64,000 bases of DNA from Thioclava sediminum. GTDB lineage: Bacteria > Pseudomonadota > Alphaproteobacteria > Rhodobacterales > Rhodobacteraceae. The notes beneath the pieces are model-generated. The model was not told where the DNA came from, searched no databases, and saw nothing but the letters and a program-made list of their open reading frames with translations. The stretch spans positions 806,001 to 870,000 of the forward strand of contig NZ_MPZV01000001.1 in NCBI RefSeq assembly GCF_002020355.1. The letters run 5' to 3'. The first letter of the stretch is position 1; every line of letters starts with the position of its first letter. Both the position numbers and the translations under genes were made by a program. Below, one piece after another: positions 1 through 64,000 of the stretch.

Positions 1-1
1 T

Positions 2-154
2 AGACCCGCCAGCCTGCTTATAAATTCCCCTGAGGACGTCGAAATTCGCGTCCGATGGCAGGGGCTGGCGATGTCGCGCGAGGCGCAAAAGAGAATCGCT
101 TTCTGGCTGATGATCGCGCTGACGCTGTCGGTCGCGCTCACCGGGAGCGTGTGA
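2..154 (+). CDS. 3' end of a truncated gene, unknown product
   Basis: The frame is open from base 2 and stops with TGA at 152-154; the start lies outside the window. The last residues form a hydrophobic stretch (IAFWLMIALTLSVALTGSV) preceded by basic residues (REAQKR), which looks like a C-terminal membrane anchor. The stop overlaps the ATG of the next gene (TGATG), so the two are probably translationally coupled and part of the same XpaC/TelA cluster. I cannot name the family from about 50 residues. Confidence 0.55.
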   Translation, partial: RPASLLINSPEDVEIRVRWQGLAMSREAQKRIAFWLMIALTLSVALTGSV

Positions 155-1065
155 TGGCTCAACGCTATGGCGGAAAATACTCGCCCCAAGGCCCGGCCAG
201 CGGGCCCGACCTGCACGATCCCCGCAGCGTGCCGCCCCATCGTCGTCCCGATGCCCGCCACCCCGAAGAAGGCCGTCCGTTCTGGATCGTGGCCGCCGCC
301 CTGCCCTTCCTGCTGGGCGCCTTCGGCGAAGGCCCCTTCGCACTGGCCCGCGCGCTTGGCGCCTTCGCGCTGATCGCAGGCGCCGCCTGGACGATCCGCG
401 AGGGGCTGCGGGCCGAATTCGCCTATGTGGCGCGCAGTTCGGCCAAGCGCCCGGCCTTTCCGCGGAAAATTCTTGGCTCCGTCGCCTATGGTCTGGGTCT
501 CGCACTGGGTGCGCAGGCCCCCGAACTGGGCGTGATCGGCGCGGCCGGGATCGGGGCGATCGGCACGGTGGTCTCGCTCGTGGCCTTCGGTCTCGACCCG
601 CTGAAAGACAAGGGGATGGAGGGCGTCGACGAGTTTCAGCAAGAGCGCGTGGCCCGCGTAGTCAAGGAAGGCGAGGCTTATCTGGCGGAGATGCGCAAGG
701 CGATCACCCCCTCGGGCGAGCGCGTTCTGATCACCCGCGTCGAGCAATTCGCCACCACCGCGCGCGATCTGTTCCGTGCGGTCGAGGAAGACCCCGGCGA
801 TCTGGCGCAGGCGCGGCGCTACATGACCGTTTATCTGGAGGGCGCGCGCGACGCGACGATCAAGTTCGCCGATCTGTGGCGCAACACGCGCGATCAGAGC
901 GCACGCGACGATTACGCGGCGCTGCTCGATGATCTGGAGGCGAATTTCACTGCCCGCACCCGCAAGATGCTGGAAGATGGCCGCGAGGGGCTGGAGATCG
1001 AGATCGACGTGCTGCGCGACCGGCTGGCGCGCGAAGGGGTCGTGCCGACGACCCGCGAGAATTGA
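154..1065 (+). CDS. XpaC-family protein (5-bromo-4-chloroindolyl phosphate hydrolysis family)
   Basis: A 303-residue protein with a polar, proline-rich N-terminus (about 1-45), two hydrophobic segments around residues 47-80 and 108-150 separated by an arginine-rich stretch, and a long charged helical C-terminal half. This is the layout of XpaC-type proteins, which in many bacteria sit next to telA; the biochemical role is not established despite the family name. The ATG at 154 is chosen because it overlaps the upstream stop (TGATG); an in-frame ATG at 55 would add residues that belong to the upstream gene's other reading frame. It is followed 61 bp later by the TelA gene with a strong Shine-Dalgarno. 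Membrane stress or toxic-anion tolerance is inferred only from the neighbourhood. Confidence 0.7.
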   Translation: MAQRYGGKYSPQGPASGPDLHDPRSVPPHRRPDARHPEEGRPFWIVAAALPFLLGAFGEGPFALARALGAFALIAGAAWTIREGLRAEFAYVARSSAKRPAFPRKILGSVAYGLGLALGAQAPELGVIGAAGIGAIGTVVSLVAFGLDPLKDKGMEGVDEFQQERVARVVKEGEAYLAEMRKAITPSGERVLITRVEQFATTARDLFRAVEEDPGDLAQARRYMTVYLEGARDATIKFADLWRNTRDQSARDDYAALLDDLEANFTARTRKMLEDGREGLEIEIDVLRDRLAREGVVPTTREN

Positions 1066-1126
1066 CGAAGCGTGAGTTGAAGAGTGACACCGGGAACTGC
1101 CCCGACAGGCGCAAGGAGGCCCTGAG

Positions 1127-2305
1127 ATGACCGAGACGACCCGCCAAAAGGCAACCGAGCTGATGACCGAAGTGGAAGGTGTCAGCGGTTCGCTGCTGCC
1201 CGAGCCGGGCCCGGCAGAGGCGGTGACGCCGCTCGATCAGGCCCCGCCCGAGACCGCCGAGGAAATCCGCAAGCGCATGGCCGAGCTGGACATGGGCGAC
1301 TCGAATTCGATCGTGCAATTCGGCTCGCGCGCGCAGGTCGATCTGCAATCGATCAGCCAGGAGATGCTTTCGGGCGTCAAGAACAAGGATGTCGGTCCCG
1401 CCGGAGACAGCCTGCGCCAGATCGTCACCACAATCCGCGGCTTCTCGGTCTCGGAACTCGACGTGCGCCGCAAGCGGAGCTGGTGGGAAAAGCTGCTGGG
1501 CCGGGCCGCGCCGTTTGGCAACTTCATCGCCCGGTTCGAAGAGGTGCAGGGCCAGATCGACCGCGTCACCGACGAGTTGCTGAGCCATGAGCACAAGCTG
1601 CTCAAGGACATCAAATCGCTCGACATGCTCTACGACAAGACGCTGCATTTCTATGACGAGCTCGCTCTCTACATTGCGGCGGGCGAGGAAAAGCTGGCGC
1701 AGCTCGACCGGGAGGAAATCCCCGCGAAAGAGGCGGCGATGGAAGCCGCATCCGAGGATCAGAAAGTGCTCAAGGCGCAGGAAATCCGCGATCTGCGCGC
1801 AGCCCGCGACGATCTGGAGCGCCGGGTCCATGATCTGAAACTGACCCGTCAGGTGACGATGCAGTCGCTGCCGTCGATCCGGCTGGTGCAGGAGAACGAC
1901 AAAAGCCTTGTGACCAAGATCAACTCGACGCTCGTGAACACCGTGCCGCTGTGGGAGACCCAGCTGGCGCAGGCGGTCACGATCCAGCGCTCGCGCGAGG
2001 CGGCAGGCGCTGTGCGCGAGGCCAATGATCTGACCAACGAGCTTCTGAAATCGAATGCCAAGAACCTGCGCGAAGCCAATGCCGAGATCCGCACCGAGAT
2101 GGAGCGCGGCGTGTTCGACATCGAGGCGGTGAAGGCGGCAAATGCCGATCTGGTCGCCACGATCGAGGACTCCCTGCGCATCGCGGATGAGGGCAAGCGC
2201 AAGCGCGCCGCGGCAGAGCATGATCTGGTGGAGATGGAAGACAAGCTGCGCGACACCCTGTCGGCAGCGAAATCCTCCGCACAGGCTGGCGGAGCTGCGG
2301 GATGA
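1127..2305 (+). CDS. telA: TelA-like toxic anion resistance protein
   Basis: A 392-residue, almost wholly helical, charged protein without signal peptide. It carries features of the TelA/KlaA (tellurite resistance) family: a central basic segment with RRKRSWWEKLLG near residue 110, followed by long coiled-coil helices (ERRVHDLKLTRQ, SREAAGAVREANDLTN) and a degenerate C-terminal heptad region. The ATG at 1127 follows AAGGAGG with ideal spacing. The stop overlaps the next start (ATGA at 2302-2305), indicating one transcript with the DUF2927 lipoprotein gene. TelA proteins are associated with resistance to tellurite and to some membrane-active agents, by an unknown mechanism; pairing with XpaC upstream is common in bacteria. 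Confidence 0.85.
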   Translation: MTETTRQKATELMTEVEGVSGSLLPEPGPAEAVTPLDQAPPETAEEIRKRMAELDMGDSNSIVQFGSRAQVDLQSISQEMLSGVKNKDVGPAGDSLRQIVTTIRGFSVSELDVRRKRSWWEKLLGRAAPFGNFIARFEEVQGQIDRVTDELLSHEHKLLKDIKSLDMLYDKTLHFYDELALYIAAGEEKLAQLDREEIPAKEAAMEAASEDQKVLKAQEIRDLRAARDDLERRVHDLKLTRQVTMQSLPSIRLVQENDKSLVTKINSTLVNTVPLWETQLAQAVTIQRSREAAGAVREANDLTNELLKSNAKNLREANAEIRTEMERGVFDIEAVKAANADLVATIEDSLRIADEGKRKRAAAEHDLVEMEDKLRDTLSAAKSSAQAGGAAG

Positions 2306-3270
2306 CACGGATGCGTGCGGCCTTTCCGGTTCTTGCAGGGCTGGCGGCGCTGGCCCTTTCGGCCTGCGCGCCGGGCTTGGGCGGCTCGCCGCTCGCACCG
2401 GACAAGACCGCGCGCCCGCCCAGCGCACCTGCAGATCTCGATCGCTCGAACGCCACCAAGCAAAGCGCGCTCTCTCGGGAGATGTCGGCCTATTTCGCCA
2501 AGACCGCCGCCGAGATGGAAAGCCGCGGGCAGCTGCGCACCGACGTCGCGCCGCGCGATGCGCCGTTCAACCAGCGGCAACTGGTGCAGGACTTCATCCA
2601 TATCGCGCTCTACGACGAATACGCGGCGCAGGGCGGCGGGTTCGTCGCGCGTCAGACCCCCTCGCGCCTGCGGCGCTGGGACAAGCCGGTGCGGATGGAT
2701 ATCGACTTCGGCGCCTCGATCCCCAAGGCCGACCGCGCCTCGGATATCGCCGAAGTGCGCGCCTATGCGGGCAAGCTTGCGCGCGCCTCGCGCCATCCGG
2801 TCAGCGTGGTGAACCGCGGCGGCAATTTCCATGTCCTGTTCCTCAATGAGGACGAGCGCCGGGCGATCGGCCCGCGCCTGCGCCAATTGGTGCCGGGGAT
2901 CGATGACAGCTCGGTCGAGGCGATCACCAATCTGCCGCTCTCGACCTATTGCGTGGTCTTCGCCTTCTCGCAGGGAGACAGTCCGATCTATACCGACGCC
3001 GTCGCGGTGATCCGGGGCGAGCACCCGCCGGAACTGCGCACCAGCTGCATCCATGAGGAACTGGCCCAGGGGCTGGGTCTCGCCAATGACTATCCGCGCG
3101 CGCGGCCCTCGATCTTCAACGATGACGAGGAATTCTCGCTGCTGACCAAGCATGACGAGTTGCTGCTGCAGATGCTTTACGACCCGCGCCTGACGCCCGG
3201 CATGACCGAACGCGAGGCCCGCCCGATCGTCACCACCATCGCCTCCGAATTGCTGGGCGGCGCAAGCTGA
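2302..3270 (+). CDS. DUF2927 lipoprotein
   Basis: A 322-residue protein beginning with a lipoprotein signal (LAALALSAC, Cys near residue 21), so it is probably anchored to a membrane facing the periplasm. The body matches the DUF2927 pattern: a conserved block around DEYAAQGGGFVARQTPSRLRRW, and near residue 252 CIHEELAQGLGLANDYPRA, which looks like a degenerate zincin-type HE motif (HEEL...GL), followed by IFNDDEEF. It overlaps telA by four bases. Function is unknown; a metalloprotease-like fold is possible from the HEELAQ motif but is my inference. Confidence 0.75.
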   Translation: MTRMRAAFPVLAGLAALALSACAPGLGGSPLAPDKTARPPSAPADLDRSNATKQSALSREMSAYFAKTAAEMESRGQLRTDVAPRDAPFNQRQLVQDFIHIALYDEYAAQGGGFVARQTPSRLRRWDKPVRMDIDFGASIPKADRASDIAEVRAYAGKLARASRHPVSVVNRGGNFHVLFLNEDERRAIGPRLRQLVPGIDDSSVEAITNLPLSTYCVVFAFSQGDSPIYTDAVAVIRGEHPPELRTSCIHEELAQGLGLANDYPRARPSIFNDDEEFSLLTKHDELLLQMLYDPRLTPGMTEREARPIVTTIASELLGGAS

Positions 3271-3292
3271 GAACCAAGAAGGAACCGCATCC

Positions 3293-4429
3293 ATGGGCAT
3301 TCTCGATTTCCTCTCCGGCGAATTCATCGACGTCATCGGCTGGACCGACGACACCCGCGACACGATGGTCTGGCGGTTCGAGCGCGAGGGTCACGCGATC
3401 AAATACGGCGCGAAGCTGACCGTGCGCGAGGGGCAGGCCGCGATCTTCGTCCATGAGGGGCAGCTGGCCGATATCTTCGGGCCCGGGCTCTATATGCTCG
3501 AGACCAACAACCTTCCGATCCTGACGACGCTTCAGCACTGGGATCACGGGTTCAAATCGCCCTTCCAGTCCGAGATCTATTTCGTCAACACCACCCGGTT
3601 CAACGACCTCAAATGGGGCACGAAGAACCCGGTCATGGCGCGCGACCCGGAATTCGGCCCGGTGCGCATCCGCGCCTTCGGCACCTATTCGATGCGCGTC
3701 ACCGATCCGGGCAAGTTCCTGACCGAGATCGTCGGCACCGATGGCGAGTTCACCTCGGACGAGATCAGCTACCAGCTGCGCAACGTGATCGTGCAGGAGT
3801 TCTCGCGCGCCATTGCCAGCTCGGGCATCCCGATCCTGGACATGGCCGCGAACACCGCCGACATGGGCAAGCTGATCACCAAGGCGATCGCGCCCACCAT
3901 CGCGAATTACGGGCTGGAGCTGCCCGAGTTCTACATCGAGAACGTCTCGCTGCCCGAGGCGGTGGAGGCGGTTCTCGACAAGCGCACCTCGATGGGGATC
4001 GTGGGCGATCTGAACAAATACATGCAATACAATGCCGCCGAGTCGATGGGCCAGCCGGGCTCGGGCGCCTCCGCCGGGATGGGCGCCGCGATGGGCGCGG
4101 GCATGGGTGCCGGCATGGGCATGGCGATGGGCCAGCAGATGGGGCCTTGGGGGCAGATGGGTCAGCAACCCGCTGCCGCCGCACCGCCGCCCCCTCCCCC
4201 GCCGCCGGTGGAGAAGGTCTGGCATCTCGCGGTCAACGGCCAGACGCAGGGGCCCTTCGGGCGCGGGCATCTGGGGCGTATGGTCTCGGAAGGCTCGCTC
4301 ACCCGCGACAGCCTCGTCTGGACGCCGGGTCAGAACGGCTGGATGCGCGCCGAGGACGTGACCGAACTGGCGCAGCTCTTCACCATCGCGCCGCCGCCGC
4401 CCCCGCCTGCCGCGCCACCTGCGAGCTGA
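3293..4429 (+). CDS. SPFH/band-7 protein with C-terminal GYF_2 domain
   Basis: A 378-residue protein. Residues about 30-245 form an SPFH (stomatin/flotillin-like) domain of the YdjI type that starts inside the cytosol without an obvious transmembrane helix. It is followed by a Gly/Ala/Met-rich linker (about 252-290, repeated MGAGMG units), a run of prolines, a GYF_2 domain at about 309-360 (WHLAVNGQTQGPFG, then WTPGQNGWMRAEDV) and a second proline run at the end. SPFH proteins scaffold membrane microdomains; GYF_2 domains bind proline-rich or membrane partners. The gene is 22 bp after the DUF2927 gene and only 4 bp before the zinc-ribbon gene, so the two products probably work together. The tandem low-complexity linker would be disordered. 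Confidence 0.85.
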   Translation: MGILDFLSGEFIDVIGWTDDTRDTMVWRFEREGHAIKYGAKLTVREGQAAIFVHEGQLADIFGPGLYMLETNNLPILTTLQHWDHGFKSPFQSEIYFVNTTRFNDLKWGTKNPVMARDPEFGPVRIRAFGTYSMRVTDPGKFLTEIVGTDGEFTSDEISYQLRNVIVQEFSRAIASSGIPILDMAANTADMGKLITKAIAPTIANYGLELPEFYIENVSLPEAVEAVLDKRTSMGIVGDLNKYMQYNAAESMGQPGSGASAGMGAAMGAGMGAGMGMAMGQQMGPWGQMGQQPAAAAPPPPPPPPVEKVWHLAVNGQTQGPFGRGHLGRMVSEGSLTRDSLVWTPGQNGWMRAEDVTELAQLFTIAPPPPPPAAPPAS

Positions 4430-4433
4430 TCCA

Positions 4434-5567
4434 ATGCTGGGTTTCCCGAAAGTGGGGCGGAGCGCTGCTGCCGCCCCTGCCGACCCACGCGGCGAGAGCC
4501 ACTATCACTGCGAAAGCTGCGGCGCCGATCTTCGGTTTGCGCCGGGCCAGACGCGGCTCGTCTGCGACCATTGCGGCCATGTGCAGGACATTCCCTCCGC
4601 CACCGGGCGCGGAGAGGCGCGCTTGCGGGAATTGCCGCTCGACGATGCGCTGACCCGTGAATTGCCCGCGCAGGAGATGGAGGAGCACCGCACCGTCTCC
4701 TGCCCCAATTGCGGCGCCTCGATCGAGTTGCAAAACGGCGAGCACGCGACCGAATGCCCATTCTGCGCGACGCCCGTGGTGGTCGATACCGGCACGACGC
4801 GGCTGATCAAGCCGCAAGGGGTGCTGCCCTTCCAGCTGACTGAGGATCAGGCGCGCGCGGCGCTCTCGAAATGGCTCGGCTCGCTGTGGTTCGCGCCCAA
4901 CGGGCTGTCGCAATATGCCCGCAAGGGCCGGCGGATGACCGGCATCTACGCGCCCTTCTGGACCTTCGACGCCGCGACCCGCACACGCTATTCCGGCCAG
5001 CGCGGCGACGCCTATTACGTCACGCGGACGGTACAGACCGACAAAGGCCCGCGCACCGAACAGGTCCGGCGCATCCGCTGGACGCCGGTCTCGGGTCAGG
5101 TGGCGCGCGATTTCGACGATGTGGTGATCTACGCCGCGCGCTCACTCCCGCCCGATTACGTGCAGGCGCTGCGCCCGTGGGACCTGACGGCGCTGGAGCC
5201 CTATCGGCGCGATTACCTCGCGGGCTTCACCGCCGAGGGCTACACCGTGCAACTGCAGGAAGGCCATCACGCCGCGCAGGCCGAGATGATCCGCGTCATC
5301 CAGACCGACATTCGCCGCGATATCGGCGGCGACGAGCAGCGGATCGGCGCGATGGACCCGCAGTTCTCGGCCGAGACCTTCAAGCATATCCTGCTGCCGA
5401 TCTGGACCGCCGCCTACAAGTTCCGTGGCCGCTCCTACCGCTTCGTCGTGAACGCCCAAACGGGCCGCGTGCGCGGGGATCGTCCGTGGTCGGCATGGAA
5501 GATCGCGCTGGCGGTGCTCGCTGCGGTGATCGTCGGGGGGACGCTCTTCTACCTGAAGAGCCGCTGA
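4434..5567 (+). CDS. double zinc-ribbon protein with C-terminal membrane helix
   Basis: A 377-residue protein with two zinc ribbons at the N-terminus: Cys26/Cys29 with Cys44/Cys47, and Cys90/Cys93 with Cys108/Cys111. The middle (about 130-340) has no family I can name beyond 'TFIIB-type zinc finger / helicase-like' annotations used for relatives, and the last 23 residues form one transmembrane helix (IALAVLAAVIVGGTLFYL). The ribbons would face the cytosol if the tail is the only anchor. The start lies 4 bp after the SPFH stop. A GYF_2-bearing SPFH protein with a zinc-ribbon membrane protein recurs in several bacterial groups; the role is unknown. Confidence 0.75.
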   Translation: MLGFPKVGRSAAAAPADPRGESHYHCESCGADLRFAPGQTRLVCDHCGHVQDIPSATGRGEARLRELPLDDALTRELPAQEMEEHRTVSCPNCGASIELQNGEHATECPFCATPVVVDTGTTRLIKPQGVLPFQLTEDQARAALSKWLGSLWFAPNGLSQYARKGRRMTGIYAPFWTFDAATRTRYSGQRGDAYYVTRTVQTDKGPRTEQVRRIRWTPVSGQVARDFDDVVIYAARSLPPDYVQALRPWDLTALEPYRRDYLAGFTAEGYTVQLQEGHHAAQAEMIRVIQTDIRRDIGGDEQRIGAMDPQFSAETFKHILLPIWTAAYKFRGRSYRFVVNAQTGRVRGDRPWSAWKIALAVLAAVIVGGTLFYLKSR

Positions 5568-5572
5568 GCGGG

Positions 5573-5749
5573 TCAGCCTTTCGCGAGATCGTCCATCCCG
5601 AAGGCGATGCCCTGCGGGGCGAGCCATTCTGCGAAGCGCGCGATCTTCTCGTCGAGCGAACAGGTATTGGTTTGCCGCGCCATCTCGATGTCATAGGCGG
5701 CGCGAAGGTCCATCTGGCGTTCGGGGCTCAGCTCTTTCCAGCGCGTCAT
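5573..5749 (-). CDS. small conserved-looking hypothetical protein
   Basis: A 58-residue soluble protein beginning MTRWKELSPERQMDLRAAYD, rich in acidic and basic residues, with no membrane segment. The ATG at 5749 is preceded by AAGGAGA seven bases upstream, which decides the start over an in-frame upstream ATG at 5872 that lies within trxC. It is transcribed divergently from trxC (69 bp between starts) and converges on the zinc-ribbon gene (5 bp apart). I do not recognise a family. Confidence 0.7.
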   Translation of the reverse strand: MTRWKELSPERQMDLRAAYDIEMARQTNTCSLDEKIARFAEWLAPQGIAFGMDDLAKG

Positions 5750-5817
5750 GTCGTCTCCTTGCAAAGCCGAAGTGGGTTCCCGATATATCTTGCAACCCAA
5801 TGTAAAGGAGGGGTGAC

Positions 5818-6270
5818 ATGACCCAATCCTCTCAAAGCTACCGTGTAACCTGCCTCGATTGCGGGCAGGCAAACCGCGTCCCCGCCGAGAAGCTGGGCGC
5901 GAACCCGAAATGCGGCACCTGCGGCGGCTGGCTCGTCTCGCACAAGGTGACCGAAGTCGACTTCAAGACGCTCGCCAAGGCCGAGAAGGACGATCTGCCG
6001 CTGCTGGTCGATTTCTGGGCGCCGTGGTGCGGCCCGTGCAAGGCGATGGCGCCGCAGTTCAACATGGCCGCCGAGAAGCTGACCCCACATGTGCGGCTGG
6101 CGAAGATCAACACGCAGGTGAACCCCACCGCGACCCAGCGCTACCGGATTCAGGGCATTCCCGCCTTCATCCTGTTCGCCAAGGGCCGCGAGGTCGCCCG
6201 CGCCGCAGGGGCCCGCCCGGCAGGCGATCTGGTCAATTTCGTGAAGTCGAAAATCTCGGTGCCCGCATAA
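5818..6270 (+). CDS. trxC: thioredoxin 2
   Basis: A 150-residue cytosolic thiol-disulfide oxidoreductase. The N-terminal zinc-binding extension that distinguishes TrxC from TrxA is present (Cys12/Cys15 and Cys32/Cys35), followed by the thioredoxin fold with active site WCGPC (Cys71, Cys74) and the conserved cis-proline loop (QGIPAF). The start follows AAAGGAGGGGTGAC. In other bacteria TrxC is an oxidative-stress thioredoxin and the zinc site is redox sensitive. It stands alone, upstream of a tRNA gene. Confidence 0.95.
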   Translation: MTQSSQSYRVTCLDCGQANRVPAEKLGANPKCGTCGGWLVSHKVTEVDFKTLAKAEKDDLPLLVDFWAPWCGPCKAMAPQFNMAAEKLTPHVRLAKINTQVNPTATQRYRIQGIPAFILFAKGREVARAAGARPAGDLVNFVKSKISVPA

Positions 6271-6313
6271 CGCGGATCGGCAGAATTTTTCGCGCGCGGC
6301 GCGGGCGGGCCGC

Positions 6314-6342
6314 TTGACAACGCCCGCGCCTTGCGCGAAATA
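6314..6342 (+). promoter_or_regulatory. sigma-70-type promoter of tRNA-Ala(CGC)
   Basis: A consensus -35 box TTGACA at 6314-6319 and a weak -10 GAAATA at 6337-6342 with 17 bp spacing, ending 14 bp before the tRNA. Confidence 0.6.
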
Positions 6343-6356
6343 CCACGCCACGGTTC

Positions 6357-6432
<76 letters not shown>

Positions 6433-6441
6433 AACCGCTTC

Positions 6442-6470
6442 AAAAAGCGCCCGATCTTCGGGCGCTTTTT
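6442..6470 (+). terminator. intrinsic terminator after tRNA-Ala(CGC)
   Basis: A perfect inverted repeat AAAAAGCGCCCGA / TCGGGCGCTTTTT around a three-base loop, with a run of five T. It is symmetric, so it can also act on the other strand. Confidence 0.9.
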
Positions 6471-6623
6471 GCGTTTCCAAACAATCTCATAAGCGCGCCT
6501 CGTAGTTACGCTTCTACTAAGCAAGCAGCCATTATTCTTATCAGGCACCGAAACCCTCGCAATCGCGCCTCTTGAATAAGGAGAGGGCAGGGTTAAGCTT
6601 AGAGCATAGCTAAAAGGCGCATT

Positions 6624-7601
6624 ATGCTCTCTGAAAAAATTTTTCGACTTGCGACAGAGTATTCGTTTGAAAGAGCGAAGCCATTTACGGGTTCAGCTTT
6701 CGCAGACTTTGTTCGGCATGACATTTCGGTGGAGGCTAAAAAGCTTCTCACCTTCTGGCCCTTCGATTTGAAAGTTCGAAGCAGTGTGGGCCAGGGGAAT
6801 TGGGCAGCAATTCCATGGATTGCTTTCTTTGACCCGCTGATCACTGAGACCGCAACGCAGGGCTTCTATGTTGTCTATCTGATCAACCCGGATAGACAAA
6901 CTGTTGCGCTTTCGCTGAACCAAGGAACCACTTCGATTTTCGACGAATTTGGTCGAGCGCGCGGCAAGGAAGTTTTAAAACGAAGAGCGCGAGACATGGC
7001 CGACCGGGTCCCTGAGTTTGCGAGACACTTTTCAGAAGCCCCTATTGACTTGGGTTCAGATGCGGGGCTCCCTTCTGGATATGAATCCGGGCATTCTTTT
7101 GGAAAAGTCTATGCTGCGGATGACCTCGACGAGAGCCAGCTTTCAAGCGACTTGCACCAAATGCTCCTCGCGTACGAAACCCTAGTCAATCGTGGAGGAA
7201 CAACTCCGAGCGAGGTGATGCAAGAAGAGGTGAGCGGTAAAGATATCGAAGAAACTCGTCGTTATATCTTGTCCAAACGAATTGAACGTTCTCCAAAGGT
7301 TCGAAAAGAAGTCCTAAAGGCGAAACCACCAATCTGTGAGTGCTGCGGCATTGAACCGAAACGGGACTATGGTTTTGTCGGCCCTGCTCACGCGACGCCG
7401 CTCGATGTACACCATGCCGCACCGCTTCACGGGCTCGCAGAAGGAGAGACGCGTCGCTACACTATCCCTGACGATTTCCTTGTGTTGTGCCCGACCTGTC
7501 ATCGAATGATTCACAAACTGGATACACCCCATGATCTAGACGCGCTGCGTAAGCGCCTGCGTTTCAAGATTGCGCGGCGATTAGACTTTCCGGTGAATTG
7601 A
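6624..7601 (+). CDS. McrB-N (DUF3578)-HNH endonuclease, probable modification-dependent restriction enzyme
   Basis: A 325-residue protein of two parts. Residues about 10-165 match the MrcB_N/DUF3578 DNA-recognition domain (SVGQGNWAAIPWIAFF at 55-69, then the strand FYVVYLI and VALSLNQG). Residues 238-300 are a zinc-stabilised HNH nuclease: Cys238/Cys241, LDVHH (His263/His264), then LCPTCHRMIH with Cys289, Cys292, His293 and His297; the middle Asn is replaced by Asp-Phe (PDDFLVLC), as in many McrA-like enzymes. MrcB_N domains of characterised enzymes read 5-methylcytosine-type modified DNA, so the product probably cuts modified foreign DNA. Base composition is near half G+C by eye, clearly below the neighbours, and codons such as AAA, TTT and GAA are frequent. 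It lies alone directly downstream of a tRNA gene, which suggests transfer. Confidence 0.85.
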   Translation: MLSEKIFRLATEYSFERAKPFTGSAFADFVRHDISVEAKKLLTFWPFDLKVRSSVGQGNWAAIPWIAFFDPLITETATQGFYVVYLINPDRQTVALSLNQGTTSIFDEFGRARGKEVLKRRARDMADRVPEFARHFSEAPIDLGSDAGLPSGYESGHSFGKVYAADDLDESQLSSDLHQMLLAYETLVNRGGTTPSEVMQEEVSGKDIEETRRYILSKRIERSPKVRKEVLKAKPPICECCGIEPKRDYGFVGPAHATPLDVHHAAPLHGLAEGETRRYTIPDDFLVLCPTCHRMIHKLDTPHDLDALRKRLRFKIARRLDFPVN

Positions 7602-7730
7602 CAGCGCTCTGTTCTGCCGACATCCGCCCGCTTGGGGCGATACTCTTTTCCAGCACCTCAACGGCTCGACTAACTTTTGTTCATTTCTTTCAGAATGTTA
7701 CAAAAAATCGCCGTCGATTTCGCCCCGCGT

Positions 7731-7780
7731 TGTGGATGAACTATCCCCAGATTTCGTGGGGGCCACCCGGCTTATCCACC
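7731..7780. promoter_or_regulatory. pair of DnaA-box-like sites
   Basis: TGTGGATGA (7731-7739, minus-strand reading TCATCCACA) and TTATCCACC (7772-7780) each match the DnaA box TTATCCACA in 8 of 9 positions, face each other, and follow an AT-rich stretch. Two sites could occur by chance in 64 kb, so function is a guess. Confidence 0.3.
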
Positions 7781-7809
7781 AGAAATTGCTTTACACAATA
7801 GCAACCTGC

Positions 7810-7827
7810 CTACACGATATCTTGTAG
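7810..7827. promoter_or_regulatory. 18-bp near-perfect palindrome, candidate operator for the YbjN-proC operon
   Basis: CTACACGATATCTTGTAG pairs with itself except at one symmetric position. It lies 92 bp upstream of the YbjN start, just after a TTTACA box at 7790-7795 that could be a -35 element, so it sits where a repressor would act. Confidence 0.4.
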
Positions 7828-7919
7828 GGACAGGCGGCTGCTACCGCCGTTCCTTGTAAAGCCGACAAGCCCTAGGGGAGCTGCACCCCGGGCATCTAAA
7901 AAGGCAGGGGGATACGAGC

Positions 7920-8423
7920 ATGGCACTGAGCGAAGACTATCTGTACGCCGAAGAACTCCACCCGATCGACATCGTCGAGACGCTGGCCGAAGCCCATGAA
8001 TGGGAATTCGACCGGGTCACCGATGACCAGATCGCAATGGCAGTCGAGGGTCAGTGGCGGACCTACTCGATCACCCTCGCCTGGTCGCCGATGGACGAAA
8101 CCCTGCGGCTGATCTGCACCTTCGAGATGGACCCGCCGCCGGCCCGCGAGGGCGCGCTTTACGAGCTTCTCAACCGCATCAACGACCGGGTCTGGACCGG
8201 CGCCTTCACCTTCTGGCCCGATCAGCGGCTGATGGTCTGGCGGCATGGGCTGGTGCTCTCGGGCGGGCAGCTGCCCGGGCCGGAGCAGATCGACCGGCTG
8301 ATCGGCGCGGCTGTCGTGTCCTCCGAGCGGTTCTACCCGGCCTTCCAGCTGGCGACCTGGGGCGAGCGCGATCCCGAAGACGCGATGCAGGTGGCCATTG
8401 CGGAGGCCTACGGGCGCGCCTAA
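7920..8423 (+). CDS. YbjN domain protein
   Basis: A 167-residue soluble protein of the YbjN / type III secretion chaperone-like fold: an N-terminal acidic segment, a beta-rich centre (YSITLAWSPMDETLRLICTF), the typical LLNRINDRVWTGAFTFWPDQ block and a C-terminal amphipathic region. The start is preceded by AGGGGGA. It is 27 bp upstream of proC and probably co-transcribed; the same pairing is frequent in alphaproteobacteria. In E. coli YbjN affects stress tolerance and motility, but the mechanism is unclear. Confidence 0.8.
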   Translation: MALSEDYLYAEELHPIDIVETLAEAHEWEFDRVTDDQIAMAVEGQWRTYSITLAWSPMDETLRLICTFEMDPPPAREGALYELLNRINDRVWTGAFTFWPDQRLMVWRHGLVLSGGQLPGPEQIDRLIGAAVVSSERFYPAFQLATWGERDPEDAMQVAIAEAYGRA

Positions 8424-8450
8424 TCTCCCCCCGAACCAAAAGGGGGAAGT

Positions 8451-9263
8451 ATGAGCTTTGACAAGATTTCCGACCGCGGCCTCGTCATTCTGGGCTGCGG
8501 ACGCATGGGCGGCGCGATCCTTCAGGGGCTGTTGAAGGGCGGCCTGCCCGCAGCCTCGGTCTGGGTGGTCGATCCGAATCCATCCGATTGGCTGAAAGAG
8601 TCCGGCGTGAATCTCAACGCCGATCTGCCCGAGAATCCGGCTGTCGTTCTGGTCGCGGTGAAGCCGCAGATGATGGCCGATGCGCTGCCGCAACTCTCGG
8701 CCATGGCCGAGGGCGATACGCTGTTTGTGACCGTAGCCGCCGGGATCACCATCGAGGGCTACGAGAAGATGCTGGGCAAGCAGGCGCGACTGGTGCGCGC
8801 GATGCCCAACACGCCTGCGGCGATCGGCCGTGGCGTGACCGCGATCGTCGGCAATCCGAACGCGACCGGCGACGATCTGGACACCGCGGATGCGCTGATG
8901 ACCGGCGTGGGGCAGGTCGTGCGGCTCGACGATGAGGAACAGATGAACGCCGTGATCGGCGTCTCCGGCTCGGGCCCGGCTTACGTCTTCCACCTGATCG
9001 AGGTGATGGCGGCCGCGGGCGAGGCCGAGGGGCTCGACCCCGATCTGGCGCTGCGGCTCGCCAAGGCGACCGTGGGTGGCGCGGGGCAACTGGCCGAGGA
9101 TAGCGACGAGACGCCCTCAAAGCTGCGCGAGAACGTGACCTCTCCCGGCGGGACGACGGCGGCGGCGCTGGAGGTTCTGATGGACCCCGAGACCGGCATG
9201 CCACCCCTGATGCGCAAAGCGGTCGCCGCGAATATCGCGCGCAACCGGGAGCTTGGGAAATGA
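8451..9263 (+). CDS. proC: pyrroline-5-carboxylate reductase
   Basis: A 270-residue cytosolic enzyme that reduces 1-pyrroline-5-carboxylate to proline with NAD(P)H, the last step of proline synthesis. The N-terminal Rossmann motif is ILGCGRMGGAIL (from about residue 13), followed by VAVKPQ, the ARLVRAMPNTPA signature, and the C-terminal dimerisation domain with GSGPAYVFHLIEVM and the P5CR signature region ending LRENVTSPGGTTAAAL. Length is normal for the family. The stop overlaps the csaA start (ATGA at 9260-9263). Confidence 0.95.
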   Translation: MSFDKISDRGLVILGCGRMGGAILQGLLKGGLPAASVWVVDPNPSDWLKESGVNLNADLPENPAVVLVAVKPQMMADALPQLSAMAEGDTLFVTVAAGITIEGYEKMLGKQARLVRAMPNTPAAIGRGVTAIVGNPNATGDDLDTADALMTGVGQVVRLDDEEQMNAVIGVSGSGPAYVFHLIEVMAAAGEAEGLDPDLALRLAKATVGGAGQLAEDSDETPSKLRENVTSPGGTTAAALEVLMDPETGMPPLMRKAVAANIARNRELGK

Positions 9264-9595
9264 CCATCTCCTTCGACGACTTCATGAAGGTCGACATTCG
9301 CTGTGGGCGGATCACGCAGGCCGAGCCCTTCCCCGAGGCGCGCAAGCCCGCGATCAAGCTCTGGGTCGATTACGGCCCGGAGATCGGCGTGAAGAAAAGT
9401 TCCGCCCAGATCACGGTGCATTACGCTCCCGAGGAGCTGGTCGGCAAGCTGGTCTTCGGCGTGGTCAACTTCCCGCCGCGCCAGATCGGGCCATTCATGT
9501 CCGAGGCGCTCGTGCTGGGCGTGCCGGACGCGGCTGGCGAGGTCGTGCTGCTGACGCCCGACAAGGACGTGCCGATCGGCGGGAGGATGTTCTGA
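9260..9595 (+). CDS. csaA: CsaA-like tRNA-binding protein
   Basis: A 111-residue OB-fold protein of the tRNA-binding domain family: FMKVDIRCGRITQAEPFPEA at the N-terminus, the AITVHY-like central strand, and VFGVVNFPPRQIGPFMSEALVLG at the C-terminus, as in CsaA. CsaA has been described as a secretion chaperone and as a structure-specific tRNA binder; its role in this group is not known. It overlaps proC by four bases and the next gene by one base (TGATG), so it belongs to the same transcript. Confidence 0.85.
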   Translation: MTISFDDFMKVDIRCGRITQAEPFPEARKPAIKLWVDYGPEIGVKKSSAQITVHYAPEELVGKLVFGVVNFPPRQIGPFMSEALVLGVPDAAGEVVLLTPDKDVPIGGRMF

Positions 9596-10542
9596 TGAAG
9601 CTCCTCGTGACCCGCAAGCTGACCGACGAGGTCGAGGCCCGCGTGGCGAAAGAATTCGACGTGACCTTCCGCAACGGGGCCGCGCCGATGACCGAAGATG
9701 AGACGCGCGCGGCGCTGGCCGAGTATGACGCGCTTCTGGTCACGCTTGGCGACAAAGTGACGGCGGCGGCCTTCGAGGGCAGCCCGCGCGCGAAGATCGT
9801 TGCCAACTTCGGGGTGGGTTATAACCATATCGACGTGGGCGCCGCCGAGGCGAAAGGCATCACGGTGACCAACACGCCGGGCGCCGTGACCGATGCCACC
9901 GCCGACATCGCCATGATGCTGATCCTGATGAGCGCACGACGTGCCTCGGCGGGCGAGCGCTTCGTGCGGCGCGGCGAGTGGACCGGCTGGACGCCGACGC
10001 AATTCCTTGGCCAGCATGTCTCGGGCAAGAAAGTCGGCATCATCGGTCTGGGCCGCATCGGCACGGCGATTGCGAAACGCTGCCATTTCGGCTTCGGTAT
10101 GGAGGTGGCTTACACCAAGCGCACCCCCGTCGATCCGGGCTTCCCGGCCACGCATCTTAGCCAGGACGAGCTGCTCGCCAGTTCCGATTTCGTCGTGATC
10201 GCGGTACCCGCCAGCCCCGCCACGCATCATCTGATCGGCGCGGCGGAGATCGCGAAGATGCAGCCGCATGCGCATCTGATCAACATCGCGCGCGGCGATA
10301 TCGTCGACGAGGCGGCGCTGGTGGCGGCGATGCAGGGCAATGCGATCGCGGGCGCGGGCCTCGACGTCTATGAGCGCGAGCCTTATGTGCCGGAAGCCCT
10401 GCGCGCGCTGGATAACGTCACGTTGCTTCCGCATCTGGGCACCGCCGCTCTTGAGGTGCGTGACGACATGGGCCACATGGCGGTCGACAATCTCATCGCC
10501 TTTCGTGACGGCAACACGCCGCCCAATCGCGTGTCGTCTTGA
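9595..10542 (+). CDS. D-isomer-specific 2-hydroxyacid dehydrogenase (glyoxylate/hydroxypyruvate reductase type)
   Basis: A 315-residue NAD(P)-dependent dehydrogenase. The start is the ATG at 9595, overlapping the csaA stop (TGATG); the frame is open further upstream but that part is shadow. Visible are the catalytic-domain segment NFGVGYNHIDVGAA, the nucleotide-binding GLGRIGTAIAKR, LINIARGDIVDE with the substrate-binding Arg, LDVYEREP with the catalytic Glu, and the catalytic His in LLPHLGTA. This set fits GhrB/D-glycerate dehydrogenase-type enzymes reducing glyoxylate or hydroxypyruvate; a hydroxypyruvate isomerase gene (hyi) lies 11 kb away. Exact substrate is not readable from sequence. 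Confidence 0.88.
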   Translation: MKLLVTRKLTDEVEARVAKEFDVTFRNGAAPMTEDETRAALAEYDALLVTLGDKVTAAAFEGSPRAKIVANFGVGYNHIDVGAAEAKGITVTNTPGAVTDATADIAMMLILMSARRASAGERFVRRGEWTGWTPTQFLGQHVSGKKVGIIGLGRIGTAIAKRCHFGFGMEVAYTKRTPVDPGFPATHLSQDELLASSDFVVIAVPASPATHHLIGAAEIAKMQPHAHLINIARGDIVDEAALVAAMQGNAIAGAGLDVYEREPYVPEALRALDNVTLLPHLGTAALEVRDDMGHMAVDNLIAFRDGNTPPNRVSS

Positions 10543-10549
10543 CCTTTCA

Positions 10550-10579
10550 CCTCCTTGGCGGGAGGCTCTGCCAAGGAGG
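10550..10579 (+). promoter_or_regulatory. perfect 10-bp hairpin enclosing the ribosome binding site of the FabH2-like gene
   Basis: CCTCCTTGGC (10550-10559) and GCCAAGGAGG (10570-10579) are exact reverse complements around a 10-base loop. The right arm contains the AGGAGG Shine-Dalgarno of the gene starting at 10585. There is no T-run, so it is not a normal terminator; folding would block ribosome access. Confidence 0.75.
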
Positions 10580-10584
10580 ATCCG

Positions 10585-11703
10585 ATGCATCAAGCCGTCA
10601 TTACCGGGACCGGGGTCTATACGCCGGAACACGTCATCACGAATGCCGAACTGGTCGAAGCATTCAACGCCTATGCCGATCTGTTCAATACCGAGAACGC
10701 CGAGGCCATCGCCGCGGGCGAGATCGAGGCCAAGCCGCATAGCTCGGTCGAGTTCATACTTAAAGCCTCCGGGATCGAGCAGCGCTATGTGATGGACAAG
10801 GAAGGCGTGCTGGACCCCACGCGCATGTATCCGCGCCTGCGCCAGCGCTCGGACGAAGAGCCGGGCATCATGGCGGAAATCGCGCTCGATGCCTGCAACA
10901 AGGCGCTGGCGCAGGCCGGGCGTAAAGGCGAGGACATAGACCTCGTGATCTGCGCGGCCTCGAATATGGAGCGCGCCTACCCGGCCGTCGCGATCGAAAT
11001 CCAGAAGCTTCTCGGCGCGGGCGGGTTCGCTTTCGATATGAACGTCGCCTGTTCCTCGGCCACTTTCGGCATTCAGGCCGCCGCCGACATGATCCGCACG
11101 GGCTCCGTGCGGCGCGCGCTGGTCGTGAACCCCGAGATCACCTCGGGCCACCTCGAATGGCGCGACCGCGACTGCCATTTCATCTTCGGCGATGTGGCCA
11201 CCGCGACCCTGATCGAACGGCGCGAGGATGCGCCGCATGGCTTCCTGATCCGCTCCACCCGCTGCGCGACGGAGTTTTCCAACAACATCCGCAATAACAA
11301 TGGCTTCCTGCGCCGCACCCGACCCGATGGCGTGGCCGACCGCCGCGACATGCAGTTCATGCAGGAGGGGCGGAAGGTCTTCAAGGAAGTGATGCCGATG
11401 GTGGCGCAGCACATCCTCGGCCATCTCGCCGATGCGGAGGTGAAACCCGAGGAACTGCACCGTCTCTGGCTGCATCAGGCCAACAAGACGATGAACGATT
11501 TCGTCGGCAAGAAGGTGCTCGGTCGCGATCCCGAGCCGGGCGAGCAGCCCAACATCCTGCAGGATTACGCCAACACGTCGTCTGCCGGGTCGATCATCGC
11601 GTTTTCGAAATATTCCGACGATTTCAAACCGGGCGAGATCGGGCTGATCTGTTCCTTCGGGGCGGGCTATTCGGTGGGCTCGGTCGTTCTCGAGAAGATC
11701 TAA
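10585..11703 (+). CDS. 3-oxoacyl-ACP synthase III family protein, long FabH2-like form
   Basis: A 372-residue thiolase-fold condensing enzyme, longer than the usual 320-residue FabH and similar in length to Pseudomonas FabH2. The active-site Cys is in MNVACSSATFGIQ, the His in LWLHQANKTMND, and the Asn in YANTSSAGSI, so the Cys-His-Asn triad of acyl-CoA-primed KASIII enzymes is complete. The extra length sits near residues 30-90 (ADLFNTENAEAIAAGEIEAK) and in the region after RCATEFSNNIRNN. The ATG at 10585 follows AAGGAGGATCCG, which is buried in a perfect hairpin. It probably elongates a fatty acid or secondary-metabolite primer; the acyl specificity is unknown. It converges on tdk. Confidence 0.85.
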   Translation: MHQAVITGTGVYTPEHVITNAELVEAFNAYADLFNTENAEAIAAGEIEAKPHSSVEFILKASGIEQRYVMDKEGVLDPTRMYPRLRQRSDEEPGIMAEIALDACNKALAQAGRKGEDIDLVICAASNMERAYPAVAIEIQKLLGAGGFAFDMNVACSSATFGIQAAADMIRTGSVRRALVVNPEITSGHLEWRDRDCHFIFGDVATATLIERREDAPHGFLIRSTRCATEFSNNIRNNNGFLRRTRPDGVADRRDMQFMQEGRKVFKEVMPMVAQHILGHLADAEVKPEELHRLWLHQANKTMNDFVGKKVLGRDPEPGEQPNILQDYANTSSAGSIIAFSKYSDDFKPGEIGLICSFGAGYSVGSVVLEKI

Positions 11704-11706
11704 GGC

Positions 11707-12288
11707 TTACGCTTCGCCCATCGCTTCGCGCCAATGGCGGCGGCACAGGCTGACATAGGTCTCATTGCCGCCGATCTGCACCTGATCGCCATCGCGCAGC
11801 GCTTGGCCGTGGGGGCCCATCCGCACCACCATGGTGGCCTTCTTGCCGCAATGGCAGATCGTGCGGACTTCGCGCATCTCGTCGGCCAGCGCCAGCAGTG
11901 CCGCCGAGCCGGGGAACAGCTTGCCCTGAAAATCCACCCGCAGCCCGTAGCACATCACCGGCACGCGCAGATCATCCACCGCGCGGGCGATCTGCCAGAC
12001 CTGCGTCTCGGTCAGGAACTGCGCCTCGTCCACGAAGATGCAGGCGCAGGGGCCGTCCGCCAAGCGCTTCTCGATAAGCGCGAACATGTCCGTCTCTTCG
12101 GAGAAACAGGCCGCCTCAGCACCGATGCCGATCCGGCTCGCGATGCGCCCGTCGCCCGCACGATTGTCGAGCCGCGCGGTCACGAGGAAGGTCTCCATCC
12201 CGCGTTCGATATAGTTGTGGGAGGCTTGCAAGAGGATCGTGCTCTTGCCCGCGTTCATCGTGGAATAATGGAAGTAGAGCTTGGCCAT
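11707..12288 (-). CDS. tdk: thymidine kinase
   Basis: A 193-residue type II thymidine kinase (ATP + thymidine to dTMP, nucleoside salvage). The P-loop is STMNAGKST, the Walker B-like stretch ACIFVDEAQFL carries the catalytic Glu, and a zinc site is formed by CHCGKK with CRRH near the C-terminus; GGNETYVSLCRRH is the lasso/substrate-binding signature. Two in-frame ATGs (12297 and 12288) are possible; neither has a clear ribosome binding site. I chose 12288 because MAKLYFHYSTMN matches the usual family N-terminus. Confidence 0.93.
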   Translation of the reverse strand: MAKLYFHYSTMNAGKSTILLQASHNYIERGMETFLVTARLDNRAGDGRIASRIGIGAEAACFSEETDMFALIEKRLADGPCACIFVDEAQFLTETQVWQIARAVDDLRVPVMCYGLRVDFQGKLFPGSAALLALADEMREVRTICHCGKKATMVVRMGPHGQALRDGDQVQIGGNETYVSLCRRHWREAMGEA

Positions 12289-12339
12289 GGCCTGCAATAG
12301 CCCGCGGCTTTCAGGGGAGCAAGACTGCCCACGCGACGC

Positions 12340-12789
12340 TCAGGGACGGTCGGCGCTGTCCATCCAGATCGTGACCGGTCCGTCATTCAGAAGCGCCACT
12401 TTCATATCCGCACCGAACGCGCCGGTCTGAACCGGCAGGCCCAGAGATTCGAGGTGACGGGCGAAATGCTGATACAGCCGGTCGCCCTCTTCGGGCGGGG
12501 CGGCTGCAGAGAAACCGGGGCGGTTGCCGCGCGAGGTGTCGGCGGCCAGCGTGAACTGGCTGACCACCAGACAGGCGCCGCCAATGTCACCCACCGCGCG
12601 GTTCATCTTGCCCGCCTCATCCTTGAAGATGCGCAGTTTCGAAACGCGCTCGGCCAGCTTCTCGGCGACCTTTTCGTCATCGCCCTGCATCGCGCAGCAA
12701 AGGATCAGGAGGCCCGATCCGATCTCGGAGATGCGCGTGCCGTCGGCGGTGACCGAGGCCTCGGAGACCCGCTGGATCAGCGCCCTCAT
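12340..12789 (-). CDS. dtd: D-aminoacyl-tRNA deacylase
   Basis: A 149-residue enzyme that hydrolyses D-aminoacyl-tRNAs (and Gly-tRNA-Ala), a translation proofreading step. It begins [13 protein letters not shown] and contains the catalytic [18 protein letters not shown] block and the invariant Gly-Pro motif near the end ([13 protein letters not shown]). Length is typical. The start overlaps the stop of the upstream sugar kinase gene (ATGA at 12786-12789), so the two are coupled. Confidence 0.95.
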
Positions 12790-13709
12790 GCCAGTTCGTC
12801 CGCCCAGGGCGGGTTGGCCCCTGCCCGGCTGACGACCACCGCAGCGGCGGCCACGCCCAGTTTCAGGCAGTCCGAGATAAGCCCTTCCTCGGCGCGAGCG
12901 AGCGCGCCTTTGTCGAGCGCCTCGGCGCGGTCCAGCGCGGCCAGAACGCCCGCGTTGAACGTATCGCCTGCGCCGACCGTGTCGATGACCTCGACCTTGC
13001 GCGCGGGCACGAAGACCTCGCAGTGCTTCGAGAAGCCATGCGCGCCGGTTGCGCCTTCGGTGACGAAGACCAGCTTCGGCCCTTTCGCCAGCAGCCCGCG
13101 CGCCAGATCGGCGATGGTGCCCGGCCCTTCGATCCAGCGCAGATCCTCGTCCGAGACCTTCACGATATCGGCGACAGTGAACATCCGTTCCAGCCGCGCG
13201 CGATAGGCCGCCTCGTCGCCGATGAACCCGGGGCGGATATTCGGGTCGATCATAGTCACGCGGCTCTCGGCCTCGCGCAGCATCAGCGCCTCATAGGCCG
13301 CGCCGCAGGGCTCGACCGGCAGGGAGATGCCGCCGAAGAACATGGCCTTCACCTCTGCCGGGATCGCGGGCATGTCCTCGATCTTCAGCATCCGGCCAGC
13401 CGTATTCTCGTCGTAGAAAGCGTAGCTCGCATGGCCATCGGTCAGCGTCACGAAGGCGAGCGTCGTCGGCCGGTCCGAGCGCACGGAGAGTCCCGCATCC
13501 ACCCCGCTATCGGACAGCGAGTGGATCAGCATCTTGCCGAACAGGTCTTCGGACAGGCCCGACAGGAACCCCGAACTCGCACCGAGCCGCCCCAGCGCAA
13601 TCGCAGTGTTGAACACCGCGCCGCCCGGATAGGGCGCAAAGGCCGCCTCGCCTTGCGCGCTTTCGCGCGGGAGCATGTCGATCAGGGCTTCGCCACAACT
13701 CAGGATCAT
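12786..13709 (-). CDS. PfkB-family carbohydrate kinase, fructokinase-like
   Basis: A 307-residue ribokinase-fold sugar kinase. The start [14 protein letters not shown] is chosen because GGAGG precedes the ATG at 13709; an in-frame ATG at 13817 would run into non-coding sequence. PfkB signatures are present: [17 protein letters not shown] at the N-terminus and [17 protein letters not shown] with the anion hole and catalytic Asp at the C-terminus. The closest general pattern is bacterial fructokinase (fructose to fructose-6-phosphate), but 2-keto-3-deoxygluconate or other ketose kinases are possible. There is no transporter beside it. Confidence 0.85.
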
Positions 13710-13782
13710 CGGGGGCCTCCTCATTCCGATACCGCTAACACCTGCTACACGCGAAGCGGTGTCCGGGCAATCCCCGCAGGGA

Positions 13783-15924
13783 TCACGCTGCGGTCGGCCC
13801 GCCCTTATCGCCGCCACTGCCGCGCCGGTTGCGCCCTTCGATGAGCCACGCGCCCACGGTCAGCAGGGCCGCCAGGATTAGCCAGGCCCAGGCAGGCAGC
13901 AGCGGCTGCACCCGGATGTCGGTGGTGGCGGTCGCGCCGCGCGGCGTGATGCCGATCCAGCCGCGCCCCGATGTCGGGCGGCCCGCGCGCACTTCGCGGA
14001 TGGTGGGCACCCCGTCCTCGAGCCTTGTCACGCCGCCATTCGACGCCTCGACCACGGCAGAGAGAGGATCGCCGCTGGCGATCGTCTGCTCGAACTCGCG
14101 CGGGCTTGCCGGTCCCATCGCCACGACACGTTCGAGATCGCCGTCCTTGAGGCGGTAGAGCCCCGCCTCGGGCGCGGTCCAGCGCGCGGTGAAGCGGCCC
14201 GGCGCGGTCTCGGTCAACGGCACCTCTTGGGTCGAGCCATCGGGTAGCGTCACGGTCACCGGCGGCGCGGTGTCTTCCATCGTACGGCGGATGATCCGCA
14301 TCGAGAGCGCGCCGGGATCGATCTCGGCATAGAGCGCCTCTTCTTCCAGCTCGGGCTCTTTCATCTCCCAATGCGCGATCCGGCGCAGCAATTCGAGTTG
14401 CGGCCCGCCGCCGTCATAGCCGCGATCCCAGAGCCATGCCTGATCCGAGGCCAGCAGCGCCACGCGCCCCTCGCCTTCGCGCGAGAGCACCAGAAGCGGC
14501 TTGCCCTCGGCGCCGGACATCACGACCTCGCCGGTGGGGTTCGTCAGTTCGATCTGGCGCAGCCAGTGGCCCCAATGCGGGCCGTCTTTCTCGGCGGTCG
14601 TATCCTGCTCGCCCTCGGGCGCGGGCGCCCCTTCCAGCCCGGCTGTCACCGGATGGCGCAGGCCCAGATCGGTCGGACGCGGCAGGAAGCTTTCCGACAT
14701 CACACGACCCGTGGGGCGCGCGGGCATGATGTCGCCAAGGCTGGTCTGATAGAGGCTCTCGACGGTCGCGAATTCCGGACCGGCGGCCACGAGGATCGCG
14801 CCCCCGCGCTCGACGTAATCCTTGATATTGTCGAAATACGCGGACGGCAGAATGCCCCGCGCGCCGTAGCGGTCGAAAATGATCAGGTCGAACTCGTCGA
14901 TCTTGTCGACGAACAGTTCCTGCGTCGGGAAGGCGATGAGCGACAGTTCCGTCACCGGCACACCGTCTTGCTTTTCGGGCGGGCGCAGGATTGTGAAATG
15001 CACGAGGTCCACGCCTGCGTCCGATTTCAAAAGGTTGCGCCATGTCCGCTCGCCCGCATGGGGCTGGCCGGAGACCAAGAGCACCCGCAGCCGGTCGCGC
15101 ACGCCGTTGATCTGCACGGTGGCGACGTTGTTGCGATCGGTCAGCTCGCCATCGGTCGGCGAGAGCGTGAACTGCACCACGTTCTGCCCCCCATGGGTCA
15201 GCGTCAGCGGCAGTTCCAGATCGCGGTCGGTGCGCACCGTGTAGCTTTTCGGATCCTTGCCATCGATCGAGATGGTCAGATCGGCAGTGCCACCCGCGCT
15301 TGCGGGCACGTTGCCCATATCCTCGACCTTGAGGCGGATATCGGTCTCCTCGCCGATGATCCCGAAGGACGGCGCGGTCTCGATCAGGATACGCCGATCC
15401 CAGTCGCTGCGCTTGCCGGTCAGCAGCACCTGCAGCGGCGCGGGCAGATCGGGGGCAAGCTGCGCGTCATGCGCCTGCCCGTCGGTGACCATTAGCGCGC
15501 CTGCGACGCGAGCGCGCGGCTCGGCAGCCAGCGCCTCGGCCAGGGTCGAGCCCAGTTCGGTGCCCGCATTGTCGGCTCCGTCCGGAACGGTGATCCGGCG
15601 CGTCTCGACATTGGGCATCGCGTCGAGCTGCGCCTGCAGACGAGTCAGGGCGGTATCGGTCTGCGCGACACGATCCGAGAGTTTCTGCGACGAGGAGCGG
15701 TCGTCGATCAGCAGCACGATATTGGACAGCGGCGCGGTCTGTTCGCGCTGCAACGAAGGCTGCGCGATCGCCGCCAGCAGCACCAGCGCCGCCAGCGCCC
15801 GCAGCGCCCAGCCTTTCAGCCCGCGCCACAGCGCAAGCGCCAGCAGCACGACCGCCACCACGCCTGCGCCCGCGATCACAGGCCACGGCAGAAGCGGTGC
15901 GAAGATGATCGACATCCCGTTCAT
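13783..15924 (-). CDS. large membrane protein of the MoxR operon (glutamine amidotransferase-like)
   Basis: A 713-residue protein with two N-terminal hydrophobic segments (about 12-32 and 40-58), a long periplasmic region and a C-terminal transmembrane helix (LLPAWAWLILAALLTVGAWLIEG). The part after the second helix resembles a von Willebrand A-like fold (NIVLLIDDRSSS, AGALMVTDGQAHDA). A class I amidotransferase-like fold follows (FDLIIFDRYGARGILPSAYFDNI, GGAILVAAGPEF), but the catalytic Cys/His dyad is not evident. It is the last gene of moxR-DUF58-DUF4159-this, with ATGA overlap to the previous one. Such operons are thought to assist maturation of protein complexes at the membrane; the client is unknown. 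Confidence 0.75.
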   Translation of the reverse strand: MNGMSIIFAPLLPWPVIAGAGVVAVVLLALALWRGLKGWALRALAALVLLAAIAQPSLQREQTAPLSNIVLLIDDRSSSQKLSDRVAQTDTALTRLQAQLDAMPNVETRRITVPDGADNAGTELGSTLAEALAAEPRARVAGALMVTDGQAHDAQLAPDLPAPLQVLLTGKRSDWDRRILIETAPSFGIIGEETDIRLKVEDMGNVPASAGGTADLTISIDGKDPKSYTVRTDRDLELPLTLTHGGQNVVQFTLSPTDGELTDRNNVATVQINGVRDRLRVLLVSGQPHAGERTWRNLLKSDAGVDLVHFTILRPPEKQDGVPVTELSLIAFPTQELFVDKIDEFDLIIFDRYGARGILPSAYFDNIKDYVERGGAILVAAGPEFATVESLYQTSLGDIMPARPTGRVMSESFLPRPTDLGLRHPVTAGLEGAPAPEGEQDTTAEKDGPHWGHWLRQIELTNPTGEVVMSGAEGKPLLVLSREGEGRVALLASDQAWLWDRGYDGGGPQLELLRRIAHWEMKEPELEEEALYAEIDPGALSMRIIRRTMEDTAPPVTVTLPDGSTQEVPLTETAPGRFTARWTAPEAGLYRLKDGDLERVVAMGPASPREFEQTIASGDPLSAVVEASNGGVTRLEDGVPTIREVRAGRPTSGRGWIGITPRGATATTDIRVQPLLPAWAWLILAALLTVGAWLIEGRNRRGSGGDKGGPTAA

Positions 15925-18662
15925 TGCCCCAGCCTTTCGAGAAGCGCAGGCACATGGACCTGATCGGATTTATAGTTGCCGGTCAGCACATGCATGATCA
16001 GGTTCACCCCGAAGCGATCCGCAATCTCGCGCTGACGCTCGCCGGTGCGGCCACGGCCCACGGGGAACATCGGCATCCCGCGATCGTCGACGGCCCAAGC
16101 CGAGGCCCAGTCGTTGCCGCCGATCACCACCGGCGTCACCCCGTCATTGAGGTTGCGAAACGGCATCCCCTCGGCGCGTTCGGCATCGGCGGGCGGGGCC
16201 TCGACCCAGATCGTGCCGTCATAGCGGCCGGGGAAATCCTGCAGCAGGTAGAAAGTGCGGGTCAGCACGTGATCGTCGGGGATCGGTGCGAGCGGCGGAA
16301 TGTCCAAGGGCGCGGCCAGCGCCTGCAAGCGCTTACCCGCAGGCGTCGCCTCGCCGAAGCCCGCGATATCGGCGTCGCGCGTGTCGAACAGGATCATGCC
16401 GCCGCCGCGCAGGTAGCGGTTCAGCTTGGCATATTCCATCGGGCTCGGCGCAGGCTGATCTGCAGTGATCGGCCAGTAGATGAAGGTGAAGACGGCCAGA
16501 TCGTCGTTCTTGAGGTCGACCATCATCGGCGCGGAGGGCTCGACCGTGGTGCGGCGATTGAGGACCTGCGACAGTCCCTTCAGCCCCGCCATGGACACCC
16601 GGTCCACCTCGGCATCGCCGGTGGGCATCGCGGCCAGAACCACATTGGACGCAGCCTCGATCGCGCGGGCCGGATCCATATCCTCGGCATGGGCTTGCGG
16701 CGGCGCGAAGCTGGCGAGGATCAGGGCGGCCCCGAAGCCGGCTGCCTTCATCGCGCGCGGCCCCCAAAGCTTGCCCGACAGCGCCAGCGTCGCGAGAATG
16801 TCGATCAGCAGCGCCGCCAGCGCCGCGCCTAGCAGCCAGCCTTTTAGCGGCATCTCGCGCTGCTCGAAAGCGCCTTCGACGGGGACATTGGCGGGCCAGC
16901 TTGCCGGGGACAACGTCGCGCCGCGTGGCAGAGCATTCAGCGCGACCGAGCGGTCCTCGGCGGTGTAGATGCCCGGGCGCAGCTTCGGCCCGGGCTCGGC
17001 CTTGGCAAGCTCCTCGCCCGGCACGCCCGCGGCAGCCCCTGCGTCCTGCAGCCGCCCGAACCCGTCGAGCAGTTTCTGCGGCACCCAGGTCTGGCCCGCA
17101 AGATCAGCCTCTTCCGGAGCGGCAGGCCGGGCCGAGACCGCAAGCCGTTCCAGCATCTGCGGGAACAGAAGCGACAGCGGCAGGGTCGACCATTCGGCAT
17201 TCGCGGTGACATGGAACAGCACGACCGCCCCCTGCCCCATCTTGGCGCGGGTCACCAGCGGCGTGCCATCGGTCAGCGCGGCGATGGTGTGTTCTGAGAG
17301 GTCCGGCGTGGGCTCGGCCATGACCTGCGCCTTCACTGTCACATCGTCGGGCACTTGCAGCCCGGCGAAGGGCGAGTTCTCCGGGAAGGGCGCCAGCGCG
17401 CGCGGATCGCCCCAGCTCATCGTGCCGCCCAGAGAGCGGCCGCCGGCGCGCAGCTGCACCGGCAAAAGCGTATCGGCATCGAGATCGGCATTGGCCATGC
17501 GGGGCCCTGCGAAACGGATCAGCAGCCCGCCCTTTTCGACCCAGTCGTGCAGTTTCGATTGCTCCGGCAGATCGGCCATATCGGCGAGGATGATCACGTC
17601 CGGATCGGCGGTCAGCACATCGGCGAGCGTGCCCTCGATCAGGTCTGCCGTGGGGGCGAGCGCCTGATGCAGGTAATGGGTCGGCGAGAGCAGTTCCAAG
17701 CCTTCGCGGTCGCGCGCACCCGACAGGATCGCGACCTTGCGGCGCTTCACCGCGTCGTCGGTCAGGCTGACTGCGCCTGCCGAGCGCATGCCCGTGATCT
17801 CGATCCGGGTGATGCGGTTGCGCAGCTCGGGCGGCAGATCGAAGCGCAGCTCGGTCTCGCGCGAGTCGGTGAATTGCAGCGGTTGGCTGGCCAGTTCTCG
17901 CTCGATCCCCGCCGGGTCGCGCCCCACGGCGGCAACATCGCGCGGGCTGGGTGGGATGGTTGAGGCGAGCGCCGGCACTACGAGCGCGCCATCCTCGATC
18001 CGGGCAGCGCCCAGCGCCAAGACCGGCAATTGCGGCTGCCAGACCTTGACCGGACCGCGCGCCTCCAGCGCATTCAGAACACCGGCGCGGCTGTCGCGGG
18101 CCAAGCCGTCCGACAGCCAGAGCGTCTCGAAATTCCCCTCGGGCAGGTTTGCGGCGTCGAAGCTCTGCGGGGCCCAGGGCTGCGGCTGGATGCCGGGCAG
18201 CGACTGGATCAGCGCGCCCGCATCCGTGAAACTCACCTGTGCGGGCGGCGGATCGGCCAGCGATATCACTGCCGCAGGACGTCCCGCCTGTTGCGCATCC
18301 TTCAGCGCCGATGTCATCCGCTCCACCCGGCGCGGCCAGTCGCGCGCGGAGGCCCAGCTACCGTCGGCCACGATCAGGAGCGGCCCGGTGCCGGGCACGG
18401 CCCGCTGCGGGTTCAGGACCGGCCCGGCAAAGCCGATGATCGCGGCGGCCAGCGCCAGAAGGCGCAGCGCCAGCAGCCACCACGGCGTGCGCGCGGCCTG
18501 CACCTCCTCGTCCTTGAGGCCCAGCAGGAGTGCGACCCCCGGAAAGCGCCTGCGGATCGGCGCGGGCGGCACCGCGCGAAGGATCAGCCAGATGATCGGC
18601 AACGCAGCCAGCCCCAGCAGAAGCCAGGGCGCGGTGAAGCCGATGGGGCCGAGCATCCACAT
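15921..18662 (-). CDS. BatA-like / DUF4159 membrane protein
   Basis: A 913-residue protein. The N-terminus is the aerotolerance-regulator (BatA) type with two hydrophobic segments (WLLLGLAALPIIWLILRAV, then WWLLALRLLALAAAIIGFAG). It is followed by a vWA-like extracytoplasmic part (LLIVADGSWASARDWPRRVE) and an amidotransferase-like region (DPDVIILADMADL). Two more membrane segments lie near residues 620-680, and the C-terminal 240 residues are DUF4159 (VFTFIYWPITAD, GGGMILFDTRDADI). The start at 18662 is set by the ATGA overlap with the DUF58 gene. It is expected in the cytoplasmic membrane, working with the MoxR ATPase. Confidence 0.85.
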   Translation of the reverse strand: MWMLGPIGFTAPWLLLGLAALPIIWLILRAVPPAPIRRRFPGVALLLGLKDEEVQAARTPWWLLALRLLALAAAIIGFAGPVLNPQRAVPGTGPLLIVADGSWASARDWPRRVERMTSALKDAQQAGRPAAVISLADPPPAQVSFTDAGALIQSLPGIQPQPWAPQSFDAANLPEGNFETLWLSDGLARDSRAGVLNALEARGPVKVWQPQLPVLALGAARIEDGALVVPALASTIPPSPRDVAAVGRDPAGIERELASQPLQFTDSRETELRFDLPPELRNRITRIEITGMRSAGAVSLTDDAVKRRKVAILSGARDREGLELLSPTHYLHQALAPTADLIEGTLADVLTADPDVIILADMADLPEQSKLHDWVEKGGLLIRFAGPRMANADLDADTLLPVQLRAGGRSLGGTMSWGDPRALAPFPENSPFAGLQVPDDVTVKAQVMAEPTPDLSEHTIAALTDGTPLVTRAKMGQGAVVLFHVTANAEWSTLPLSLLFPQMLERLAVSARPAAPEEADLAGQTWVPQKLLDGFGRLQDAGAAAGVPGEELAKAEPGPKLRPGIYTAEDRSVALNALPRGATLSPASWPANVPVEGAFEQREMPLKGWLLGAALAALLIDILATLALSGKLWGPRAMKAAGFGAALILASFAPPQAHAEDMDPARAIEAASNVVLAAMPTGDAEVDRVSMAGLKGLSQVLNRRTTVEPSAPMMVDLKNDDLAVFTFIYWPITADQPAPSPMEYAKLNRYLRGGGMILFDTRDADIAGFGEATPAGKRLQALAAPLDIPPLAPIPDDHVLTRTFYLLQDFPGRYDGTIWVEAPPADAERAEGMPFRNLNDGVTPVVIGGNDWASAWAVDDRGMPMFPVGRGRTGERQREIADRFGVNLIMHVLTGNYKSDQVHVPALLERLGQ

Positions 18663-19578
18663 CAGCGACCCCTCTCGAGCGCGGAGTAAAGCCACAGCAG
18701 CGCCGCCTGCGCCGGATCGCCCGTGTGATGGGTCGAGAATTGCCAACCCGCGCTGCGCGCGAGCCGGGCGAGCTGATCGCGCCGCGCGGCCAGCCGGTCG
18801 AGATAGCGCGCCCGCAGATCACCCGCCTTGCGGGTCTCATGGATCAGCCCGCCCGCCATCGACTGGAAGATCGTGCGTCCGTCATAGGGGAAGGCCTCTT
18901 CGTCGGGGTCGAGCACCTGCATCATCACGCCCGACACACCACGATCGGCCAGACGCCCCAGCGCCGCCTCGATCGGGCCGAGATCGCCGAAGAAATCCGA
19001 CAGCAGCACAACCCGCGACTGCGGCGTGACGCCTGCGATTTCGGGTGCGCCATAATCCTGCACGCCCGCCTCGCGCGACAGAAGGCCTGCAAGCTCCATC
19101 AGCTGCGCGCGGCCCGGACGTGGCGGCGCGAGCGGGCCGGTCAGCCCGACGCGTTCGCCGCCGCGCACCATCAGCACCGCAAGCGCGAGGCCCAACACCC
19201 GGGCGCGCTCTGATTTGGTGACGCGCGCCTTTCGCCCGCTCTCGGCGCCCGTGAAGCGCATCGAGGCCGCGTCATCGACCCAGAGATGGACCGATTGCGC
19301 CAGCTGCCATTCCCGCTGGCGAACATATTGGCTATCCGAGCGCGCCGAGCGCCGCCAATCGACGAAGCGCAACTCGTCGCCCGCATGGGCGGGACGGTAT
19401 TGCCAGAATTCCTCGCCCGATCCCGCGCGCCTGCGGCCATGCGCGCCCATCTGGACGGTCGCCGCCAGATGCTCCGCCGCGACCAGCAGCGGGGGCAGCG
19501 CAGAGGCCGCCCCTTCCGCCTCGCGGCGCAGGCTCAGCGCGGGGGATTGCCCCGGCGCTGCGGTATCGGAGGTTACGC

Positions 19579-19582
<4 letters not shown>
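18662..19582 (-). CDS. DUF58 protein (MoxR partner), probable TTG start
   Basis: A 306-residue protein with the DUF58 signature GSGEEFWQYRPAHAGDELRFVDWRRSAR around residues 55-85, in which the core is DELRFVDWRRSAR, and a vWA-like C-terminal part (SRVVLLSDFFGDL). No membrane segment. I set the start at TTG 19582 because it overlaps the moxR stop (TTGA) and gives MSVTSDTAAPGQSPALSLRR; longer versions extend as out-of-frame shadow of moxR. DUF58 proteins are always found with MoxR AAA ATPases, probably as adaptor or substrate receptor. Confidence 0.8.
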
Positions 19583-20595
<1,013 letters not shown>

Positions 20596-20668
20596 GACAT
20601 TCTCCCCGTTGATGCCTATCTTTCCCAGCAAAGCAGATATCCTCGCTCCGACCAACGGCCAAATTTAC

Positions 20669-21262
20669 ATGACGGATCACAAACAGACAGTTTCGACCCC
20701 TTCCCCGACGGCAGACGGGCTCGCCGATGCCGCCAAGAAAGCCAGCAAAAAGGGCCCGCCGCCCGTGCATCTGTGGGATCCGCCCTTCTGTGGCGATCTC
20801 GATATGGAGATCCGCCGGGACGGGACCTGGTTCTATCTTGGCACGCCGATTGGGCGCGAGGCGCTGGTGCGACTGTTTTCATCGATTCTGAAACTGGAGG
20901 ACGGGAAATACTTTCTCGTCACCCCGGTCGAGAAGGTCGGTATCCGGGTCGAGGACGCTCCTTTCATCGCCGTCGATTTCACAACAGAGGGCGAAGGCGA
21001 CGATCAGTCGATTCGATTCACGACCAATGTGGGCGACGTGGTTCTGGCCGATGCGGAGCACGCGATCCGGGTGGAACATAGCGAGGATGGCGAGCCCCGC
21101 CCTTACCTGCATGTGCGCCGCGGGCTGGAGGCTTTGATCGATCGCAAGAGCTTCTACCGGCTCGTCGATCTGGCCGTGACGCGCGAGCATGAGGGCGAAG
21201 ACTGGACCGGCGTGATGTCCGCGGGCAGCTTCTTCCCGATCCTGCGCGCGGCGGAGCTGTAA
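20669..21262 (+). CDS. DUF1285 protein
   Basis: A 197-residue soluble protein of the DUF1285 family: the N-terminal VHLWDPPFCGDLDMEIRRDG block, WFYLGTPIGREALVRLFSSIL, and EDGKYFLVTPVEKVGIRVED are the conserved core, and the C-terminus carries RPYLHVRRGLEALIDRKSFYRL. Structures of relatives show two similar beta-barrel halves but no assigned reaction. The start at 20669 lacks a strong ribosome binding site; an upstream in-frame ATG at 20612 (MTFSPLMPIFPS) is possible but would extend into the moxR promoter. One base separates its stop from the hyi start. Confidence 0.8.
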   Translation: MTDHKQTVSTPSPTADGLADAAKKASKKGPPPVHLWDPPFCGDLDMEIRRDGTWFYLGTPIGREALVRLFSSILKLEDGKYFLVTPVEKVGIRVEDAPFIAVDFTTEGEGDDQSIRFTTNVGDVVLADAEHAIRVEHSEDGEPRPYLHVRRGLEALIDRKSFYRLVDLAVTREHEGEDWTGVMSAGSFFPILRAAEL

Positions 21263-21263
21263 C

Positions 21264-22016
21264 GTGCCGAAATTCGCCGCGAACCTGACCTTCCTCTTCA
21301 CCGAACTGCCCTTCATGGAACGGTTCAAAGCGGCGAAACAGGCCGGCTTCGATGCGGTTGAGGTGCTGTCTCCCTACGACGCCTCCGCGCAGGAGATGCG
21401 CCACGAGTTGATCCGTCACGACCTGAGCTTCGCGCTGATGAACGTGCCACCGCCGAACTATACGGGCGGCGATCGGGGCTTCGCCGCCGTGCCGGGGCTG
21501 GAAGACCGCTTCCGTCGCGATTTCGACCGCGCGATGCGCTTCGCCGACATCCTGAAGCCGCGCGTCATCCATATCATGGCGGGCAAGGCCGAGGGCGCGG
21601 AGGCCCGCGAGACCTATATCGAGAACCTGAACTGGGCGACGGCGCACGCACCGAAACGGCGCCTGACGATCGAGCCGATCAACCCGATCGACATGCCGGG
21701 CTATTTCCTGAACGATTTCGATCAGGCGGCGGATATCCTCGATGCGGTCGCCGCCCCGAACCTGCATCTGCAATTCGACGCCTATCACGCGCAGATGTTG
21801 ACCGGCGATGTGGCGGGAGCTTGGGCGAAGCATGGTCACCGTGCGGCCCATGTGCAATTTGCCGATGCCCCGGGGCGCGGCGGCCCCGGTTCGGGCAAGA
21901 TCGATCTGGAAGGTTTCTTCGCGACGCTCGATGCCGATGGCTACGACGGCTACGCGTCAGCGGAATACACCCCGCAGGCGGAGACGCGCGAAACGCTGGG
22001 CTGGCTTCCGCGCTAG
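21264..22016 (+). CDS. hyi: hydroxypyruvate isomerase
   Basis: A 250-residue TIM-barrel enzyme of the Hyi family (hydroxypyruvate to tartronate semialdehyde, glyoxylate metabolism). The start codon is GTG at 21264. Conserved segments are PKFAANLTFLFTELPFMERF, the metal/substrate residues in LTIEPINPIDMPGYFL (Glu) and LQFDAYHAQM (Asp, His), and SAEYTPQAETRETLGWL with the final metal-binding Glu. It follows the DUF1285 gene by one base and is probably co-transcribed. Together with the 2-hydroxyacid dehydrogenase at 9.6 kb it suggests glyoxylate/hydroxypyruvate handling. Confidence 0.9.
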   Translation: MPKFAANLTFLFTELPFMERFKAAKQAGFDAVEVLSPYDASAQEMRHELIRHDLSFALMNVPPPNYTGGDRGFAAVPGLEDRFRRDFDRAMRFADILKPRVIHIMAGKAEGAEARETYIENLNWATAHAPKRRLTIEPINPIDMPGYFLNDFDQAADILDAVAAPNLHLQFDAYHAQMLTGDVAGAWAKHGHRAAHVQFADAPGRGGPGSGKIDLEGFFATLDADGYDGYASAEYTPQAETRETLGWLPR

Positions 22017-22017
22017 C

Positions 22018-22989
22018 TCAATGCGCCGGGTGGCCCGCGTGGGCATGATCTGAGTGCCCGTGATCTGCGTGCCCATGATCTTCGTGGTCGTCATGGTCCG
22101 CGTGATCGGCACAGCCCAGGCTCGCGCTTTCCGGCTCCAGCGTCGCGTGGTGGATGCCGAACTGATGCGCCAGCATATCCTTGGCCCGCGCGATGACCGT
22201 GGCGTAATCCCGCCCCTCGTCCAGCACCAGATGCGCCTCGACGGAGACGCGCTTCTCGTCGATCTGCCACAGGTGGACGTGGTGCACGCTCGCGACGCCT
22301 TCGACCTCGCCCAGCGCGCCCCGCACCTCCGTACAATCCTTTTCGGGCGGCGCGCCCAGCATCAGGATGCGCAGCACCGGTTTCAGATCGGTCGCGACAT
22401 GCCACAGGATGAACACCGAGATGCCAATGGTCAGGATCGGATCGACCAGCCGCCAATCGTAAAGCAGGATCACGATACCGCCGACGATCACCGCGACCGA
22501 GGCCCCGGCATCGGCGAGGTTGTGCAGGAAGGCCGCGCGGATGTTCAGGCTGTGCTTGGAGAGCGCATAGGTCAGCGCCGCCGTCGCCAGATCGATGATC
22601 AGCGCCAGCGTCGCCAGCCAGACCACGATCCAGCCATCGACCTGCGGCGGATGGATCATCCGCCCCACGGCCTCGACGACCAGCCAGACCGAAATCAGGA
22701 TCAGCGCGATGTAATTGACGAAGGCCGCGATGACCTCGGCGCGCGACCAGCCGAAGCTCATCGCCGCATCCGCCCCGCGCTTGGCCAGTTTGCGCGCCCC
22801 GAAGGCCAGCACCAGCGCCGCCGCGTCGGAGAAGTTGTGCACCCCGTCCGCGATCAGCGCCATCGAGCCCGCGATCGCCCCGCCGAAGACCTGCGCAAAT
22901 GTAAGCACGACATTGACGACCACCGCCCAGAGCACACGGTTGTCACTGGCATCGTCTAGATTGTGGTGGTGGTGATGATCGTGGGGCAT
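22018..22989 (-). CDS. cation diffusion facilitator (zinc/cobalt-type metal exporter)
   Basis: A 323-residue inner-membrane CDF transporter with six hydrophobic segments. The metal-binding motifs are ALIADGVHNFSD in helix 2 (HxxxD type, with the Asp) and NLADAGASVAV in helix 5, so both transport-site Asp pairs are present. The N-terminus begins MPHDHHHHHN, and the C-terminal cytoplasmic domain (ATDLKPVLRILMLGA) ends in a tail of about 30 residues in which His or Asp is nearly every second residue. These are likely metal-sensing or buffering segments; substrate is probably Zn(II). The ATG at 22989 has only a weak upstream signal. It converges on hyi, one base apart. Confidence 0.9.
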   Translation of the reverse strand: MPHDHHHHHNLDDASDNRVLWAVVVNVVLTFAQVFGGAIAGSMALIADGVHNFSDAAALVLAFGARKLAKRGADAAMSFGWSRAEVIAAFVNYIALILISVWLVVEAVGRMIHPPQVDGWIVVWLATLALIIDLATAALTYALSKHSLNIRAAFLHNLADAGASVAVIVGGIVILLYDWRLVDPILTIGISVFILWHVATDLKPVLRILMLGAPPEKDCTEVRGALGEVEGVASVHHVHLWQIDEKRVSVEAHLVLDEGRDYATVIARAKDMLAHQFGIHHATLEPESASLGCADHADHDDHEDHGHADHGHSDHAHAGHPAH

Positions 22990-23034
22990 GGGCGCTCTTC
23001 TCGGTTCTCGGCGCCTGAGGCGCGGTTGGGACGC

Positions 23035-23106
23035 TCCGCGGGGGATATTTGGACCAAGCCGAAGACCAAGCGTGCAATTCGGCTTGGCGCAAATATCCCC
23101 GCCGGA
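23035..23106. repeat. imperfect 29-bp inverted repeat with GGGGATATTTG core
   Basis: The left arm (23035-23063) and right arm (23078-23106) match in 25 of 29 positions when one is reversed; both contain GGGGATATTTG and CCAAGCCGAA. The pair could form a long hairpin in the 265-bp gap between the CDF and DUF2798 genes. A related single copy lies near 48551-48577. The pattern is that of a dispersed intergenic element (REP-like). Confidence 0.65.
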
Positions 23107-23254
23107 GGCTTGCGCAGTCTCAACATTGCCGGGCGGCAGGGTCAATGCGGGACGGTGTCTCTGCGCGGATGAACACACAGGTTTGTGCGTTGCCTCCTCA
23201 CGTCCAATCACCAAAATGCGAGCGACTGACTTTCCGGCCCAAGGAGGAGACCCG

Positions 23255-23491
23255 ATGATCCCCGCCCGCTACGCGCATTTCATTTTTAGCCTGATCCTGT
23301 CGGGGATCATGTCGTTTCTGGTCTCGGGCATCGCGACCTACCGCGCGACGGGGATGGTGGAAGACTTCACGGCGCTGTGGGTGGCAAGCTGGGTGTCCAG
23401 CTGGATGCTCTCCTACCCGTCGGTGTTGATCGTCGCGCCGTTTGCACGGCGCGTGACCAATCTGTTGGTGCGTCAGCCCGCGGCTCAGTGA
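23255..23491 (+). CDS. DUF2798 small membrane protein
   Basis: A 78-residue protein with two transmembrane helices (FIFSLILSGIMSFLVSGIATY and WVSSWMLSYPSVLIVAPFA), the arrangement of the DUF2798 family. The ATG at 23255 follows AAGGAGGAGACCCG. Its end overlaps the convergent polA stop by seven bases. Function unknown. Confidence 0.8.
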   Translation: MIPARYAHFIFSLILSGIMSFLVSGIATYRATGMVEDFTALWVASWVSSWMLSYPSVLIVAPFARRVTNLLVRQPAAQ

Positions 23492-26310
23492 GCGGCGGCC
23501 CAGCTATCGCCCTGCCCCGCATCGACCACCAGCGGTACGGTGAGCTTCATCACAGGCTCCGCCGCGCCTTCCATCGTGGCACGGGCGGTCTTGATCAGAT
23601 CGTCGATCGCGGCCTCCTCGACCTCGAAGATCAATTCGTCATGCACCTGTAGCAGCATCCGCGCGGGGAGACCGTCGATCGCCTCGGGCATCCGCACCAT
23701 GGCGCGGCGGATGATATCGGCGGCCGCCCCCTGGATCGGCGCGTTGATCGCCGCGCGCTTGGCGAAGCCCGCCGACGGACCCTTCGCGCCGATATCCGGC
23801 GTGTGGATCTTGCGCCCGAACAGGGTCTGGACGAATTTGTGCTCTTTCGCGAAGGCCACGGTGTCGTCCATGTATTTGCGGATGCCGGGGAAGCGCTCGA
23901 AATAGCGGTCGATAAAGCCCTGCGCCTCGGCGCGCGGGATGCGCAGGTTGCGCGCGAGACCGAAGCCGGAAATCCCGTAGATCACCCCGAAATTGATCGC
24001 CTTCGCCTGACGGCGGATTTCGGGCGTCATCTGATCCAGCGGCACGTCGAACATCTCCGACGCGGTGGCCGCGTGAATGTCCAGGCCGTCCTTGAAGGCT
24101 TCGCGCATCTCGGGAAGGTCCGCGACATGGGCGAGGATGCGCAGTTCGATCTGGGAATAGTCGAGCGAGACGATCTTGCAGCCGTCGCGCGCGACAAACG
24201 CCTCGCGGATGCGGCGGCCTTCCTCGGAGCGCACGGGGATGTTCTGCAAGTTCGGATCGGTCGAGGCCAGACGCCCGGTATTCGCGCCCGCGATCGAATA
24301 GGAGGTGTGAACGCGGCCCGTATCCGGGTTCACATGCGTTTGCAGCGCATCCGTATAGGTCGATTTCAGCTTCGAAATTTGCCGCCAATCCAGCACCCGT
24401 GCCGCCAGCTTCGCAGCCTGCGGGTTTGTGTCTTCCATCGTGGTCACGTCTTCGAGCACGTCCGCCCCGGTGCCGTAAGCCCCGGTCTTGCCCTTCTTGC
24501 CGCCCTCAACGCCCATCGTGTCGAACAGGATCTCGCCCAGCTGTTTCGGCGAGCCGACATTGAAGGGCTGGCCCGCGATCTCGGCGATCTCGTCTTCGAG
24601 CTGCGCCATCTTCTGCGCGAAAGCGTTGGACATGCGCGACAGCACCGAGGCGTCGACCTTCACGCCGGCCATTTCCATATCGGCCAGCACCGGGACCATC
24701 GGGCGCTCCAGCGTCTCGTAGACGGTGGTGACGCGCTCGCAATGGAGGCGCGGCTTGAACTGCTGCCAGAGGCGCAGCGTGATATCGGCATCTTCGGCGG
24801 CGTAGCGGGTGGCCTTGTCGATCTCGACCTTGTCGAAGGTGATCTGGCTCTTGCCGGAGCCGATCAGTTCCTTGATCGGGATCGGCTGGTGGTTGAGATA
24901 GCGATCCGACAGCGCATCCATCCCGTGGCCGTGGAGCCCCGAGAACATCGCGTAGGACATCAGCATCGTGTCGTCGATGGGCGCGACGCGGATGCCGTGG
25001 CGGGCGAAGATCTTGAAGTCATACTTCATGTTCTGCCCGATCTTGAGGATCGCAGGATCCTCGAGCACGGGTTTGAGCAGCGCAAGCGCCTCTTTGAGGT
25101 TCATCTGACCCTCGGCGCGCTCGGCTCCGCCGAACAGATCGCCTTCGCCTTTGCTATGGCCGAGCGGCAGATAAGCAGCCTTCCCCGCCTCGATGGCAAG
25201 CGACACACCGACCAGTTCGGCCTGCATCTCGTTGAGCGAGGTGGTCTCGGTATCGACCGCAACCCAGCCCTTCGCGCGGGCCTCATCGAGCCATTGCGTC
25301 AGCGTCTCGGCATCGCGGATGCAGACATAGCTGTCAGGATCGAAGGGCGGCTGCTCGACCTCGGGCGTAGCGTTGTCATGGCTGGCGGGCACGTCAGAGA
25401 CTTCCGGCGCGGCCGGCGGCTCGGCGCCGAATTTCTCCGCCACGCGGCGGGTCAGCGTGCGGAATTCCATCTCGTTGAGGAAGCCCATCAGCGTGTCGAC
25501 ATCCGGCTCGCGGATTTCCAGATCGTCGAGCGTGAACTCGATGGGCGTCTGATCGTCGAGCGTCACGAGCTGCTTCGAGAGGCGAATCTGGTCGGCCTTC
25601 TCGATCAGCGTCTCGCGGCGCTTGGGTTGCTTGATCTCGGAGGCGCGCTCCAGCAGCGTGTCCAGATCGCCATATTCGTTGATCAGCAGCGCCGCCGTCT
25701 TCACGCCGATCCCGGGCGCGCCGGGGATATTGTCGACTGAGTCGCCCGCCAGCGCCTGCACGTCGATCACGCGCTCGGGGCCGACGCCGAACTTGGCCTC
25801 GACCTCCTCGACGCCTATGGCGCGGTTCTTCATCGCGTCGAACATCTCGACGCCGCCGCCGACGAGCTGCATCAGGTCCTTATCCGACGAGATGATCGTC
25901 ACGCGGCCGCCCGCCTCGCGGCCCTGACGGGCAAGCGTCGCGATGATGTCGTCGGCCTCATAGCCGGCCAGTTCCTCACAGGCGATGTTGAAGGCTTTGG
26001 TCGCGTCGCGGGTCAGCGGGATCTGCGGGCGCAGTTCCTCGGGCATCTCGTCGCGATTGGCCTTGTATTGATCGTAGAGATCGTTGCGGAAGGTGTGGCT
26101 GCCCTTGTCGAAGATCACCGCCGCATGGGTCGGCGCGTCCGAGCCCTTGGCGTCTTCGATGTATTTCCACAGCATGTTGCAAAAGCCCGCGACCGCCCCG
26201 ATCGGCAGCCCGTCGGACTTGCGCGTGAGCGGCGGCAGCGCGTGATAGGCGCGGAAAATGAAGGCCGAACCGTCGATAAGATGCAGGTGACAGCCTTTGC
26301 CGAATGCCAT
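23485..26310 (-). CDS. polA: DNA polymerase I
   Basis: A 941-residue repair and Okazaki-fragment polymerase. The N-terminal third is a 5'-3' exonuclease (ADDIIATLARQ, GDSVDNIPGAPGIGVKTA). The middle keeps a 3'-5' exonuclease with the DxE metal motif (VAVDTETTSLNEMQ), so proofreading is probably active, and the C-terminal third is the family A polymerase with motif A DYSQIELRILAHVA, motif B RRQAKAINFGVIYG and motif C QVHDELIFEV. The ATG at 26310 follows AAGGAGGG; an upstream in-frame ATG at 26502 has no such signal. Confidence 0.97.
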   Translation of the reverse strand: MAFGKGCHLHLIDGSAFIFRAYHALPPLTRKSDGLPIGAVAGFCNMLWKYIEDAKGSDAPTHAAVIFDKGSHTFRNDLYDQYKANRDEMPEELRPQIPLTRDATKAFNIACEELAGYEADDIIATLARQGREAGGRVTIISSDKDLMQLVGGGVEMFDAMKNRAIGVEEVEAKFGVGPERVIDVQALAGDSVDNIPGAPGIGVKTAALLINEYGDLDTLLERASEIKQPKRRETLIEKADQIRLSKQLVTLDDQTPIEFTLDDLEIREPDVDTLMGFLNEMEFRTLTRRVAEKFGAEPPAAPEVSDVPASHDNATPEVEQPPFDPDSYVCIRDAETLTQWLDEARAKGWVAVDTETTSLNEMQAELVGVSLAIEAGKAAYLPLGHSKGEGDLFGGAERAEGQMNLKEALALLKPVLEDPAILKIGQNMKYDFKIFARHGIRVAPIDDTMLMSYAMFSGLHGHGMDALSDRYLNHQPIPIKELIGSGKSQITFDKVEIDKATRYAAEDADITLRLWQQFKPRLHCERVTTVYETLERPMVPVLADMEMAGVKVDASVLSRMSNAFAQKMAQLEDEIAEIAGQPFNVGSPKQLGEILFDTMGVEGGKKGKTGAYGTGADVLEDVTTMEDTNPQAAKLAARVLDWRQISKLKSTYTDALQTHVNPDTGRVHTSYSIAGANTGRLASTDPNLQNIPVRSEEGRRIREAFVARDGCKIVSLDYSQIELRILAHVADLPEMREAFKDGLDIHAATASEMFDVPLDQMTPEIRRQAKAINFGVIYGISGFGLARNLRIPRAEAQGFIDRYFERFPGIRKYMDDTVAFAKEHKFVQTLFGRKIHTPDIGAKGPSAGFAKRAAINAPIQGAAADIIRRAMVRMPEAIDGLPARMLLQVHDELIFEVEEAAIDDLIKTARATMEGAAEPVMKLTVPLVVDAGQGDSWAAAH

Positions 26311-26527
26311 TGCGAGAGCCCTCCTTCGCGCGTTGGCCCCGGTTGTGCCACAGGGGGGTGCGGAGGGGAAGAGGATCGGGGATGCTGGAAGCGGATGGCC
26401 GCGCCCGACCTTCCAAGGGATCAAAGCGCGCACCCGAGGCTCGGGCGCGTCCCTCATAGCGAAGCGCCCTCTTGTCAGAACCCCTGAAATCCCCCATCTC
26501 AAGCGGCAACCGCAAAGGATCGAACCG

Positions 26528-26686
26528 ATGGATTATTCCAAAATGGGTGGCGCAAGGCCGCCGAAGAACACGCCCAAACATGCCGAGCACAACGCCTATG
26601 GCAGTGACAAGACGCCTTACGGGAAGAAAGACCCAAAGGCGGCACTGCTCGAACGGATGAAGGCGGCGGCGAAGAAGGATAAGTGA
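26528..26686 (+). CDS. small basic hypothetical protein
   Basis: A 52-residue lysine-rich, hydrophilic protein beginning MDYSKMGGARPPKNTPKHAE and ending KAAAKKDK, with a ribosome binding site AAAGGA before the ATG at 26528. No cysteine or membrane segment. It resembles small alphaproteobacterial proteins of unknown function that may bind nucleic acid, judging by charge only. It lies between polA (divergent) and the globin gene (convergent). Confidence 0.65.
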   Translation: MDYSKMGGARPPKNTPKHAEHNAYGSDKTPYGKKDPKAALLERMKAAAKKDK

Positions 26687-26708
26687 GGCGCGGCAGGCAG
26701 ACCGGTGC

Positions 26709-27152
26709 CTAGAATTGATCTTCCAGCGCCGCGGCCCCGGTCATCATCTGAGCCGAGACCTTGCTGAACAACTCGGCCCAGTCGGCGGCCAGCTCGGGCG
26801 TCCAGTGATCGCCCAGCTTGGCCGCGAGGCCCGCGATCACCGCCTCTGACAGCCACGTGTAATAGTCCGGCTCGGCGCCGAACAGCACATGCATCTGGCC
26901 GAGGCCGGGCAGTTCCAGCTCCTGCTCCTCGGGCGGATCGAGCGTGGAGAGGATCACCTCCATCATCGCGGCATATTTCAGCTGCTGCCCGCCTTCGCTG
27001 TTGGGCAGCACCTGATCAAGCTCGGGATGGACCGCGAAAAGCCGCGCGAAGGCGTCGCGAAACAGCGACGGGTCTTCGAAGTCGAGCCGCGCCGCGCTGG
27101 CTTTCACCCGCGCCGCACGCTCTGCTGGCAAAAGTGGTTCAGTGATCGTCAT
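26709..27152 (-). CDS. single-domain globin
   Basis: A 147-residue globin of the flavohaemoglobin-like class, without reductase domain. The likely proximal His is in [18 protein letters not shown], the helix E/F area includes [15 protein letters not shown], and the C-terminus carries [24 protein letters not shown], the usual H-helix pattern. A distal Tyr/Gln as in NO dioxygenases is not obvious. Such globins bind O2 or NO. It overlaps the upstream zinc-finger gene by 14 bp, and the two form a small operon. Confidence 0.8.
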
Positions 27153-27345
27153 GCGCGTGATCGCGATCGATCACATATTTCTTGTCGCAATAGCCGCATT
27201 CGACGAAACCGGTGTCACGCGGAATCGACAGCCAGACGCGCGGATGACCCAACGCCCCCTCGCCGCCATCGCAGGCGACCTTCCAGGTGGTGACGACCTC
27301 GGTCTCGGGTGCCTCGGGGGCATTAGGCGAATGGGTGGCAGTCAT
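27139..27345 (-). CDS. zinc-finger domain protein (NDUFS6-like)
   Basis: A 68-residue protein with a single zinc site built from Cys near 26 and His near 35 ([16 protein letters not shown]) plus CGYC further on ([18 protein letters not shown]), the pattern of the CHCC-type zinc finger also found in complex I subunit NDUFS6. The C-terminus adds further His/Asp. The start at 27345 (MTATHSPN) is preceded by GGAGC; a longer form from 27369 is possible. The gene precedes and overlaps the globin gene. Confidence 0.8.
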
Positions 27346-27425
27346 GGATGCTCCGTCTATATAAGGCACGAAAACCGCGCCCTGAATTTGGGCTTCATTC
27401 TAGCAATCGCGAAAGGCGGGGCAAG

Positions 27426-28358
27426 TTGGAACAGCAGGCAATCGAAGTTACCGGGCTGCGCAAGACCTATGCAGGCGGCAAGAAGCAGGCACCGAAGGAA
27501 GCGTTGAAGGGGCTCGACCTATCGATCCCGGAAGGCTCGATCTTCGGGCTGCTGGGGCCGAACGGGGCGGGCAAGTCGACGCTGATCAATATTCTTGCGG
27601 GTCTGGTGAAGAAAACCGACGGGCGCGTCGTGATCTGGGGATTCGATCAGGACGTGAACCCGCGCCAGTCGCGCGCCGCGATCGGGGTGATGCCGCAGGA
27701 ATTGAACATGGACCCGTTCTTCACGCCGCGCGCGGCGCTGGAGATGCAAGCGGGGCTTTACGGCGTGCCGAAATCCGAGCGCTGGACCGATGAAATTCTC
27801 GAACTGGTGGGGCTGTCGGACAAGGCCGAGGCCTATGCGCGCAACCTCTCGGGCGGGATGAAGCGGCGGCTATTGCTGGCCAAGGCGCTGGTGCATCGGC
27901 CGCAGATCCTCGTGCTGGACGAACCCACGGCAGGCGTCGATATCGAGCTGCGCGCGATGCTCTGGCGCAATGTCCGCAAGCTCAACGAGCAGGGCATGAC
28001 GATCATCCTCACGACCCACTACCTCGAGGAAGCCGAGGAGATGTGCGACGAGATCGCGATCATCAACAATGGCGAGCTGATCGTGCGCGACACCACACCG
28101 AACCTTCTCAAGCGGATGGACCGCAAGGCGCTGGTGGTCGAGCCGCGCAATGAGGTTAGCCAAGAGATTCGCCTGCCCGAAGGCGTCACCATGGAGACCC
28201 GCGCGGGCGGCCAGATGGCGTTTTCCTATTCGCGCACCGACACCTCGGCGGAGGATATCCTCGATGCGCTGCGCGCAGCCGATGTCGAGATTCGCGACAT
28301 CGCGAGCGAACAGCCGGGGCTGGAGGAAGTCTTCGTCTCGCTGACCTCGAACCGTTAA
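27426..28358 (+). CDS. ABC transporter ATP-binding protein, probable TTG start
   Basis: A 310-residue ATPase of the ABC-2/drug-type export class. Walker A is GPNGAGKST, the signature LSGGMKRRLLLAKAL, Walker B ILVLDEPTAGVD, and the H-loop sits in TIILTTHYLEEAEEM. A C-terminal extension of about 80 residues (from ALVVEPRNEV) is of the DUF4162 type. The start is taken as TTG 27426 after AAGGCGGGG, giving MEQQAIEVTGLRK; an ATG at 27348 would add a non-conserved arginine-rich segment. No permease gene is adjacent, so the partner must be elsewhere. Its stop overlaps the convergent DUF1989 gene. Confidence 0.85.
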   Translation: MEQQAIEVTGLRKTYAGGKKQAPKEALKGLDLSIPEGSIFGLLGPNGAGKSTLINILAGLVKKTDGRVVIWGFDQDVNPRQSRAAIGVMPQELNMDPFFTPRAALEMQAGLYGVPKSERWTDEILELVGLSDKAEAYARNLSGGMKRRLLLAKALVHRPQILVLDEPTAGVDIELRAMLWRNVRKLNEQGMTIILTTHYLEEAEEMCDEIAIINNGELIVRDTTPNLLKRMDRKALVVEPRNEVSQEIRLPEGVTMETRAGGQMAFSYSRTDTSAEDILDALRAADVEIRDIASEQPGLEEVFVSLTSNR

Positions 28359-29212
28359 AGCCCGTGGCTGCGGTCGTAGGCGTTGGGCGCAGGCGGCGCC
28401 CAGCCTTCGGGCGCTGATTTCGGGCGGTAGATTTCGACGCCCAGCGGGTAGCAGGCCGCCGTATCCGAGCTGTGCTCGGACGAGCAATCCCCGCCCGGAC
28501 AGGCCGAGAGCACGCCCAGCAGATCGGACTCCGCGAAGAATTCGAGGTAATCGCCGGGGCGCACCGGGCTCGCCTTCATGAAATACTGCCCGGTGTCGCG
28601 CGTGAAGCCGGTGCACATGAAGACGTTGAGCACGTCATGGACCAGCGCCTCCGTCTCGCGCAGCGGCAGATCGCGGGCCTCGGCCAGCGCGCGGGTCAGA
28701 TTCGAATGGCAGCAATGGTGATACTGCCCGCCATCGGACAGCAGGCAATGCGTGTAGGGATCGCAGCGTGTCCCGATCACGTCATGGACCGAGCCGCCGA
28801 AGGCGTCGATGCCATACCAGTCGAGCGTGTCCTCGGTGATCGTCGCCAGCGGACGCATCGTCGGAAAGCCCGACCACATCCGGTCGCCGCGGCTCAGATG
28901 CGTGCCATGCAGCGCGCGCGTCTTGCCCGAATAGAACCGCTCTGACAGATCCGCCGAGAACAGGTTCAGATCGCCCACCTGCGGCCCCTCGACCGAAGTG
29001 ATGCGGAAGAAATGGCCGGCGGGCACGTCGAAAGCCAGCGCCTCGCGCGGGGGCACGCGCAGATCGGCGATCTTCTCCCAGCTCTCACGCGCGGCGCGAT
29101 AGGCGGACAGATCCGGCGCGGGCAGCGCGTCGGTCGGGTAACAGATCACCGGCGCGATATCGCGGCGGGCTTCGGCGTCTTCAGGTGCGGCGTGCTCGGG
29201 CGTCGGATGCAT
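28355..29212 (-). CDS. urea carboxylase-associated (DUF1989) family protein
   Basis: A 285-residue protein of the DUF1989 family. Conserved features are AFDVPAGHFFRITSVEGPQV, DLNLFSADLSERFYSGKTR, GTRCDPYTHCLL with its Cys and His, YHHCCHSNL (a likely metal-binding cluster), NVFMCTGF and SACPGGDCSSEHS. Relatives sit beside urea carboxylase genes, but no urea genes are near this copy. The many Cys/His suggest a metal-binding enzyme; some relatives act in guanidine or urea catabolism. The ATG at 29212 is followed immediately by MHPTPEHAAPED and preceded by GGAGG-like sequence. Confidence 0.85.
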   Translation of the reverse strand: MHPTPEHAAPEDAEARRDIAPVICYPTDALPAPDLSAYRAARESWEKIADLRVPPREALAFDVPAGHFFRITSVEGPQVGDLNLFSADLSERFYSGKTRALHGTHLSRGDRMWSGFPTMRPLATITEDTLDWYGIDAFGGSVHDVIGTRCDPYTHCLLSDGGQYHHCCHSNLTRALAEARDLPLRETEALVHDVLNVFMCTGFTRDTGQYFMKASPVRPGDYLEFFAESDLLGVLSACPGGDCSSEHSSDTAACYPLGVEIYRPKSAPEGWAPPAPNAYDRSHGL

Positions 29213-29273
29213 GGGGCTCCCTCCTTGTCGCGGCCACTCTGCCCTGCCCCGACCAAGAGCGAAAGGCGCAAAG

Positions 29274-29296
29274 AAAAACCCCGACCGAAGCCGGGG
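29274..29296 (-). terminator. intrinsic terminator of the small gene at 29.4 kb
   Basis: Read on the minus strand, CCCCGGCTTCGGTCGGGG forms a short GC hairpin followed by five T. Confidence 0.8.
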
Positions 29297-29329
29297 CAGT
29301 CACGACAGAACTATTCGGGAGGTCACCGC

Positions 29330-29506
29330 TCAAGCCGCGGTGTAATACTCGTACATCAGCTCGACCGCTTCGAGACCGTCGGTATTTTCGGTCTTCGCGG
29401 TCGGGATGAATACGGGCGTGGACTTCTCAGGGGTGTAGTAAGCCAGATGCTCTTCGGCCACCTGGATCGGTTGCGCCCCTTTGGGGAATTTGACGATGTC
29501 GACCAT
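29330..29506 (-). CDS. small hypothetical protein
   Basis: A 58-residue, acidic, soluble protein (MVDIVKFPKGAQPIQVAEEH at the start, ELMYEYYTAA at the end). The ATG at 29506 follows GGAGAG, and a terminator lies behind it, so it is a separate short transcript. Its upstream region contains the element ATTTGCCGCAACGCAG that also precedes the malyl-CoA gene at 36.3 kb. I do not recognise a family. Confidence 0.7.
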   Translation of the reverse strand: MVDIVKFPKGAQPIQVAEEHLAYYTPEKSTPVFIPTAKTENTDGLEAVELMYEYYTAA

Positions 29507-29602
29507 GGAACTCTCTCCAGTCACGTTTCGAGTTCCTCCCTGACACCCGATTTAGGGATTTTTCCGCGGATTCAAACCCAAAATGCTGCATGCGCGATAT
29601 GC

Positions 29603-29620
29603 ATTTGCCGCAACGCAGCA
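29603..29620. promoter_or_regulatory. repeated regulatory-like element, copy 1
   Basis: ATTTGCCGCAACGCAG followed by C and five A. The same 16 bases occur at 36376-36391. The minus-strand reading contains CTGCGTTGCGG, one base off the CTGC-N3-GCAG form described for PhaR sites in Paracoccus-type bacteria. Confidence 0.5.
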
Positions 29621-29643
29621 AAAAGGGCGGCTCGCGCCGCCCC
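29620..29643 (-). terminator. intrinsic terminator of the sdh operon
   Basis: On the minus strand GGGCGGC-GCGA-GCCGCCC followed by TTTTT, 54 bp after the sdhB stop. Confidence 0.85.
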
Positions 29644-29696
29644 TTCCACAAATCGTTGAGGGTGAACCATAGACTCACCCCAAAATATGCATCGGA

Positions 29697-30473
29697 TCAG
29701 ACGACCCGGTTGACCTGCATCCGCTTGATCTCGGCGATCGCTTTCGCCGGGTTCAGACCTTTCGGGCAGGTCTTGGTGCAGTTCATGATCGTGTGGCAAC
29801 GATAGAGCTTGAAGGGGTCTTCGAGCTGATCGAGACGCTCTGCCGTCGCTTCGTCGCGGCTGTCGATGATCCAACGATAGGCGTGCAGCAGCGCTGCCGG
29901 GCCGAGATATTTGTCACCGTTCCACCAGTAGCTCGGGCACGAGGTCGAGCACGAGGCGCACATGACGCACTCATACAGACCGTCGAGCTTCTTGCGGTCC
30001 TCGATCGACTGGCGCCATTCCTTCTCGGGACGGTTCGTCTTGGTCTCGAGCCACGGCATGATCGACGCGTGCTGGGCGTAGAACATGGTCAGGTCGGGGA
30101 TCAGGTCTTTCACCACCGGCATGTGCGGCAGCGGGTAGATCTTCACGTCGCCCTTGACCTCGTCGAGGCCGTAGATACAGGCCAGCGTGTTGATCCCGTC
30201 GATGTTCATCGCGCAGGAGCCACAGATGCCTTCGCGGCAGGAGCGGCGGAAGGTCAGCGTCGGGTCGATCTCGTTCTTGATCTTCAAGAGCGCGTCGAGA
30301 ACCATCGGCCCGCACTTATCCATGTCGATGAAATAAGTGTCGAGACGCGGGTTCTCCCCGGTATCCGGGTCCCAGCGATAGATCTGGAACTTGCGGATAT
30401 TCTTGCCATCCGGCTTCGGCCAGGTCTTGCCGACGCGGATCTTGGAATTCTTCGGAAGCGTGAACTGAACCAT
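29697..30473 (-). CDS. sdhB: succinate dehydrogenase iron-sulfur subunit
   Basis: A 258-residue iron-sulfur subunit of complex II, which passes electrons from the flavoprotein to ubiquinone at the inner membrane. The [2Fe-2S] ligands are in [15 protein letters not shown] with a later Cys, and the [4Fe-4S] and [3Fe-4S] ligands in [16 protein letters not shown] and [12 protein letters not shown]. All clusters are complete. It is the last gene of sdhC-sdhD-sdhA-lipoprotein-sdhB and has its own ribosome binding site AAGGGG. Confidence 0.98.
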
Positions 30474-30490
30474 GGTTGGTCCCCTTTCCG

Positions 30491-30778
30491 TCAGTACGAA
30501 TAGAGCGGCCGCGTGGGCATTCGGCCGGATTTTCTGAAAACGCAGGAGTCGTAGGCCGCAGAGGGATCGCCCTGCACATAGGCCCCGACATTGAGCTCGA
30601 CCTTCATGTTCGAGCGGAAGCCGTCATTGGTCACCCCCATGCCCGCCTCGCCCGAGATGGGCGGTTTGGGCGCAAACTGGGCGTAGCACTGGCGCTCGGC
30701 CTGCTCGACCGGAATAGGGCCGCAAGCGGCAAGGCTAAGCCCTGCCGCGAGAAGCCCATATGCCGGTGCGTGACGCAT
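30491..30778 (-). CDS. small lipoprotein inside the sdh operon
   Basis: A 95-residue protein with a lipobox (GLSLAAC, Cys near residue 19), so probably a periplasmic-facing lipoprotein. The mature part is short and polar with two further Cys (ERQCYAQF and YDSCVFRK), which may form a disulfide. Its start overlaps the sdhA stop (ATGA at 30778-30780) and it ends 18 bp before sdhB, so it is transcribed and probably coupled with succinate dehydrogenase. I do not know a function; a role in complex II assembly or in envelope sensing of respiration is conjecture. Confidence 0.8.
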
Positions 30779-32583
30779 CAGTAGACCCGCTTCTTCGGCG
30801 CGATCTTCTTGATCTCGATCCCGCCCTGATCCTCGGGGGTCAGCGGGTCCATGTGGACCGGGCGGAAGGTCAGATCGACATTCGCGCCTTCCACATGCAT
30901 GATCGAGTGCTTGCGCCATTCGGTGTCGTCGCGATCGGGATAGTCCTCGTGGGCGTGCGCCCCGCGGCTTTCCTTGCGCGCCTCGGCCCCGACGATGGTC
31001 GCCAGCGCGTTCGGCATCAGGTTCTCGAGTTCCAGCGTTTCCATCAGGTCCGAGTTCCAGATCAGCGAGCGGTCGGTGACCTTGAGATCGTCGAGCTTGG
31101 CGGCGACCGCCTTCATCTTCTCGACACCCTCGGCCAGCGTCTTGTCGGTGCGGAACACCGCCGCATCCGCCTGCATCGTGCGCTGCATCTCGTCGCGCAG
31201 CTCGGCAGTCGGCGTGCCGCCATCGGCGTAGCGCACCTTGTCGAAGCGCTCGAAGATCGCATCGATCTTGGCTTTCGGGATCACCGGGTTGGACGCATCC
31301 GCGTCGACGACCTTGCCAGCGCGGATCGCAGCGGCACGGCCGAAGACCACGAGGTCGATCAGCGAGTTGGAGCCCAGACGGTTCGCACCGTGCACAGACG
31401 CCGAGCCCGCCTCGCCCACGGCCATCAGGCCGGGCACGATCGCATCGGGGTCGCCCTCTTTCGGGTTGATGACCTCGCCGTGGTAGTTCGTCGGAATGCC
31501 ACCCATGTTGTAGTGCACGGTCGGCAGAACCGGGATCGGCTCTTTGGTGACGTCGACGCCGGCGAAGATCTTCGCCGATTCCGAGATCCCCGGCAGACGC
31601 TCGGCCAGGGCTTCCGGCGGAAGGTGGCTGAGGTTGAGGAAGATGTGGTCCTTGTGCTCGCCCACGCCGCGGCCTTCGCGGATCTCCATGGTCATGCAGC
31701 GCGAGACCACGTCGCGCGACGCCAGATCCTTATAGGTCGGCGCATAACGCTCCATGAAGCGCTCGCCTTCGGAGTTGGTCAGGTAACCACCTTCGCCGCG
31801 TGCGCCTTCGGTGATCAGGCAGCCCGAGCCGTAGATGCCGGTCGGGTGGAATTGCACGAATTCCATGTCCTGCAGTGCGAGACCGGCCCGCGCGACCATG
31901 CCACCACCGTCGCCGGTGCAGGTATGGGCCGAGGTGGCCGAGAAGTAGGCGCGACCGTAACCGCCGGTCGCCAGCACAACCATCTTCGCGTTGAAGACGT
32001 GCATCGTGCCGTCGTCGAGCTTCCAGCAGACGACGCCCTGACACTGCCCGTCATCGGACATGATCAGGTCGATCGCGAAATACTCGATGTAGAACTCTGC
32101 GTTGTTCTTCAGCGACTGACCGTAGAGCGTGTGCAGGATCGCGTGACCGGTGCGGTCCGCGGCGGCACAGGTGCGCTGCACGGGCGGGCCTTCACCGTAT
32201 TCGGTAGTGTGGCCGCCGAAGGGACGCTGGTAGATCTTGCCCTCTTCGGTGCGCGAGAACGGCACGCCGTAATGCTCGAGCTCGTAGACGGCCTTGGGGG
32301 CGTGACGCGCGAGGTATTCCATCGCGTCGTTGTCGCCGAGCCAGTCCGAGCCCTTGATCGTGTCGTACATGTGCCACTGCCAGCTGTCCGGGCCCATGTT
32401 GCCCAAGCTGGCGGCGATACCGCCCTGTGCGGCGACCGTGTGCGAGCGGGTCGGGAAGACCTTGGTCACGCAGGCGGTGCGCAGGCCTTGTTCGGCCATG
32501 CCGAGCGTGGCGCGCAGACCCGAGCCACCGGCGCCGACCACGACCACGTCGTAATTATGCGTTTCGTATTCGTAAGCAGCCAT
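30778..32583 (-). CDS. sdhA: succinate dehydrogenase flavoprotein subunit
   Basis: A 601-residue catalytic subunit oxidising succinate to fumarate. The FAD-binding Rossmann motif is [13 protein letters not shown] at residues about 13-25, the covalent flavin His is in [10 protein letters not shown], and active-site residues are in [20 protein letters not shown] and [13 protein letters not shown]; the C-terminal part contains [16 protein letters not shown]. The start at 32583 ([16 protein letters not shown]) is the family standard. It sits between sdhD (13 bp upstream) and the small lipoprotein gene. Confidence 0.98.
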
Positions 32584-32596
32584 TATCTCGTCCCGT

Positions 32597-32989
32597 TCAG
32601 TTGCCCAGCAGAAGGCCGATGAAGACCATCTTGCCGAGTGCATAGAGTGCGGTCGCCATGATCACGTAAGCCAGCGAATGCATCGCGATCTTGGTCGCCT
32701 TTGCGGCGGTGCCGTGGATGTAGTCCTCGATCCAGATCTCGGTGCCCTTCGCGAAGTGGCGCATGCCGACGATCACGACCAGCGCGGTCAGGATGGCCGG
32801 GAAGGGCTTCGAGAAGGTCGTGATCACGGTCTGCTGATCGGCGCCGAGCGTGGTGCCGACGATGTAGAGCCAGGTCGGGATCATGAAGGCGAGAGCCACG
32901 GCCGAGGCCGACATCCACCAGTGATGCTCGGGGCCGGTGCCCGAGGCGCCCTTGCCCACGGCGCGCTTGCGGTCGGTGAGGTAACGCAT
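32597..32989 (-). CDS. sdhD: succinate dehydrogenase membrane anchor subunit
   Basis: A 130-residue protein with three predicted transmembrane helices ([57 protein letters not shown]). [19 protein letters not shown] contains the His expected to ligate haem b and residues near the quinone site. With SdhC it anchors complex II in the cytoplasmic membrane. It is 11 bp after sdhC. Confidence 0.93.
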
Positions 32990-33000
32990 GAGGGCCTCCG

Positions 33001-33390
33001 TCAGAATTGGATGATGATGAGGGTCAGCACGGTCAGCACGACCGAACCGATGGTGCAGATCCAGCCGAGCATCTCGGCGGATTTGATGTCCATGTATTTA
33101 CCCGCATCGAAGATGAGGTGCCGGATGCCGGCGAGGTAGTGATACCAGACGCCCAGCAGCGACAGAGTGAAGACGAGATCGCCGAACCACGAGGTCGCGA
33201 TCGCGTTCACGAAGTTGAAGTAGTCGGGGCTGGTCGCGGCGGCGAGAAGCCACCAGACGAGCAGCAGCACGCCGACGATGATGCCGTTGCCGGTGATCCG
33301 CGTCATGATCGACGAGAAAGACGTCATCTGCGGGCGGTAAATTTGAAGGTGCGGGGAAAGCGGACGCTCAACCTGTTTCGCTTCAGCCAT
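33001..33390 (-). CDS. sdhC: succinate dehydrogenase cytochrome b556 subunit
   Basis: A 129-residue membrane subunit. The N-terminal signature RPLSPHLQIYRPQMTSFSSI contains the Ser/Arg of the quinone pocket, three hydrophobic helices follow, and YHYLAGIRHLIFD holds the haem-ligating His. The ATG at 33390 follows AAAGGGA; a longer version from 33444 lacks support. It is the first gene of the operon, with a 170-bp leader that ends at the paired GTGATCAC sites. Confidence 0.95.
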   Translation of the reverse strand: MAEAKQVERPLSPHLQIYRPQMTSFSSIMTRITGNGIIVGVLLLVWWLLAAATSPDYFNFVNAIATSWFGDLVFTLSLLGVWYHYLAGIRHLIFDAGKYMDIKSAEMLGWICTIGSVVLTVLTLIIIQF

Positions 33391-33563
33391 GATCGGTCCC
33401 TTTTCGCTGGGCTCGGCGCTCTCGTCGGCCTCTATCGGAGGCACGCGCTGGCGCGGAGCTGGCCGGAATTGGCTCTTTTAGTAGCGTAAATTTCTCCCAA
33501 GTCACGGGGGGCAAGCTTGAAAACCTGTCATTTACGCATAAAGAGCGGCGAAAAATTCGCTTT

Positions 33564-33594
33564 GTGATCACATAAATTCTGTGCGTGATCACAT
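33564..33594. promoter_or_regulatory. paired GTGATCAC operators upstream of sdhCDAB
   Basis: TGTGATCACA (33564-33573) and CGTGATCACA (33585-33594), with centres exactly 21 bp (two helical turns) apart, located 174-204 bp upstream of the sdhC start. The same pair, with the same spacing, precedes sucC, and a single copy precedes the GntR gene at 58.6 kb. Confidence 0.75.
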
Positions 33595-33601
33595 GTTAAC
33601 G

Positions 33602-33626
33602 CTCGCGGGCGCCCTGCCCCCGCGAG
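33602..33626. terminator. hairpin behind mch, weak terminator candidate
   Basis: CTCGCGGG (33602-33609) and CCCGCGAG (33619-33626) are perfect complements. There is no T-run on the minus strand, so it may only stabilise the mch mRNA end. Confidence 0.4.
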
Positions 33627-33645
33627 TGAGTCTCTCGGGGCGCGA

Positions 33646-34683
33646 TCAGATCGGCATCAGTGCCCAGTAGTCGAGATCGAGCAGCACCTCGGGCAGGTAT
33701 TTGCCGTCTTCTCCCTTATAGGCGAACTCGGGCGCACCCTGCTTCACGGCCACCAGACGCAGACGGATCGCCCCCACGCCGGGCGCGCCGGTCTCGGCCT
33801 TGTCGAGTACTTCCGACCATGCCTTCACCGTATCGCCCGAGAAGCAGGGATTGGCATGCGCCCCGCCATTGAGCGCCACGATCATCTGGGCATTGGCCAA
33901 GCCATTGAACGACAGCGCCCGCGCCATCGAGATCACATGACCGCCATAGATCAGACGCTGGCCGTCCTCGCGGAATGTCGCGTCGAAATGCACCTTGGCG
34001 GTGTTCTGCCACAGGCGCGTGGCGATCATGTGCTCGGCTTCCTCGATGGTGACGCCGTCCACATGGTCGATCTTCTCGCCGATCTCGTAATCGCCCCAGC
34101 GATGCGGCTCGCCTGCCAGATCGAAATCGTAGCCCTCGAAGCTCAGCCCCTCCGGGATCATCAGATCCGCAGGCGCCACGACAGATGCCAGATCGGGCAG
34201 CACGGTCTCAGGCGCAGGCGCATCCAGGTCGCCTTTGCGCACCATCACCCAGCGGACATATTCCAGCACGGTCTCGCCCACCTGGTTCAGCCCGCGGGTG
34301 CGGACATAGACCACGCCGGACTTGCCGTTGGAGTTCTGCTTGACCCCGATCACCTCGGATTCCGAGCGCAGCGTGTCGCCGGGATAGACCGGCTTCAGCC
34401 AGCGCCCTTCCGCATAGCCAAGATTGGCGACCGCGTTCAGCGAGACATCCGGGACCGTCTTGCCGAACACGACGTGGAACGCGATCAGATCGTCGAGGGG
34501 CGAGCCATCCAATCCGCAAGCCGCGGCGAATTCGTCCGATGAATAGAGCGCATGGCGCGCCGGGTAGAGCGCGTGATACAGCGCACGCTCCCCTTCCGCC
34601 ACAGTGCGCGGGATGGCGTGACGGATCACGTCGCCCAGCTTGTAGTCCTCGAAGAAACGGCCCGGATTGGTCTTGCCCATCAT
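33646..34683 (-). CDS. mch: mesaconyl-CoA hydratase (beta-methylmalyl-CoA dehydratase)
   Basis: A 345-residue double hot-dog (MaoC-type) enzyme of the ethylmalonyl-CoA pathway, interconverting mesaconyl-C1-CoA and beta-methylmalyl-CoA. It starts MGKTNPGRFFEDYKLGDVIRH, contains FHVVFGKTVPDVSLNAVANLGYAEGRW in the first domain and a second MaoC half with GDYEIGEKIDHVDGVTIEEAEHM and LIYGGHVISMARALSFNGL. Length equals that of the Rhodobacter enzyme. The ATGATG start overlaps the DUF1737 stop. It is the last gene of mcl2-NnrU-DUF1737-mch, which points to a co-regulated acetate assimilation module. Confidence 0.92.
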   Translation of the reverse strand: MMGKTNPGRFFEDYKLGDVIRHAIPRTVAEGERALYHALYPARHALYSSDEFAAACGLDGSPLDDLIAFHVVFGKTVPDVSLNAVANLGYAEGRWLKPVYPGDTLRSESEVIGVKQNSNGKSGVVYVRTRGLNQVGETVLEYVRWVMVRKGDLDAPAPETVLPDLASVVAPADLMIPEGLSFEGYDFDLAGEPHRWGDYEIGEKIDHVDGVTIEEAEHMIATRLWQNTAKVHFDATFREDGQRLIYGGHVISMARALSFNGLANAQMIVALNGGAHANPCFSGDTVKAWSEVLDKAETGAPGVGAIRLRLVAVKQGAPEFAYKGEDGKYLPEVLLDLDYWALMPI

Positions 34684-34883
34684 TGCTCTCCCAGCTTCAT
34701 GTCGGGGTGATACTCTCCCTCGATCTCTTTGGTCACGGCCTGGGCACAGCGCATCACGCCATTCGCCTGATCGTAGGCATATTGCGGATCGCCATAGAGC
34801 ACCCAGCCCTTGGACAGCGCGAGGCTGACCTTGTGACAGAAGGCCGAGGTGTCTTCCTCGGTCAGAAGGCGGTAGATCTGCAT
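34680..34883 (-). CDS. DUF1737 protein
   Basis: A 67-residue soluble protein (MQIYRLLTEEDTSAFCHKVS, then LSKGWVLYGDPQYAYD) of the DUF1737 family, no known function. It overlaps mch by four bases and follows the NnrU-like gene by one base, so its expression is tied to the ethylmalonyl-CoA pathway genes. Confidence 0.8.
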   Translation of the reverse strand: MQIYRLLTEEDTSAFCHKVSLALSKGWVLYGDPQYAYDQANGVMRCAQAVTKEIEGEYHPDMKLGEQ

Positions 34884-34884
34884 A

Positions 34885-35436
34885 TCAGGCTCCGAACGGG
34901 TTGTGGCCGAACCAGATGTGGATCGAGGCGATCAGGCCGTAGAGGACCAGCGTCCCGACGATCCCGCCGATCTCCTTGCCCATCTTCACCTCGGGGGTGA
35001 CCTTTGCGGGCTTCGACTTCTTGTTGATCAGGATGACCTCGACCACCGCCCAGGCGAGCAGACCGCCGAACAGGATGATCCCCGGCAGGGTCGGATTGAC
35101 CAGAAGGTGCGCGAAGGCCCAAGTCTTCACGCCGGTCAGCTGCGGGTGACGAATCTTGCCGCTGAGCCAGAGCTTCATGCCCGAGACCGCGAACAGATAG
35201 ACCGCGAAGATCATCAGCAGGTTATTGATCCCCTTGAGCGCCGCGTTCGGCGTCCAGAGGTAGAAGACCGGATCGGCAGCGCGCCAGCCGACGAACATCA
35301 GAACGAGGCTGATCAGGAGGAGCGCGGCGACCATCGGACGCTCGGCCCCTTTGAGCGCGCGCCGGAAGCCCGGAAAGATCCGTTTTGCCAGATGTGCGAG
35401 CGACCAGATCAGGACGCCGAGGATGAGTAGTGCCAT
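34885..35436 (-). CDS. NnrU family membrane protein
   Basis: A 183-residue membrane protein with about five hydrophobic segments, beginning MALLILGVLIWSLAHLAKR, with the conserved FVGWRAADPVFYLW and RHPQLTGVKTWAFAHLL blocks of the NnrU family. NnrU was first linked to denitrification in R. sphaeroides and is related in sequence to a zeta-carotene isomerase. No nitrogen-oxide genes lie nearby; here the gene is between mcl2 and DUF1737-mch. Confidence 0.88.
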   Translation of the reverse strand: MALLILGVLIWSLAHLAKRIFPGFRRALKGAERPMVAALLLISLVLMFVGWRAADPVFYLWTPNAALKGINNLLMIFAVYLFAVSGMKLWLSGKIRHPQLTGVKTWAFAHLLVNPTLPGIILFGGLLAWAVVEVILINKKSKPAKVTPEVKMGKEIGGIVGTLVLYGLIASIHIWFGHNPFGA

Positions 35437-35448
35437 TGCGATTGCCTC

Positions 35449-36309
35449 TTAGCTGCCAAGCGCGGCAATCGCCTCCGCCTTGGCGAGGACTTGCCGCGCC
35501 GTGACGATATGCAGATTTTCGACGATCTTTCCATCCACGACCGCGACACCCTGCCCCGCTTTCTCGGCTTCCTCGAAGGCAGCGATCTGACGTCGGGCGA
35601 GATCGATCTCGGCCTCCGAGGGCGCAAAGGCCGCATTGCAGACCTCGAGTTGCGCCGGGTGGATCAGGGTCTTGCCGTCGAAGCCCATGTCGCGGCCCTG
35701 TTCACATTCGGCCTTAAGACCTTCGTCATCCTTGAAGGCATTATAGACGCCGTCGACGATAATTTTGCCATGCGCTTTCGCGGCCAGCAGGCACAGGCCC
35801 AGCCCCGGCAGCATCGGCAGTCGGTCGGCGCGGAAACGACTGCCCAACTCCTTCGCGAGGTCGTTCGTGCCCATCACCATGCCTTCGAGCCGCGGATAGG
35901 CAGCGATATCGCCCGCGTTGAGCATCCCCAGCGCGGTCTCCATCATCGCCCAGAGCGGCACGCCCTGAATGAGATCGGCCACCTCGACGAGATCGGCGGG
36001 GGTGGAGACTTTCGGGATCAGGATCGCGTCGACCTTGGCGCCGTTACGGATCGCGTCGGCGAAGGCCAACACATCCTCGCGCCCCCATTCGGTGTCGAGC
36101 CCGTTAATCCGCACGATCTTCATGCGCGGACCGTAATCGACCTCGGTCAGCGTCTTCGCGAGCAGCGCGCGCGCATTGGCCTTCTCGTCGATCGCCACGG
36201 CGTCCTCGAGATCGAAGATGATCGCGTCACAGGCAAGCCCGGTGGCCTTCTCCAGCGCACGCTCTTTCGAGCCGGGAATGTAGAGCACGGAACGGGTCGG
36301 GCGGGCCAT
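35449..36309 (-). CDS. mcl2: (3S)-malyl-CoA thioesterase / malyl-CoA lyase-type CoA ester lyase
   Basis: A 286-residue protein of the CitE/HpcH lyase fold. Seen are RSVLYIPGSKERALEKA at the N-terminus, IIFDLEDAV with the Mg-binding acidic residues, AMMETALGMLNAGDI with the catalytic Glu, GTNDLAKE, and GKTLIHPAQLEVCNAAF. The length matches Mcl2 ((3S)-malyl-CoA thioesterase, R. sphaeroides) rather than the longer Mcl1 lyase of about 318 residues, and the position beside mch, sdh and mdh is the same as in R. sphaeroides. Mcl2 releases malate from malyl-CoA made in the ethylmalonyl-CoA pathway. The start at 36309 is supported by GGAG eight bases upstream; an ATG at 36321 is the alternative. Confidence 0.85.
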   Translation of the reverse strand: MARPTRSVLYIPGSKERALEKATGLACDAIIFDLEDAVAIDEKANARALLAKTLTEVDYGPRMKIVRINGLDTEWGREDVLAFADAIRNGAKVDAILIPKVSTPADLVEVADLIQGVPLWAMMETALGMLNAGDIAAYPRLEGMVMGTNDLAKELGSRFRADRLPMLPGLGLCLLAAKAHGKIIVDGVYNAFKDDEGLKAECEQGRDMGFDGKTLIHPAQLEVCNAAFAPSEAEIDLARRQIAAFEEAEKAGQGVAVVDGKIVENLHIVTARQVLAKAEAIAALGS

Positions 36310-36375
36310 TTGATTCTCCATCTCGCAATTTTCTTTCGCCAAATCGCACGAATGAGACAGAATCGGCAAGCCCCG

Positions 36376-36393
36376 ATTTGCCGCAACGCAGAA
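36376..36393. promoter_or_regulatory. repeated regulatory-like element, copy 2 (upstream of mcl2)
   Basis: ATTTGCCGCAACGCAG followed by AAAAA, 67-84 bp upstream of the mcl2 start. Identical over 16 bases to 29603-29618. It probably carries or regulates the mcl2 promoter. Confidence 0.5.
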
Positions 36394-36437
36394 AAATCAC
36401 AGGGTCCGACGATACGGGGTCGCGACGTAAAGCTTTC

Positions 36438-36466
36438 TTGACAGCTAGGCCGTCACTCTTTGATGA
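36438..36466 (+). promoter_or_regulatory. promoter of the small secreted protein gene
   Basis: TTGACA at 36438-36443, 17 bp spacing, TGATGA at 36461-36466; the ATG is 20 bp further. Confidence 0.5.
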
Positions 36467-36485
36467 TGACCTCAGAGGGATCAAA

Positions 36486-36818
36486 ATGCTGAACAAAACT
36501 TATGTGCTAACGCTCGGCCTGGCCGCAGCGATCGGCTTCGCACAGGCTTCTTACGGAGAGACACGGGCCCCGTCTGATCCGTCGCGCGCCTGCGGCAAGC
36601 GAGATGAGATCGTGGCCAATCTCGAAGCGAAATATCACGAGAGCCGCCGCATGGTGGCGCTCTCCGCGAATAACTCCGTGCTGGAGATCTTCGCAGCCGA
36701 GGCGGGCAACTGGACGATCATCGTCACACCGGCGGATGGCGTGAGTTGCCTGATCGCCTCGGGCGAGGCGTTCGAGGAGCTCGACGGGACGCTCAAGGAA
36801 AAGGACGCGGCGCTCTAG
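36486..36818 (+). CDS. small secreted hypothetical protein
   Basis: A 110-residue protein with a signal peptide (KTYVLTLGLAAAIGFAQASYG, probable cleavage after residue about 24). The mature part has two Cys (SRACGKRDE and GVSCLIASG), which may pair, and a central beta-like segment (NWTIIVTPADG). The start follows GAGGGA. No family is recognised; it may be a periplasmic protein of the kind often annotated 'hypothetical' in this family. It is divergent from mcl2 and converges on the TSUP gene. Confidence 0.75.
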   Translation: MLNKTYVLTLGLAAAIGFAQASYGETRAPSDPSRACGKRDEIVANLEAKYHESRRMVALSANNSVLEIFAAEAGNWTIIVTPADGVSCLIASGEAFEELDGTLKEKDAAL

Positions 36819-36827
36819 GCGCCGCCC

Positions 36828-38759
<1,932 letters not shown>

Positions 38760-38786
38760 TCGAAAGCTAGGACTGATCCAATCTTG

Positions 38787-38818
38787 GGGCGCGCCTTCGT
38801 AGGCGCGCCCTTTGTTTT
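38787..38818 (+). terminator. intrinsic terminator of mdh
   Basis: GGGCGCGCC-TTCGTA-GGCGCGCCC followed by TTTGTTTT. Confidence 0.9.
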
Positions 38819-38828
38819 GGAGAGTGCC

Positions 38829-40088
38829 ATGTGTTCCGCCCGTCTCGCCCCGTGTCTTGCCGTTCTTCTCGCCCTTTCACCGGTCACCACGCATGCGCAA
38901 GACGGGCCGGTGACCGCCAAGATCGCGCGAAGCGAGGCACCTGCCGCCGATCCAATCTCGGCGCGGATCGGGGCGGAGGGGATCGCGCCGGTGCTGGCCG
39001 ACCTGCAATCGCAGGACGCGCTTGACCCGAAGGATCGTTTCGCGCTCGGCGGGCTGGAATTCCTCGCGAGCCTCGAGGCGACGATGCGCTGGCAGCTGGA
39101 AGCAGGCGGAGCCCGTGTGCTGATGCCCTTCGTGGGCAACCTTCCCGGCAGGCGCGACGCGCCGCGCGAAACCTTCACCGCCGACGCGGTCCCGCGCGAA
39201 AGCGAGGCGCTGATCGCCGGCATGGATCGCGCCAAGACCGCGCTCGACGGGCTGGCCGATGGACCGGAGTTCGGTCTTGCGATCGACCTGAACGATCTCT
39301 GGTTTGACCTGAACGGCAATGGCACGCGTGACGACGGCGAGGACGCGGTGACGCTGTTGCGCGGCGCCTTCATGCCCCGCGCACCGGAGGCCGAAGCCGG
39401 TGCTTCGCGGATCGTGCGCTTCGACAATGCGGATGCGGCCTGGCTTTCGGCCTATACGCATCTGGTCTCGGGCGTGGGCGAGCTAATCTTGGCCTTCGAC
39501 CCTGAACCGGCCATCGCCCGCGTGATGGCCACCTATGCGAAACTCGTGGACGCGCGCGACAAGGCGATGGGGACCGGGCAAGCCACGTCGCTGGACGGTC
39601 TGATGATGTTCAGCTTCATCGACCCGGCGGCGGCGGTGCTCGATATGCTCCACCAGCAGCCCGATCCGACGCGCACCCGTGCCGCGCGGGATCATTGGCT
39701 GGCGATGATTGCGGATAACCGGCAGTTCTGGGATCTGGCTGAGGCCGAGACCGACAATCAGGCGGAATGGATTCCGAGCGACGCGCAGGATCAGGCGCTT
39801 GGCGTGGAATTTCCCGACGGTCTGGGAGAAACATGGCGGGGCGTGCTGAGCGATGGCGAGGCGCTGCTGACGAGCGAGAAGTCCTTCCCCTTCTGGCGTG
39901 TGCCGGTCGGGGTCGATCTGGGCGCGTGGCTGGAAAATCCCGCGCCGCTGCCGCTGACCGGAGTGGTTCAGGGTTGGGCCCTCGATCCCTATTTCACCGA
40001 CACGCCGATGCTGACGCCCGAGAACTGGACGCGCTTTTCGCGGTTGGTTGGCGGACGCACCGGCATGATGATGTTCACGCTGAACTGA
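38829..40088 (+). CDS. secreted hypothetical protein with an EF-hand-like calcium loop
   Basis: A 419-residue protein with a signal peptide (CLAVLLALSPVTTHA, cleavage near residue 24). Residues about 160-175 read DLNGNGTRDDGEDA, the D-x-N-x-N-G-x-x-D-x-x-E spacing of a calcium-binding EF-hand/dockerin-like loop. The rest is alpha-helical with no catalytic motif that I recognise. It is separated from mdh by a terminator, has GGAG before the ATG, and overlaps the convergent glycosyltransferase by 14 bp. Confidence 0.75.
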   Translation: MCSARLAPCLAVLLALSPVTTHAQDGPVTAKIARSEAPAADPISARIGAEGIAPVLADLQSQDALDPKDRFALGGLEFLASLEATMRWQLEAGGARVLMPFVGNLPGRRDAPRETFTADAVPRESEALIAGMDRAKTALDGLADGPEFGLAIDLNDLWFDLNGNGTRDDGEDAVTLLRGAFMPRAPEAEAGASRIVRFDNADAAWLSAYTHLVSGVGELILAFDPEPAIARVMATYAKLVDARDKAMGTGQATSLDGLMMFSFIDPAAAVLDMLHQQPDPTRTRAARDHWLAMIADNRQFWDLAEAETDNQAEWIPSDAQDQALGVEFPDGLGETWRGVLSDGEALLTSEKSFPFWRVPVGVDLGAWLENPAPLPLTGVVQGWALDPYFTDTPMLTPENWTRFSRLVGGRTGMMMFTLN

Positions 40089-41139
40089 CGAGCGGCTCCG
40101 GGTCGAAACCGAATTCCTCGCGCAGCCGCCCGATCAACTCGGCCTCATGGAGAAGCAGCGCGCGATCGAAGGCGGCGGGCGAAAGATCGACCTCGTCGCC
40201 GAACAACGCGCGGGTCTCAGTCGCGATCTTCACTTCGGGCCGGATCAGCAGCTCGTGGGATTCCAGCTCGTCGGCCTCGTAATCGCGCATCCCCTGCACC
40301 TCCCACCAGAGGCTCATCAGCTCGGCGGGATCGGCGGCGCGCTCGGCGGCCTCTGCGAATTGCGCCTTGCGGGACCCGACATAGGGAACGGGCTGTCCCT
40401 TCACCTTGGTCGTCGCGCGGCGCAGCATCTTGAGGATGAAGTGCAACGGCGTCAGCCCGTCGAAATGCATCAGCCGACCATTATAGCTGGGCCGATAAGG
40501 CAGATCGTTTTCCTTGCTGTCCCAGTCTTTCAGCGGGTAATGCACCCCGATCGCATAGCTGCGCCCAGCCCGCACGACAGGTTTTCCGGCGACATGACCC
40601 GCGAGGCCCTTCTTTAGAAAGCGCGACCGGAGACCGTAGAACATCAGCCCGTCCTCCTGAAACCCGTCCCAGCGCCGCCTAAAGACACCGCTAAAGATGT
40701 CCGGGCCGGGGTTGCGGTCGAGATAGCAGCGTTCGTCCACTTCGAGACGCAGCCACGCTTTCTGCTCGCCCGTCTTCGCCAGCTCCCATTCGAGCGGGCG
40801 CGCGAGGCTCACGAACTCGTCCGCGTCGCAATGGATCATCCAATCCAGGTTGGTCTCGTTCAGCGCGCGGGTCGCATTGTATTTCTGGCGGCCCTGATGG
40901 CGCGCGGGCCGTTTCTTCCGCCAGCTGCGCGCCCAGTCGTCATCGCCGGAATGGTGAATGCACGCGCCGTCGACCGGGGCGAGCAGCGCCTCGGCTTCGG
41001 GGTTCGGGCGATCAAAAAAGACATGGACCTCGCTCGCGCCGATGCTCAGATGATGCGCGACATAGGCGGCCACCAGCGCCGCGGGCTCGTCCACCGTCGC
41101 CACCACGCCCCAGCGCGGCATATCTTGCCCTTGCGTCAT
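40075..41139 (-). CDS. glycosyltransferase family 2-like protein
   Basis: A 354-residue protein. The N-terminal half is a GT-A-like fold: WGVVATVDEPAALVAAYVAHH, then MIHCDADEFVSL with the DxD metal-binding motif (DAD). The conserved FYGLRSRFLKKG and DSKENDLPYRPSYNGRLMHFDG segments match the family of Glyco_tranf_2_4 proteins common in Rhodobacteraceae. The sugar and acceptor are unknown; no polysaccharide cluster is adjacent. Cytosolic, no membrane helix. Confidence 0.75.
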   Translation of the reverse strand: MTQGQDMPRWGVVATVDEPAALVAAYVAHHLSIGASEVHVFFDRPNPEAEALLAPVDGACIHHSGDDDWARSWRKKRPARHQGRQKYNATRALNETNLDWMIHCDADEFVSLARPLEWELAKTGEQKAWLRLEVDERCYLDRNPGPDIFSGVFRRRWDGFQEDGLMFYGLRSRFLKKGLAGHVAGKPVVRAGRSYAIGVHYPLKDWDSKENDLPYRPSYNGRLMHFDGLTPLHFILKMLRRATTKVKGQPVPYVGSRKAQFAEAAERAADPAELMSLWWEVQGMRDYEADELESHELLIRPEVKIATETRALFGDEVDLSPAAFDRALLLHEAELIGRLREEFGFDPEPLVSSA

Positions 41140-41234
41140 CTAAATTCGATCCCTGCCAATGCCCTCAGCGCAGATAGGTTCAATTAACCGAGTCGTGCCA
41201 GTGCTCCCATGCCACAGCGCAGCATTTTCCGATT

Positions 41235-41265
41235 TGTGATCACACCCTTCCGCGCTGTGATCACG
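41235..41265. promoter_or_regulatory. paired GTGATCAC operators upstream of the suc operon
   Basis: TGTGATCACA (41235-41244) and TGTGATCACG (41256-41265), centres 21 bp apart, 110-140 bp upstream of sucC. A possible promoter between them and the gene is TTTGTC (41312-41317) and TAGAAC (41335-41340), 17 bp apart. Confidence 0.75.
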
Positions 41266-41374
41266 TATGTCGCTTTTTCCGGGCGAGTGGGGCAGAATGT
41301 CGCGATTTCGGTTTGTCCGCCCCGCTTAACAGCCTAGAACCCCCTCAAATCGCACCAGCATGGGGTATCCAAGG

Positions 41375-42568
41375 ATGAATATCCACGAATATCAGGCCAA
41401 ACAGCTTCTCAAGAGCTATGGCGCACCGGTCTCGGACGGCCGCGTCGTCCTCAAGGCCGAAGAAGCGAAGACCGCAGCCAGCGAACTCGATGGTCCGCTC
41501 TGGGTCGTCAAGGCGCAGATCCACGCAGGTGGCCGCGGCAAGGGCCACTTCAAGGAAGCCGAAGCCGGCGAAAAGGGCGGTGTCCGCCTCGCCAAATCGG
41601 TCGAAGAGGCTGAAACGCTCGCCAAGCAGATGCTCGGCAAGACGCTCGTGACGCACCAGACCGGCCCGGCGGGCAAGCAGGTCAACCGCATCTATATCGA
41701 AGACGGTTCCGACATCGAGCGCGAACTGTATCTCGCTCTGCTCGTCGACCGTGTGACCTCGCGTGTCTCGATCGTCTCCTCGACCGAAGGCGGCATGGAC
41801 ATCGAGGAAGTCGCGGCGAACACGCCCGAGAAAATCCTCAGCTTCTCGATCGACCCGGCAACCGGCTACCAGCCGTTCCACGGTCGCCGCGTCGCCTTCT
41901 CGCTCGGCCTCGAAGGCCCGCAGGTGAAGCAGATGGTCGGCCTTCTCGGCAAGCTCTACCAAGCCTTCGTCGAGAAGGACATGGAGATGCTTGAGATCAA
42001 CCCGCTGATCGTCATGACCGACGGTAACCTCAAGGTTCTCGACGCCAAGCTCGGCTTCGACGGCAACGCCGTCTACCGTCACTCGGACATCGCCGCCCTG
42101 CGCGACGAAACCGAGGAAGACAGCAAAGAGCTCGAAGCGTCGAAATACGACCTCAACTACATCGCGCTCGACGGTGAGATCGGCTGCATGGTGAACGGCG
42201 CTGGCCTGGCAATGGCCACGATGGACATCATCAAGCTCTACGGCGCCGAGCCCGCGAACTTCCTCGACGTTGGCGGTGGCGCCACGAAAGAGAAAGTGAC
42301 CGAAGCGTTCAAGATCATTACCTCGGACAAGAACGTCAAAGGGATCCTCGTGAACATCTTCGGCGGCATCATGCGCTGCGACATCATCGCCGAAGGCGTG
42401 ATCGCTGCGGTGAAGGAAGTCGGCCTCGAAGTGCCGCTGGTTGTCCGCCTCGAGGGCACCAACGTCGAAAAAGGCAAGGAAATCATCGCGAATTCCGGCC
42501 TGAACGTCATCGCCGCCGACAACCTGTCGGATGGCGCAGAAAAAATCGTCAAAGCGGTGAAAGGCTAA
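41375..42568 (+). CDS. sucC: succinyl-CoA synthetase beta subunit
   Basis: A 397-residue ADP-forming subunit (ATP-grasp fold plus CoA-ligase-type C-terminal domain). It begins [16 protein letters not shown], followed by [20 protein letters not shown] in the nucleotide-binding domain, [13 protein letters not shown], and [18 protein letters not shown] and [14 protein letters not shown] in the C-terminal domain. It converts succinyl-CoA to succinate with substrate-level ATP synthesis. First gene of sucC-sucD-sucA-sucB-(MAPEG)-lpdA, with paired GTGATCAC operators in front. Confidence 0.98.
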
Positions 42569-42573
42569 GAATC

Positions 42574-43461
42574 ATGGCAGTTCTCGTCAACGAAAACACC
42601 AAGGTCATCTGCCAGGGCTTCACCGGCTCGCAGGGCACCTTCCACTCCGAGCAAGCAATCGCGTACGGCACCAAGATGGTCGGCGGCGTGACGCCCGGCA
42701 AAGGCGGCCAAGAGCATCTCGGCCTGCCGGTCTTCAACTCGGTCCACGAGGCGAAAGCCAAGACCGAAGCGAACGCCTCGGTGATCTACGTTCCGCCGCC
42801 CTTCGCGGCTGACTCGATCCTCGAAGCGATCGACGCGGAAATGGAGCTGATCGTCTGCATCACCGAAGGGATCCCGGTCCTCGACATGATGAAGGTCAAG
42901 CGCGCGCTGATCGACAGCAAATCGCGCCTGATCGGCCCGAACTGCCCCGGTGTCATCACGCCCGACGCCTGCAAGATCGGCATCATGCCCGGCCACATCC
43001 ACAAGCGTGGTTCGGTCGGCGTCGTGTCGCGTTCGGGCACGCTGACCTATGAGGCGGTCAAGCAGACCACCGATATGGGTCTGGGCCAGTCCTCGGCCGT
43101 CGGCATCGGCGGTGACCCGATCAAGGGCACCGAGCATATCGACGTGCTCGACATGTTCCTCGACGATCCGGAAACGGAATCGATCATCATGATCGGTGAG
43201 ATCGGTGGTTCGGCGGAAGAAGAAGCCGCGGAATTCCTCGCCGAGCAGAAGAAGAAAGGTCGCTGGAAGCCGACCGCTGGCTTCATCGCTGGCCGCACGG
43301 CCCCTCCCGGCCGCCGCATGGGCCACGCCGGCGCGATCGTCGCGGGCGGCAAGGGCGACGCGGAATCGAAGATCGAAGCCATGAAATCGGCCGGTATCGT
43401 CGTCGCAGACAGCCCCGCTACGCTGGGCGAAGCCGTGATGAAAGCGATCAAGGGCGAATAA
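42574..43461 (+). CDS. sucD: succinyl-CoA synthetase alpha subunit
   Basis: A 295-residue CoA-binding subunit. CoA-binding segment near the N-terminus ([19 protein letters not shown]), GGVTPGKGG, the phosphohistidine loop in [17 protein letters not shown] (active-site His), and [11 protein letters not shown]. It pairs with SucC, whose stop is 5 bp upstream. Confidence 0.98.
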
Positions 43462-43530
43462 GCCCTATTGAGACAGGCGGGGTCGCGGCGCACGCGGCCC
43501 TGCATCCTGACCAAGGAAAGGACCGGACCC

Positions 43531-43962
43531 ATGTCGCTGCGGATCGCACGGCGCGCCTCCCTCCCCGTTTCGGGGACGGTCGCATGCGCCCTGCTTGAAA
43601 GCAGCGAAGGGGACCGGTCTTCTTCTGCGACGGAGCGCGTCGCCAAACGCACCGGAAAGCCCGCCCTTGGCGTCCTCGCTCCGGTCGCGGGCGTCCGCTC
43701 ACCGGTCGCAGTTCAGACTGCGCGCATCCCTGCCCTGCATGGAAGTCCTGACATCAGCACCTACATCATTGACCCAGAAGGCAATATGCCCGGGACGACA
43801 GGTGCCGGTTTCGGAGTATCCGTGATGGCCCCGCGCGCGAAGGAAAGGACCCTACATCATGTCCCGTTCCACCCTTGTATCCGTCGCGAGGGCGTTCGCG
43901 CGCCGCGCGACCCCGCCACCACACGCGCCCAGCGTTTAACCAACCGTTCAATGGGCCGCTGA
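43531..43962 (+). CDS. uncertain ORF between sucD and sucA
   Basis: A 143-residue frame (MSLRIARRASLPVSGTVACA at the start) in the 552-bp gap between sucD and sucA. The ATG is preceded by AAGGAAAGGACC, a good ribosome binding site. The translation is arginine- and serine-rich, of low-complexity character, and resembles no family I know. It could be a real fast-evolving protein, a leader, or a chance open frame of GC-rich DNA; the identical 12-base ribosome binding site is repeated at 43840 in another frame. Confidence 0.3.
   Translation: MSLRIARRASLPVSGTVACALLESSEGDRSSSATERVAKRTGKPALGVLAPVAGVRSPVAVQTARIPALHGSPDISTYIIDPEGNMPGTTGAGFGVSVMAPRAKERTLHHVPFHPCIRREGVRAPRDPATTRAQRLTNRSMGR
43859..43939 (+). 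CDS. possible 26-residue peptide ORF upstream of sucA
   Basis: ATG at 43859 preceded by AAGGAAAGGACC (43840-43851) encodes MSRSTLVSVARAFARR... with TAA at 43937. It is basic and short. It lies 75 bp before sucA and might be a leader peptide; the only support is the strong ribosome binding site, an exact copy of the one at 43513. Confidence 0.25.
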   Translation: MSRSTLVSVARAFARRATPPPHAPSV

Positions 43963-44013
43963 TAGACGTTCGAGTTCCACAGATCCCTGTTTCACCGACC
44001 GAAGGTGAGGAAA

Positions 44014-46971
44014 ATGACCGACCAATCCCCCAACGACCAGTTCAATGCCTCGCAGTTCCTGCAAGGCGCGAATGCCGAATATGTCGAGCAGCTCTATGCC
44101 AAGTTCGCCGAAGATCCGTCTTCGGTCGATACCGCCTGGGCTGCCTTCTTCGCCTCGCTCGGTGATCCCGATCAGGACGTGAAGAAATCCGCCGAAGGCG
44201 CAAGCTGGGAGCGTCGCGACTGGCCGCCGGTAGTCGCCGACGACCTGACCGCCGCGCTGACCGGCGAATGGCCCGCCGCCCCTGCCGAGGGAAAGGCCGC
44301 TGGCGACAAGATCAAGAAGAAGGCCGCCGAGGCTGGCGTTCCGGTCGATGAAGCCGCAGTCAAACGCGCCGTGCTGGACTCGATCCGCGCGCTGATGATT
44401 ATCCGCGCCTACCGTATCCGCGGCCACCTCGCCGCCGATCTCGACCCGCTGAACATGCGCGAAACCGGTCAGCATCCGGAGCTCGATCCGAAGAGCTACG
44501 GCTTCACCGATGCCGACATGGATCGCCCAATCTTCATCGACAACGTGCTCGGCCTCGAGATCGCCTCGATGCGCCAGATCATGGATATCGTGAAGCGCAC
44601 CTATTGCGGCACCTTCGCGCTGCAATACATGCACATCTCCGATCCCGAGCAATCGGCCTGGCTGAAAGAGCGCATCGAAGGCTACGGCAAGGAGATCACC
44701 TTCACCAAGACCGGCCGCCGCGCGATCCTCAACAAGCTCGTCGAGGCGGAAGGGTTCGAGAAGTTCCTGCACGTCAAATACATGGGCACGAAGCGGTTCG
44801 GCCTTGATGGTGGCGAAGCGCTGATCCCCGCGATGGAGCAGATCATCAAGCGGGGCGGTCAGCTCGGCCTGCAAGAGGTCGTGGTCGGCATGCCCCACCG
44901 CGGTCGCCTCTCGGTCCTCGCCAACGTGCTGCAAAAGCCCTATCGCGCGATCTTCCACGAATTCCAGGGCGGCTCGTTCAAGCCCGAGGACGTGGACGGC
45001 TCCGGCGACGTGAAATACCACCTCGGCGCTTCCGCCGACCGTGAGTTCGACGGCAACAAGGTCCACCTGTCGCTGACCGCGAACCCCTCGCACCTCGAGG
45101 CGGTGAACCCGGTCGCGCTCGGCAAGGTCCGTGCCAAGCAGGATCAGCTGGCTGACCGTTCGGACCGCTCCAAGGTTGTCTCGGTGCTGCTGCACGGGGA
45201 TGCGGCCTTCGCCGGTCAGGGCGTCGTGGCCGAGTGCTTCCAGCTCTCGGGCATTCGCGGCCACCGCACGGGCGGCACGATCCACCTCGTCGTGAACAAC
45301 CAGATCGGCTTCACGACCGCGCCGCACTTCTCGCGCACCTCGCCCTATCCGACCGATCTCGCGCTGATGGTGGAAGCTCCGATCTTCCACGTGAACGGCG
45401 ACGATCCGGAGGCCGTCGTGCACGCAGCCCGCGTCGCGACCGAGTTCCGCCAGAAGTTCCACAAGGACGTGGTCATCGACATCTTCTGCTACCGCCGCTT
45501 CGGTCACAACGAAGGCGACGAGCCGATGTTCACCAACCCGGTGATGTACAAGTCGATCAAGACCCACAAGACCACGCTGCAGCTCTACACCGAGCGTCTC
45601 GTGGCTGACGGCCTGATCCCCGAGGGCGAGATCGAGGATATGAAAGCCTCGTTCCAGTCGCATCTCAACGAGGAGTTCGAAGCCGGTAAGGTCTTCAAGC
45701 CGAACAAGGCCGACTGGCTCGACGGTCGCTGGTCCGGGATGGAGCAGGAAAAGAGCGAATACGAGCGTGGCACCACCGCGATCGCGCCCGAGACCTTCGA
45801 AGAGGTCGGCAAGGCGCTCGTGACCGCGCCCGAGAAATTCGCGCTGCATAAGACGGTCGGGCGTCTGCTCGAGAACAAGAAGCAGATGTTCGAGACCGGC
45901 AAGGGCTTCGATTGGGCGACCGCCGAGGCACTGGCCTTCGGCTCGCTTCTGACCGAGGGCTATCCGGTCCGTCTCTCGGGTCAGGATGCTACGCGCGGCA
46001 CCTTCTCGCAGCGCCACTCGGCGCTGGTCAATCAGGACAACGAAGACCGCTACTACCCGCTGAACAACATCCGTGAAGGTCAGGCCCGCTACGAGGTGAT
46101 CGACTCGATGCTCAGCGAATACGCGGTGCTCGGGTTCGAATACGGCTACTCGCTGGCGGAACCGAAGGCGCTGACGCTCTGGGAAGCGCAGTTCGGCGAT
46201 TTCGCCAACGGCGCGCAGATCATGTTCGACCAGTTCATCAACTCGGGCGAGCGGAAATGGCTGCGCATGTCGGGTCTCGTCTGCCTGCTGCCGCACGGTT
46301 TCGAAGGTCAGGGCCCCGAGCACAGCTCGGCCCGTCTGGAGCGTTTCCTGCAGCTGTCGGCGGAAGATAACTGGATCGTCGCGAACTGCACGACGCCGGC
46401 GAACTACTTCCACATTCTGCGCCGCCAGATCCACCGCGACTTCCGCAAGCCGCTGATCCTGATGACGCCGAAATCGCTTCTGCGTCACCCCAAGGCGGTC
46501 TCGACCACGGAAGACTTCACCACCGGGTCCAGCTTCCACCGCGTGCTGTGGGACGACGCCCAACAGGGCAATTCGGATCTGGAGCTGAAGTCCGACGACA
46601 AGATCAAGCGCGTCGTGATGTGCTCGGGCAAGGTCTATTACGACCTGCTGGCACAGCGCGACGAACGCGGGCTGGACGATGTCTACCTGCTGCGTCTGGA
46701 ACAGTTCTACCCGTTCCCCGCGCAGGCGGTCACCAAAGAGCTGACCCGCTTCAAGAATGCCGAGATCGTCTGGTGCCAAGAGGAGCCGAAGAACCAAGGC
46801 GCTTGGTTCTTCGTCGAGCCCTATATCGAATGGGTCCTCGCCAAGATCGACGCGAAACATGCCCGTGCGCGCTATGCAGGCCGTGCAGCTTCCGCCTCGC
46901 CCGCGACGGGTCTGGCAAGCCGCCACAAGGCCGAGCAGGACGCGCTCGTCAACGATGCACTGGAGGGTTGA
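44014..46971 (+). CDS. sucA: 2-oxoglutarate dehydrogenase E1 component
   Basis: A 985-residue thiamine diphosphate-dependent E1 subunit decarboxylating 2-oxoglutarate and transferring succinyl to the lipoyl groups of SucB. The N-terminus (NASQFLQGANAEYVEQLYAKF) is the E2-binding arm. ThDP-binding residues are around HGDAAFAGQGVVAEC and HLVVNNQIGFTT, and active-site His in GMPHRGRLSVLANV. The C-terminal transketolase-like half contains the RGTFSQRHSALVNQ and GFEYGYSL motifs. The start follows GAGGAAA. Cytosolic, part of the 2-oxoglutarate dehydrogenase complex. Confidence 0.98.
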   Translation: MTDQSPNDQFNASQFLQGANAEYVEQLYAKFAEDPSSVDTAWAAFFASLGDPDQDVKKSAEGASWERRDWPPVVADDLTAALTGEWPAAPAEGKAAGDKIKKKAAEAGVPVDEAAVKRAVLDSIRALMIIRAYRIRGHLAADLDPLNMRETGQHPELDPKSYGFTDADMDRPIFIDNVLGLEIASMRQIMDIVKRTYCGTFALQYMHISDPEQSAWLKERIEGYGKEITFTKTGRRAILNKLVEAEGFEKFLHVKYMGTKRFGLDGGEALIPAMEQIIKRGGQLGLQEVVVGMPHRGRLSVLANVLQKPYRAIFHEFQGGSFKPEDVDGSGDVKYHLGASADREFDGNKVHLSLTANPSHLEAVNPVALGKVRAKQDQLADRSDRSKVVSVLLHGDAAFAGQGVVAECFQLSGIRGHRTGGTIHLVVNNQIGFTTAPHFSRTSPYPTDLALMVEAPIFHVNGDDPEAVVHAARVATEFRQKFHKDVVIDIFCYRRFGHNEGDEPMFTNPVMYKSIKTHKTTLQLYTERLVADGLIPEGEIEDMKASFQSHLNEEFEAGKVFKPNKADWLDGRWSGMEQEKSEYERGTTAIAPETFEEVGKALVTAPEKFALHKTVGRLLENKKQMFETGKGFDWATAEALAFGSLLTEGYPVRLSGQDATRGTFSQRHSALVNQDNEDRYYPLNNIREGQARYEVIDSMLSEYAVLGFEYGYSLAEPKALTLWEAQFGDFANGAQIMFDQFINSGERKWLRMSGLVCLLPHGFEGQGPEHSSARLERFLQLSAEDNWIVANCTTPANYFHILRRQIHRDFRKPLILMTPKSLLRHPKAVSTTEDFTTGSSFHRVLWDDAQQGNSDLELKSDDKIKRVVMCSGKVYYDLLAQRDERGLDDVYLLRLEQFYPFPAQAVTKELTRFKNAEIVWCQEEPKNQGAWFFVEPYIEWVLAKIDAKHARARYAGRAASASPATGLASRHKAEQDALVNDALEG

Positions 46972-46975
46972 ATAG

Positions 46976-48511
46976 ATGTCCACTGAAGTCCGCGTTCCCA
47001 CGCTCGGAGAGAGCGTCACGGAAGCCACCGTCGCCACCTGGTTCAAGAAGCCCGGCGACACGGTGGCCGCCGATGAGATGCTCTGCGAACTCGAAACCGA
47101 CAAGGTGACCGTCGAAGTGCCGAGCCCCGCGGCCGGTACGCTTGGCGAGATCGTGGCCGCTGAGGGCGAGACCGTCGGCGTCGATGCGCTTCTCGCGACG
47201 ATCGAAGAGGCCGGCGCCAGCCCCGCGCCGAAGAAGACAGAAGACAAACCGGCGGAAAAACCCGCCCAACAGCCCCAATCGAACGAGGGAAAAATGACCG
47301 ACGTTATGGTGCCCAGCCTTGGTGAATCGGTCACCGAGGCAACTGTGTCGACGTGGTTCAAGAAGGTCGGCGACACGGTCGCGGCCGACGAGATGCTCTG
47401 CGAGCTGGAAACCGACAAGGTGTCCGTCGAAGTGCCGTCTCCCGCGGCTGGCGTTCTCAAGGAGATCGTCGCCGAAGAAGGCACGACCGTCGATGCCTCG
47501 GCCAAGCTTGCCGTGATCGCCGAAGGCGAATCCGGTGGCGCCTCCGACAGTGCCCCCGCGAAGGAAGAGGCCAAATCCGAAGCCCCCGCTGCCAGCAGCA
47601 AGGGCGGCAAGGATGTCGAGGATGCACCTTCGGCCAAGAAGCTGATGGCCGAGAAGGGTATCGACCCGGCCTCCGTTCAGGGGTCTGGCAAAGACGGCCG
47701 GATCATGAAGGAAGACGTGGCCAAGGCCGAAAACGCGCCGAAGCAGGCGTCGGTCAACGTCGCCTCGACGCCCTCGCAAGCGCCGCGCGGCCCGGTCAAT
47801 GCCGATGACGCGTCGCGCGAAGAGCGCGTGAAGATGACCCGCCTGCGTGCGACCATCGCCAAGCGCCTCAAGGACTCGCAGAACACCGCCGCGATGCTGA
47901 CCACCTATAACGAGGTGGACATGTCGGGCGTCATGAACCTGCGCAACGAGTACAAGGACCTGTTCAACAAGAAGCACGGCGTGAAGCTCGGCTTCATGTC
48001 TTTCTTCGTGAAGGCCTGCTGCCACGCGCTCAAAGAGGTCCCGGAAGTCAACGCCGAGATCGACGGCAACGAGGTCGTCTACAAGAACTACGTCCACATG
48101 GGCGTGGCCGTGGGCACCCCGAACGGGCTCGTCGTGCCGGTCGTGCGCGATGCCGACCAGATGAGCTTCGCCTCGATCGAGAAGACGATCGCCGAGATGG
48201 GCACCCGCGCCCGTGACGGCAAGCTCTCGATGGCCGAAATGCAGGGCGGTTCGTTCACCATCTCGAACGGCGGCGTCTACGGCTCGCTGATGTCCTCGCC
48301 GATCCTCAACCCGCCGCAATCGGGTATCCTCGGCATGCACAAGATCCAGGAACGTCCGATGGTCGAGAACGGCCAGATCGTCATCAAGCCGATGATGTAT
48401 CTCGCGCTGAGCTACGACCACCGTATCGTCGACGGCAAAGGCGCCGTGACCTTCCTCGTGCGCGTCAAGGAAGCGCTGGAAGATCCGCGCCGCCTGCTTA
48501 TGGACCTGTAA
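46976..48511 (+). CDS. sucB: 2-oxoglutarate dehydrogenase E2 (dihydrolipoyl succinyltransferase) with two lipoyl domains
   Basis: A 511-residue E2 subunit. Two lipoyl domains of nearly identical sequence follow each other: residues 1-78 and about 107-183, each with the lipoylated Lys in CELETDK. An Ala/Pro/Lys linker follows, then a peripheral subunit-binding domain ([14 protein letters not shown]...[13 protein letters not shown]) and the acyltransferase domain with the catalytic DHR region ([14 protein letters not shown]). Many E2o proteins have one lipoyl domain. An internal ATG at 47294, preceded by GAGGGAAAA, matches a normal E2o start ([18 protein letters not shown]), so a 405-residue single-domain form may also be made. 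sucA ends 4 bp upstream. Confidence 0.96.
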
Positions 48512-48550
48512 GGTAAGCGACTTGGGACGAAGGCGGCGGCCCCCGCCTCC

Positions 48551-48577
48551 TTCGCTCTTGCCAAATATCCTCGGGGG
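48551..48577. repeat. single copy of the GGATATTTG dispersed element
   Basis: Minus-strand reading GAGGATATTTGGCAAGAGCG shares GGATATTTG, CAAG and CGAA with the inverted repeat at 23035-23106. It lies in the 117-bp gap between sucB and the MAPEG gene. Confidence 0.4.
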
Positions 48578-48628
48578 GTCCGGGGGGCAGACAGCCCTCC
48601 GGTCCGCCCTCTCCACCGGGAGCGACCC

Positions 48629-49021
48629 ATGACCCCCGAACTCACCGTGCTCATCCTCGCGATCCTGCTCCATCTGGGGCTGATGGTCGCCTATTCGGTC
48701 AAAGCGAATACCGAGCTCGGCACGAAATACCCCGTCTCTCCGCGCGACAGGACGCCGCCGCCGATCTCGACCCTGCTCGGTCGGATTCAGCGCGCGATGA
48801 ACAACTCCTTCGAGGGGCTTATCCTCTTCGCCCCCGTCGCGCTGGTCATCGGCCTGACCGGGCAGTCGAGCGCCGCCACTGCGGCCTTCGCCTGGATCTT
48901 CCTGATCGCGCGGGTTCTCTACATTCCGTCCTATCTGCTGGGCTGGGTGCCGTGGCGCTCGCTCATCTGGGGCTTTTCCTTCTTCGCAATTCTGGCGCTG
49001 GCAGTTGCCGCGCTGATCTGA
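48629..49021 (+). CDS. MAPEG family membrane protein
   Basis: A 130-residue protein with four hydrophobic helices and the bacterial MAPEG pattern: RIQRAMNNSFEGLILFAPV (the RaxxNxxE signature), then the ARVLYIPSYLLGWVPWRS block. MAPEG proteins use glutathione or lipid-like substrates in eukaryotes; bacterial ones are mostly uncharacterised. Interposed between sucB and lpdA without its own visible promoter, so probably co-expressed with the 2-oxoglutarate dehydrogenase genes. Confidence 0.88.
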   Translation: MTPELTVLILAILLHLGLMVAYSVKANTELGTKYPVSPRDRTPPPISTLLGRIQRAMNNSFEGLILFAPVALVIGLTGQSSAATAAFAWIFLIARVLYIPSYLLGWVPWRSLIWGFSFFAILALAVAALI

Positions 49022-49069
49022 CCTCCCGGCGCGAGGCCCCCTCGCGCCCCAATCCAAGGAGCAAGAACA

Positions 49070-50458
49070 ATGGCTGACTATGATGTGATCGTGATCGGCG
49101 GCGGCCCGGGCGGCTATGTCTGCGCCATCCGCTGCGCCCAGCTGGGCCTGAAAACCGCCTGTGTCGAAGGCCGCGACAGCCTCGGCGGCACCTGCCTCAA
49201 CGTGGGCTGCATCCCCTCCAAGGCGCTGCTGCATGCCACGCATCAGCTGCACGAAGCCGAGCATAACTTCGCCAAGATGGGCCTGAAGGGCAAATCGCCT
49301 TCGGTCGATTGGAAGCAGATGCTGACCTACAAGCAGGAAGTCATCGACGGCAACACCAAGGGCATCGAGTTCCTGTTCAAGAAGAACAAGATCGACTGGC
49401 TCAAGGGCTGGGGCTCGATCCCGGAAGCCGGCAAGGTGAAAGTGGGCGAGGACGTCCATAACGCCAAGAGCATCGTGATCGCCACCGGCTCCGAACCCTC
49501 TTCGCTGCCGGGCATCGAGATCGACGAGAAGACCGTCGTGACCTCGACCGGCGCGCTGTCGCTCAACAAGATCCCGAAGTCGATGGTCGTCATCGGTGCG
49601 GGCGTCATCGGTCTGGAAATGGGCTCGGTCTATGCCCGTCTCGGCGCGGATGTAACCGTCGTGGAATATCTCGACGCGATCACCCCCGGCATGGACGGCG
49701 AGGTTTCCAAGAACTTCCAGAAGATCCTGTCCAAGCAGGGCCTGAAATTCGTCATGGGCGCCGCCGTCCAGAGCGTCGACGTGAAGAACGGCAAGGCCAC
49801 GGTGAACTACCAGCTGCGCAAGGATGAGAGCGAGGCTTCGATCGAAGCCGAAACCGTTCTCGTCGCGACCGGCCGCAAGCCCTATACCGATGGTCTGGGC
49901 CTTGAGGGCGTCGGCGTCGAGATGCTGCCGCGCGGTCAGGTGAAAACCGACGCGCATTGGCAGACCTCCGCGAAGGGCATTTACGCGATCGGCGACGCGG
50001 TCACCGGTCCGATGCTCGCCCACAAGGCCGAGGACGAAGGCATGGCCGTCGCCGAAGTCATCGCGGGCAAGCATGGCCACGTGAACTACGACGTGATCCC
50101 GAGCGTGATCTACACCACCCCGGAAGTCGCCTCGGTGGGCCAGACCGAAGAGGCGCTCAAGCAGGACGGCCGCGCCTACAAGGTCGGCAAGTTCTCCTTC
50201 ATGGGCAATGGCCGCGCCAAGGCGGTGTTCCAGTCGGACGGCTTCGTGAAGCTGATCGCGGATAAGGAAACCGACCGCATCCTCGGTTGCCACATCATCG
50301 GTCCCGGCGCGGGCGACCTGATCCACGAGATCTGCGTGGCGATGGAGTTCGGCGCCTCGGCGCAAGACGTGGCGCTGACCTGCCACGCCCACCCGACCTT
50401 CTCCGAAGCCGTGCGCGAAGCCGCGCTCGCCTGCGGCGACGGCGCGATCCACGCCTGA
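49070..50458 (+). CDS. lpdA: dihydrolipoyl dehydrogenase (E3)
   Basis: A 462-residue flavoprotein disulfide reductase that reoxidises the dihydrolipoyl groups of SucB with NAD. FAD motif [14 protein letters not shown], redox-active disulfide [19 protein letters not shown] motif [22 protein letters not shown]-contacting IYAIGDAV, and the catalytic [10 protein letters not shown] at the C-terminus. It closes the suc operon and is followed by a strong terminator. Confidence 0.98.
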
Positions 50459-50486
50459 TAGGCCAAGGGTCGTGAGAAATGCGAAA

Positions 50487-50513
50487 GGGCGCCCCGCGGG
50501 GCGCCCTTTTTTT
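50487..50513 (+). terminator. intrinsic terminator of the suc-lpd operon
   Basis: A perfect palindrome (50487-50506), GGGCGCCCC-GC-GGGGCGCCC, followed by seven T. Confidence 0.92.
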
Positions 50514-50527
50514 GGCCGTCGAAAGGC

Positions 50528-51400
50528 TCAGCTGTCCTTCTCGGGCACCAGATCGTCCGGCGTCCAATCGCCAGACCCGGAGGGGCCCATGCCACCCGCA
50601 TCGCCCGGCGGCGGGCCGGGAGGGGCTCCGTTCGGGCCGCCTGCGCCGCCCGGACCACCATTGCCTGCCTCGCTCACCGCATCCGGGTTCACGCCCACCA
50701 CGAGCTGCGCCACATACCCCTCGCTCTGCTCGCGCAGCGCTGCATAGGCGCCATCGCCTGCCTGATGCGCGATCCCGTCACTTGCGTTGATCGTGTCGCG
50801 GGTGCTTTCGCGCGTATAGGGCGCGATATTGTCATAGAGATACTGGCTCAGCGCATCGGGGAAAAAGATTTGCGAGGTCAGCACGGTCACCTCGTCGAGG
50901 AAGACCTTGTAATGGATGTGAGTCGTGCGCCCGCGATACCAGCCCGGATAGATCGTCTGGAATTGCACAAGCCCGCCCGCTTCCGTCATCTGCGTGCCGC
51001 GCAGGAAGGTTTGGCCGGTGGTGTCGAGCGTGGCCTCGGAGCCTTGGTTCGCATAGCCTGAATAATTGCCCTCGGCGTCGCAATGCCAAACATCGACGCG
51101 CGCGCCTTCGATCGGGGTGCAATCGGAATTGACGACCTGCATCTGCAATACCAGCGGAATGCCCGTCCGGTCCTCGGTAATGTCGGCGCGCACCAGATTT
51201 GGGTCGATATAATAGGGGCCTTCGGTGACTTCCGGCATCACCAGACAGACATTGGGCGTAATCAACCCGGCGGCCGTTGCGGCAGAACTGGCTTCGGCGC
51301 GCGCGGCCAGCGGAAACGTCGCAGCACCAGCAGCGACCGGAGAGGCCGCGAGCGCGCGCAGAAGGTTTCGTCGGGAAAGATTGGGGGAGGTTTGTCTCAT
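50528..51400 (-). CDS. exported intradiol ring-cleavage dioxygenase-like protein
   Basis: A 290-residue protein with a Tat-type signal (SRRNLLRALAASP, cleavage near residue 36), so exported folded to the periplasm. The intradiol dioxygenase fold carries candidate Fe(III) ligands: Tyr in EGPYYID, Tyr in YPGWYRG, and two His in RTTHIHYKV. The C-terminus is a long Gly/Pro-rich tail (about 245-290). Characterised relatives (catechol and protocatechuate dioxygenases) are cytosolic; the exported, tailed form is common in Rhodobacteraceae but its substrate is unknown. Convergent with lpdA. Confidence 0.85.
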   Translation of the reverse strand: MRQTSPNLSRRNLLRALAASPVAAGAATFPLAARAEASSAATAAGLITPNVCLVMPEVTEGPYYIDPNLVRADITEDRTGIPLVLQMQVVNSDCTPIEGARVDVWHCDAEGNYSGYANQGSEATLDTTGQTFLRGTQMTEAGGLVQFQTIYPGWYRGRTTHIHYKVFLDEVTVLTSQIFFPDALSQYLYDNIAPYTRESTRDTINASDGIAHQAGDGAYAALREQSEGYVAQLVVGVNPDAVSEAGNGGPGGAGGPNGAPPGPPPGDAGGMGPSGSGDWTPDDLVPEKDS

Positions 51401-51468
51401 GCGTGAATTCCTTTCGCAGGTTCAACGCATCGGACCACCCGTTTCCGTCTTTCACCGTTGCGTGAGGC

Positions 51469-51972
51469 CTACCCCTCGCCGTGATCCGCCGCCGCGTCCA
51501 TCTTGGCGGCGAATTCCCGGCGCAGTTCGCGGCGCAGTTCGGCGGCGCGCCAGCGGTGGCGCTCCTCTGCGGTCTCCGCCTCCAGTTTCGGCACCGCGGC
51601 GGGTTTGCCGTCCTCGTCCACCGCGACCATGGTGAAATAGCAGCTATTGGTGTGCCGCCGCGTGCCTGCGGTGATGTTCTCGGCCTCGACGCGGATGCCG
51701 ATCTCCATCGAGGTGCGGCCCGTGTGGTTCACGCTGGCGCGGAACGTCACCAGCTCGCCCACGTTGATCGGCTGCTGGAAGGTCACCTGATCGACCGACA
51801 GCGTCACCGCGTAGCGCTGCGAGTAGCGCGAGGCGAGCGAGAACGCGACCCGGTCGAGCCAGTTCAGCAGCGCGCCGCCATGCACCTTGCCGGAGAAATT
51901 CGCCTGATCGGGCGTCATCAGCACGGTCATCACGAGGCGCTTGCGGTCCTCGAAGCTCAGCGTTTCGGTCAT
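51469..51972 (-). CDS. acyl-CoA thioesterase (hot-dog, YciA/BACH type)
   Basis: A 167-residue single hot-dog thioesterase. Core motifs are QANFSGKVHGGALLNWLDRVA (catalytic Asn/Asp and Gly region), YAVTLSVDQVTFQQPINVGE and TRRHTNSCYFTMVAVDEDG, with a helical C-terminal extension. The start at 51972 follows GAGGAAAA. It probably hydrolyses short- to medium-chain acyl-CoA; physiological role unknown. Confidence 0.88.
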   Translation of the reverse strand: MTETLSFEDRKRLVMTVLMTPDQANFSGKVHGGALLNWLDRVAFSLASRYSQRYAVTLSVDQVTFQQPINVGELVTFRASVNHTGRTSMEIGIRVEAENITAGTRRHTNSCYFTMVAVDEDGKPAAVPKLEAETAEERHRWRAAELRRELRREFAAKMDAAADHGEG

Positions 51973-52044
51973 GTTTTTTCCTCGTTGCCCCGGGCCATAT
52001 GCGCGAAAGCCTCCCGTCGGGTCAATCCGCACGGTGCGCATAGC

Positions 52045-54495
52045 TTACTTGCGCGGCTTGGCCCGCAAGGTCGGATCGGCCTCGCGCGGGTCTTCGGGCC
52101 ACGGGTGCTTGGGGTAGCGCCCGCGCATATCCTTGCGCACATCGGCGTAGGAGCCTTCCCAGAAACCCGGCAGGTCCATCGTCACCTGAATGGGTTTGTG
52201 GCCGGGCGACAGAAGCGTGATCCTGAGCGGCAGGCGTTTCGGGCCGACCGTGGGATGGGCGGTGACGCCGAACATCTCCTGCAGGCGGATCTCGATCCCC
52301 GGCGCCTCTCCCGCGTAGTCGATCGGCACGCGACGGCCCAGAGGGGTCTCGAAATGCGCAGGAGCCAAACGATCCACGAGCTGCATCTGCTCCCAGTCGA
52401 GGGCGGCGCGCAGCGGATCGGTGAGGTCCAGCTTGCGCAAATCAGCCTCGGTCCGGGCCTTGCCCAGATAGGGCAGAAGCCAGTTCTCCGCCCTCTCCAA
52501 CAGCCCCTCATCCGAGAAATCCGGCAGATCGGCCCCCTGCCCGCGCAGTAGCTCCACCCGCGCCTGAAGGCGGCGTGCGGCGGGCGTCATCGGCAGCCCG
52601 ATCTGGCGCAGCCCGGCCAATGCGCCGCGCGCCAACGCCTCGCGCGGAGCGTCTTTCCAGACGCGATCGTCCAGCACCAGCGCGCCGAACCGTTCGTGCT
52701 TGCGCGCAATCACCCGGCCCTCGCGCCTGGACCAGTCGCAGACATCGTGCCACGCGATTTGATCGGCGAAGAGGCGGCGAACCTCGGCCTCGGAGATCGC
52801 GATGCCTTGGCGCACTTTCGCCTCGCGCGGATCGCCGTCGAGATCGCTCACCACGATCAGGCGTTGTGCGCCCAGCGGATCGCCCTCGGCCACCACCGCG
52901 CCCTTGCCGCCTGACAGCACGTAGCGCGGCGCATCGCCCTTGCGGCGCAGACCGACGCGGTCGGGATAGGCGAGCGCGAGTTGTTCGGCGGGCGAATAGG
53001 TCTCGGGCGTCTCGGGGGCGAGGCGGGCCAGCCGCTTCGCCTCGGAGCGGATACGCTCGATCGTGCCGCGATGGGGCGTGTAGGGATGGTTCGCCTCGAA
53101 ACGCTTCGGGTCGCGGATGGCGCTGAGGCGCAGAGTCAGATCGGCGGGCGCGCCGCGCAGGGGATCGCGCTCGGCCAATAGGGCAGCGAGAGGCGCGGCC
53201 TCGGGGCCAGCGGTCAACAGCATATGCCCGAGGCGCGGATGCAGCGGCAGTTTGGCGAGCCTGCGGCCGTGTTCGGTGATCAGCCCCGATTTAAGCGCGC
53301 CGAGCTCTTCCAGCAAAGCGCGCGCCTCCGCCATCGCGTGCGCGGGCGGCGGGGTCAGGAAAGCCAGATCGCCGCCATCGGTGCCCCAGACCGCGAGCTC
53401 CAGCGCGAGGCCGGTGAGGTCGGCCACCTCGATCTCGGGCGGGGCGAAGGCGGGCAGCGCGCCTTCCGCGCCCTTGGTCCAGAACCGGTAGCAGATGCCT
53501 TCCGCCACGCGGCCCGCGCGGCCCCGGCGCTGCTCGGCCTCGGCGCGGGAGACGGGCTCTGTCACCAATCGCGCCATGCCGGAGCTTGGATCGAAGCGCG
53601 CGCGGCGGGCCCGGCCGCCGTCGATGACGACGCGGATGTCTTCGATGGTCAGCGAGGTTTCCGCTATGGCGGTGGCCAGCACCAGCTTGCGGCCCGAGGG
53701 CGCGGGCGCGATGGCAGCGCGTTGGGCTGCGAATTCCATCGCGCCGAACAGCGGGCGGATCGCGATATCGGGTGGCAGGCGGCCCTTCAGCAGAGCTTCG
53801 ACGCGGCGAATCTCGCCCTCGCCCGGCAGAAAGGCCAGGAGACTACCGTCGGTGGCCTCGGCGGCCTCCGTGATAAGTCCAGCCATCGCGGCCTCGAACC
53901 GCATCGAACTGTCGACCGGCCGGTCCAGCCAGCGCGTCTCCACCGGATAGGCCCGTCCCTCGGACACCGCGATCGGCGCATCCTCTAGAAGCGCCGCCAC
54001 CGGCTCGGCATCGAGCGTGGCCGACATCACCACCAGCGCCAGATCGGGGCGCAGCGCGCCGCGCACCTCCCATGCCAGCGCCAGCCCCAGATCGGCATTG
54101 AGCGAGCGTTCGTGGAATTCGTCGAAGATCACGCAGCCGATGCCGGTCAGTTCCGGGTCGGATTGCAGCACGCGGGTCAGGATGCCTTCGGTCACCACCT
54201 CGATACGGGTGGCTTTCGAGACCTTCGCCTCGCCCCGGATGCGGTAGCCGACCGTCTCGCCGACCTTTTCGCCCAAAGTGTCCGCCATGCGCTCGGCGGC
54301 GGCGCGCGCGGCCAGACGGCGCGGCTCCAGCATGACGATCCGGCCCTCGATCTGGTCGAGCAGCGCGAGGGGCACGCGGGTCGTCTTGCCCGCGCCCGGC
54401 GGCGCCATCAGCACCGCGCGGCCATGCGCAGACAGCGCCGCCCGCAGATCGGGCAGCACCACGTCGATCGGAAGAGAGAGGCGGTCTGTATTCAC
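52045..54495 (-). CDS. hrpB: ATP-dependent helicase HrpB
   Basis: An 816-residue DEAH/RHA-type helicase. Motif I APPGAGKTT, motif II DEFHERS (the DExH variant DEFH), motif III VVMSATLD, motif VI QRRGRAGRVAEG, and a C-terminal HrpB domain with GVTAHPTVGPKRLPL and the family end FWEGSYADVRKDMRGRYPKH. I set the start at GTG 54495 because it has AAGGGG upstream and does not overlap the neighbouring gene; the alternative ATG 54531 would overlap DUF3108 and has no ribosome binding site. Substrate of HrpB is not established. Confidence 0.9.
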   Translation of the reverse strand: MNTDRLSLPIDVVLPDLRAALSAHGRAVLMAPPGAGKTTRVPLALLDQIEGRIVMLEPRRLAARAAAERMADTLGEKVGETVGYRIRGEAKVSKATRIEVVTEGILTRVLQSDPELTGIGCVIFDEFHERSLNADLGLALAWEVRGALRPDLALVVMSATLDAEPVAALLEDAPIAVSEGRAYPVETRWLDRPVDSSMRFEAAMAGLITEAAEATDGSLLAFLPGEGEIRRVEALLKGRLPPDIAIRPLFGAMEFAAQRAAIAPAPSGRKLVLATAIAETSLTIEDIRVVIDGGRARRARFDPSSGMARLVTEPVSRAEAEQRRGRAGRVAEGICYRFWTKGAEGALPAFAPPEIEVADLTGLALELAVWGTDGGDLAFLTPPPAHAMAEARALLEELGALKSGLITEHGRRLAKLPLHPRLGHMLLTAGPEAAPLAALLAERDPLRGAPADLTLRLSAIRDPKRFEANHPYTPHRGTIERIRSEAKRLARLAPETPETYSPAEQLALAYPDRVGLRRKGDAPRYVLSGGKGAVVAEGDPLGAQRLIVVSDLDGDPREAKVRQGIAISEAEVRRLFADQIAWHDVCDWSRREGRVIARKHERFGALVLDDRVWKDAPREALARGALAGLRQIGLPMTPAARRLQARVELLRGQGADLPDFSDEGLLERAENWLLPYLGKARTEADLRKLDLTDPLRAALDWEQMQLVDRLAPAHFETPLGRRVPIDYAGEAPGIEIRLQEMFGVTAHPTVGPKRLPLRITLLSPGHKPIQVTMDLPGFWEGSYADVRKDMRGRYPKHPWPEDPREADPTLRAKPRK

Positions 54496-54502
54496 CCGCC
54501 CC

Positions 54503-55255
54503 TTATTGCCGAGTGAGGCGGCCTTTTCCATAGAGCGTGTCGGTCTCGATCTTGTCGACCTGCAAACCGCCCTTCGGGCTCGGCTCGTAATAGAGGGTGA
54601 AGGCGAAGCGGCTCTTTTCCTTCATGTCTTTTTCCGAGAACCCTTCGAGCCTGCGATATTCCCCCGAACAGACGAGATCTTTGCCGTCCGGTTTCGGATC
54701 GAAGAGGCGCACCTGAGAGCGCCGCGCACCGTCATACATCTTCACGTCGAGCTTGCAGGCCTCGTCGCGCGGCACATCGCGCAGCACCGCATAGAGCGCG
54801 GTCAGCGGATCGACCGTGCCGCCCTGTTTCGCGGGATCGACATCGCGGGGCTTGGGCTTGCGCGGCGGCTGCTGGCTGACGGAAACGGGCGTGCCGTTGT
54901 TGTAGACGATCTGGTGCTTCGACTTGCGCCCCGGCGCGTCGTCCACCTCCGAATACTTGAGCGGGGTGAATTTCTGGCCGTCATGAAGCCCCGAGACGCT
55001 GGCCGAGAACTTGATCTTGCGCAGCAGCCCCACGAGGCCCGCCGTCTGCAGCACACCGTTCGCGCCATATGCCCCGTCGGTGATCTTGCCGTTGATCGCC
55101 AGCTCGCCCGCGCGGATGCCTTTGAGCACCACGTCGAAGACGATCTTGTCGCTTTGCTCGGCGCGTGCGGGCGCTGCGCCAAGGGGCGCGATCACCAGCG
55201 CCGCTGTCAGCGCAGCGGTCAAGGCGCGGGGCAAACGGTTCGAAAGAGATGTCAT
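54503..55255 (-). CDS. DUF3108 periplasmic protein
   Basis: A 250-residue protein with an N-terminal signal peptide (RALTAALTAALVIAPLGAAPARA) and a beta-rich body of the DUF3108 family (FDVVLKGIRAGELAINGKIT, LYAVLRDVP, VCSGEYRRLEGF). Relatives have a lipocalin-like barrel in the periplasm and unknown ligand. The start at 55255 (MTSLSNRLP) is preceded by GAGG; an ATG two codons earlier is the alternative. Eight bases separate its stop from the GTG start of hrpB. Confidence 0.8.
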   Translation of the reverse strand: MTSLSNRLPRALTAALTAALVIAPLGAAPARAEQSDKIVFDVVLKGIRAGELAINGKITDGAYGANGVLQTAGLVGLLRKIKFSASVSGLHDGQKFTPLKYSEVDDAPGRKSKHQIVYNNGTPVSVSQQPPRKPKPRDVDPAKQGGTVDPLTALYAVLRDVPRDEACKLDVKMYDGARRSQVRLFDPKPDGKDLVCSGEYRRLEGFSEKDMKEKSRFAFTLYYEPSPKGGLQVDKIETDTLYGKGRLTRQ

Positions 55256-55385
55256 TGGCATCCTCGTGTCAGGAATTTCCCATTGGGTCTGGACATAGGT
55301 CGCAGGGTGCAGGCAAGTAACCGATAAGTCTTCACGTCTGATGTCATTTTTGACACGAATACCCAAAATCAGCGAAAGCCTGCCG

Positions 55386-56372
55386 ATGACCAAACAAAGC
55401 CCCGCCGACCTCGCTCCGCGCATTCTGGCCTCCGATCGCCGCGCCTTGGCCCGCGCGATCACGCTGGTGGAATCGGGCCGGGCGGAGCATCGCGCGCAGG
55501 CGGTCGAACTCTTGGATACGTTGGCAGGCGAAGGGCGTCAGGCGCTGCGCATTGGGCTTTCGGGCACGCCGGGCGTGGGCAAATCCACCTTCATCGAAGC
55601 CTTCGGGATGATGCTGACCGCGAAGGGGCTGAAGGTCGCCGTGCTGGCGGTCGATCCCTCCTCGGCCCGCTCGGGCGGCTCGATCTTGGGCGACAAGACC
55701 CGGATGGAGCGCCTGTCGCGCGATCCCAATGCTTTCATCCGTCCCTCGCCTAGCCAAGCGCATCTCGGCGGCGTCGCTCGGCGTACCCGCGAGGCGGTGT
55801 CTCTGTGCGAGGCGGCGGGCTTCGACGTGGTGCTGATCGAGACCGTGGGCGTCGGCCAGTCCGAGACGCTCGTGGCCGAGATGGTGGATCTGTTCGTGCT
55901 GCTGATGGCCCCAGCTGGCGGCGACGAGTTGCAGGGCGTCAAGCGCGGCATCATGGAGATGGCCGACCTGATCTTGGTGAACAAGGCGGATGGCGATCTG
56001 AAACCGGCCGCGATGCGGACAGTCTCGGATTACGCGGGCGCGCTGCGGCTGCTGCGCAAGCGGCCTCAGGACCCCGAAGGGTTCCCCAAGGCGCTGCCGG
56101 TCTCGGCGATGGAAGCGAACGGGCTGGAGAAGGCTTGGGACGAGATGACCGCGCTGGCCGAGTGGCGGCGCGCGAACGGGCATTTCGATCAGCGCCGGGC
56201 TGAGCAGGCGCGGCACTGGTTCGAAGCAGAGGTCCGCGAAGGGCTTCTTGCAAGACTGCGTCAGGACCCGGAGATCCGGGCAAAGATGCGCGAGCTGGGC
56301 GATGCCGTGGCCAGCGGCGAGAGCGCGGCCTCTGCGGCCGCAGCCGAGATGCTGGAGCAGTTGGGCGGCTGA
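55386..56372 (+). CDS. meaB: methylmalonyl-CoA mutase-associated GTPase MeaB
   Basis: A 328-residue G3E-family GTPase that protects and reloads B12-dependent methylmalonyl-CoA mutase. P-loop GTPGVGKST near residue 66, switch regions with [22 protein letters not shown] and [11 protein letters not shown] ([14 protein letters not shown] block), NKAD guanine specificity, and a C-terminal dimerisation helix. It is consistent with an ethylmalonyl-CoA/methylmalonyl-CoA route, as also shown by mch and mcl2. The mutase gene is not adjacent. No clear ribosome binding site before ATG 55386. Confidence 0.92.
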
Positions 56373-56389
56373 GCGCCGCCCTGCCCCGA

Positions 56390-56950
56390 TCACATATCGC
56401 TTTCTTTCTTGTCCATCGTGGGCTCGGTATGTTCCGGCTCCCCGTGGGTCATGTCTTCATGTGAAATCTGCGGATCGGCGACCGGCGCGGTCTCCTGCGA
56501 CGGTGCGGCAGGCTGATCGCGGTTGAGATCGACCGGGATGTCCACGACCATCAGACCCGTCTTCTCGAAGCGCAGGTTGAGCGTGACCATGTCGCCTTGA
56601 TGGAGCGGCTGGTTCAGCCCCATGAACATGACGTGATCGCCGCCACGCTGCAGGACATGTTCGCCCTTGGCGGGGATTTCGAAGCCCTCCTTGACCTCAA
56701 GCATCTGCATCTCGCCATTCGGGCCTTGCTTATGGGTGTGTAGCTCGACGCGCGCGGCGACGTTCGAGCTGACCGAGAGAAGGCGATCGTCGAGATCGGA
56801 GATGTTCTTGATCTCCATGAAGGCCGCCGCCGATTTCGACATCGGGGTGGAGACCCGGACGTAAGGGTCGAGGATCTGGATCGGTTCGGCGGCGAAGGCG
56901 GGGAGAGCTGCGGCGATCAGGGCCGCGCTCATCAGGTATTTGCGGATCAT
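56390..56950 (-). CDS. PCu(A)C-type copper chaperone with His/Met-rich tail
   Basis: A 186-residue periplasmic protein: signal peptide (MSAALIAAALPAFAA) and PCu(A)C domain with the copper motif as HTHKQGPNGEMQML and HVLQRGGDHVMFMGL. Family members deliver Cu(I) to cytochrome oxidase. The last 40 residues extend beyond the usual domain and contain HEDMTHGEPEHTEPTMDKKE, a candidate extra copper-binding tail. It is 39 bp behind a DUF2946-like gene, probably one operon. Confidence 0.9.
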   Translation of the reverse strand: MIRKYLMSAALIAAALPAFAAEPIQILDPYVRVSTPMSKSAAAFMEIKNISDLDDRLLSVSSNVAARVELHTHKQGPNGEMQMLEVKEGFEIPAKGEHVLQRGGDHVMFMGLNQPLHQGDMVTLNLRFEKTGLMVVDIPVDLNRDQPAAPSQETAPVADPQISHEDMTHGEPEHTEPTMDKKESDM

Positions 56951-56989
56951 TTGCGTCTCCTGTGGGTGTGTTCGTCTGAAAGCTTGGGA

Positions 56990-57343
56990 TCAGACGGGCA
57001 CGGGCGGTCCGCGGGCGCGCGGCACCACGACGGCCTGCGCCTGCGCGGTCTCGGGCTCGACCGTCTCGACGCTGCGCCCCTCGCCCTGGGGCGGTGTCGG
57101 CAGAGCCGGCGCGAGCGCGACGGCGGCCATCATCGTCAGCACCATGTCGGGGCAGATATGGGCGGGGCCGGTCGGGTTGCCCTCGGCATCGACGCTGACC
57201 GTGGTCACGCCGTAGCCGGTGCAGAGCACCACCTCGCCCGCGACGCGCGCCTGACCGCGTGCGACCGCCATCGTCATGCTGGTCATGGCCAGCATGAGCG
57301 CCGCGGCGATCCCGATTGGCAACTTGAAGCGCGTCCTCCACAT
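56990..57343 (-). CDS. DUF2946-like small exported protein
   Basis: A 117-residue protein with an N-terminal hydrophobic segment (LPIGIAAALMLAMTSMTMAVA) and two Cys with His (VVLCTGYGV and AHICPDMVL), the pattern of DUF2946-type proteins that often accompany copper-handling genes. The C-terminus is Pro/Val-rich. It precedes the copper chaperone gene. Start 57343 (MWRTRFK) has little ribosome binding support; assignment is tentative. Confidence 0.6.
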   Translation of the reverse strand: MWRTRFKLPIGIAAALMLAMTSMTMAVARGQARVAGEVVLCTGYGVTTVSVDAEGNPTGPAHICPDMVLTMMAAVALAPALPTPPQGEGRSVETVEPETAQAQAVVVPRARGPPVPV

Positions 57344-57404
57344 GGCGCTCACACTAGCGTGACGACGCAGGGAGGGAAATACGGCAGATAACGCCGCATA
57401 AGCA

Positions 57405-57432
57405 AAAACCCCGCGCCGAAGCGCGGGGTTTT
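57405..57432 (-). terminator. intrinsic terminator of rpmB (bidirectional)
   Basis: AAAACCCCGCGC-CGAA-GCGCGGGGTTTT, perfect 12-bp stem 24 bp after the rpmB stop, with A/T runs on both sides. Confidence 0.9.
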
Positions 57433-57455
57433 CGTAACCGTGCATCCGGAAAGGA

Positions 57456-57743
57456 TCAGGCGGCTGCCTGAGCTTTCGCGATCGCTTTCTTGATCTTCAG
57501 AGCATTCACCGACAGCTCTGCATCCTTCGCCTTGGCGAGGAACGCGTCGAGACCGCCGCGATGGTCAACCGAGCGCAGGCCGGCTGCGGAAACGCGCAGC
57601 TTGAAGCTCTGGCCCAGGGTGTCCGAGATCAGGGAGACATCGTTCAGGTTCGGCAGGAAGCGACGACGCGACTTGTTGTTCGCGTGGCTCACTTTGTTGC
57701 CCGTCGTGGGGCCCTTGCCGGTCAGTTCGCAAACGCGCGACAT
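57456..57743 (-). CDS. rpmB: 50S ribosomal protein L28
   Basis: A 95-residue ribosomal protein: [20 protein letters not shown], then [11 protein letters not shown] and [21 protein letters not shown]. It is a single-gene transcript with its own promoter at 57848-57876 and a terminator behind. Confidence 0.97.
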
Positions 57744-57847
57744 GGCATTCTTCCTTCGTTTCTTACCTGGCCGAAGTTACGCGAATCGCGCGCCCGGCCC
57801 CAACATGAGAAGGCGCCGCATGGCAGCGCCCGAAAATCTGTTGGCGC

Positions 57848-57876
57848 GGAATACGGGCAATGGCGTCTCGCGTCAA
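57848..57876 (-). promoter_or_regulatory. promoter of rpmB
   Basis: On the minus strand TTGACG (57876-57871), 17 bp, TATTCC (57853-57848); leader of about 100 nt to the rpmB start. Confidence 0.7.
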
Positions 57877-57925
57877 GTCGCCCAAGCCGTTTTTATGCCC
57901 CTCACGCATCGCTTAAGGGGCGGTT

Positions 57926-58582
57926 TTACCAGCCACGCTGGGCCAGGTGACGCAAACCCTGGGTCACATCGGTGCGCACGGCCAATCGAAGCGCCGGTTC
58001 GTCGCCCGCACGCAGAGCCGAGAGAATCATCCGGTGGTGCCGCGGCGGCTCGTTGCGCTGCAGCTTGGTGTAGACGGCGCGCATCGTCGGCCCCAGCTGC
58101 AGCCAGACGGTTTCGATCACCGCGAGCATCGCGGGCGCCTGCGCGCGCAGATAGAGCGTGCGGTGGAATTCGAGGTTCGTGCGGATGTAGCCGACCGCAT
58201 CCTGCTTCGCGACGGCCTCCGCATTGGCGACGTTGATCGCGCCGAGACGGTCGATCAGCGCGAGGTGCGCCCGCGGCAGGGCGCGGGCCGACAGCTCCGG
58301 CTCGATCAGTGCGCGCAGCGCCGCCAGTTCCTCGATCCGCTCGTTCGACAGTTCCGGCGTGGCGACGCGGCCCGAACTCGACAGCGTCAGCGCCCCTTCA
58401 GCGACCAGCCGCCGCAGCGCCTCGCGCGCGGGGGTCATGGAGACACCGTATTGCTTGCCCAAGCCCCGCAGCGTCAACGCGGTGCCCGGCAGCAACTCCC
58501 CCACCATGATCTGCTGACGCAAGGCGCGGTAGAGCCGATCATGCGCTGCGGTCTCGATGGGGCGTGTGGAAATCGTGGTCAT
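57926..58582 (-). CDS. GntR-family (FCD) transcriptional regulator, candidate TCA-operon regulator
   Basis: A 218-residue regulator. The N-terminal winged helix (LYRALRQQIMVGELLPGTAL, YGVSMTPAREALRRLVAEG) is followed by a VanR/FadR-type FCD effector domain with the likely metal/ligand His in NLEFHRTLY and in PPRHHRMILSALRAGD. FCD regulators bind palindromes as dimers and respond to carboxylic or sugar acids. A GTGATCAC palindrome lies directly before its start (58591-58600), and the same palindrome occurs in pairs upstream of sdhC and sucC, so it is the natural candidate to bind them. It is 31 bp downstream of a YgjP gene and may share its transcript. Confidence 0.88.
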   Translation of the reverse strand: MTTISTRPIETAAHDRLYRALRQQIMVGELLPGTALTLRGLGKQYGVSMTPAREALRRLVAEGALTLSSSGRVATPELSNERIEELAALRALIEPELSARALPRAHLALIDRLGAINVANAEAVAKQDAVGYIRTNLEFHRTLYLRAQAPAMLAVIETVWLQLGPTMRAVYTKLQRNEPPRHHRMILSALRAGDEPALRLAVRTDVTQGLRHLAQRGW

Positions 58583-58590
58583 GCGCTTTT

Positions 58591-58600
58591 TGTGATCACG
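58591..58600. promoter_or_regulatory. GTGATCAC operator in front of the GntR regulator
   Basis: TGTGATCACG, 9 bp upstream of the regulator start, i.e. within or next to the ribosome binding region, suited to autorepression. Single copy; no second site at 21 bp. Confidence 0.65.
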
Positions 58601-58613
58601 TTAGCGGCCGGGG

Positions 58614-59273
58614 TCAATCTCGAAACCGGATCGCATGCAGCGCGGACCCTTCACGCTTGAGCCAGGCGCGCTCTGTCTTGAAGCTCGGACGCAGGGCTTC
58701 GACGACGCGCCAGAAGGCGGGCGAGTGATTCATCTCCTCGAGATGCGCGACCTCATGGGCCGCGACGTAGTCGAGCACCTCCGGCGGCGCCATGATCAGG
58801 CGCCAGCTATAGGAGAGCGCCCCGGTGGAGCTGCACGAGCCCCAGCGCGAGCGCGTATCGCGAATCGTGATCTTGGCGAAGTCGCGCCCGATCTCGGAGG
58901 CATAGCGCGCGCTGGCCGCATGGAGCCGCATCCGGGCCGCGTGTTTGAAAAAGGTCTCGACCCGCACGCCCAGACGCGCTGGGTCTTCGGGCACCAAGAG
59001 CCGCGCGCCGTCGATCTTCGGGCTGCGCAATCGTGCGGGCTCCAATGTCAGCATCTGCCCCTCGAAGGGGATACCTTGCCCGAATCGTACCGCCTGCGCG
59101 GGCGGAATCGCACCGAGGGTCTTGCGCAGCCATTCGGTTTGCGAGCGCGCGAAGGCCAAAGCCTCGCGCTCGGACGCACCCCGCGGGATCGTGAGCGCCA
59201 CCCGGCCGTCCACCCGCGACACCCGCAACGAGAACCTGCGCGCACGCCCGGAGCGGCGCAGAACCAACTCCAC
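58614..59273 (-). CDS. YgjP-type M48 metallopeptidase-like protein
   Basis: A 219-residue protein of the YgjP/WLM-like zincin family with the HExxH motif in YVAAHEVAHLEEMNHSPAF, preceded by the ITIRDTRSRWGSCSSTGALS block typical of YgjP. Start codon is GTG at 59273 (MELVLRRSG). E. coli YgjP is poorly characterised. Cytosolic, no signal peptide. It lies upstream of the GntR regulator. Confidence 0.88.
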   Translation of the reverse strand: MELVLRRSGRARRFSLRVSRVDGRVALTIPRGASEREALAFARSQTEWLRKTLGAIPPAQAVRFGQGIPFEGQMLTLEPARLRSPKIDGARLLVPEDPARLGVRVETFFKHAARMRLHAASARYASEIGRDFAKITIRDTRSRWGSCSSTGALSYSWRLIMAPPEVLDYVAAHEVAHLEEMNHSPAFWRVVEALRPSFKTERAWLKREGSALHAIRFRD

Positions 59274-59452
59274 CTCAGGCAGTTCCGGAATGGGGGGCGT
59301 GCGGGACAGAAGTTTTCTCCGAAAGGTTCGACAGCATGAGGCGGCCCACGGATCGCAGCCCGGCCAGAAAAGGCACGAAAAGGCTTTGACACCCTGCCCG
59401 GCATGTGGCAGGTGGCTGCGACTCTGCTGGATTAAGTGCGCAGGAGAATTCC

Positions 59453-59779
59453 ATGCCGAAAGAGGAATGGGGCGTCAAGCGTCTGTGCCCGCATTGCGCG
59501 AGCCGGTTTTACGACCTGAATAACGACCCGATGACCTGCCCGGTCTGCAACAACACCTTTACCCTCGAGGCTCTGACCTCGGGCAGCGGTCGTACGCTTA
59601 CGACCGACAAGACGTCGTCTCAGAAAGACGATGACGTCAGTCTCGGAGATGACGATCTCGACACCGATGACGGTGACGTGGATCTCGACGACGATCTGCT
59701 CGACGACGACGACGATGACGACAATGTCTCGCTCGATGACATCGCGGATGTCAGCACCGAGGATAAGGAAGACAACTGA
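59453..59779 (+). CDS. TIGR02300 (FYDLN acid) family protein
   Basis: A 108-residue protein with an N-terminal zinc ribbon (RLCPHCASRFYDLNNDPMTC, CPVC) containing the FYDLN motif that names the family, then about 60 residues that are mostly Asp (runs such as DDDDDDD). Found across alphaproteobacteria as an essential-looking but unassigned protein. The start follows AGGAGAA. The acidic tail would be disordered and could bind basic proteins or RNA-binding machinery. Confidence 0.9.
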   Translation: MPKEEWGVKRLCPHCASRFYDLNNDPMTCPVCNNTFTLEALTSGSGRTLTTDKTSSQKDDDVSLGDDDLDTDDGDVDLDDDLLDDDDDDDNVSLDDIADVSTEDKEDN

Positions 59780-59960
59780 TCGGCTGGGCCGCTCGGGACC
59801 ATTGATCAAGGCGCGACGGGAAACCGTGGCGCCTTTTTCTTTGGTGCCGCGCCGGGCCCGGGCACGCAGCCTCGCGCACCGTTTCCGGGTGCGGATGAAG
59901 GCTGACGTTCGGGAAGGTAAGAGTGACGAAATTTTCGCGCGGTTCGGGGCGAAATTCCTC

Positions 59961-59989
59961 TTGCGCCGCCGCGGCGCTTTGCCTATACG
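59961..59989 (+). promoter_or_regulatory. promoter of tRNA-Ala(GGC)
   Basis: TTGCGC (59961-59966), 17 bp, TATACG (59984-59989), 38 bp before the tRNA. Confidence 0.55.
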
Positions 59990-60027
59990 CCTCCCCACAC
60001 AGCGGGGCTACCCGCTGGACCTCCGGT

Positions 60028-60103
<76 letters not shown>

Positions 60104-60123
60104 AACAAACTTCGATACGCCGA

Positions 60124-60149
60124 AAACCCCGCCCTTCGTGGCGGGGTTT
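60124..60149 (+). terminator. intrinsic terminator after tRNA-Ala(GGC)
   Basis: AAACCCCGCC-CTTCGT-GGCGGGGTTT, 20 bp behind the tRNA. Confidence 0.8.
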
Positions 60150-60513
60150 CGCGTTTCCGAGGGTTTTGTTTTCTGAAAGCAGCTGAGCATCACGGCGCTC
60201 CCGACAGACGCCTGAGAGAGCCTCGAGAGGACCTCCAAGCGTCTTGCCTTTGGACCCCGCCCGGGAGAGGGCGCAGAGCGTCGATCAGCGCCCATAGCCA
60301 CCCTTCAAACATCTCCGCGGCACCCCACACCCATGCGCGACCCGGAGCTCCTCTCGCAGCGCAGCGAGAGCTTGTCGGACGAGGCAACTCTAAGAACGAC
60401 CGAGGGCCCACGGCGCAACATGCACGACCGACAGAGCGCGCAGACCGCAGCAGACAACGGCGCGAACGACAGGCATGGCCTGCAAGGCATTGGTTTTCAG
60501 CAGGAGGGGGAAA
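60150..60513. other. 364-bp gap between two tRNA genes, no gene seen
   Basis: Short open frames occur on both strands but lack ribosome binding sites and family resemblance. A hairpin (CTCTCGC / GCGAGAG) lies near 60353-60371. It could hold a small RNA or be a remnant of an insertion between tRNA genes; nothing more can be supported. Confidence 0.5.
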
Positions 60514-60590
60514 TGGCGGACCCGGGACGATTCGAACGCCCGACCCCTTGATTCGTAGTCAAGTGCTCTATCCAGCTGAGCTACGGGTCC
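60514..60590 (-). tRNA. tRNA-Arg (ACG)
   Basis: A 77-nt cloverleaf on the minus strand; acceptor GGACCCG/CGGGTCC, anticodon stem CTTGA/TCAAG with loop CTACGAA (anticodon ACG, read as ICG after editing), CCA encoded. Confidence 0.97.
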
Positions 60591-60736
60591 GCTTATGTGG
60601 GGCGATGTAACGGCCACGTCGGAGCGATGCAAGAGCAAATTCGAGGCAATTTTGGAAAACCGTCAAAATTCTTGGATGCCCTCGCGGAAGCCCTGAAGAT
60701 CGGCACGCACCTCCCGGAACGTAACCCCGCGCAGGC

Positions 60737-62161
60737 TCAGGAAATTGCGCCCGCGCCCTTCTCGGAGGCGCAATCCAGCGCGATATCCGAGGGCAGGAAG
60801 ATGCGGAACTCGGTGCCGTTGCCGTCGGTCCGCACCAAGTCCAGACGCCCGCCATGGCCACGAATCAACTCGGCCGCGATGGCCAGGCCCAGCCCCGTGC
60901 CGCCCGCGCGGGTCCCGCCGGTGAAGGGCTTGAAAAGGTGTTCGCGCGCAGTCTCCGGCAGGCCGGGGCCGCTATCTTGCACGCGAATCCACCAGCCATC
61001 GGCATTCTCACCTGCGCCGATCTCCACCGTGCCGTTCTGGCCGGTCGCCTCGATCGCCTGTCGGGCGTTGCGCACGAGGTTGTTGAGCACGCGATAGAGC
61101 TGCTCGCGGTCGGCGCGGATCACCAAATTCGGCGGCATGTCGGTGACGAAATCGACGAGCGGGCCCTCGCTCGGGTGCTCTTCGTTCTCCAGAACTTCCT
61201 GCGCCAGTTCTCCGAACATGAAGCGCGACAGCGTCGGCGGCGGCTCCTTTGCCTTGCCGAAGGCGAGCGTCGTTTCACACAGGTTGATCGCGCGCTCGAT
61301 CGAGCCGGTCAGCTTCGGGGCGGCGCGCTTCACGCCGGGATCGTCGGAGCTTTCCATCCGATCGGCGAAGAGCTGCGCCGTCGTCAGGATGTTGCGCAGA
61401 TCGTGGCTGATCTTGGCGACCGCTTGGCCCAGCTGCGCGAGACGCTCCTTCTGGCGCAGCGACGCGGTGAGCTGCTGCTGCATCGAGGCCAGCGCCTCTT
61501 CAGCCACGCGCAGTTCCTCGACGCTGGCCTGCGGGGTTATGATGCGCCGCGCATCCTCGGGCGCGTCCGCATAAGAAGACATATGCGCGACCAGCCGCTT
61601 GATCGGCACGACCATCAGCCGGCGCACGAGGAGGAACAGCAAAACGGCGGTGATCACCGAGAAGACCGCCGAGATCGACAAGAGCCGCAGCCCGTATTCG
61701 ACCATCGCGATCCGCATCGGTTCGGTCGCGAGCGTCACCTCGATCACGATACCGCCCTTCTGCACCGGCTGGCCCAGCACCCGGATCACACGATCCCCGG
61801 AATCGAAGAGCGCGTGGACCGCATCGCGAATCCGCGTCCATTCCGTCGAATCGCGCAGGTCGTATGTTTCGGTCACCGGAGAGGGAATCGGCGAGGACAG
61901 CACCAGCTGCCGCGCCGCGTCTCTGCGCAGCACCACGTTGAAGACGCCCGCATTGGACAGAAGCTCTTTTTCCAGATCGGGCGCGATGGTGGTGTCGGTG
62001 GTCAGAAGCGCAAGCGAGGCGATCTGCGCGCGCTCAAGTCGCGTCAAAAGATAGTCTTCGCGAAAATTCGCCAAACCCGGCAAAAGGATCAACGCCTCGG
62101 CGAGCACCACGAAAACCGTGGTCAGGATCAGAAAACGTCCTGAAAGAGTGTTCACTTTCAT
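60737..62161 (-). CDS. orphan sensor histidine kinase
   Basis: A 474-residue inner-membrane kinase: two transmembrane helices (RFLILTTVFVVLAEALILLPG, and AVFSVITAVLLFLLVRRLMVV) flank a periplasmic sensor of about 140 residues, followed by a HAMP-like linker, H-box KISHDLRNILTTAQ with the phospho-acceptor His, and the ATPase boxes NNLVRNARQAI, DSGPGLP, GGTGLGLAI. The H-box with DLRN is of the HPK4-like group. No response regulator gene is nearby. Divergent from rpmH, 300 bp apart. Confidence 0.9.
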   Translation of the reverse strand: MKVNTLSGRFLILTTVFVVLAEALILLPGLANFREDYLLTRLERAQIASLALLTTDTTIAPDLEKELLSNAGVFNVVLRRDAARQLVLSSPIPSPVTETYDLRDSTEWTRIRDAVHALFDSGDRVIRVLGQPVQKGGIVIEVTLATEPMRIAMVEYGLRLLSISAVFSVITAVLLFLLVRRLMVVPIKRLVAHMSSYADAPEDARRIITPQASVEELRVAEEALASMQQQLTASLRQKERLAQLGQAVAKISHDLRNILTTAQLFADRMESSDDPGVKRAAPKLTGSIERAINLCETTLAFGKAKEPPPTLSRFMFGELAQEVLENEEHPSEGPLVDFVTDMPPNLVIRADREQLYRVLNNLVRNARQAIEATGQNGTVEIGAGENADGWWIRVQDSGPGLPETAREHLFKPFTGGTRAGGTGLGLAIAAELIRGHGGRLDLVRTDGNGTEFRIFLPSDIALDCASEKGAGAIS

Positions 62162-62373
62162 CGCCTATCAAACGCAAGGCCGCCCAACAGGGTCGGCCCG
62201 TCCCCTTCAATGTCACTCTTGATGCACCGCCGGTCAGGATGCAAGGATACCGTCCCCTGCGTCAGCCGCGCTTTGCGCACAAGATAGGCGGCTCGCGCAG
62301 AAGGCAAAACCCCGTGAGCGGTCACGATCCGTGCGAAGCGACCGGAAAAGCCGGAAAAACCCGCTTTGGCGAA

Positions 62374-62402
62374 TTGACTTGGAGGGGAGAGGTCACTAAA
62401 GA
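62374..62402 (+). promoter_or_regulatory. promoter of the rpmH-rnpA operon
   Basis: TTGACT (62374-62379), 17 bp, TAAAGA (62397-62402), 64 bp before rpmH. The rest of the 304-bp gap to the kinase gene shows no other feature I can support. Confidence 0.7.
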
Positions 62403-62465
62403 GCGGCTTCGAAATGCTATCTGGCCCTCGAATCCTGTTTCTGGGCCCGAACCGGAGTGAAAACG

Positions 62466-62600
62466 ATGAAACGCACGTTCCAGCCGTCGAACCTCGTTCG
62501 CGCCCGTCGCCACGGCTTCCGCAGCCGCATGGCCACGAAGGGTGGACGCCGGGTTCTCAACGCCCGTCGCGCGAAGGGCCGTAAGCGTCTGTCGGCTTAA
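62466..62600 (+). CDS. rpmH: 50S ribosomal protein L34
   Basis: A 44-residue basic ribosomal protein, [20 protein letters not shown]... ending KGRKRLSA, family standard in length and sequence. The start follows GGAGTGAAAACG. First gene of rpmH-rnpA-yidD-ttcA. Confidence 0.98.
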
Positions 62601-62730
62601 GGCCGTTACAGCCGCGACTGGCTTTTGACGCCGCCGGATGCTTTTCGCAGGTCGGGCCCTCGGGTCGGATCGGTGAAAAGACCGGCGGCTTCGCTATTTT
62701 GCGCGTCGTTTATTCGCCGGAGGTCGCCTG

Positions 62731-63159
62731 ATGGCCGCCATACGCTCAGATGATCCGACTCGTCCGACCGCGGTTTTGCGGCAGCGGGCGGATTTCCTGA
62801 AAGCGGCCTCGGCGCAGCGTAAGGGAATGCCCGGCTTTCTGCTGCAGGCGCGCAAGCGCCGCGAGGGCGAGCCCGTCGCCCCCGATCTGATCCGCGTGGG
62901 CTTCACCTGCTCGAAGAAGCTCGGCAACGCGGTGGCGCGCAATCGCGCCAAACGCCGCCTGCGCGAGATCGCACGGCAGGTTCTGCCCAAGGCGGGTCGG
63001 CCGGGCTGGGACTATGTTCTGGTCGGGCGCCCCGAAGCGACCGCCACCCGCGACTTCGCCGCCATGCTGGCCGAATTCGAGACTGTGCTCACGATCATTC
63101 ACGATTTGCCGATCTCCCCGCCGCGGCCGCGCAAACCCAAGGGGAGCAAACGCAAATGA
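62731..63159 (+). CDS. rnpA: ribonuclease P protein component
   Basis: A 142-residue protein subunit of RNase P, which matures tRNA 5' ends with the RNA subunit. The RNA-binding signature is CSKKLGNAVARNRAKRRLRE; the N-terminus RPTAVLRQRADFLKAASAQR and the basic C-terminus are typical. It overlaps yidD by four bases (ATGA). Confidence 0.95.
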   Translation: MAAIRSDDPTRPTAVLRQRADFLKAASAQRKGMPGFLLQARKRREGEPVAPDLIRVGFTCSKKLGNAVARNRAKRRLREIARQVLPKAGRPGWDYVLVGRPEATATRDFAAMLAEFETVLTIIHDLPISPPRPRKPKGSKRK

Positions 63160-63446
63160 GCCCCCTCGCCCGAATCCTCGCCCTGCCGGTTCACGCCTAT
63201 CGCTTACTGCTGAGCCCCTGGATGGGGCATGGATGCCGCTACCAGCCGACCTGTTCGTCCTATGCGCTCGAAGCGCTCGAACGGCATGGTGCGGTGAAGG
63301 GTGGATGGTTGGCCGGGAAGCGGCTCCTGAGCTGCCACCCCTGGGGCGGGCATGGCTATGACCCGGTGCCCGGCGCCGATCCCGAATTTGACGCCGCCCA
63401 TCGTTGCGCCCATGCGCATGACGCGAAGGACACTCCAGATGCTTGA
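63156..63446 (+). CDS. yidD: membrane protein insertion efficiency factor YidD
   Basis: A 96-residue small protein with the YidD core [26 protein letters not shown] and [14 protein letters not shown]. YidD assists YidC-dependent insertion. The tail adds [11 protein letters not shown] with His. ttcA starts inside its last codons. Confidence 0.95.
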
Positions 63447-64000
63447 TGACGAAGACAGCCCGATCCATCCGCTTTTCGCAGGCGCGCCCTCGACGACCGA
63501 GTTCAAGAAGCTGCGCAAGCGCATCGTGCGCGAGACACGCGAGGCGATCGAGAAATACGGGATGATCGAACGCGGGCAGCGGTGGCTGGTCTGCCTCTCG
63601 GGCGGCAAGGACAGCTATACGCTTCTGGCCGTGCTGCACGACCTGCAGTGGCGCGGGCTGCTGCCGGTGGAGCTGCTGGCCTGCAATCTCGATCAGGGCC
63701 AGCCGGGGTTCCCTGCAACCGTGCTGCCGGAATTCCTCGAGAAGATGGGCGTGCCGCATCGGATCGAATATCAGGACACCTATTCGATCGTAATGGACAA
63801 GGTCCCGCAGGGCCGCACCTATTGCGCGCTGTGCTCGCGGCTGCGGCGCGGCAACCTCTATCGGATCGCGCGCGAGGAAGGGTGCTCGGCGGTCGTGCTG
63901 GGCCATCACCGCGATGACATCTTGGAAACCTTCTTCATGAACCTGTTCCACGGCTCGCGCCTTGCGACGATGCCGCCGAAGCTGTTGAACGAGGAAGGCG
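63439..64000 (+). CDS. ttcA: tRNA 2-thiocytidine synthetase TtcA (3' end cut off)
   Basis: The first 187 codons of a PP-loop ATPase that thiolates C32 of tRNA. The ATP-binding motif is [12 protein letters not shown], and the iron-sulfur cluster Cys pair is in [30 protein letters not shown] follows. It overlaps the yidD end by eight bases and runs past the window edge. The order rnpA-yidD-ttcA is usual in Rhodobacteraceae, where yidC normally follows. Confidence 0.93.

Follow-up and report, generated by a model that had tools for sequence, protein, structure and literature searches.

Which protein recognizes the 10-bp palindrome TGTGATCACA that stands before the sdh and suc operons of Thioclava sediminum, and how would it act on these operons and on its own gene? 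The question arises in a window of 64,000 nucleotides (the whole stretch of DNA analysed), for which the original prediction had proposed that an FCD-type GntR regulator carries the operator at its own start and is a candidate master regulator of the local TCA-cycle operons, perhaps undescribed in this group. The regulator gene, its upstream neighbour, and the elements related to them are as follows.

57926..58582, minus strand: akgR orthologue, GntR/FCD transcription factor of 218 aa (Pfam, orthologue comparison)
58591..58600, minus strand: single candidate operator at akgR, sense strand CGTGATCACA, core 58592–58599 (exact match and conservation)
58612..58617, minus strand: predicted −35 box of akgR, TTGACC (spacing conserved in relatives)
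58614..59273, minus strand: ygjP-like metallopeptidase gene, upstream neighbour of akgR (Pfam YgjP-like, 1.2e-47)

The regulator and its orthologue in Rhodobacter sphaeroides

The reading frame of akgR runs from an ATG at 58582 to a stop codon at 57926 on the minus strand, and its 218-aa product matches the Pfam GntR (2.8e-15) and FCD (1.9e-16) domains, in agreement with the proposed FCD-type GntR regulator. An identical protein is encoded by Thioclava sp. JE_KL1, and the next-best match to AkgR in the organism's own genome is only 32% identical. Residues Asn136, His140, His183, and Asp205 are invariant across the AkgR alignment (34 sequences); we take them to be the metal-binding positions of FCD proteins, Asn and Asp presumably replacing two of the usual ligands. 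In the window, akgR is adjoined by rpmB, the gene for ribosomal protein L28, and is separated by 31 bp from ygjP, a match to which is present in 79 out of 80 akgR loci.

We take RSP_0981 to be AkgR of R. sphaeroides 2.4.1, and RSP_0979 to be sdhB of the same organism. Imam et al. reportedly found in 2015 that AkgR directly activates TCA-cycle genes, and the name itself suggests that 2-oxoglutarate, or a signal related to it, is sensed. In the literature, RSP_0981 is a predicted regulator of sdh, sucCD, and the genes for 2-oxoglutarate dehydrogenase (PMC4344238), and the reported sites of AkgR, designated an activator, include GTGATCAC (PMC6365646).

The genome labelled here as R. sphaeroides (G094) was recognized by the 24-base RSP_0489 site printed in PMC4344238: among 390 genomes, G094 alone has this site, exact and within its published interval on chromosome 1; two more 24-mers from the table, likewise exact, fall within their own chromosome-1 intervals (three of the table's five sites were checked). 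The G094 orthologue is 81% identical to Thioclava AkgR over 210 aa, has ygjP beside it, and lies about 750 bp after sdhB, the longest listed ORF between them being of 152 aa; this order of sdhB, ORF, and orthologue fits RSP_0979, RSP_0980, and RSP_0981. Paired GTGATCAC operators are found in G094 at both sdh and suc, as in Thioclava; the genomic location differs, R. sphaeroides akgR being near sdhB and Thioclava akgR beside rpmB.

Judging by these comparisons, the Thioclava gene is the orthologue of AkgR, given our assumption that RSP_0981 is AkgR: it encodes a GntR/FCD protein orthologous to the RSP_0981 position, GTGATCAC is present at sdh, suc, and akgR, and the sites occur before sdhC and before sucC, the head of sucCDAB-lpd. 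The regulator and its regulon are, then, already in print for R. sphaeroides, and the view of the regulator as undescribed has to be dropped, since it fits RSP_0981 (PMC4344238, in part) and GTGATCAC is among the AkgR sites (PMC6365646, in part).

Sites before sdh, suc, and akgR

The window contains three copies of TGTGATCACG, where 0.17 would be expected, and none of 100 shuffles reached three occurrences. If as many as two mismatches to TGTGATCACA are tolerated, the window is not enriched (14 sites seen vs. 15.8 expected), and thus we gave weight only to exact and one-mismatch sites. A genome-wide search for exact matches to TGTGATCACR yielded 11 places in 4.13 Mb, five of them in the window, where they span about 25 kb, and six elsewhere, each of the six within an ORF that is 197 aa or longer. 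As the remaining six sites all fall in ORFs, a wide genomic regulon, as defined by exact sites, was ruled out; the term "master regulator" is too strong for a protein whose exact sites outside ORFs are only those at sdh, suc, and akgR. The paired sites claimed for sdh and suc are indeed present.

33563..33593, minus strand: sdh operator pair, two GTGATCAC cores 21 bp apart
33478..33505, minus strand: predicted sdh promoter, GTGACT (33505–33500), 16-bp spacer, TACTAA (33483–33478)
29697..33444, minus strand: sdhC, sdhD, sdhA, and sdhB (Pfam and NCBIfam; sdhC start provisional)
41235..41265, plus strand: suc operator pair, two GTGATCAC cores 21 bp apart
41313..41340, plus strand: predicted suc promoter, TTGTCC (41313–41318), 16-bp spacer, TAGAAC (41335–41340)
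41375..50458, plus strand: sucC, sucD, sucA, sucB, lpd, and a small ORF at 48629–49021 (NCBIfam)

The sdhD gene is a candidate that passes the Pfam Sdh_cyt threshold and has an NCBIfam score of 40.3, just below the cut-off of 41.8.

To describe the surroundings of the pairs in relatives, 65 out of 128 pair readings from the loci were assigned to sucC or sdhC; the 63 left uncounted should be mainly reverse readings, palindromic pairs being read on both strands. In these contexts, which, like the loci, stem from related genomes and hence are not independent, the suc pair ends 97–113 bp before sucC in 38 out of 40 cases, GTGAC is found 57–59 bp downstream of the sdh pair in 17 out of 25 (shuffled 5-mers, at most five out of 25), and CGTTT about 40 bp downstream of the suc pair in 17 out of 40 (shuffled 5-mers, at most seven). 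The pairs in the window end 48–58 bp before the predicted −35 boxes, and this distance is conserved in relatives. The predicted −10 boxes are weak, and the suc promoter is less certain than the sdh one. Both pairs lie upstream of the predicted promoters, and thus in the position expected for the sites of an activator.

That the same regulator instead represses sdh and suc as well, e.g., as two dimers or a tetramer hindering the polymerase, would be in keeping with the many FCD regulators that are repressors. A distant relative, 6z74, which we take to be Atu1419, has a weak sequence match to Thioclava AkgR (31.2 bits). According to the accessible text on Atu1419 from Agrobacterium fabrum (FCD, VanR group), this protein forms a tetramer, recognizes 10-bp palindromes, one of them over a −10 box, has two or more sites in a promoter region, and acts as a repressor; it differs from AkgR in this role, in the palindrome, ATGTATACAT, and in the distance between paired sites, 109–190 bp as compared to 21 bp at sdh and suc (PMC7797058). 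We nevertheless regard repression of sdh and suc as improbable, given the conserved distance by which the pairs precede the predicted −35 boxes and the designation of AkgR as an activator (PMC6365646, in part).

The arrangement at akgR is different. As proposed, the motif precedes the regulator's own start: TGTGATCACG occupies positions 58591–58600, and 8 bp separate it from the akgR ATG. In the 190-base stretch around the akgR start, the exact GTGATCAC core is present in 66 out of 80 named orthologous loci, vs. 0–2 out of 79–80 in nine shifted control stretches; Rhodobacter capsulatus is among the species with this operator. The ygjP stop codon sits within the predicted −35 box TTGACC (58617–58612), and in the window this box begins 18 bp ahead of the operator core. 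TTGAC is found 8–32 bp upstream of the operator in all 66 loci (17–20 bp in 62 of them), and the first ATG lies 8–10 bp downstream of it in 49. Assuming a spacer of usual length after TTGAC, the operator would overlap the beginning of the −10 region, and the transcript would begin at the akgR ATG or close to it; the position of the site thus suggests a layout of autorepression.

Alternatively, the site could activate akgR in a positive feedback or serve as a roadblock in a ygjP–akgR transcript, read-through being possible due to the conserved adjacency of the two genes and the short gap between them. The regular succession of TTGAC, operator, and ATG in most loci is the spacing of a promoter with an operator on its −10 region, which makes both variants rather unlikely compared to autorepression.

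Autorepression through this site is not a general feature, since the exact operator is missing in 14 out of 80 loci, including three Gemmobacter and two Phaeovulum loci, as well as in R. sphaeroides; two of the 14 (L045 and L062, one Phaeovulum and one Haematobacter locus) retain an operator with one mismatch. R. sphaeroides, which is outside the 80 loci, differs from Thioclava in that its akgR promoter has TTGAC and ATG and no exact operator. The spread of the operator among the loci, rather than a tree, suggests that R. sphaeroides lost the site and not that it never had it. We found no published description of the akgR operator in the open-access literature searched, which did not cover Imam et al. 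2015.

Co-occurrence of the regulator and the motif

Nearly everywhere in the family, the motif is accompanied by the regulator, and there are few losses by which this link could be broken. The exact pair GTGATCAC-N13-GTGATCAC is present in 380 out of 390 family genomes (drawn by order, all belonging to the own family), and the reversed control in none of them; an AkgR match at E<=1e-20 was obtained in 388 (up to seven candidates were scored in each genome). Outside the family, the exact pair is found in two out of 380 genomes and the reversed control in one (385 genomes were drawn across the class, and the five from the own family were set apart). The motif thus passes the co-occurrence check suggested for it with few exceptions, and, together with the presence of sites, these data support the original proposal that it is the regulator's operator and that sdh and suc are likely targets. 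Chance origin of the motif was ruled out by the shuffles, the reversed-pattern control, and the shifted-stretch controls.

Among the ten family genomes without the exact 21-bp pair, six have a variant, namely, exact cores at a 20-bp period (G002, G133, G165, G198, G206) or a 21-bp pair with one core mismatch before sucC (G231). The other four (G110, G227, G141, G232) have neither form: no exact pair with 5–34 bp between the cores was found in them, and none before sucC. No regulator was found in G232, and the best match in G141 is only 33% identical; AkgR homologues of G110 and G227 are only 50% and 48% identical, respectively; in G110, a single site nevertheless precedes the gene for this homologue. 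As just two genomes are without a close orthologue, the evidence from co-loss is thin. Two- and three-mismatch pair matches were also obtained in G002, G165, and G232, and we take them for chance; around the best such match in G232 (9 kb), none of 35 window proteins has a match.

In G110 and G227 (loci L218 and L219), TGGTATACCA is found about 218 bp before sucC in place of the operator pair. This sequence presumably resembles a GntR-like palindrome distinct from that of AkgR, and the suc operon in this genus may have changed its regulator.

Could the motif belong to another protein, for example of the CRP/FNR type, the site near akgR being a coincidence? TGTGA and TCACA resemble CRP half-sites, and both pairs are present in genome G023, in which an AkgR orthologue was not detected. 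The CRP site, however, is TGTGA-N6-TCACA; TGTGATCACA has no spacer between the half-sites, in line with the original distinction from CRP, and a CRP-type site was ruled out for the lack of the six-base spacer. In G023, a run of N stands beyond the ygjP start, where akgR is expected beside ygjP, and therefore we take the missing akgR as a sequence gap, not as a loss. The site is at the regulator's own promoter in most relatives and almost never in the control stretches, and G232 and G141, which are without a close orthologue, are also without the pair. Outside the family, in G535 (locus L150), the operator pair stands before a 31% identical AkgR homologue, which could mean that the motif predates the AkgR orthologue group; near the pair of the second outside-family genome, none of 35 window proteins was matched within 3 kb. 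Similarly, in the accessible part of PMC6365646, PS417_07240 from Pseudomonas simiae, a GntR-like protein 32% identical to AkgR, has a single copy of the palindrome GTGATCAC ahead of its own gene; it differs from AkgR in the proposed control of a deoxyribonate cluster, and its binding is also a proposal there. Taking all this into account, recognition of the motif by an unrelated protein is hardly credible.

Predicted mode of action

We consider it very likely that the AkgR orthologue activates sdh and suc via the pairs and represses its own gene via the single site. An AkgR dimer would bind the 10-bp palindrome. At sdh and suc, two dimers would occupy one face of the helix ahead of the −35 box, with a period of 21 bp (20 bp in some of the relatives), and would, probably cooperatively, activate transcription; relative to the predicted starts (near 33471 for sdh and near 41347 for suc), the site centres are at about −97/−118 for sdh and −87/−108 for suc. 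At akgR, one dimer would sit across the junction between the spacer and the −10 region of a probably leaderless promoter, which would lead to autorepression. By analogy with Atu1419, a distant FCD relative that binds 10-bp palindromes as a tetramer, binding of the pairs by an AkgR tetramer is possible. In an Atu1419-type arrangement with DNA looping, the tetramer bridges two palindromes far from each other, as compared to the 21 bp at sdh and suc. The term "activator" comes from the accessible part of PMC6365646, and the position of the sites fits activation.

A broader generalization, namely, that the layout of sites sets two modes of action (a pair activates, a single site represses), that this circuit is usual in the family, and that R. 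sphaeroides has lost its autoregulatory half, seems to us somewhat better than an even guess. In any case, a published regulator is assigned to an operator pair whose conservation before the TCA-cycle operons of the family is very strong. The new features are the conserved geometry of the pair, its 20-bp variant, and the probable autoregulatory operator missing in the studied R. sphaeroides; if the latter is true, a model of AkgR derived from R. sphaeroides alone would miss a feedback site common to most sampled relatives.

AkgR may not act alone on sdh and the 2-oxoglutarate dehydrogenase genes, since in R. sphaeroides their control has been reported for CceR (PMC11323563, in part). Like AkgR, CceR (RSP_1663) is linked to sdh and other central carbon genes, by report or prediction (PMC11323563, PMC4344238, both in part); it differs in belonging to the LacI family and in having another motif. 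CceR-like sites between the pair and the gene were found in none of 40 suc contexts and one of 25 sdh contexts, the shuffle means being 1.42 and 0.78, respectively, that is, without excess.

In the window, further ORFs lie between mdh and the suc pair (38784–41139), one of them with a glycosyltransferase domain (40075–41139, minus strand); in the R. sphaeroides genome, mdh is about 100 bp from the suc pair. Downstream of sdhB, the window contains a DUF1989 gene (28355–29212), a match to which is also found near sdhB in three Gemmobacter loci (L040, L042, L043).
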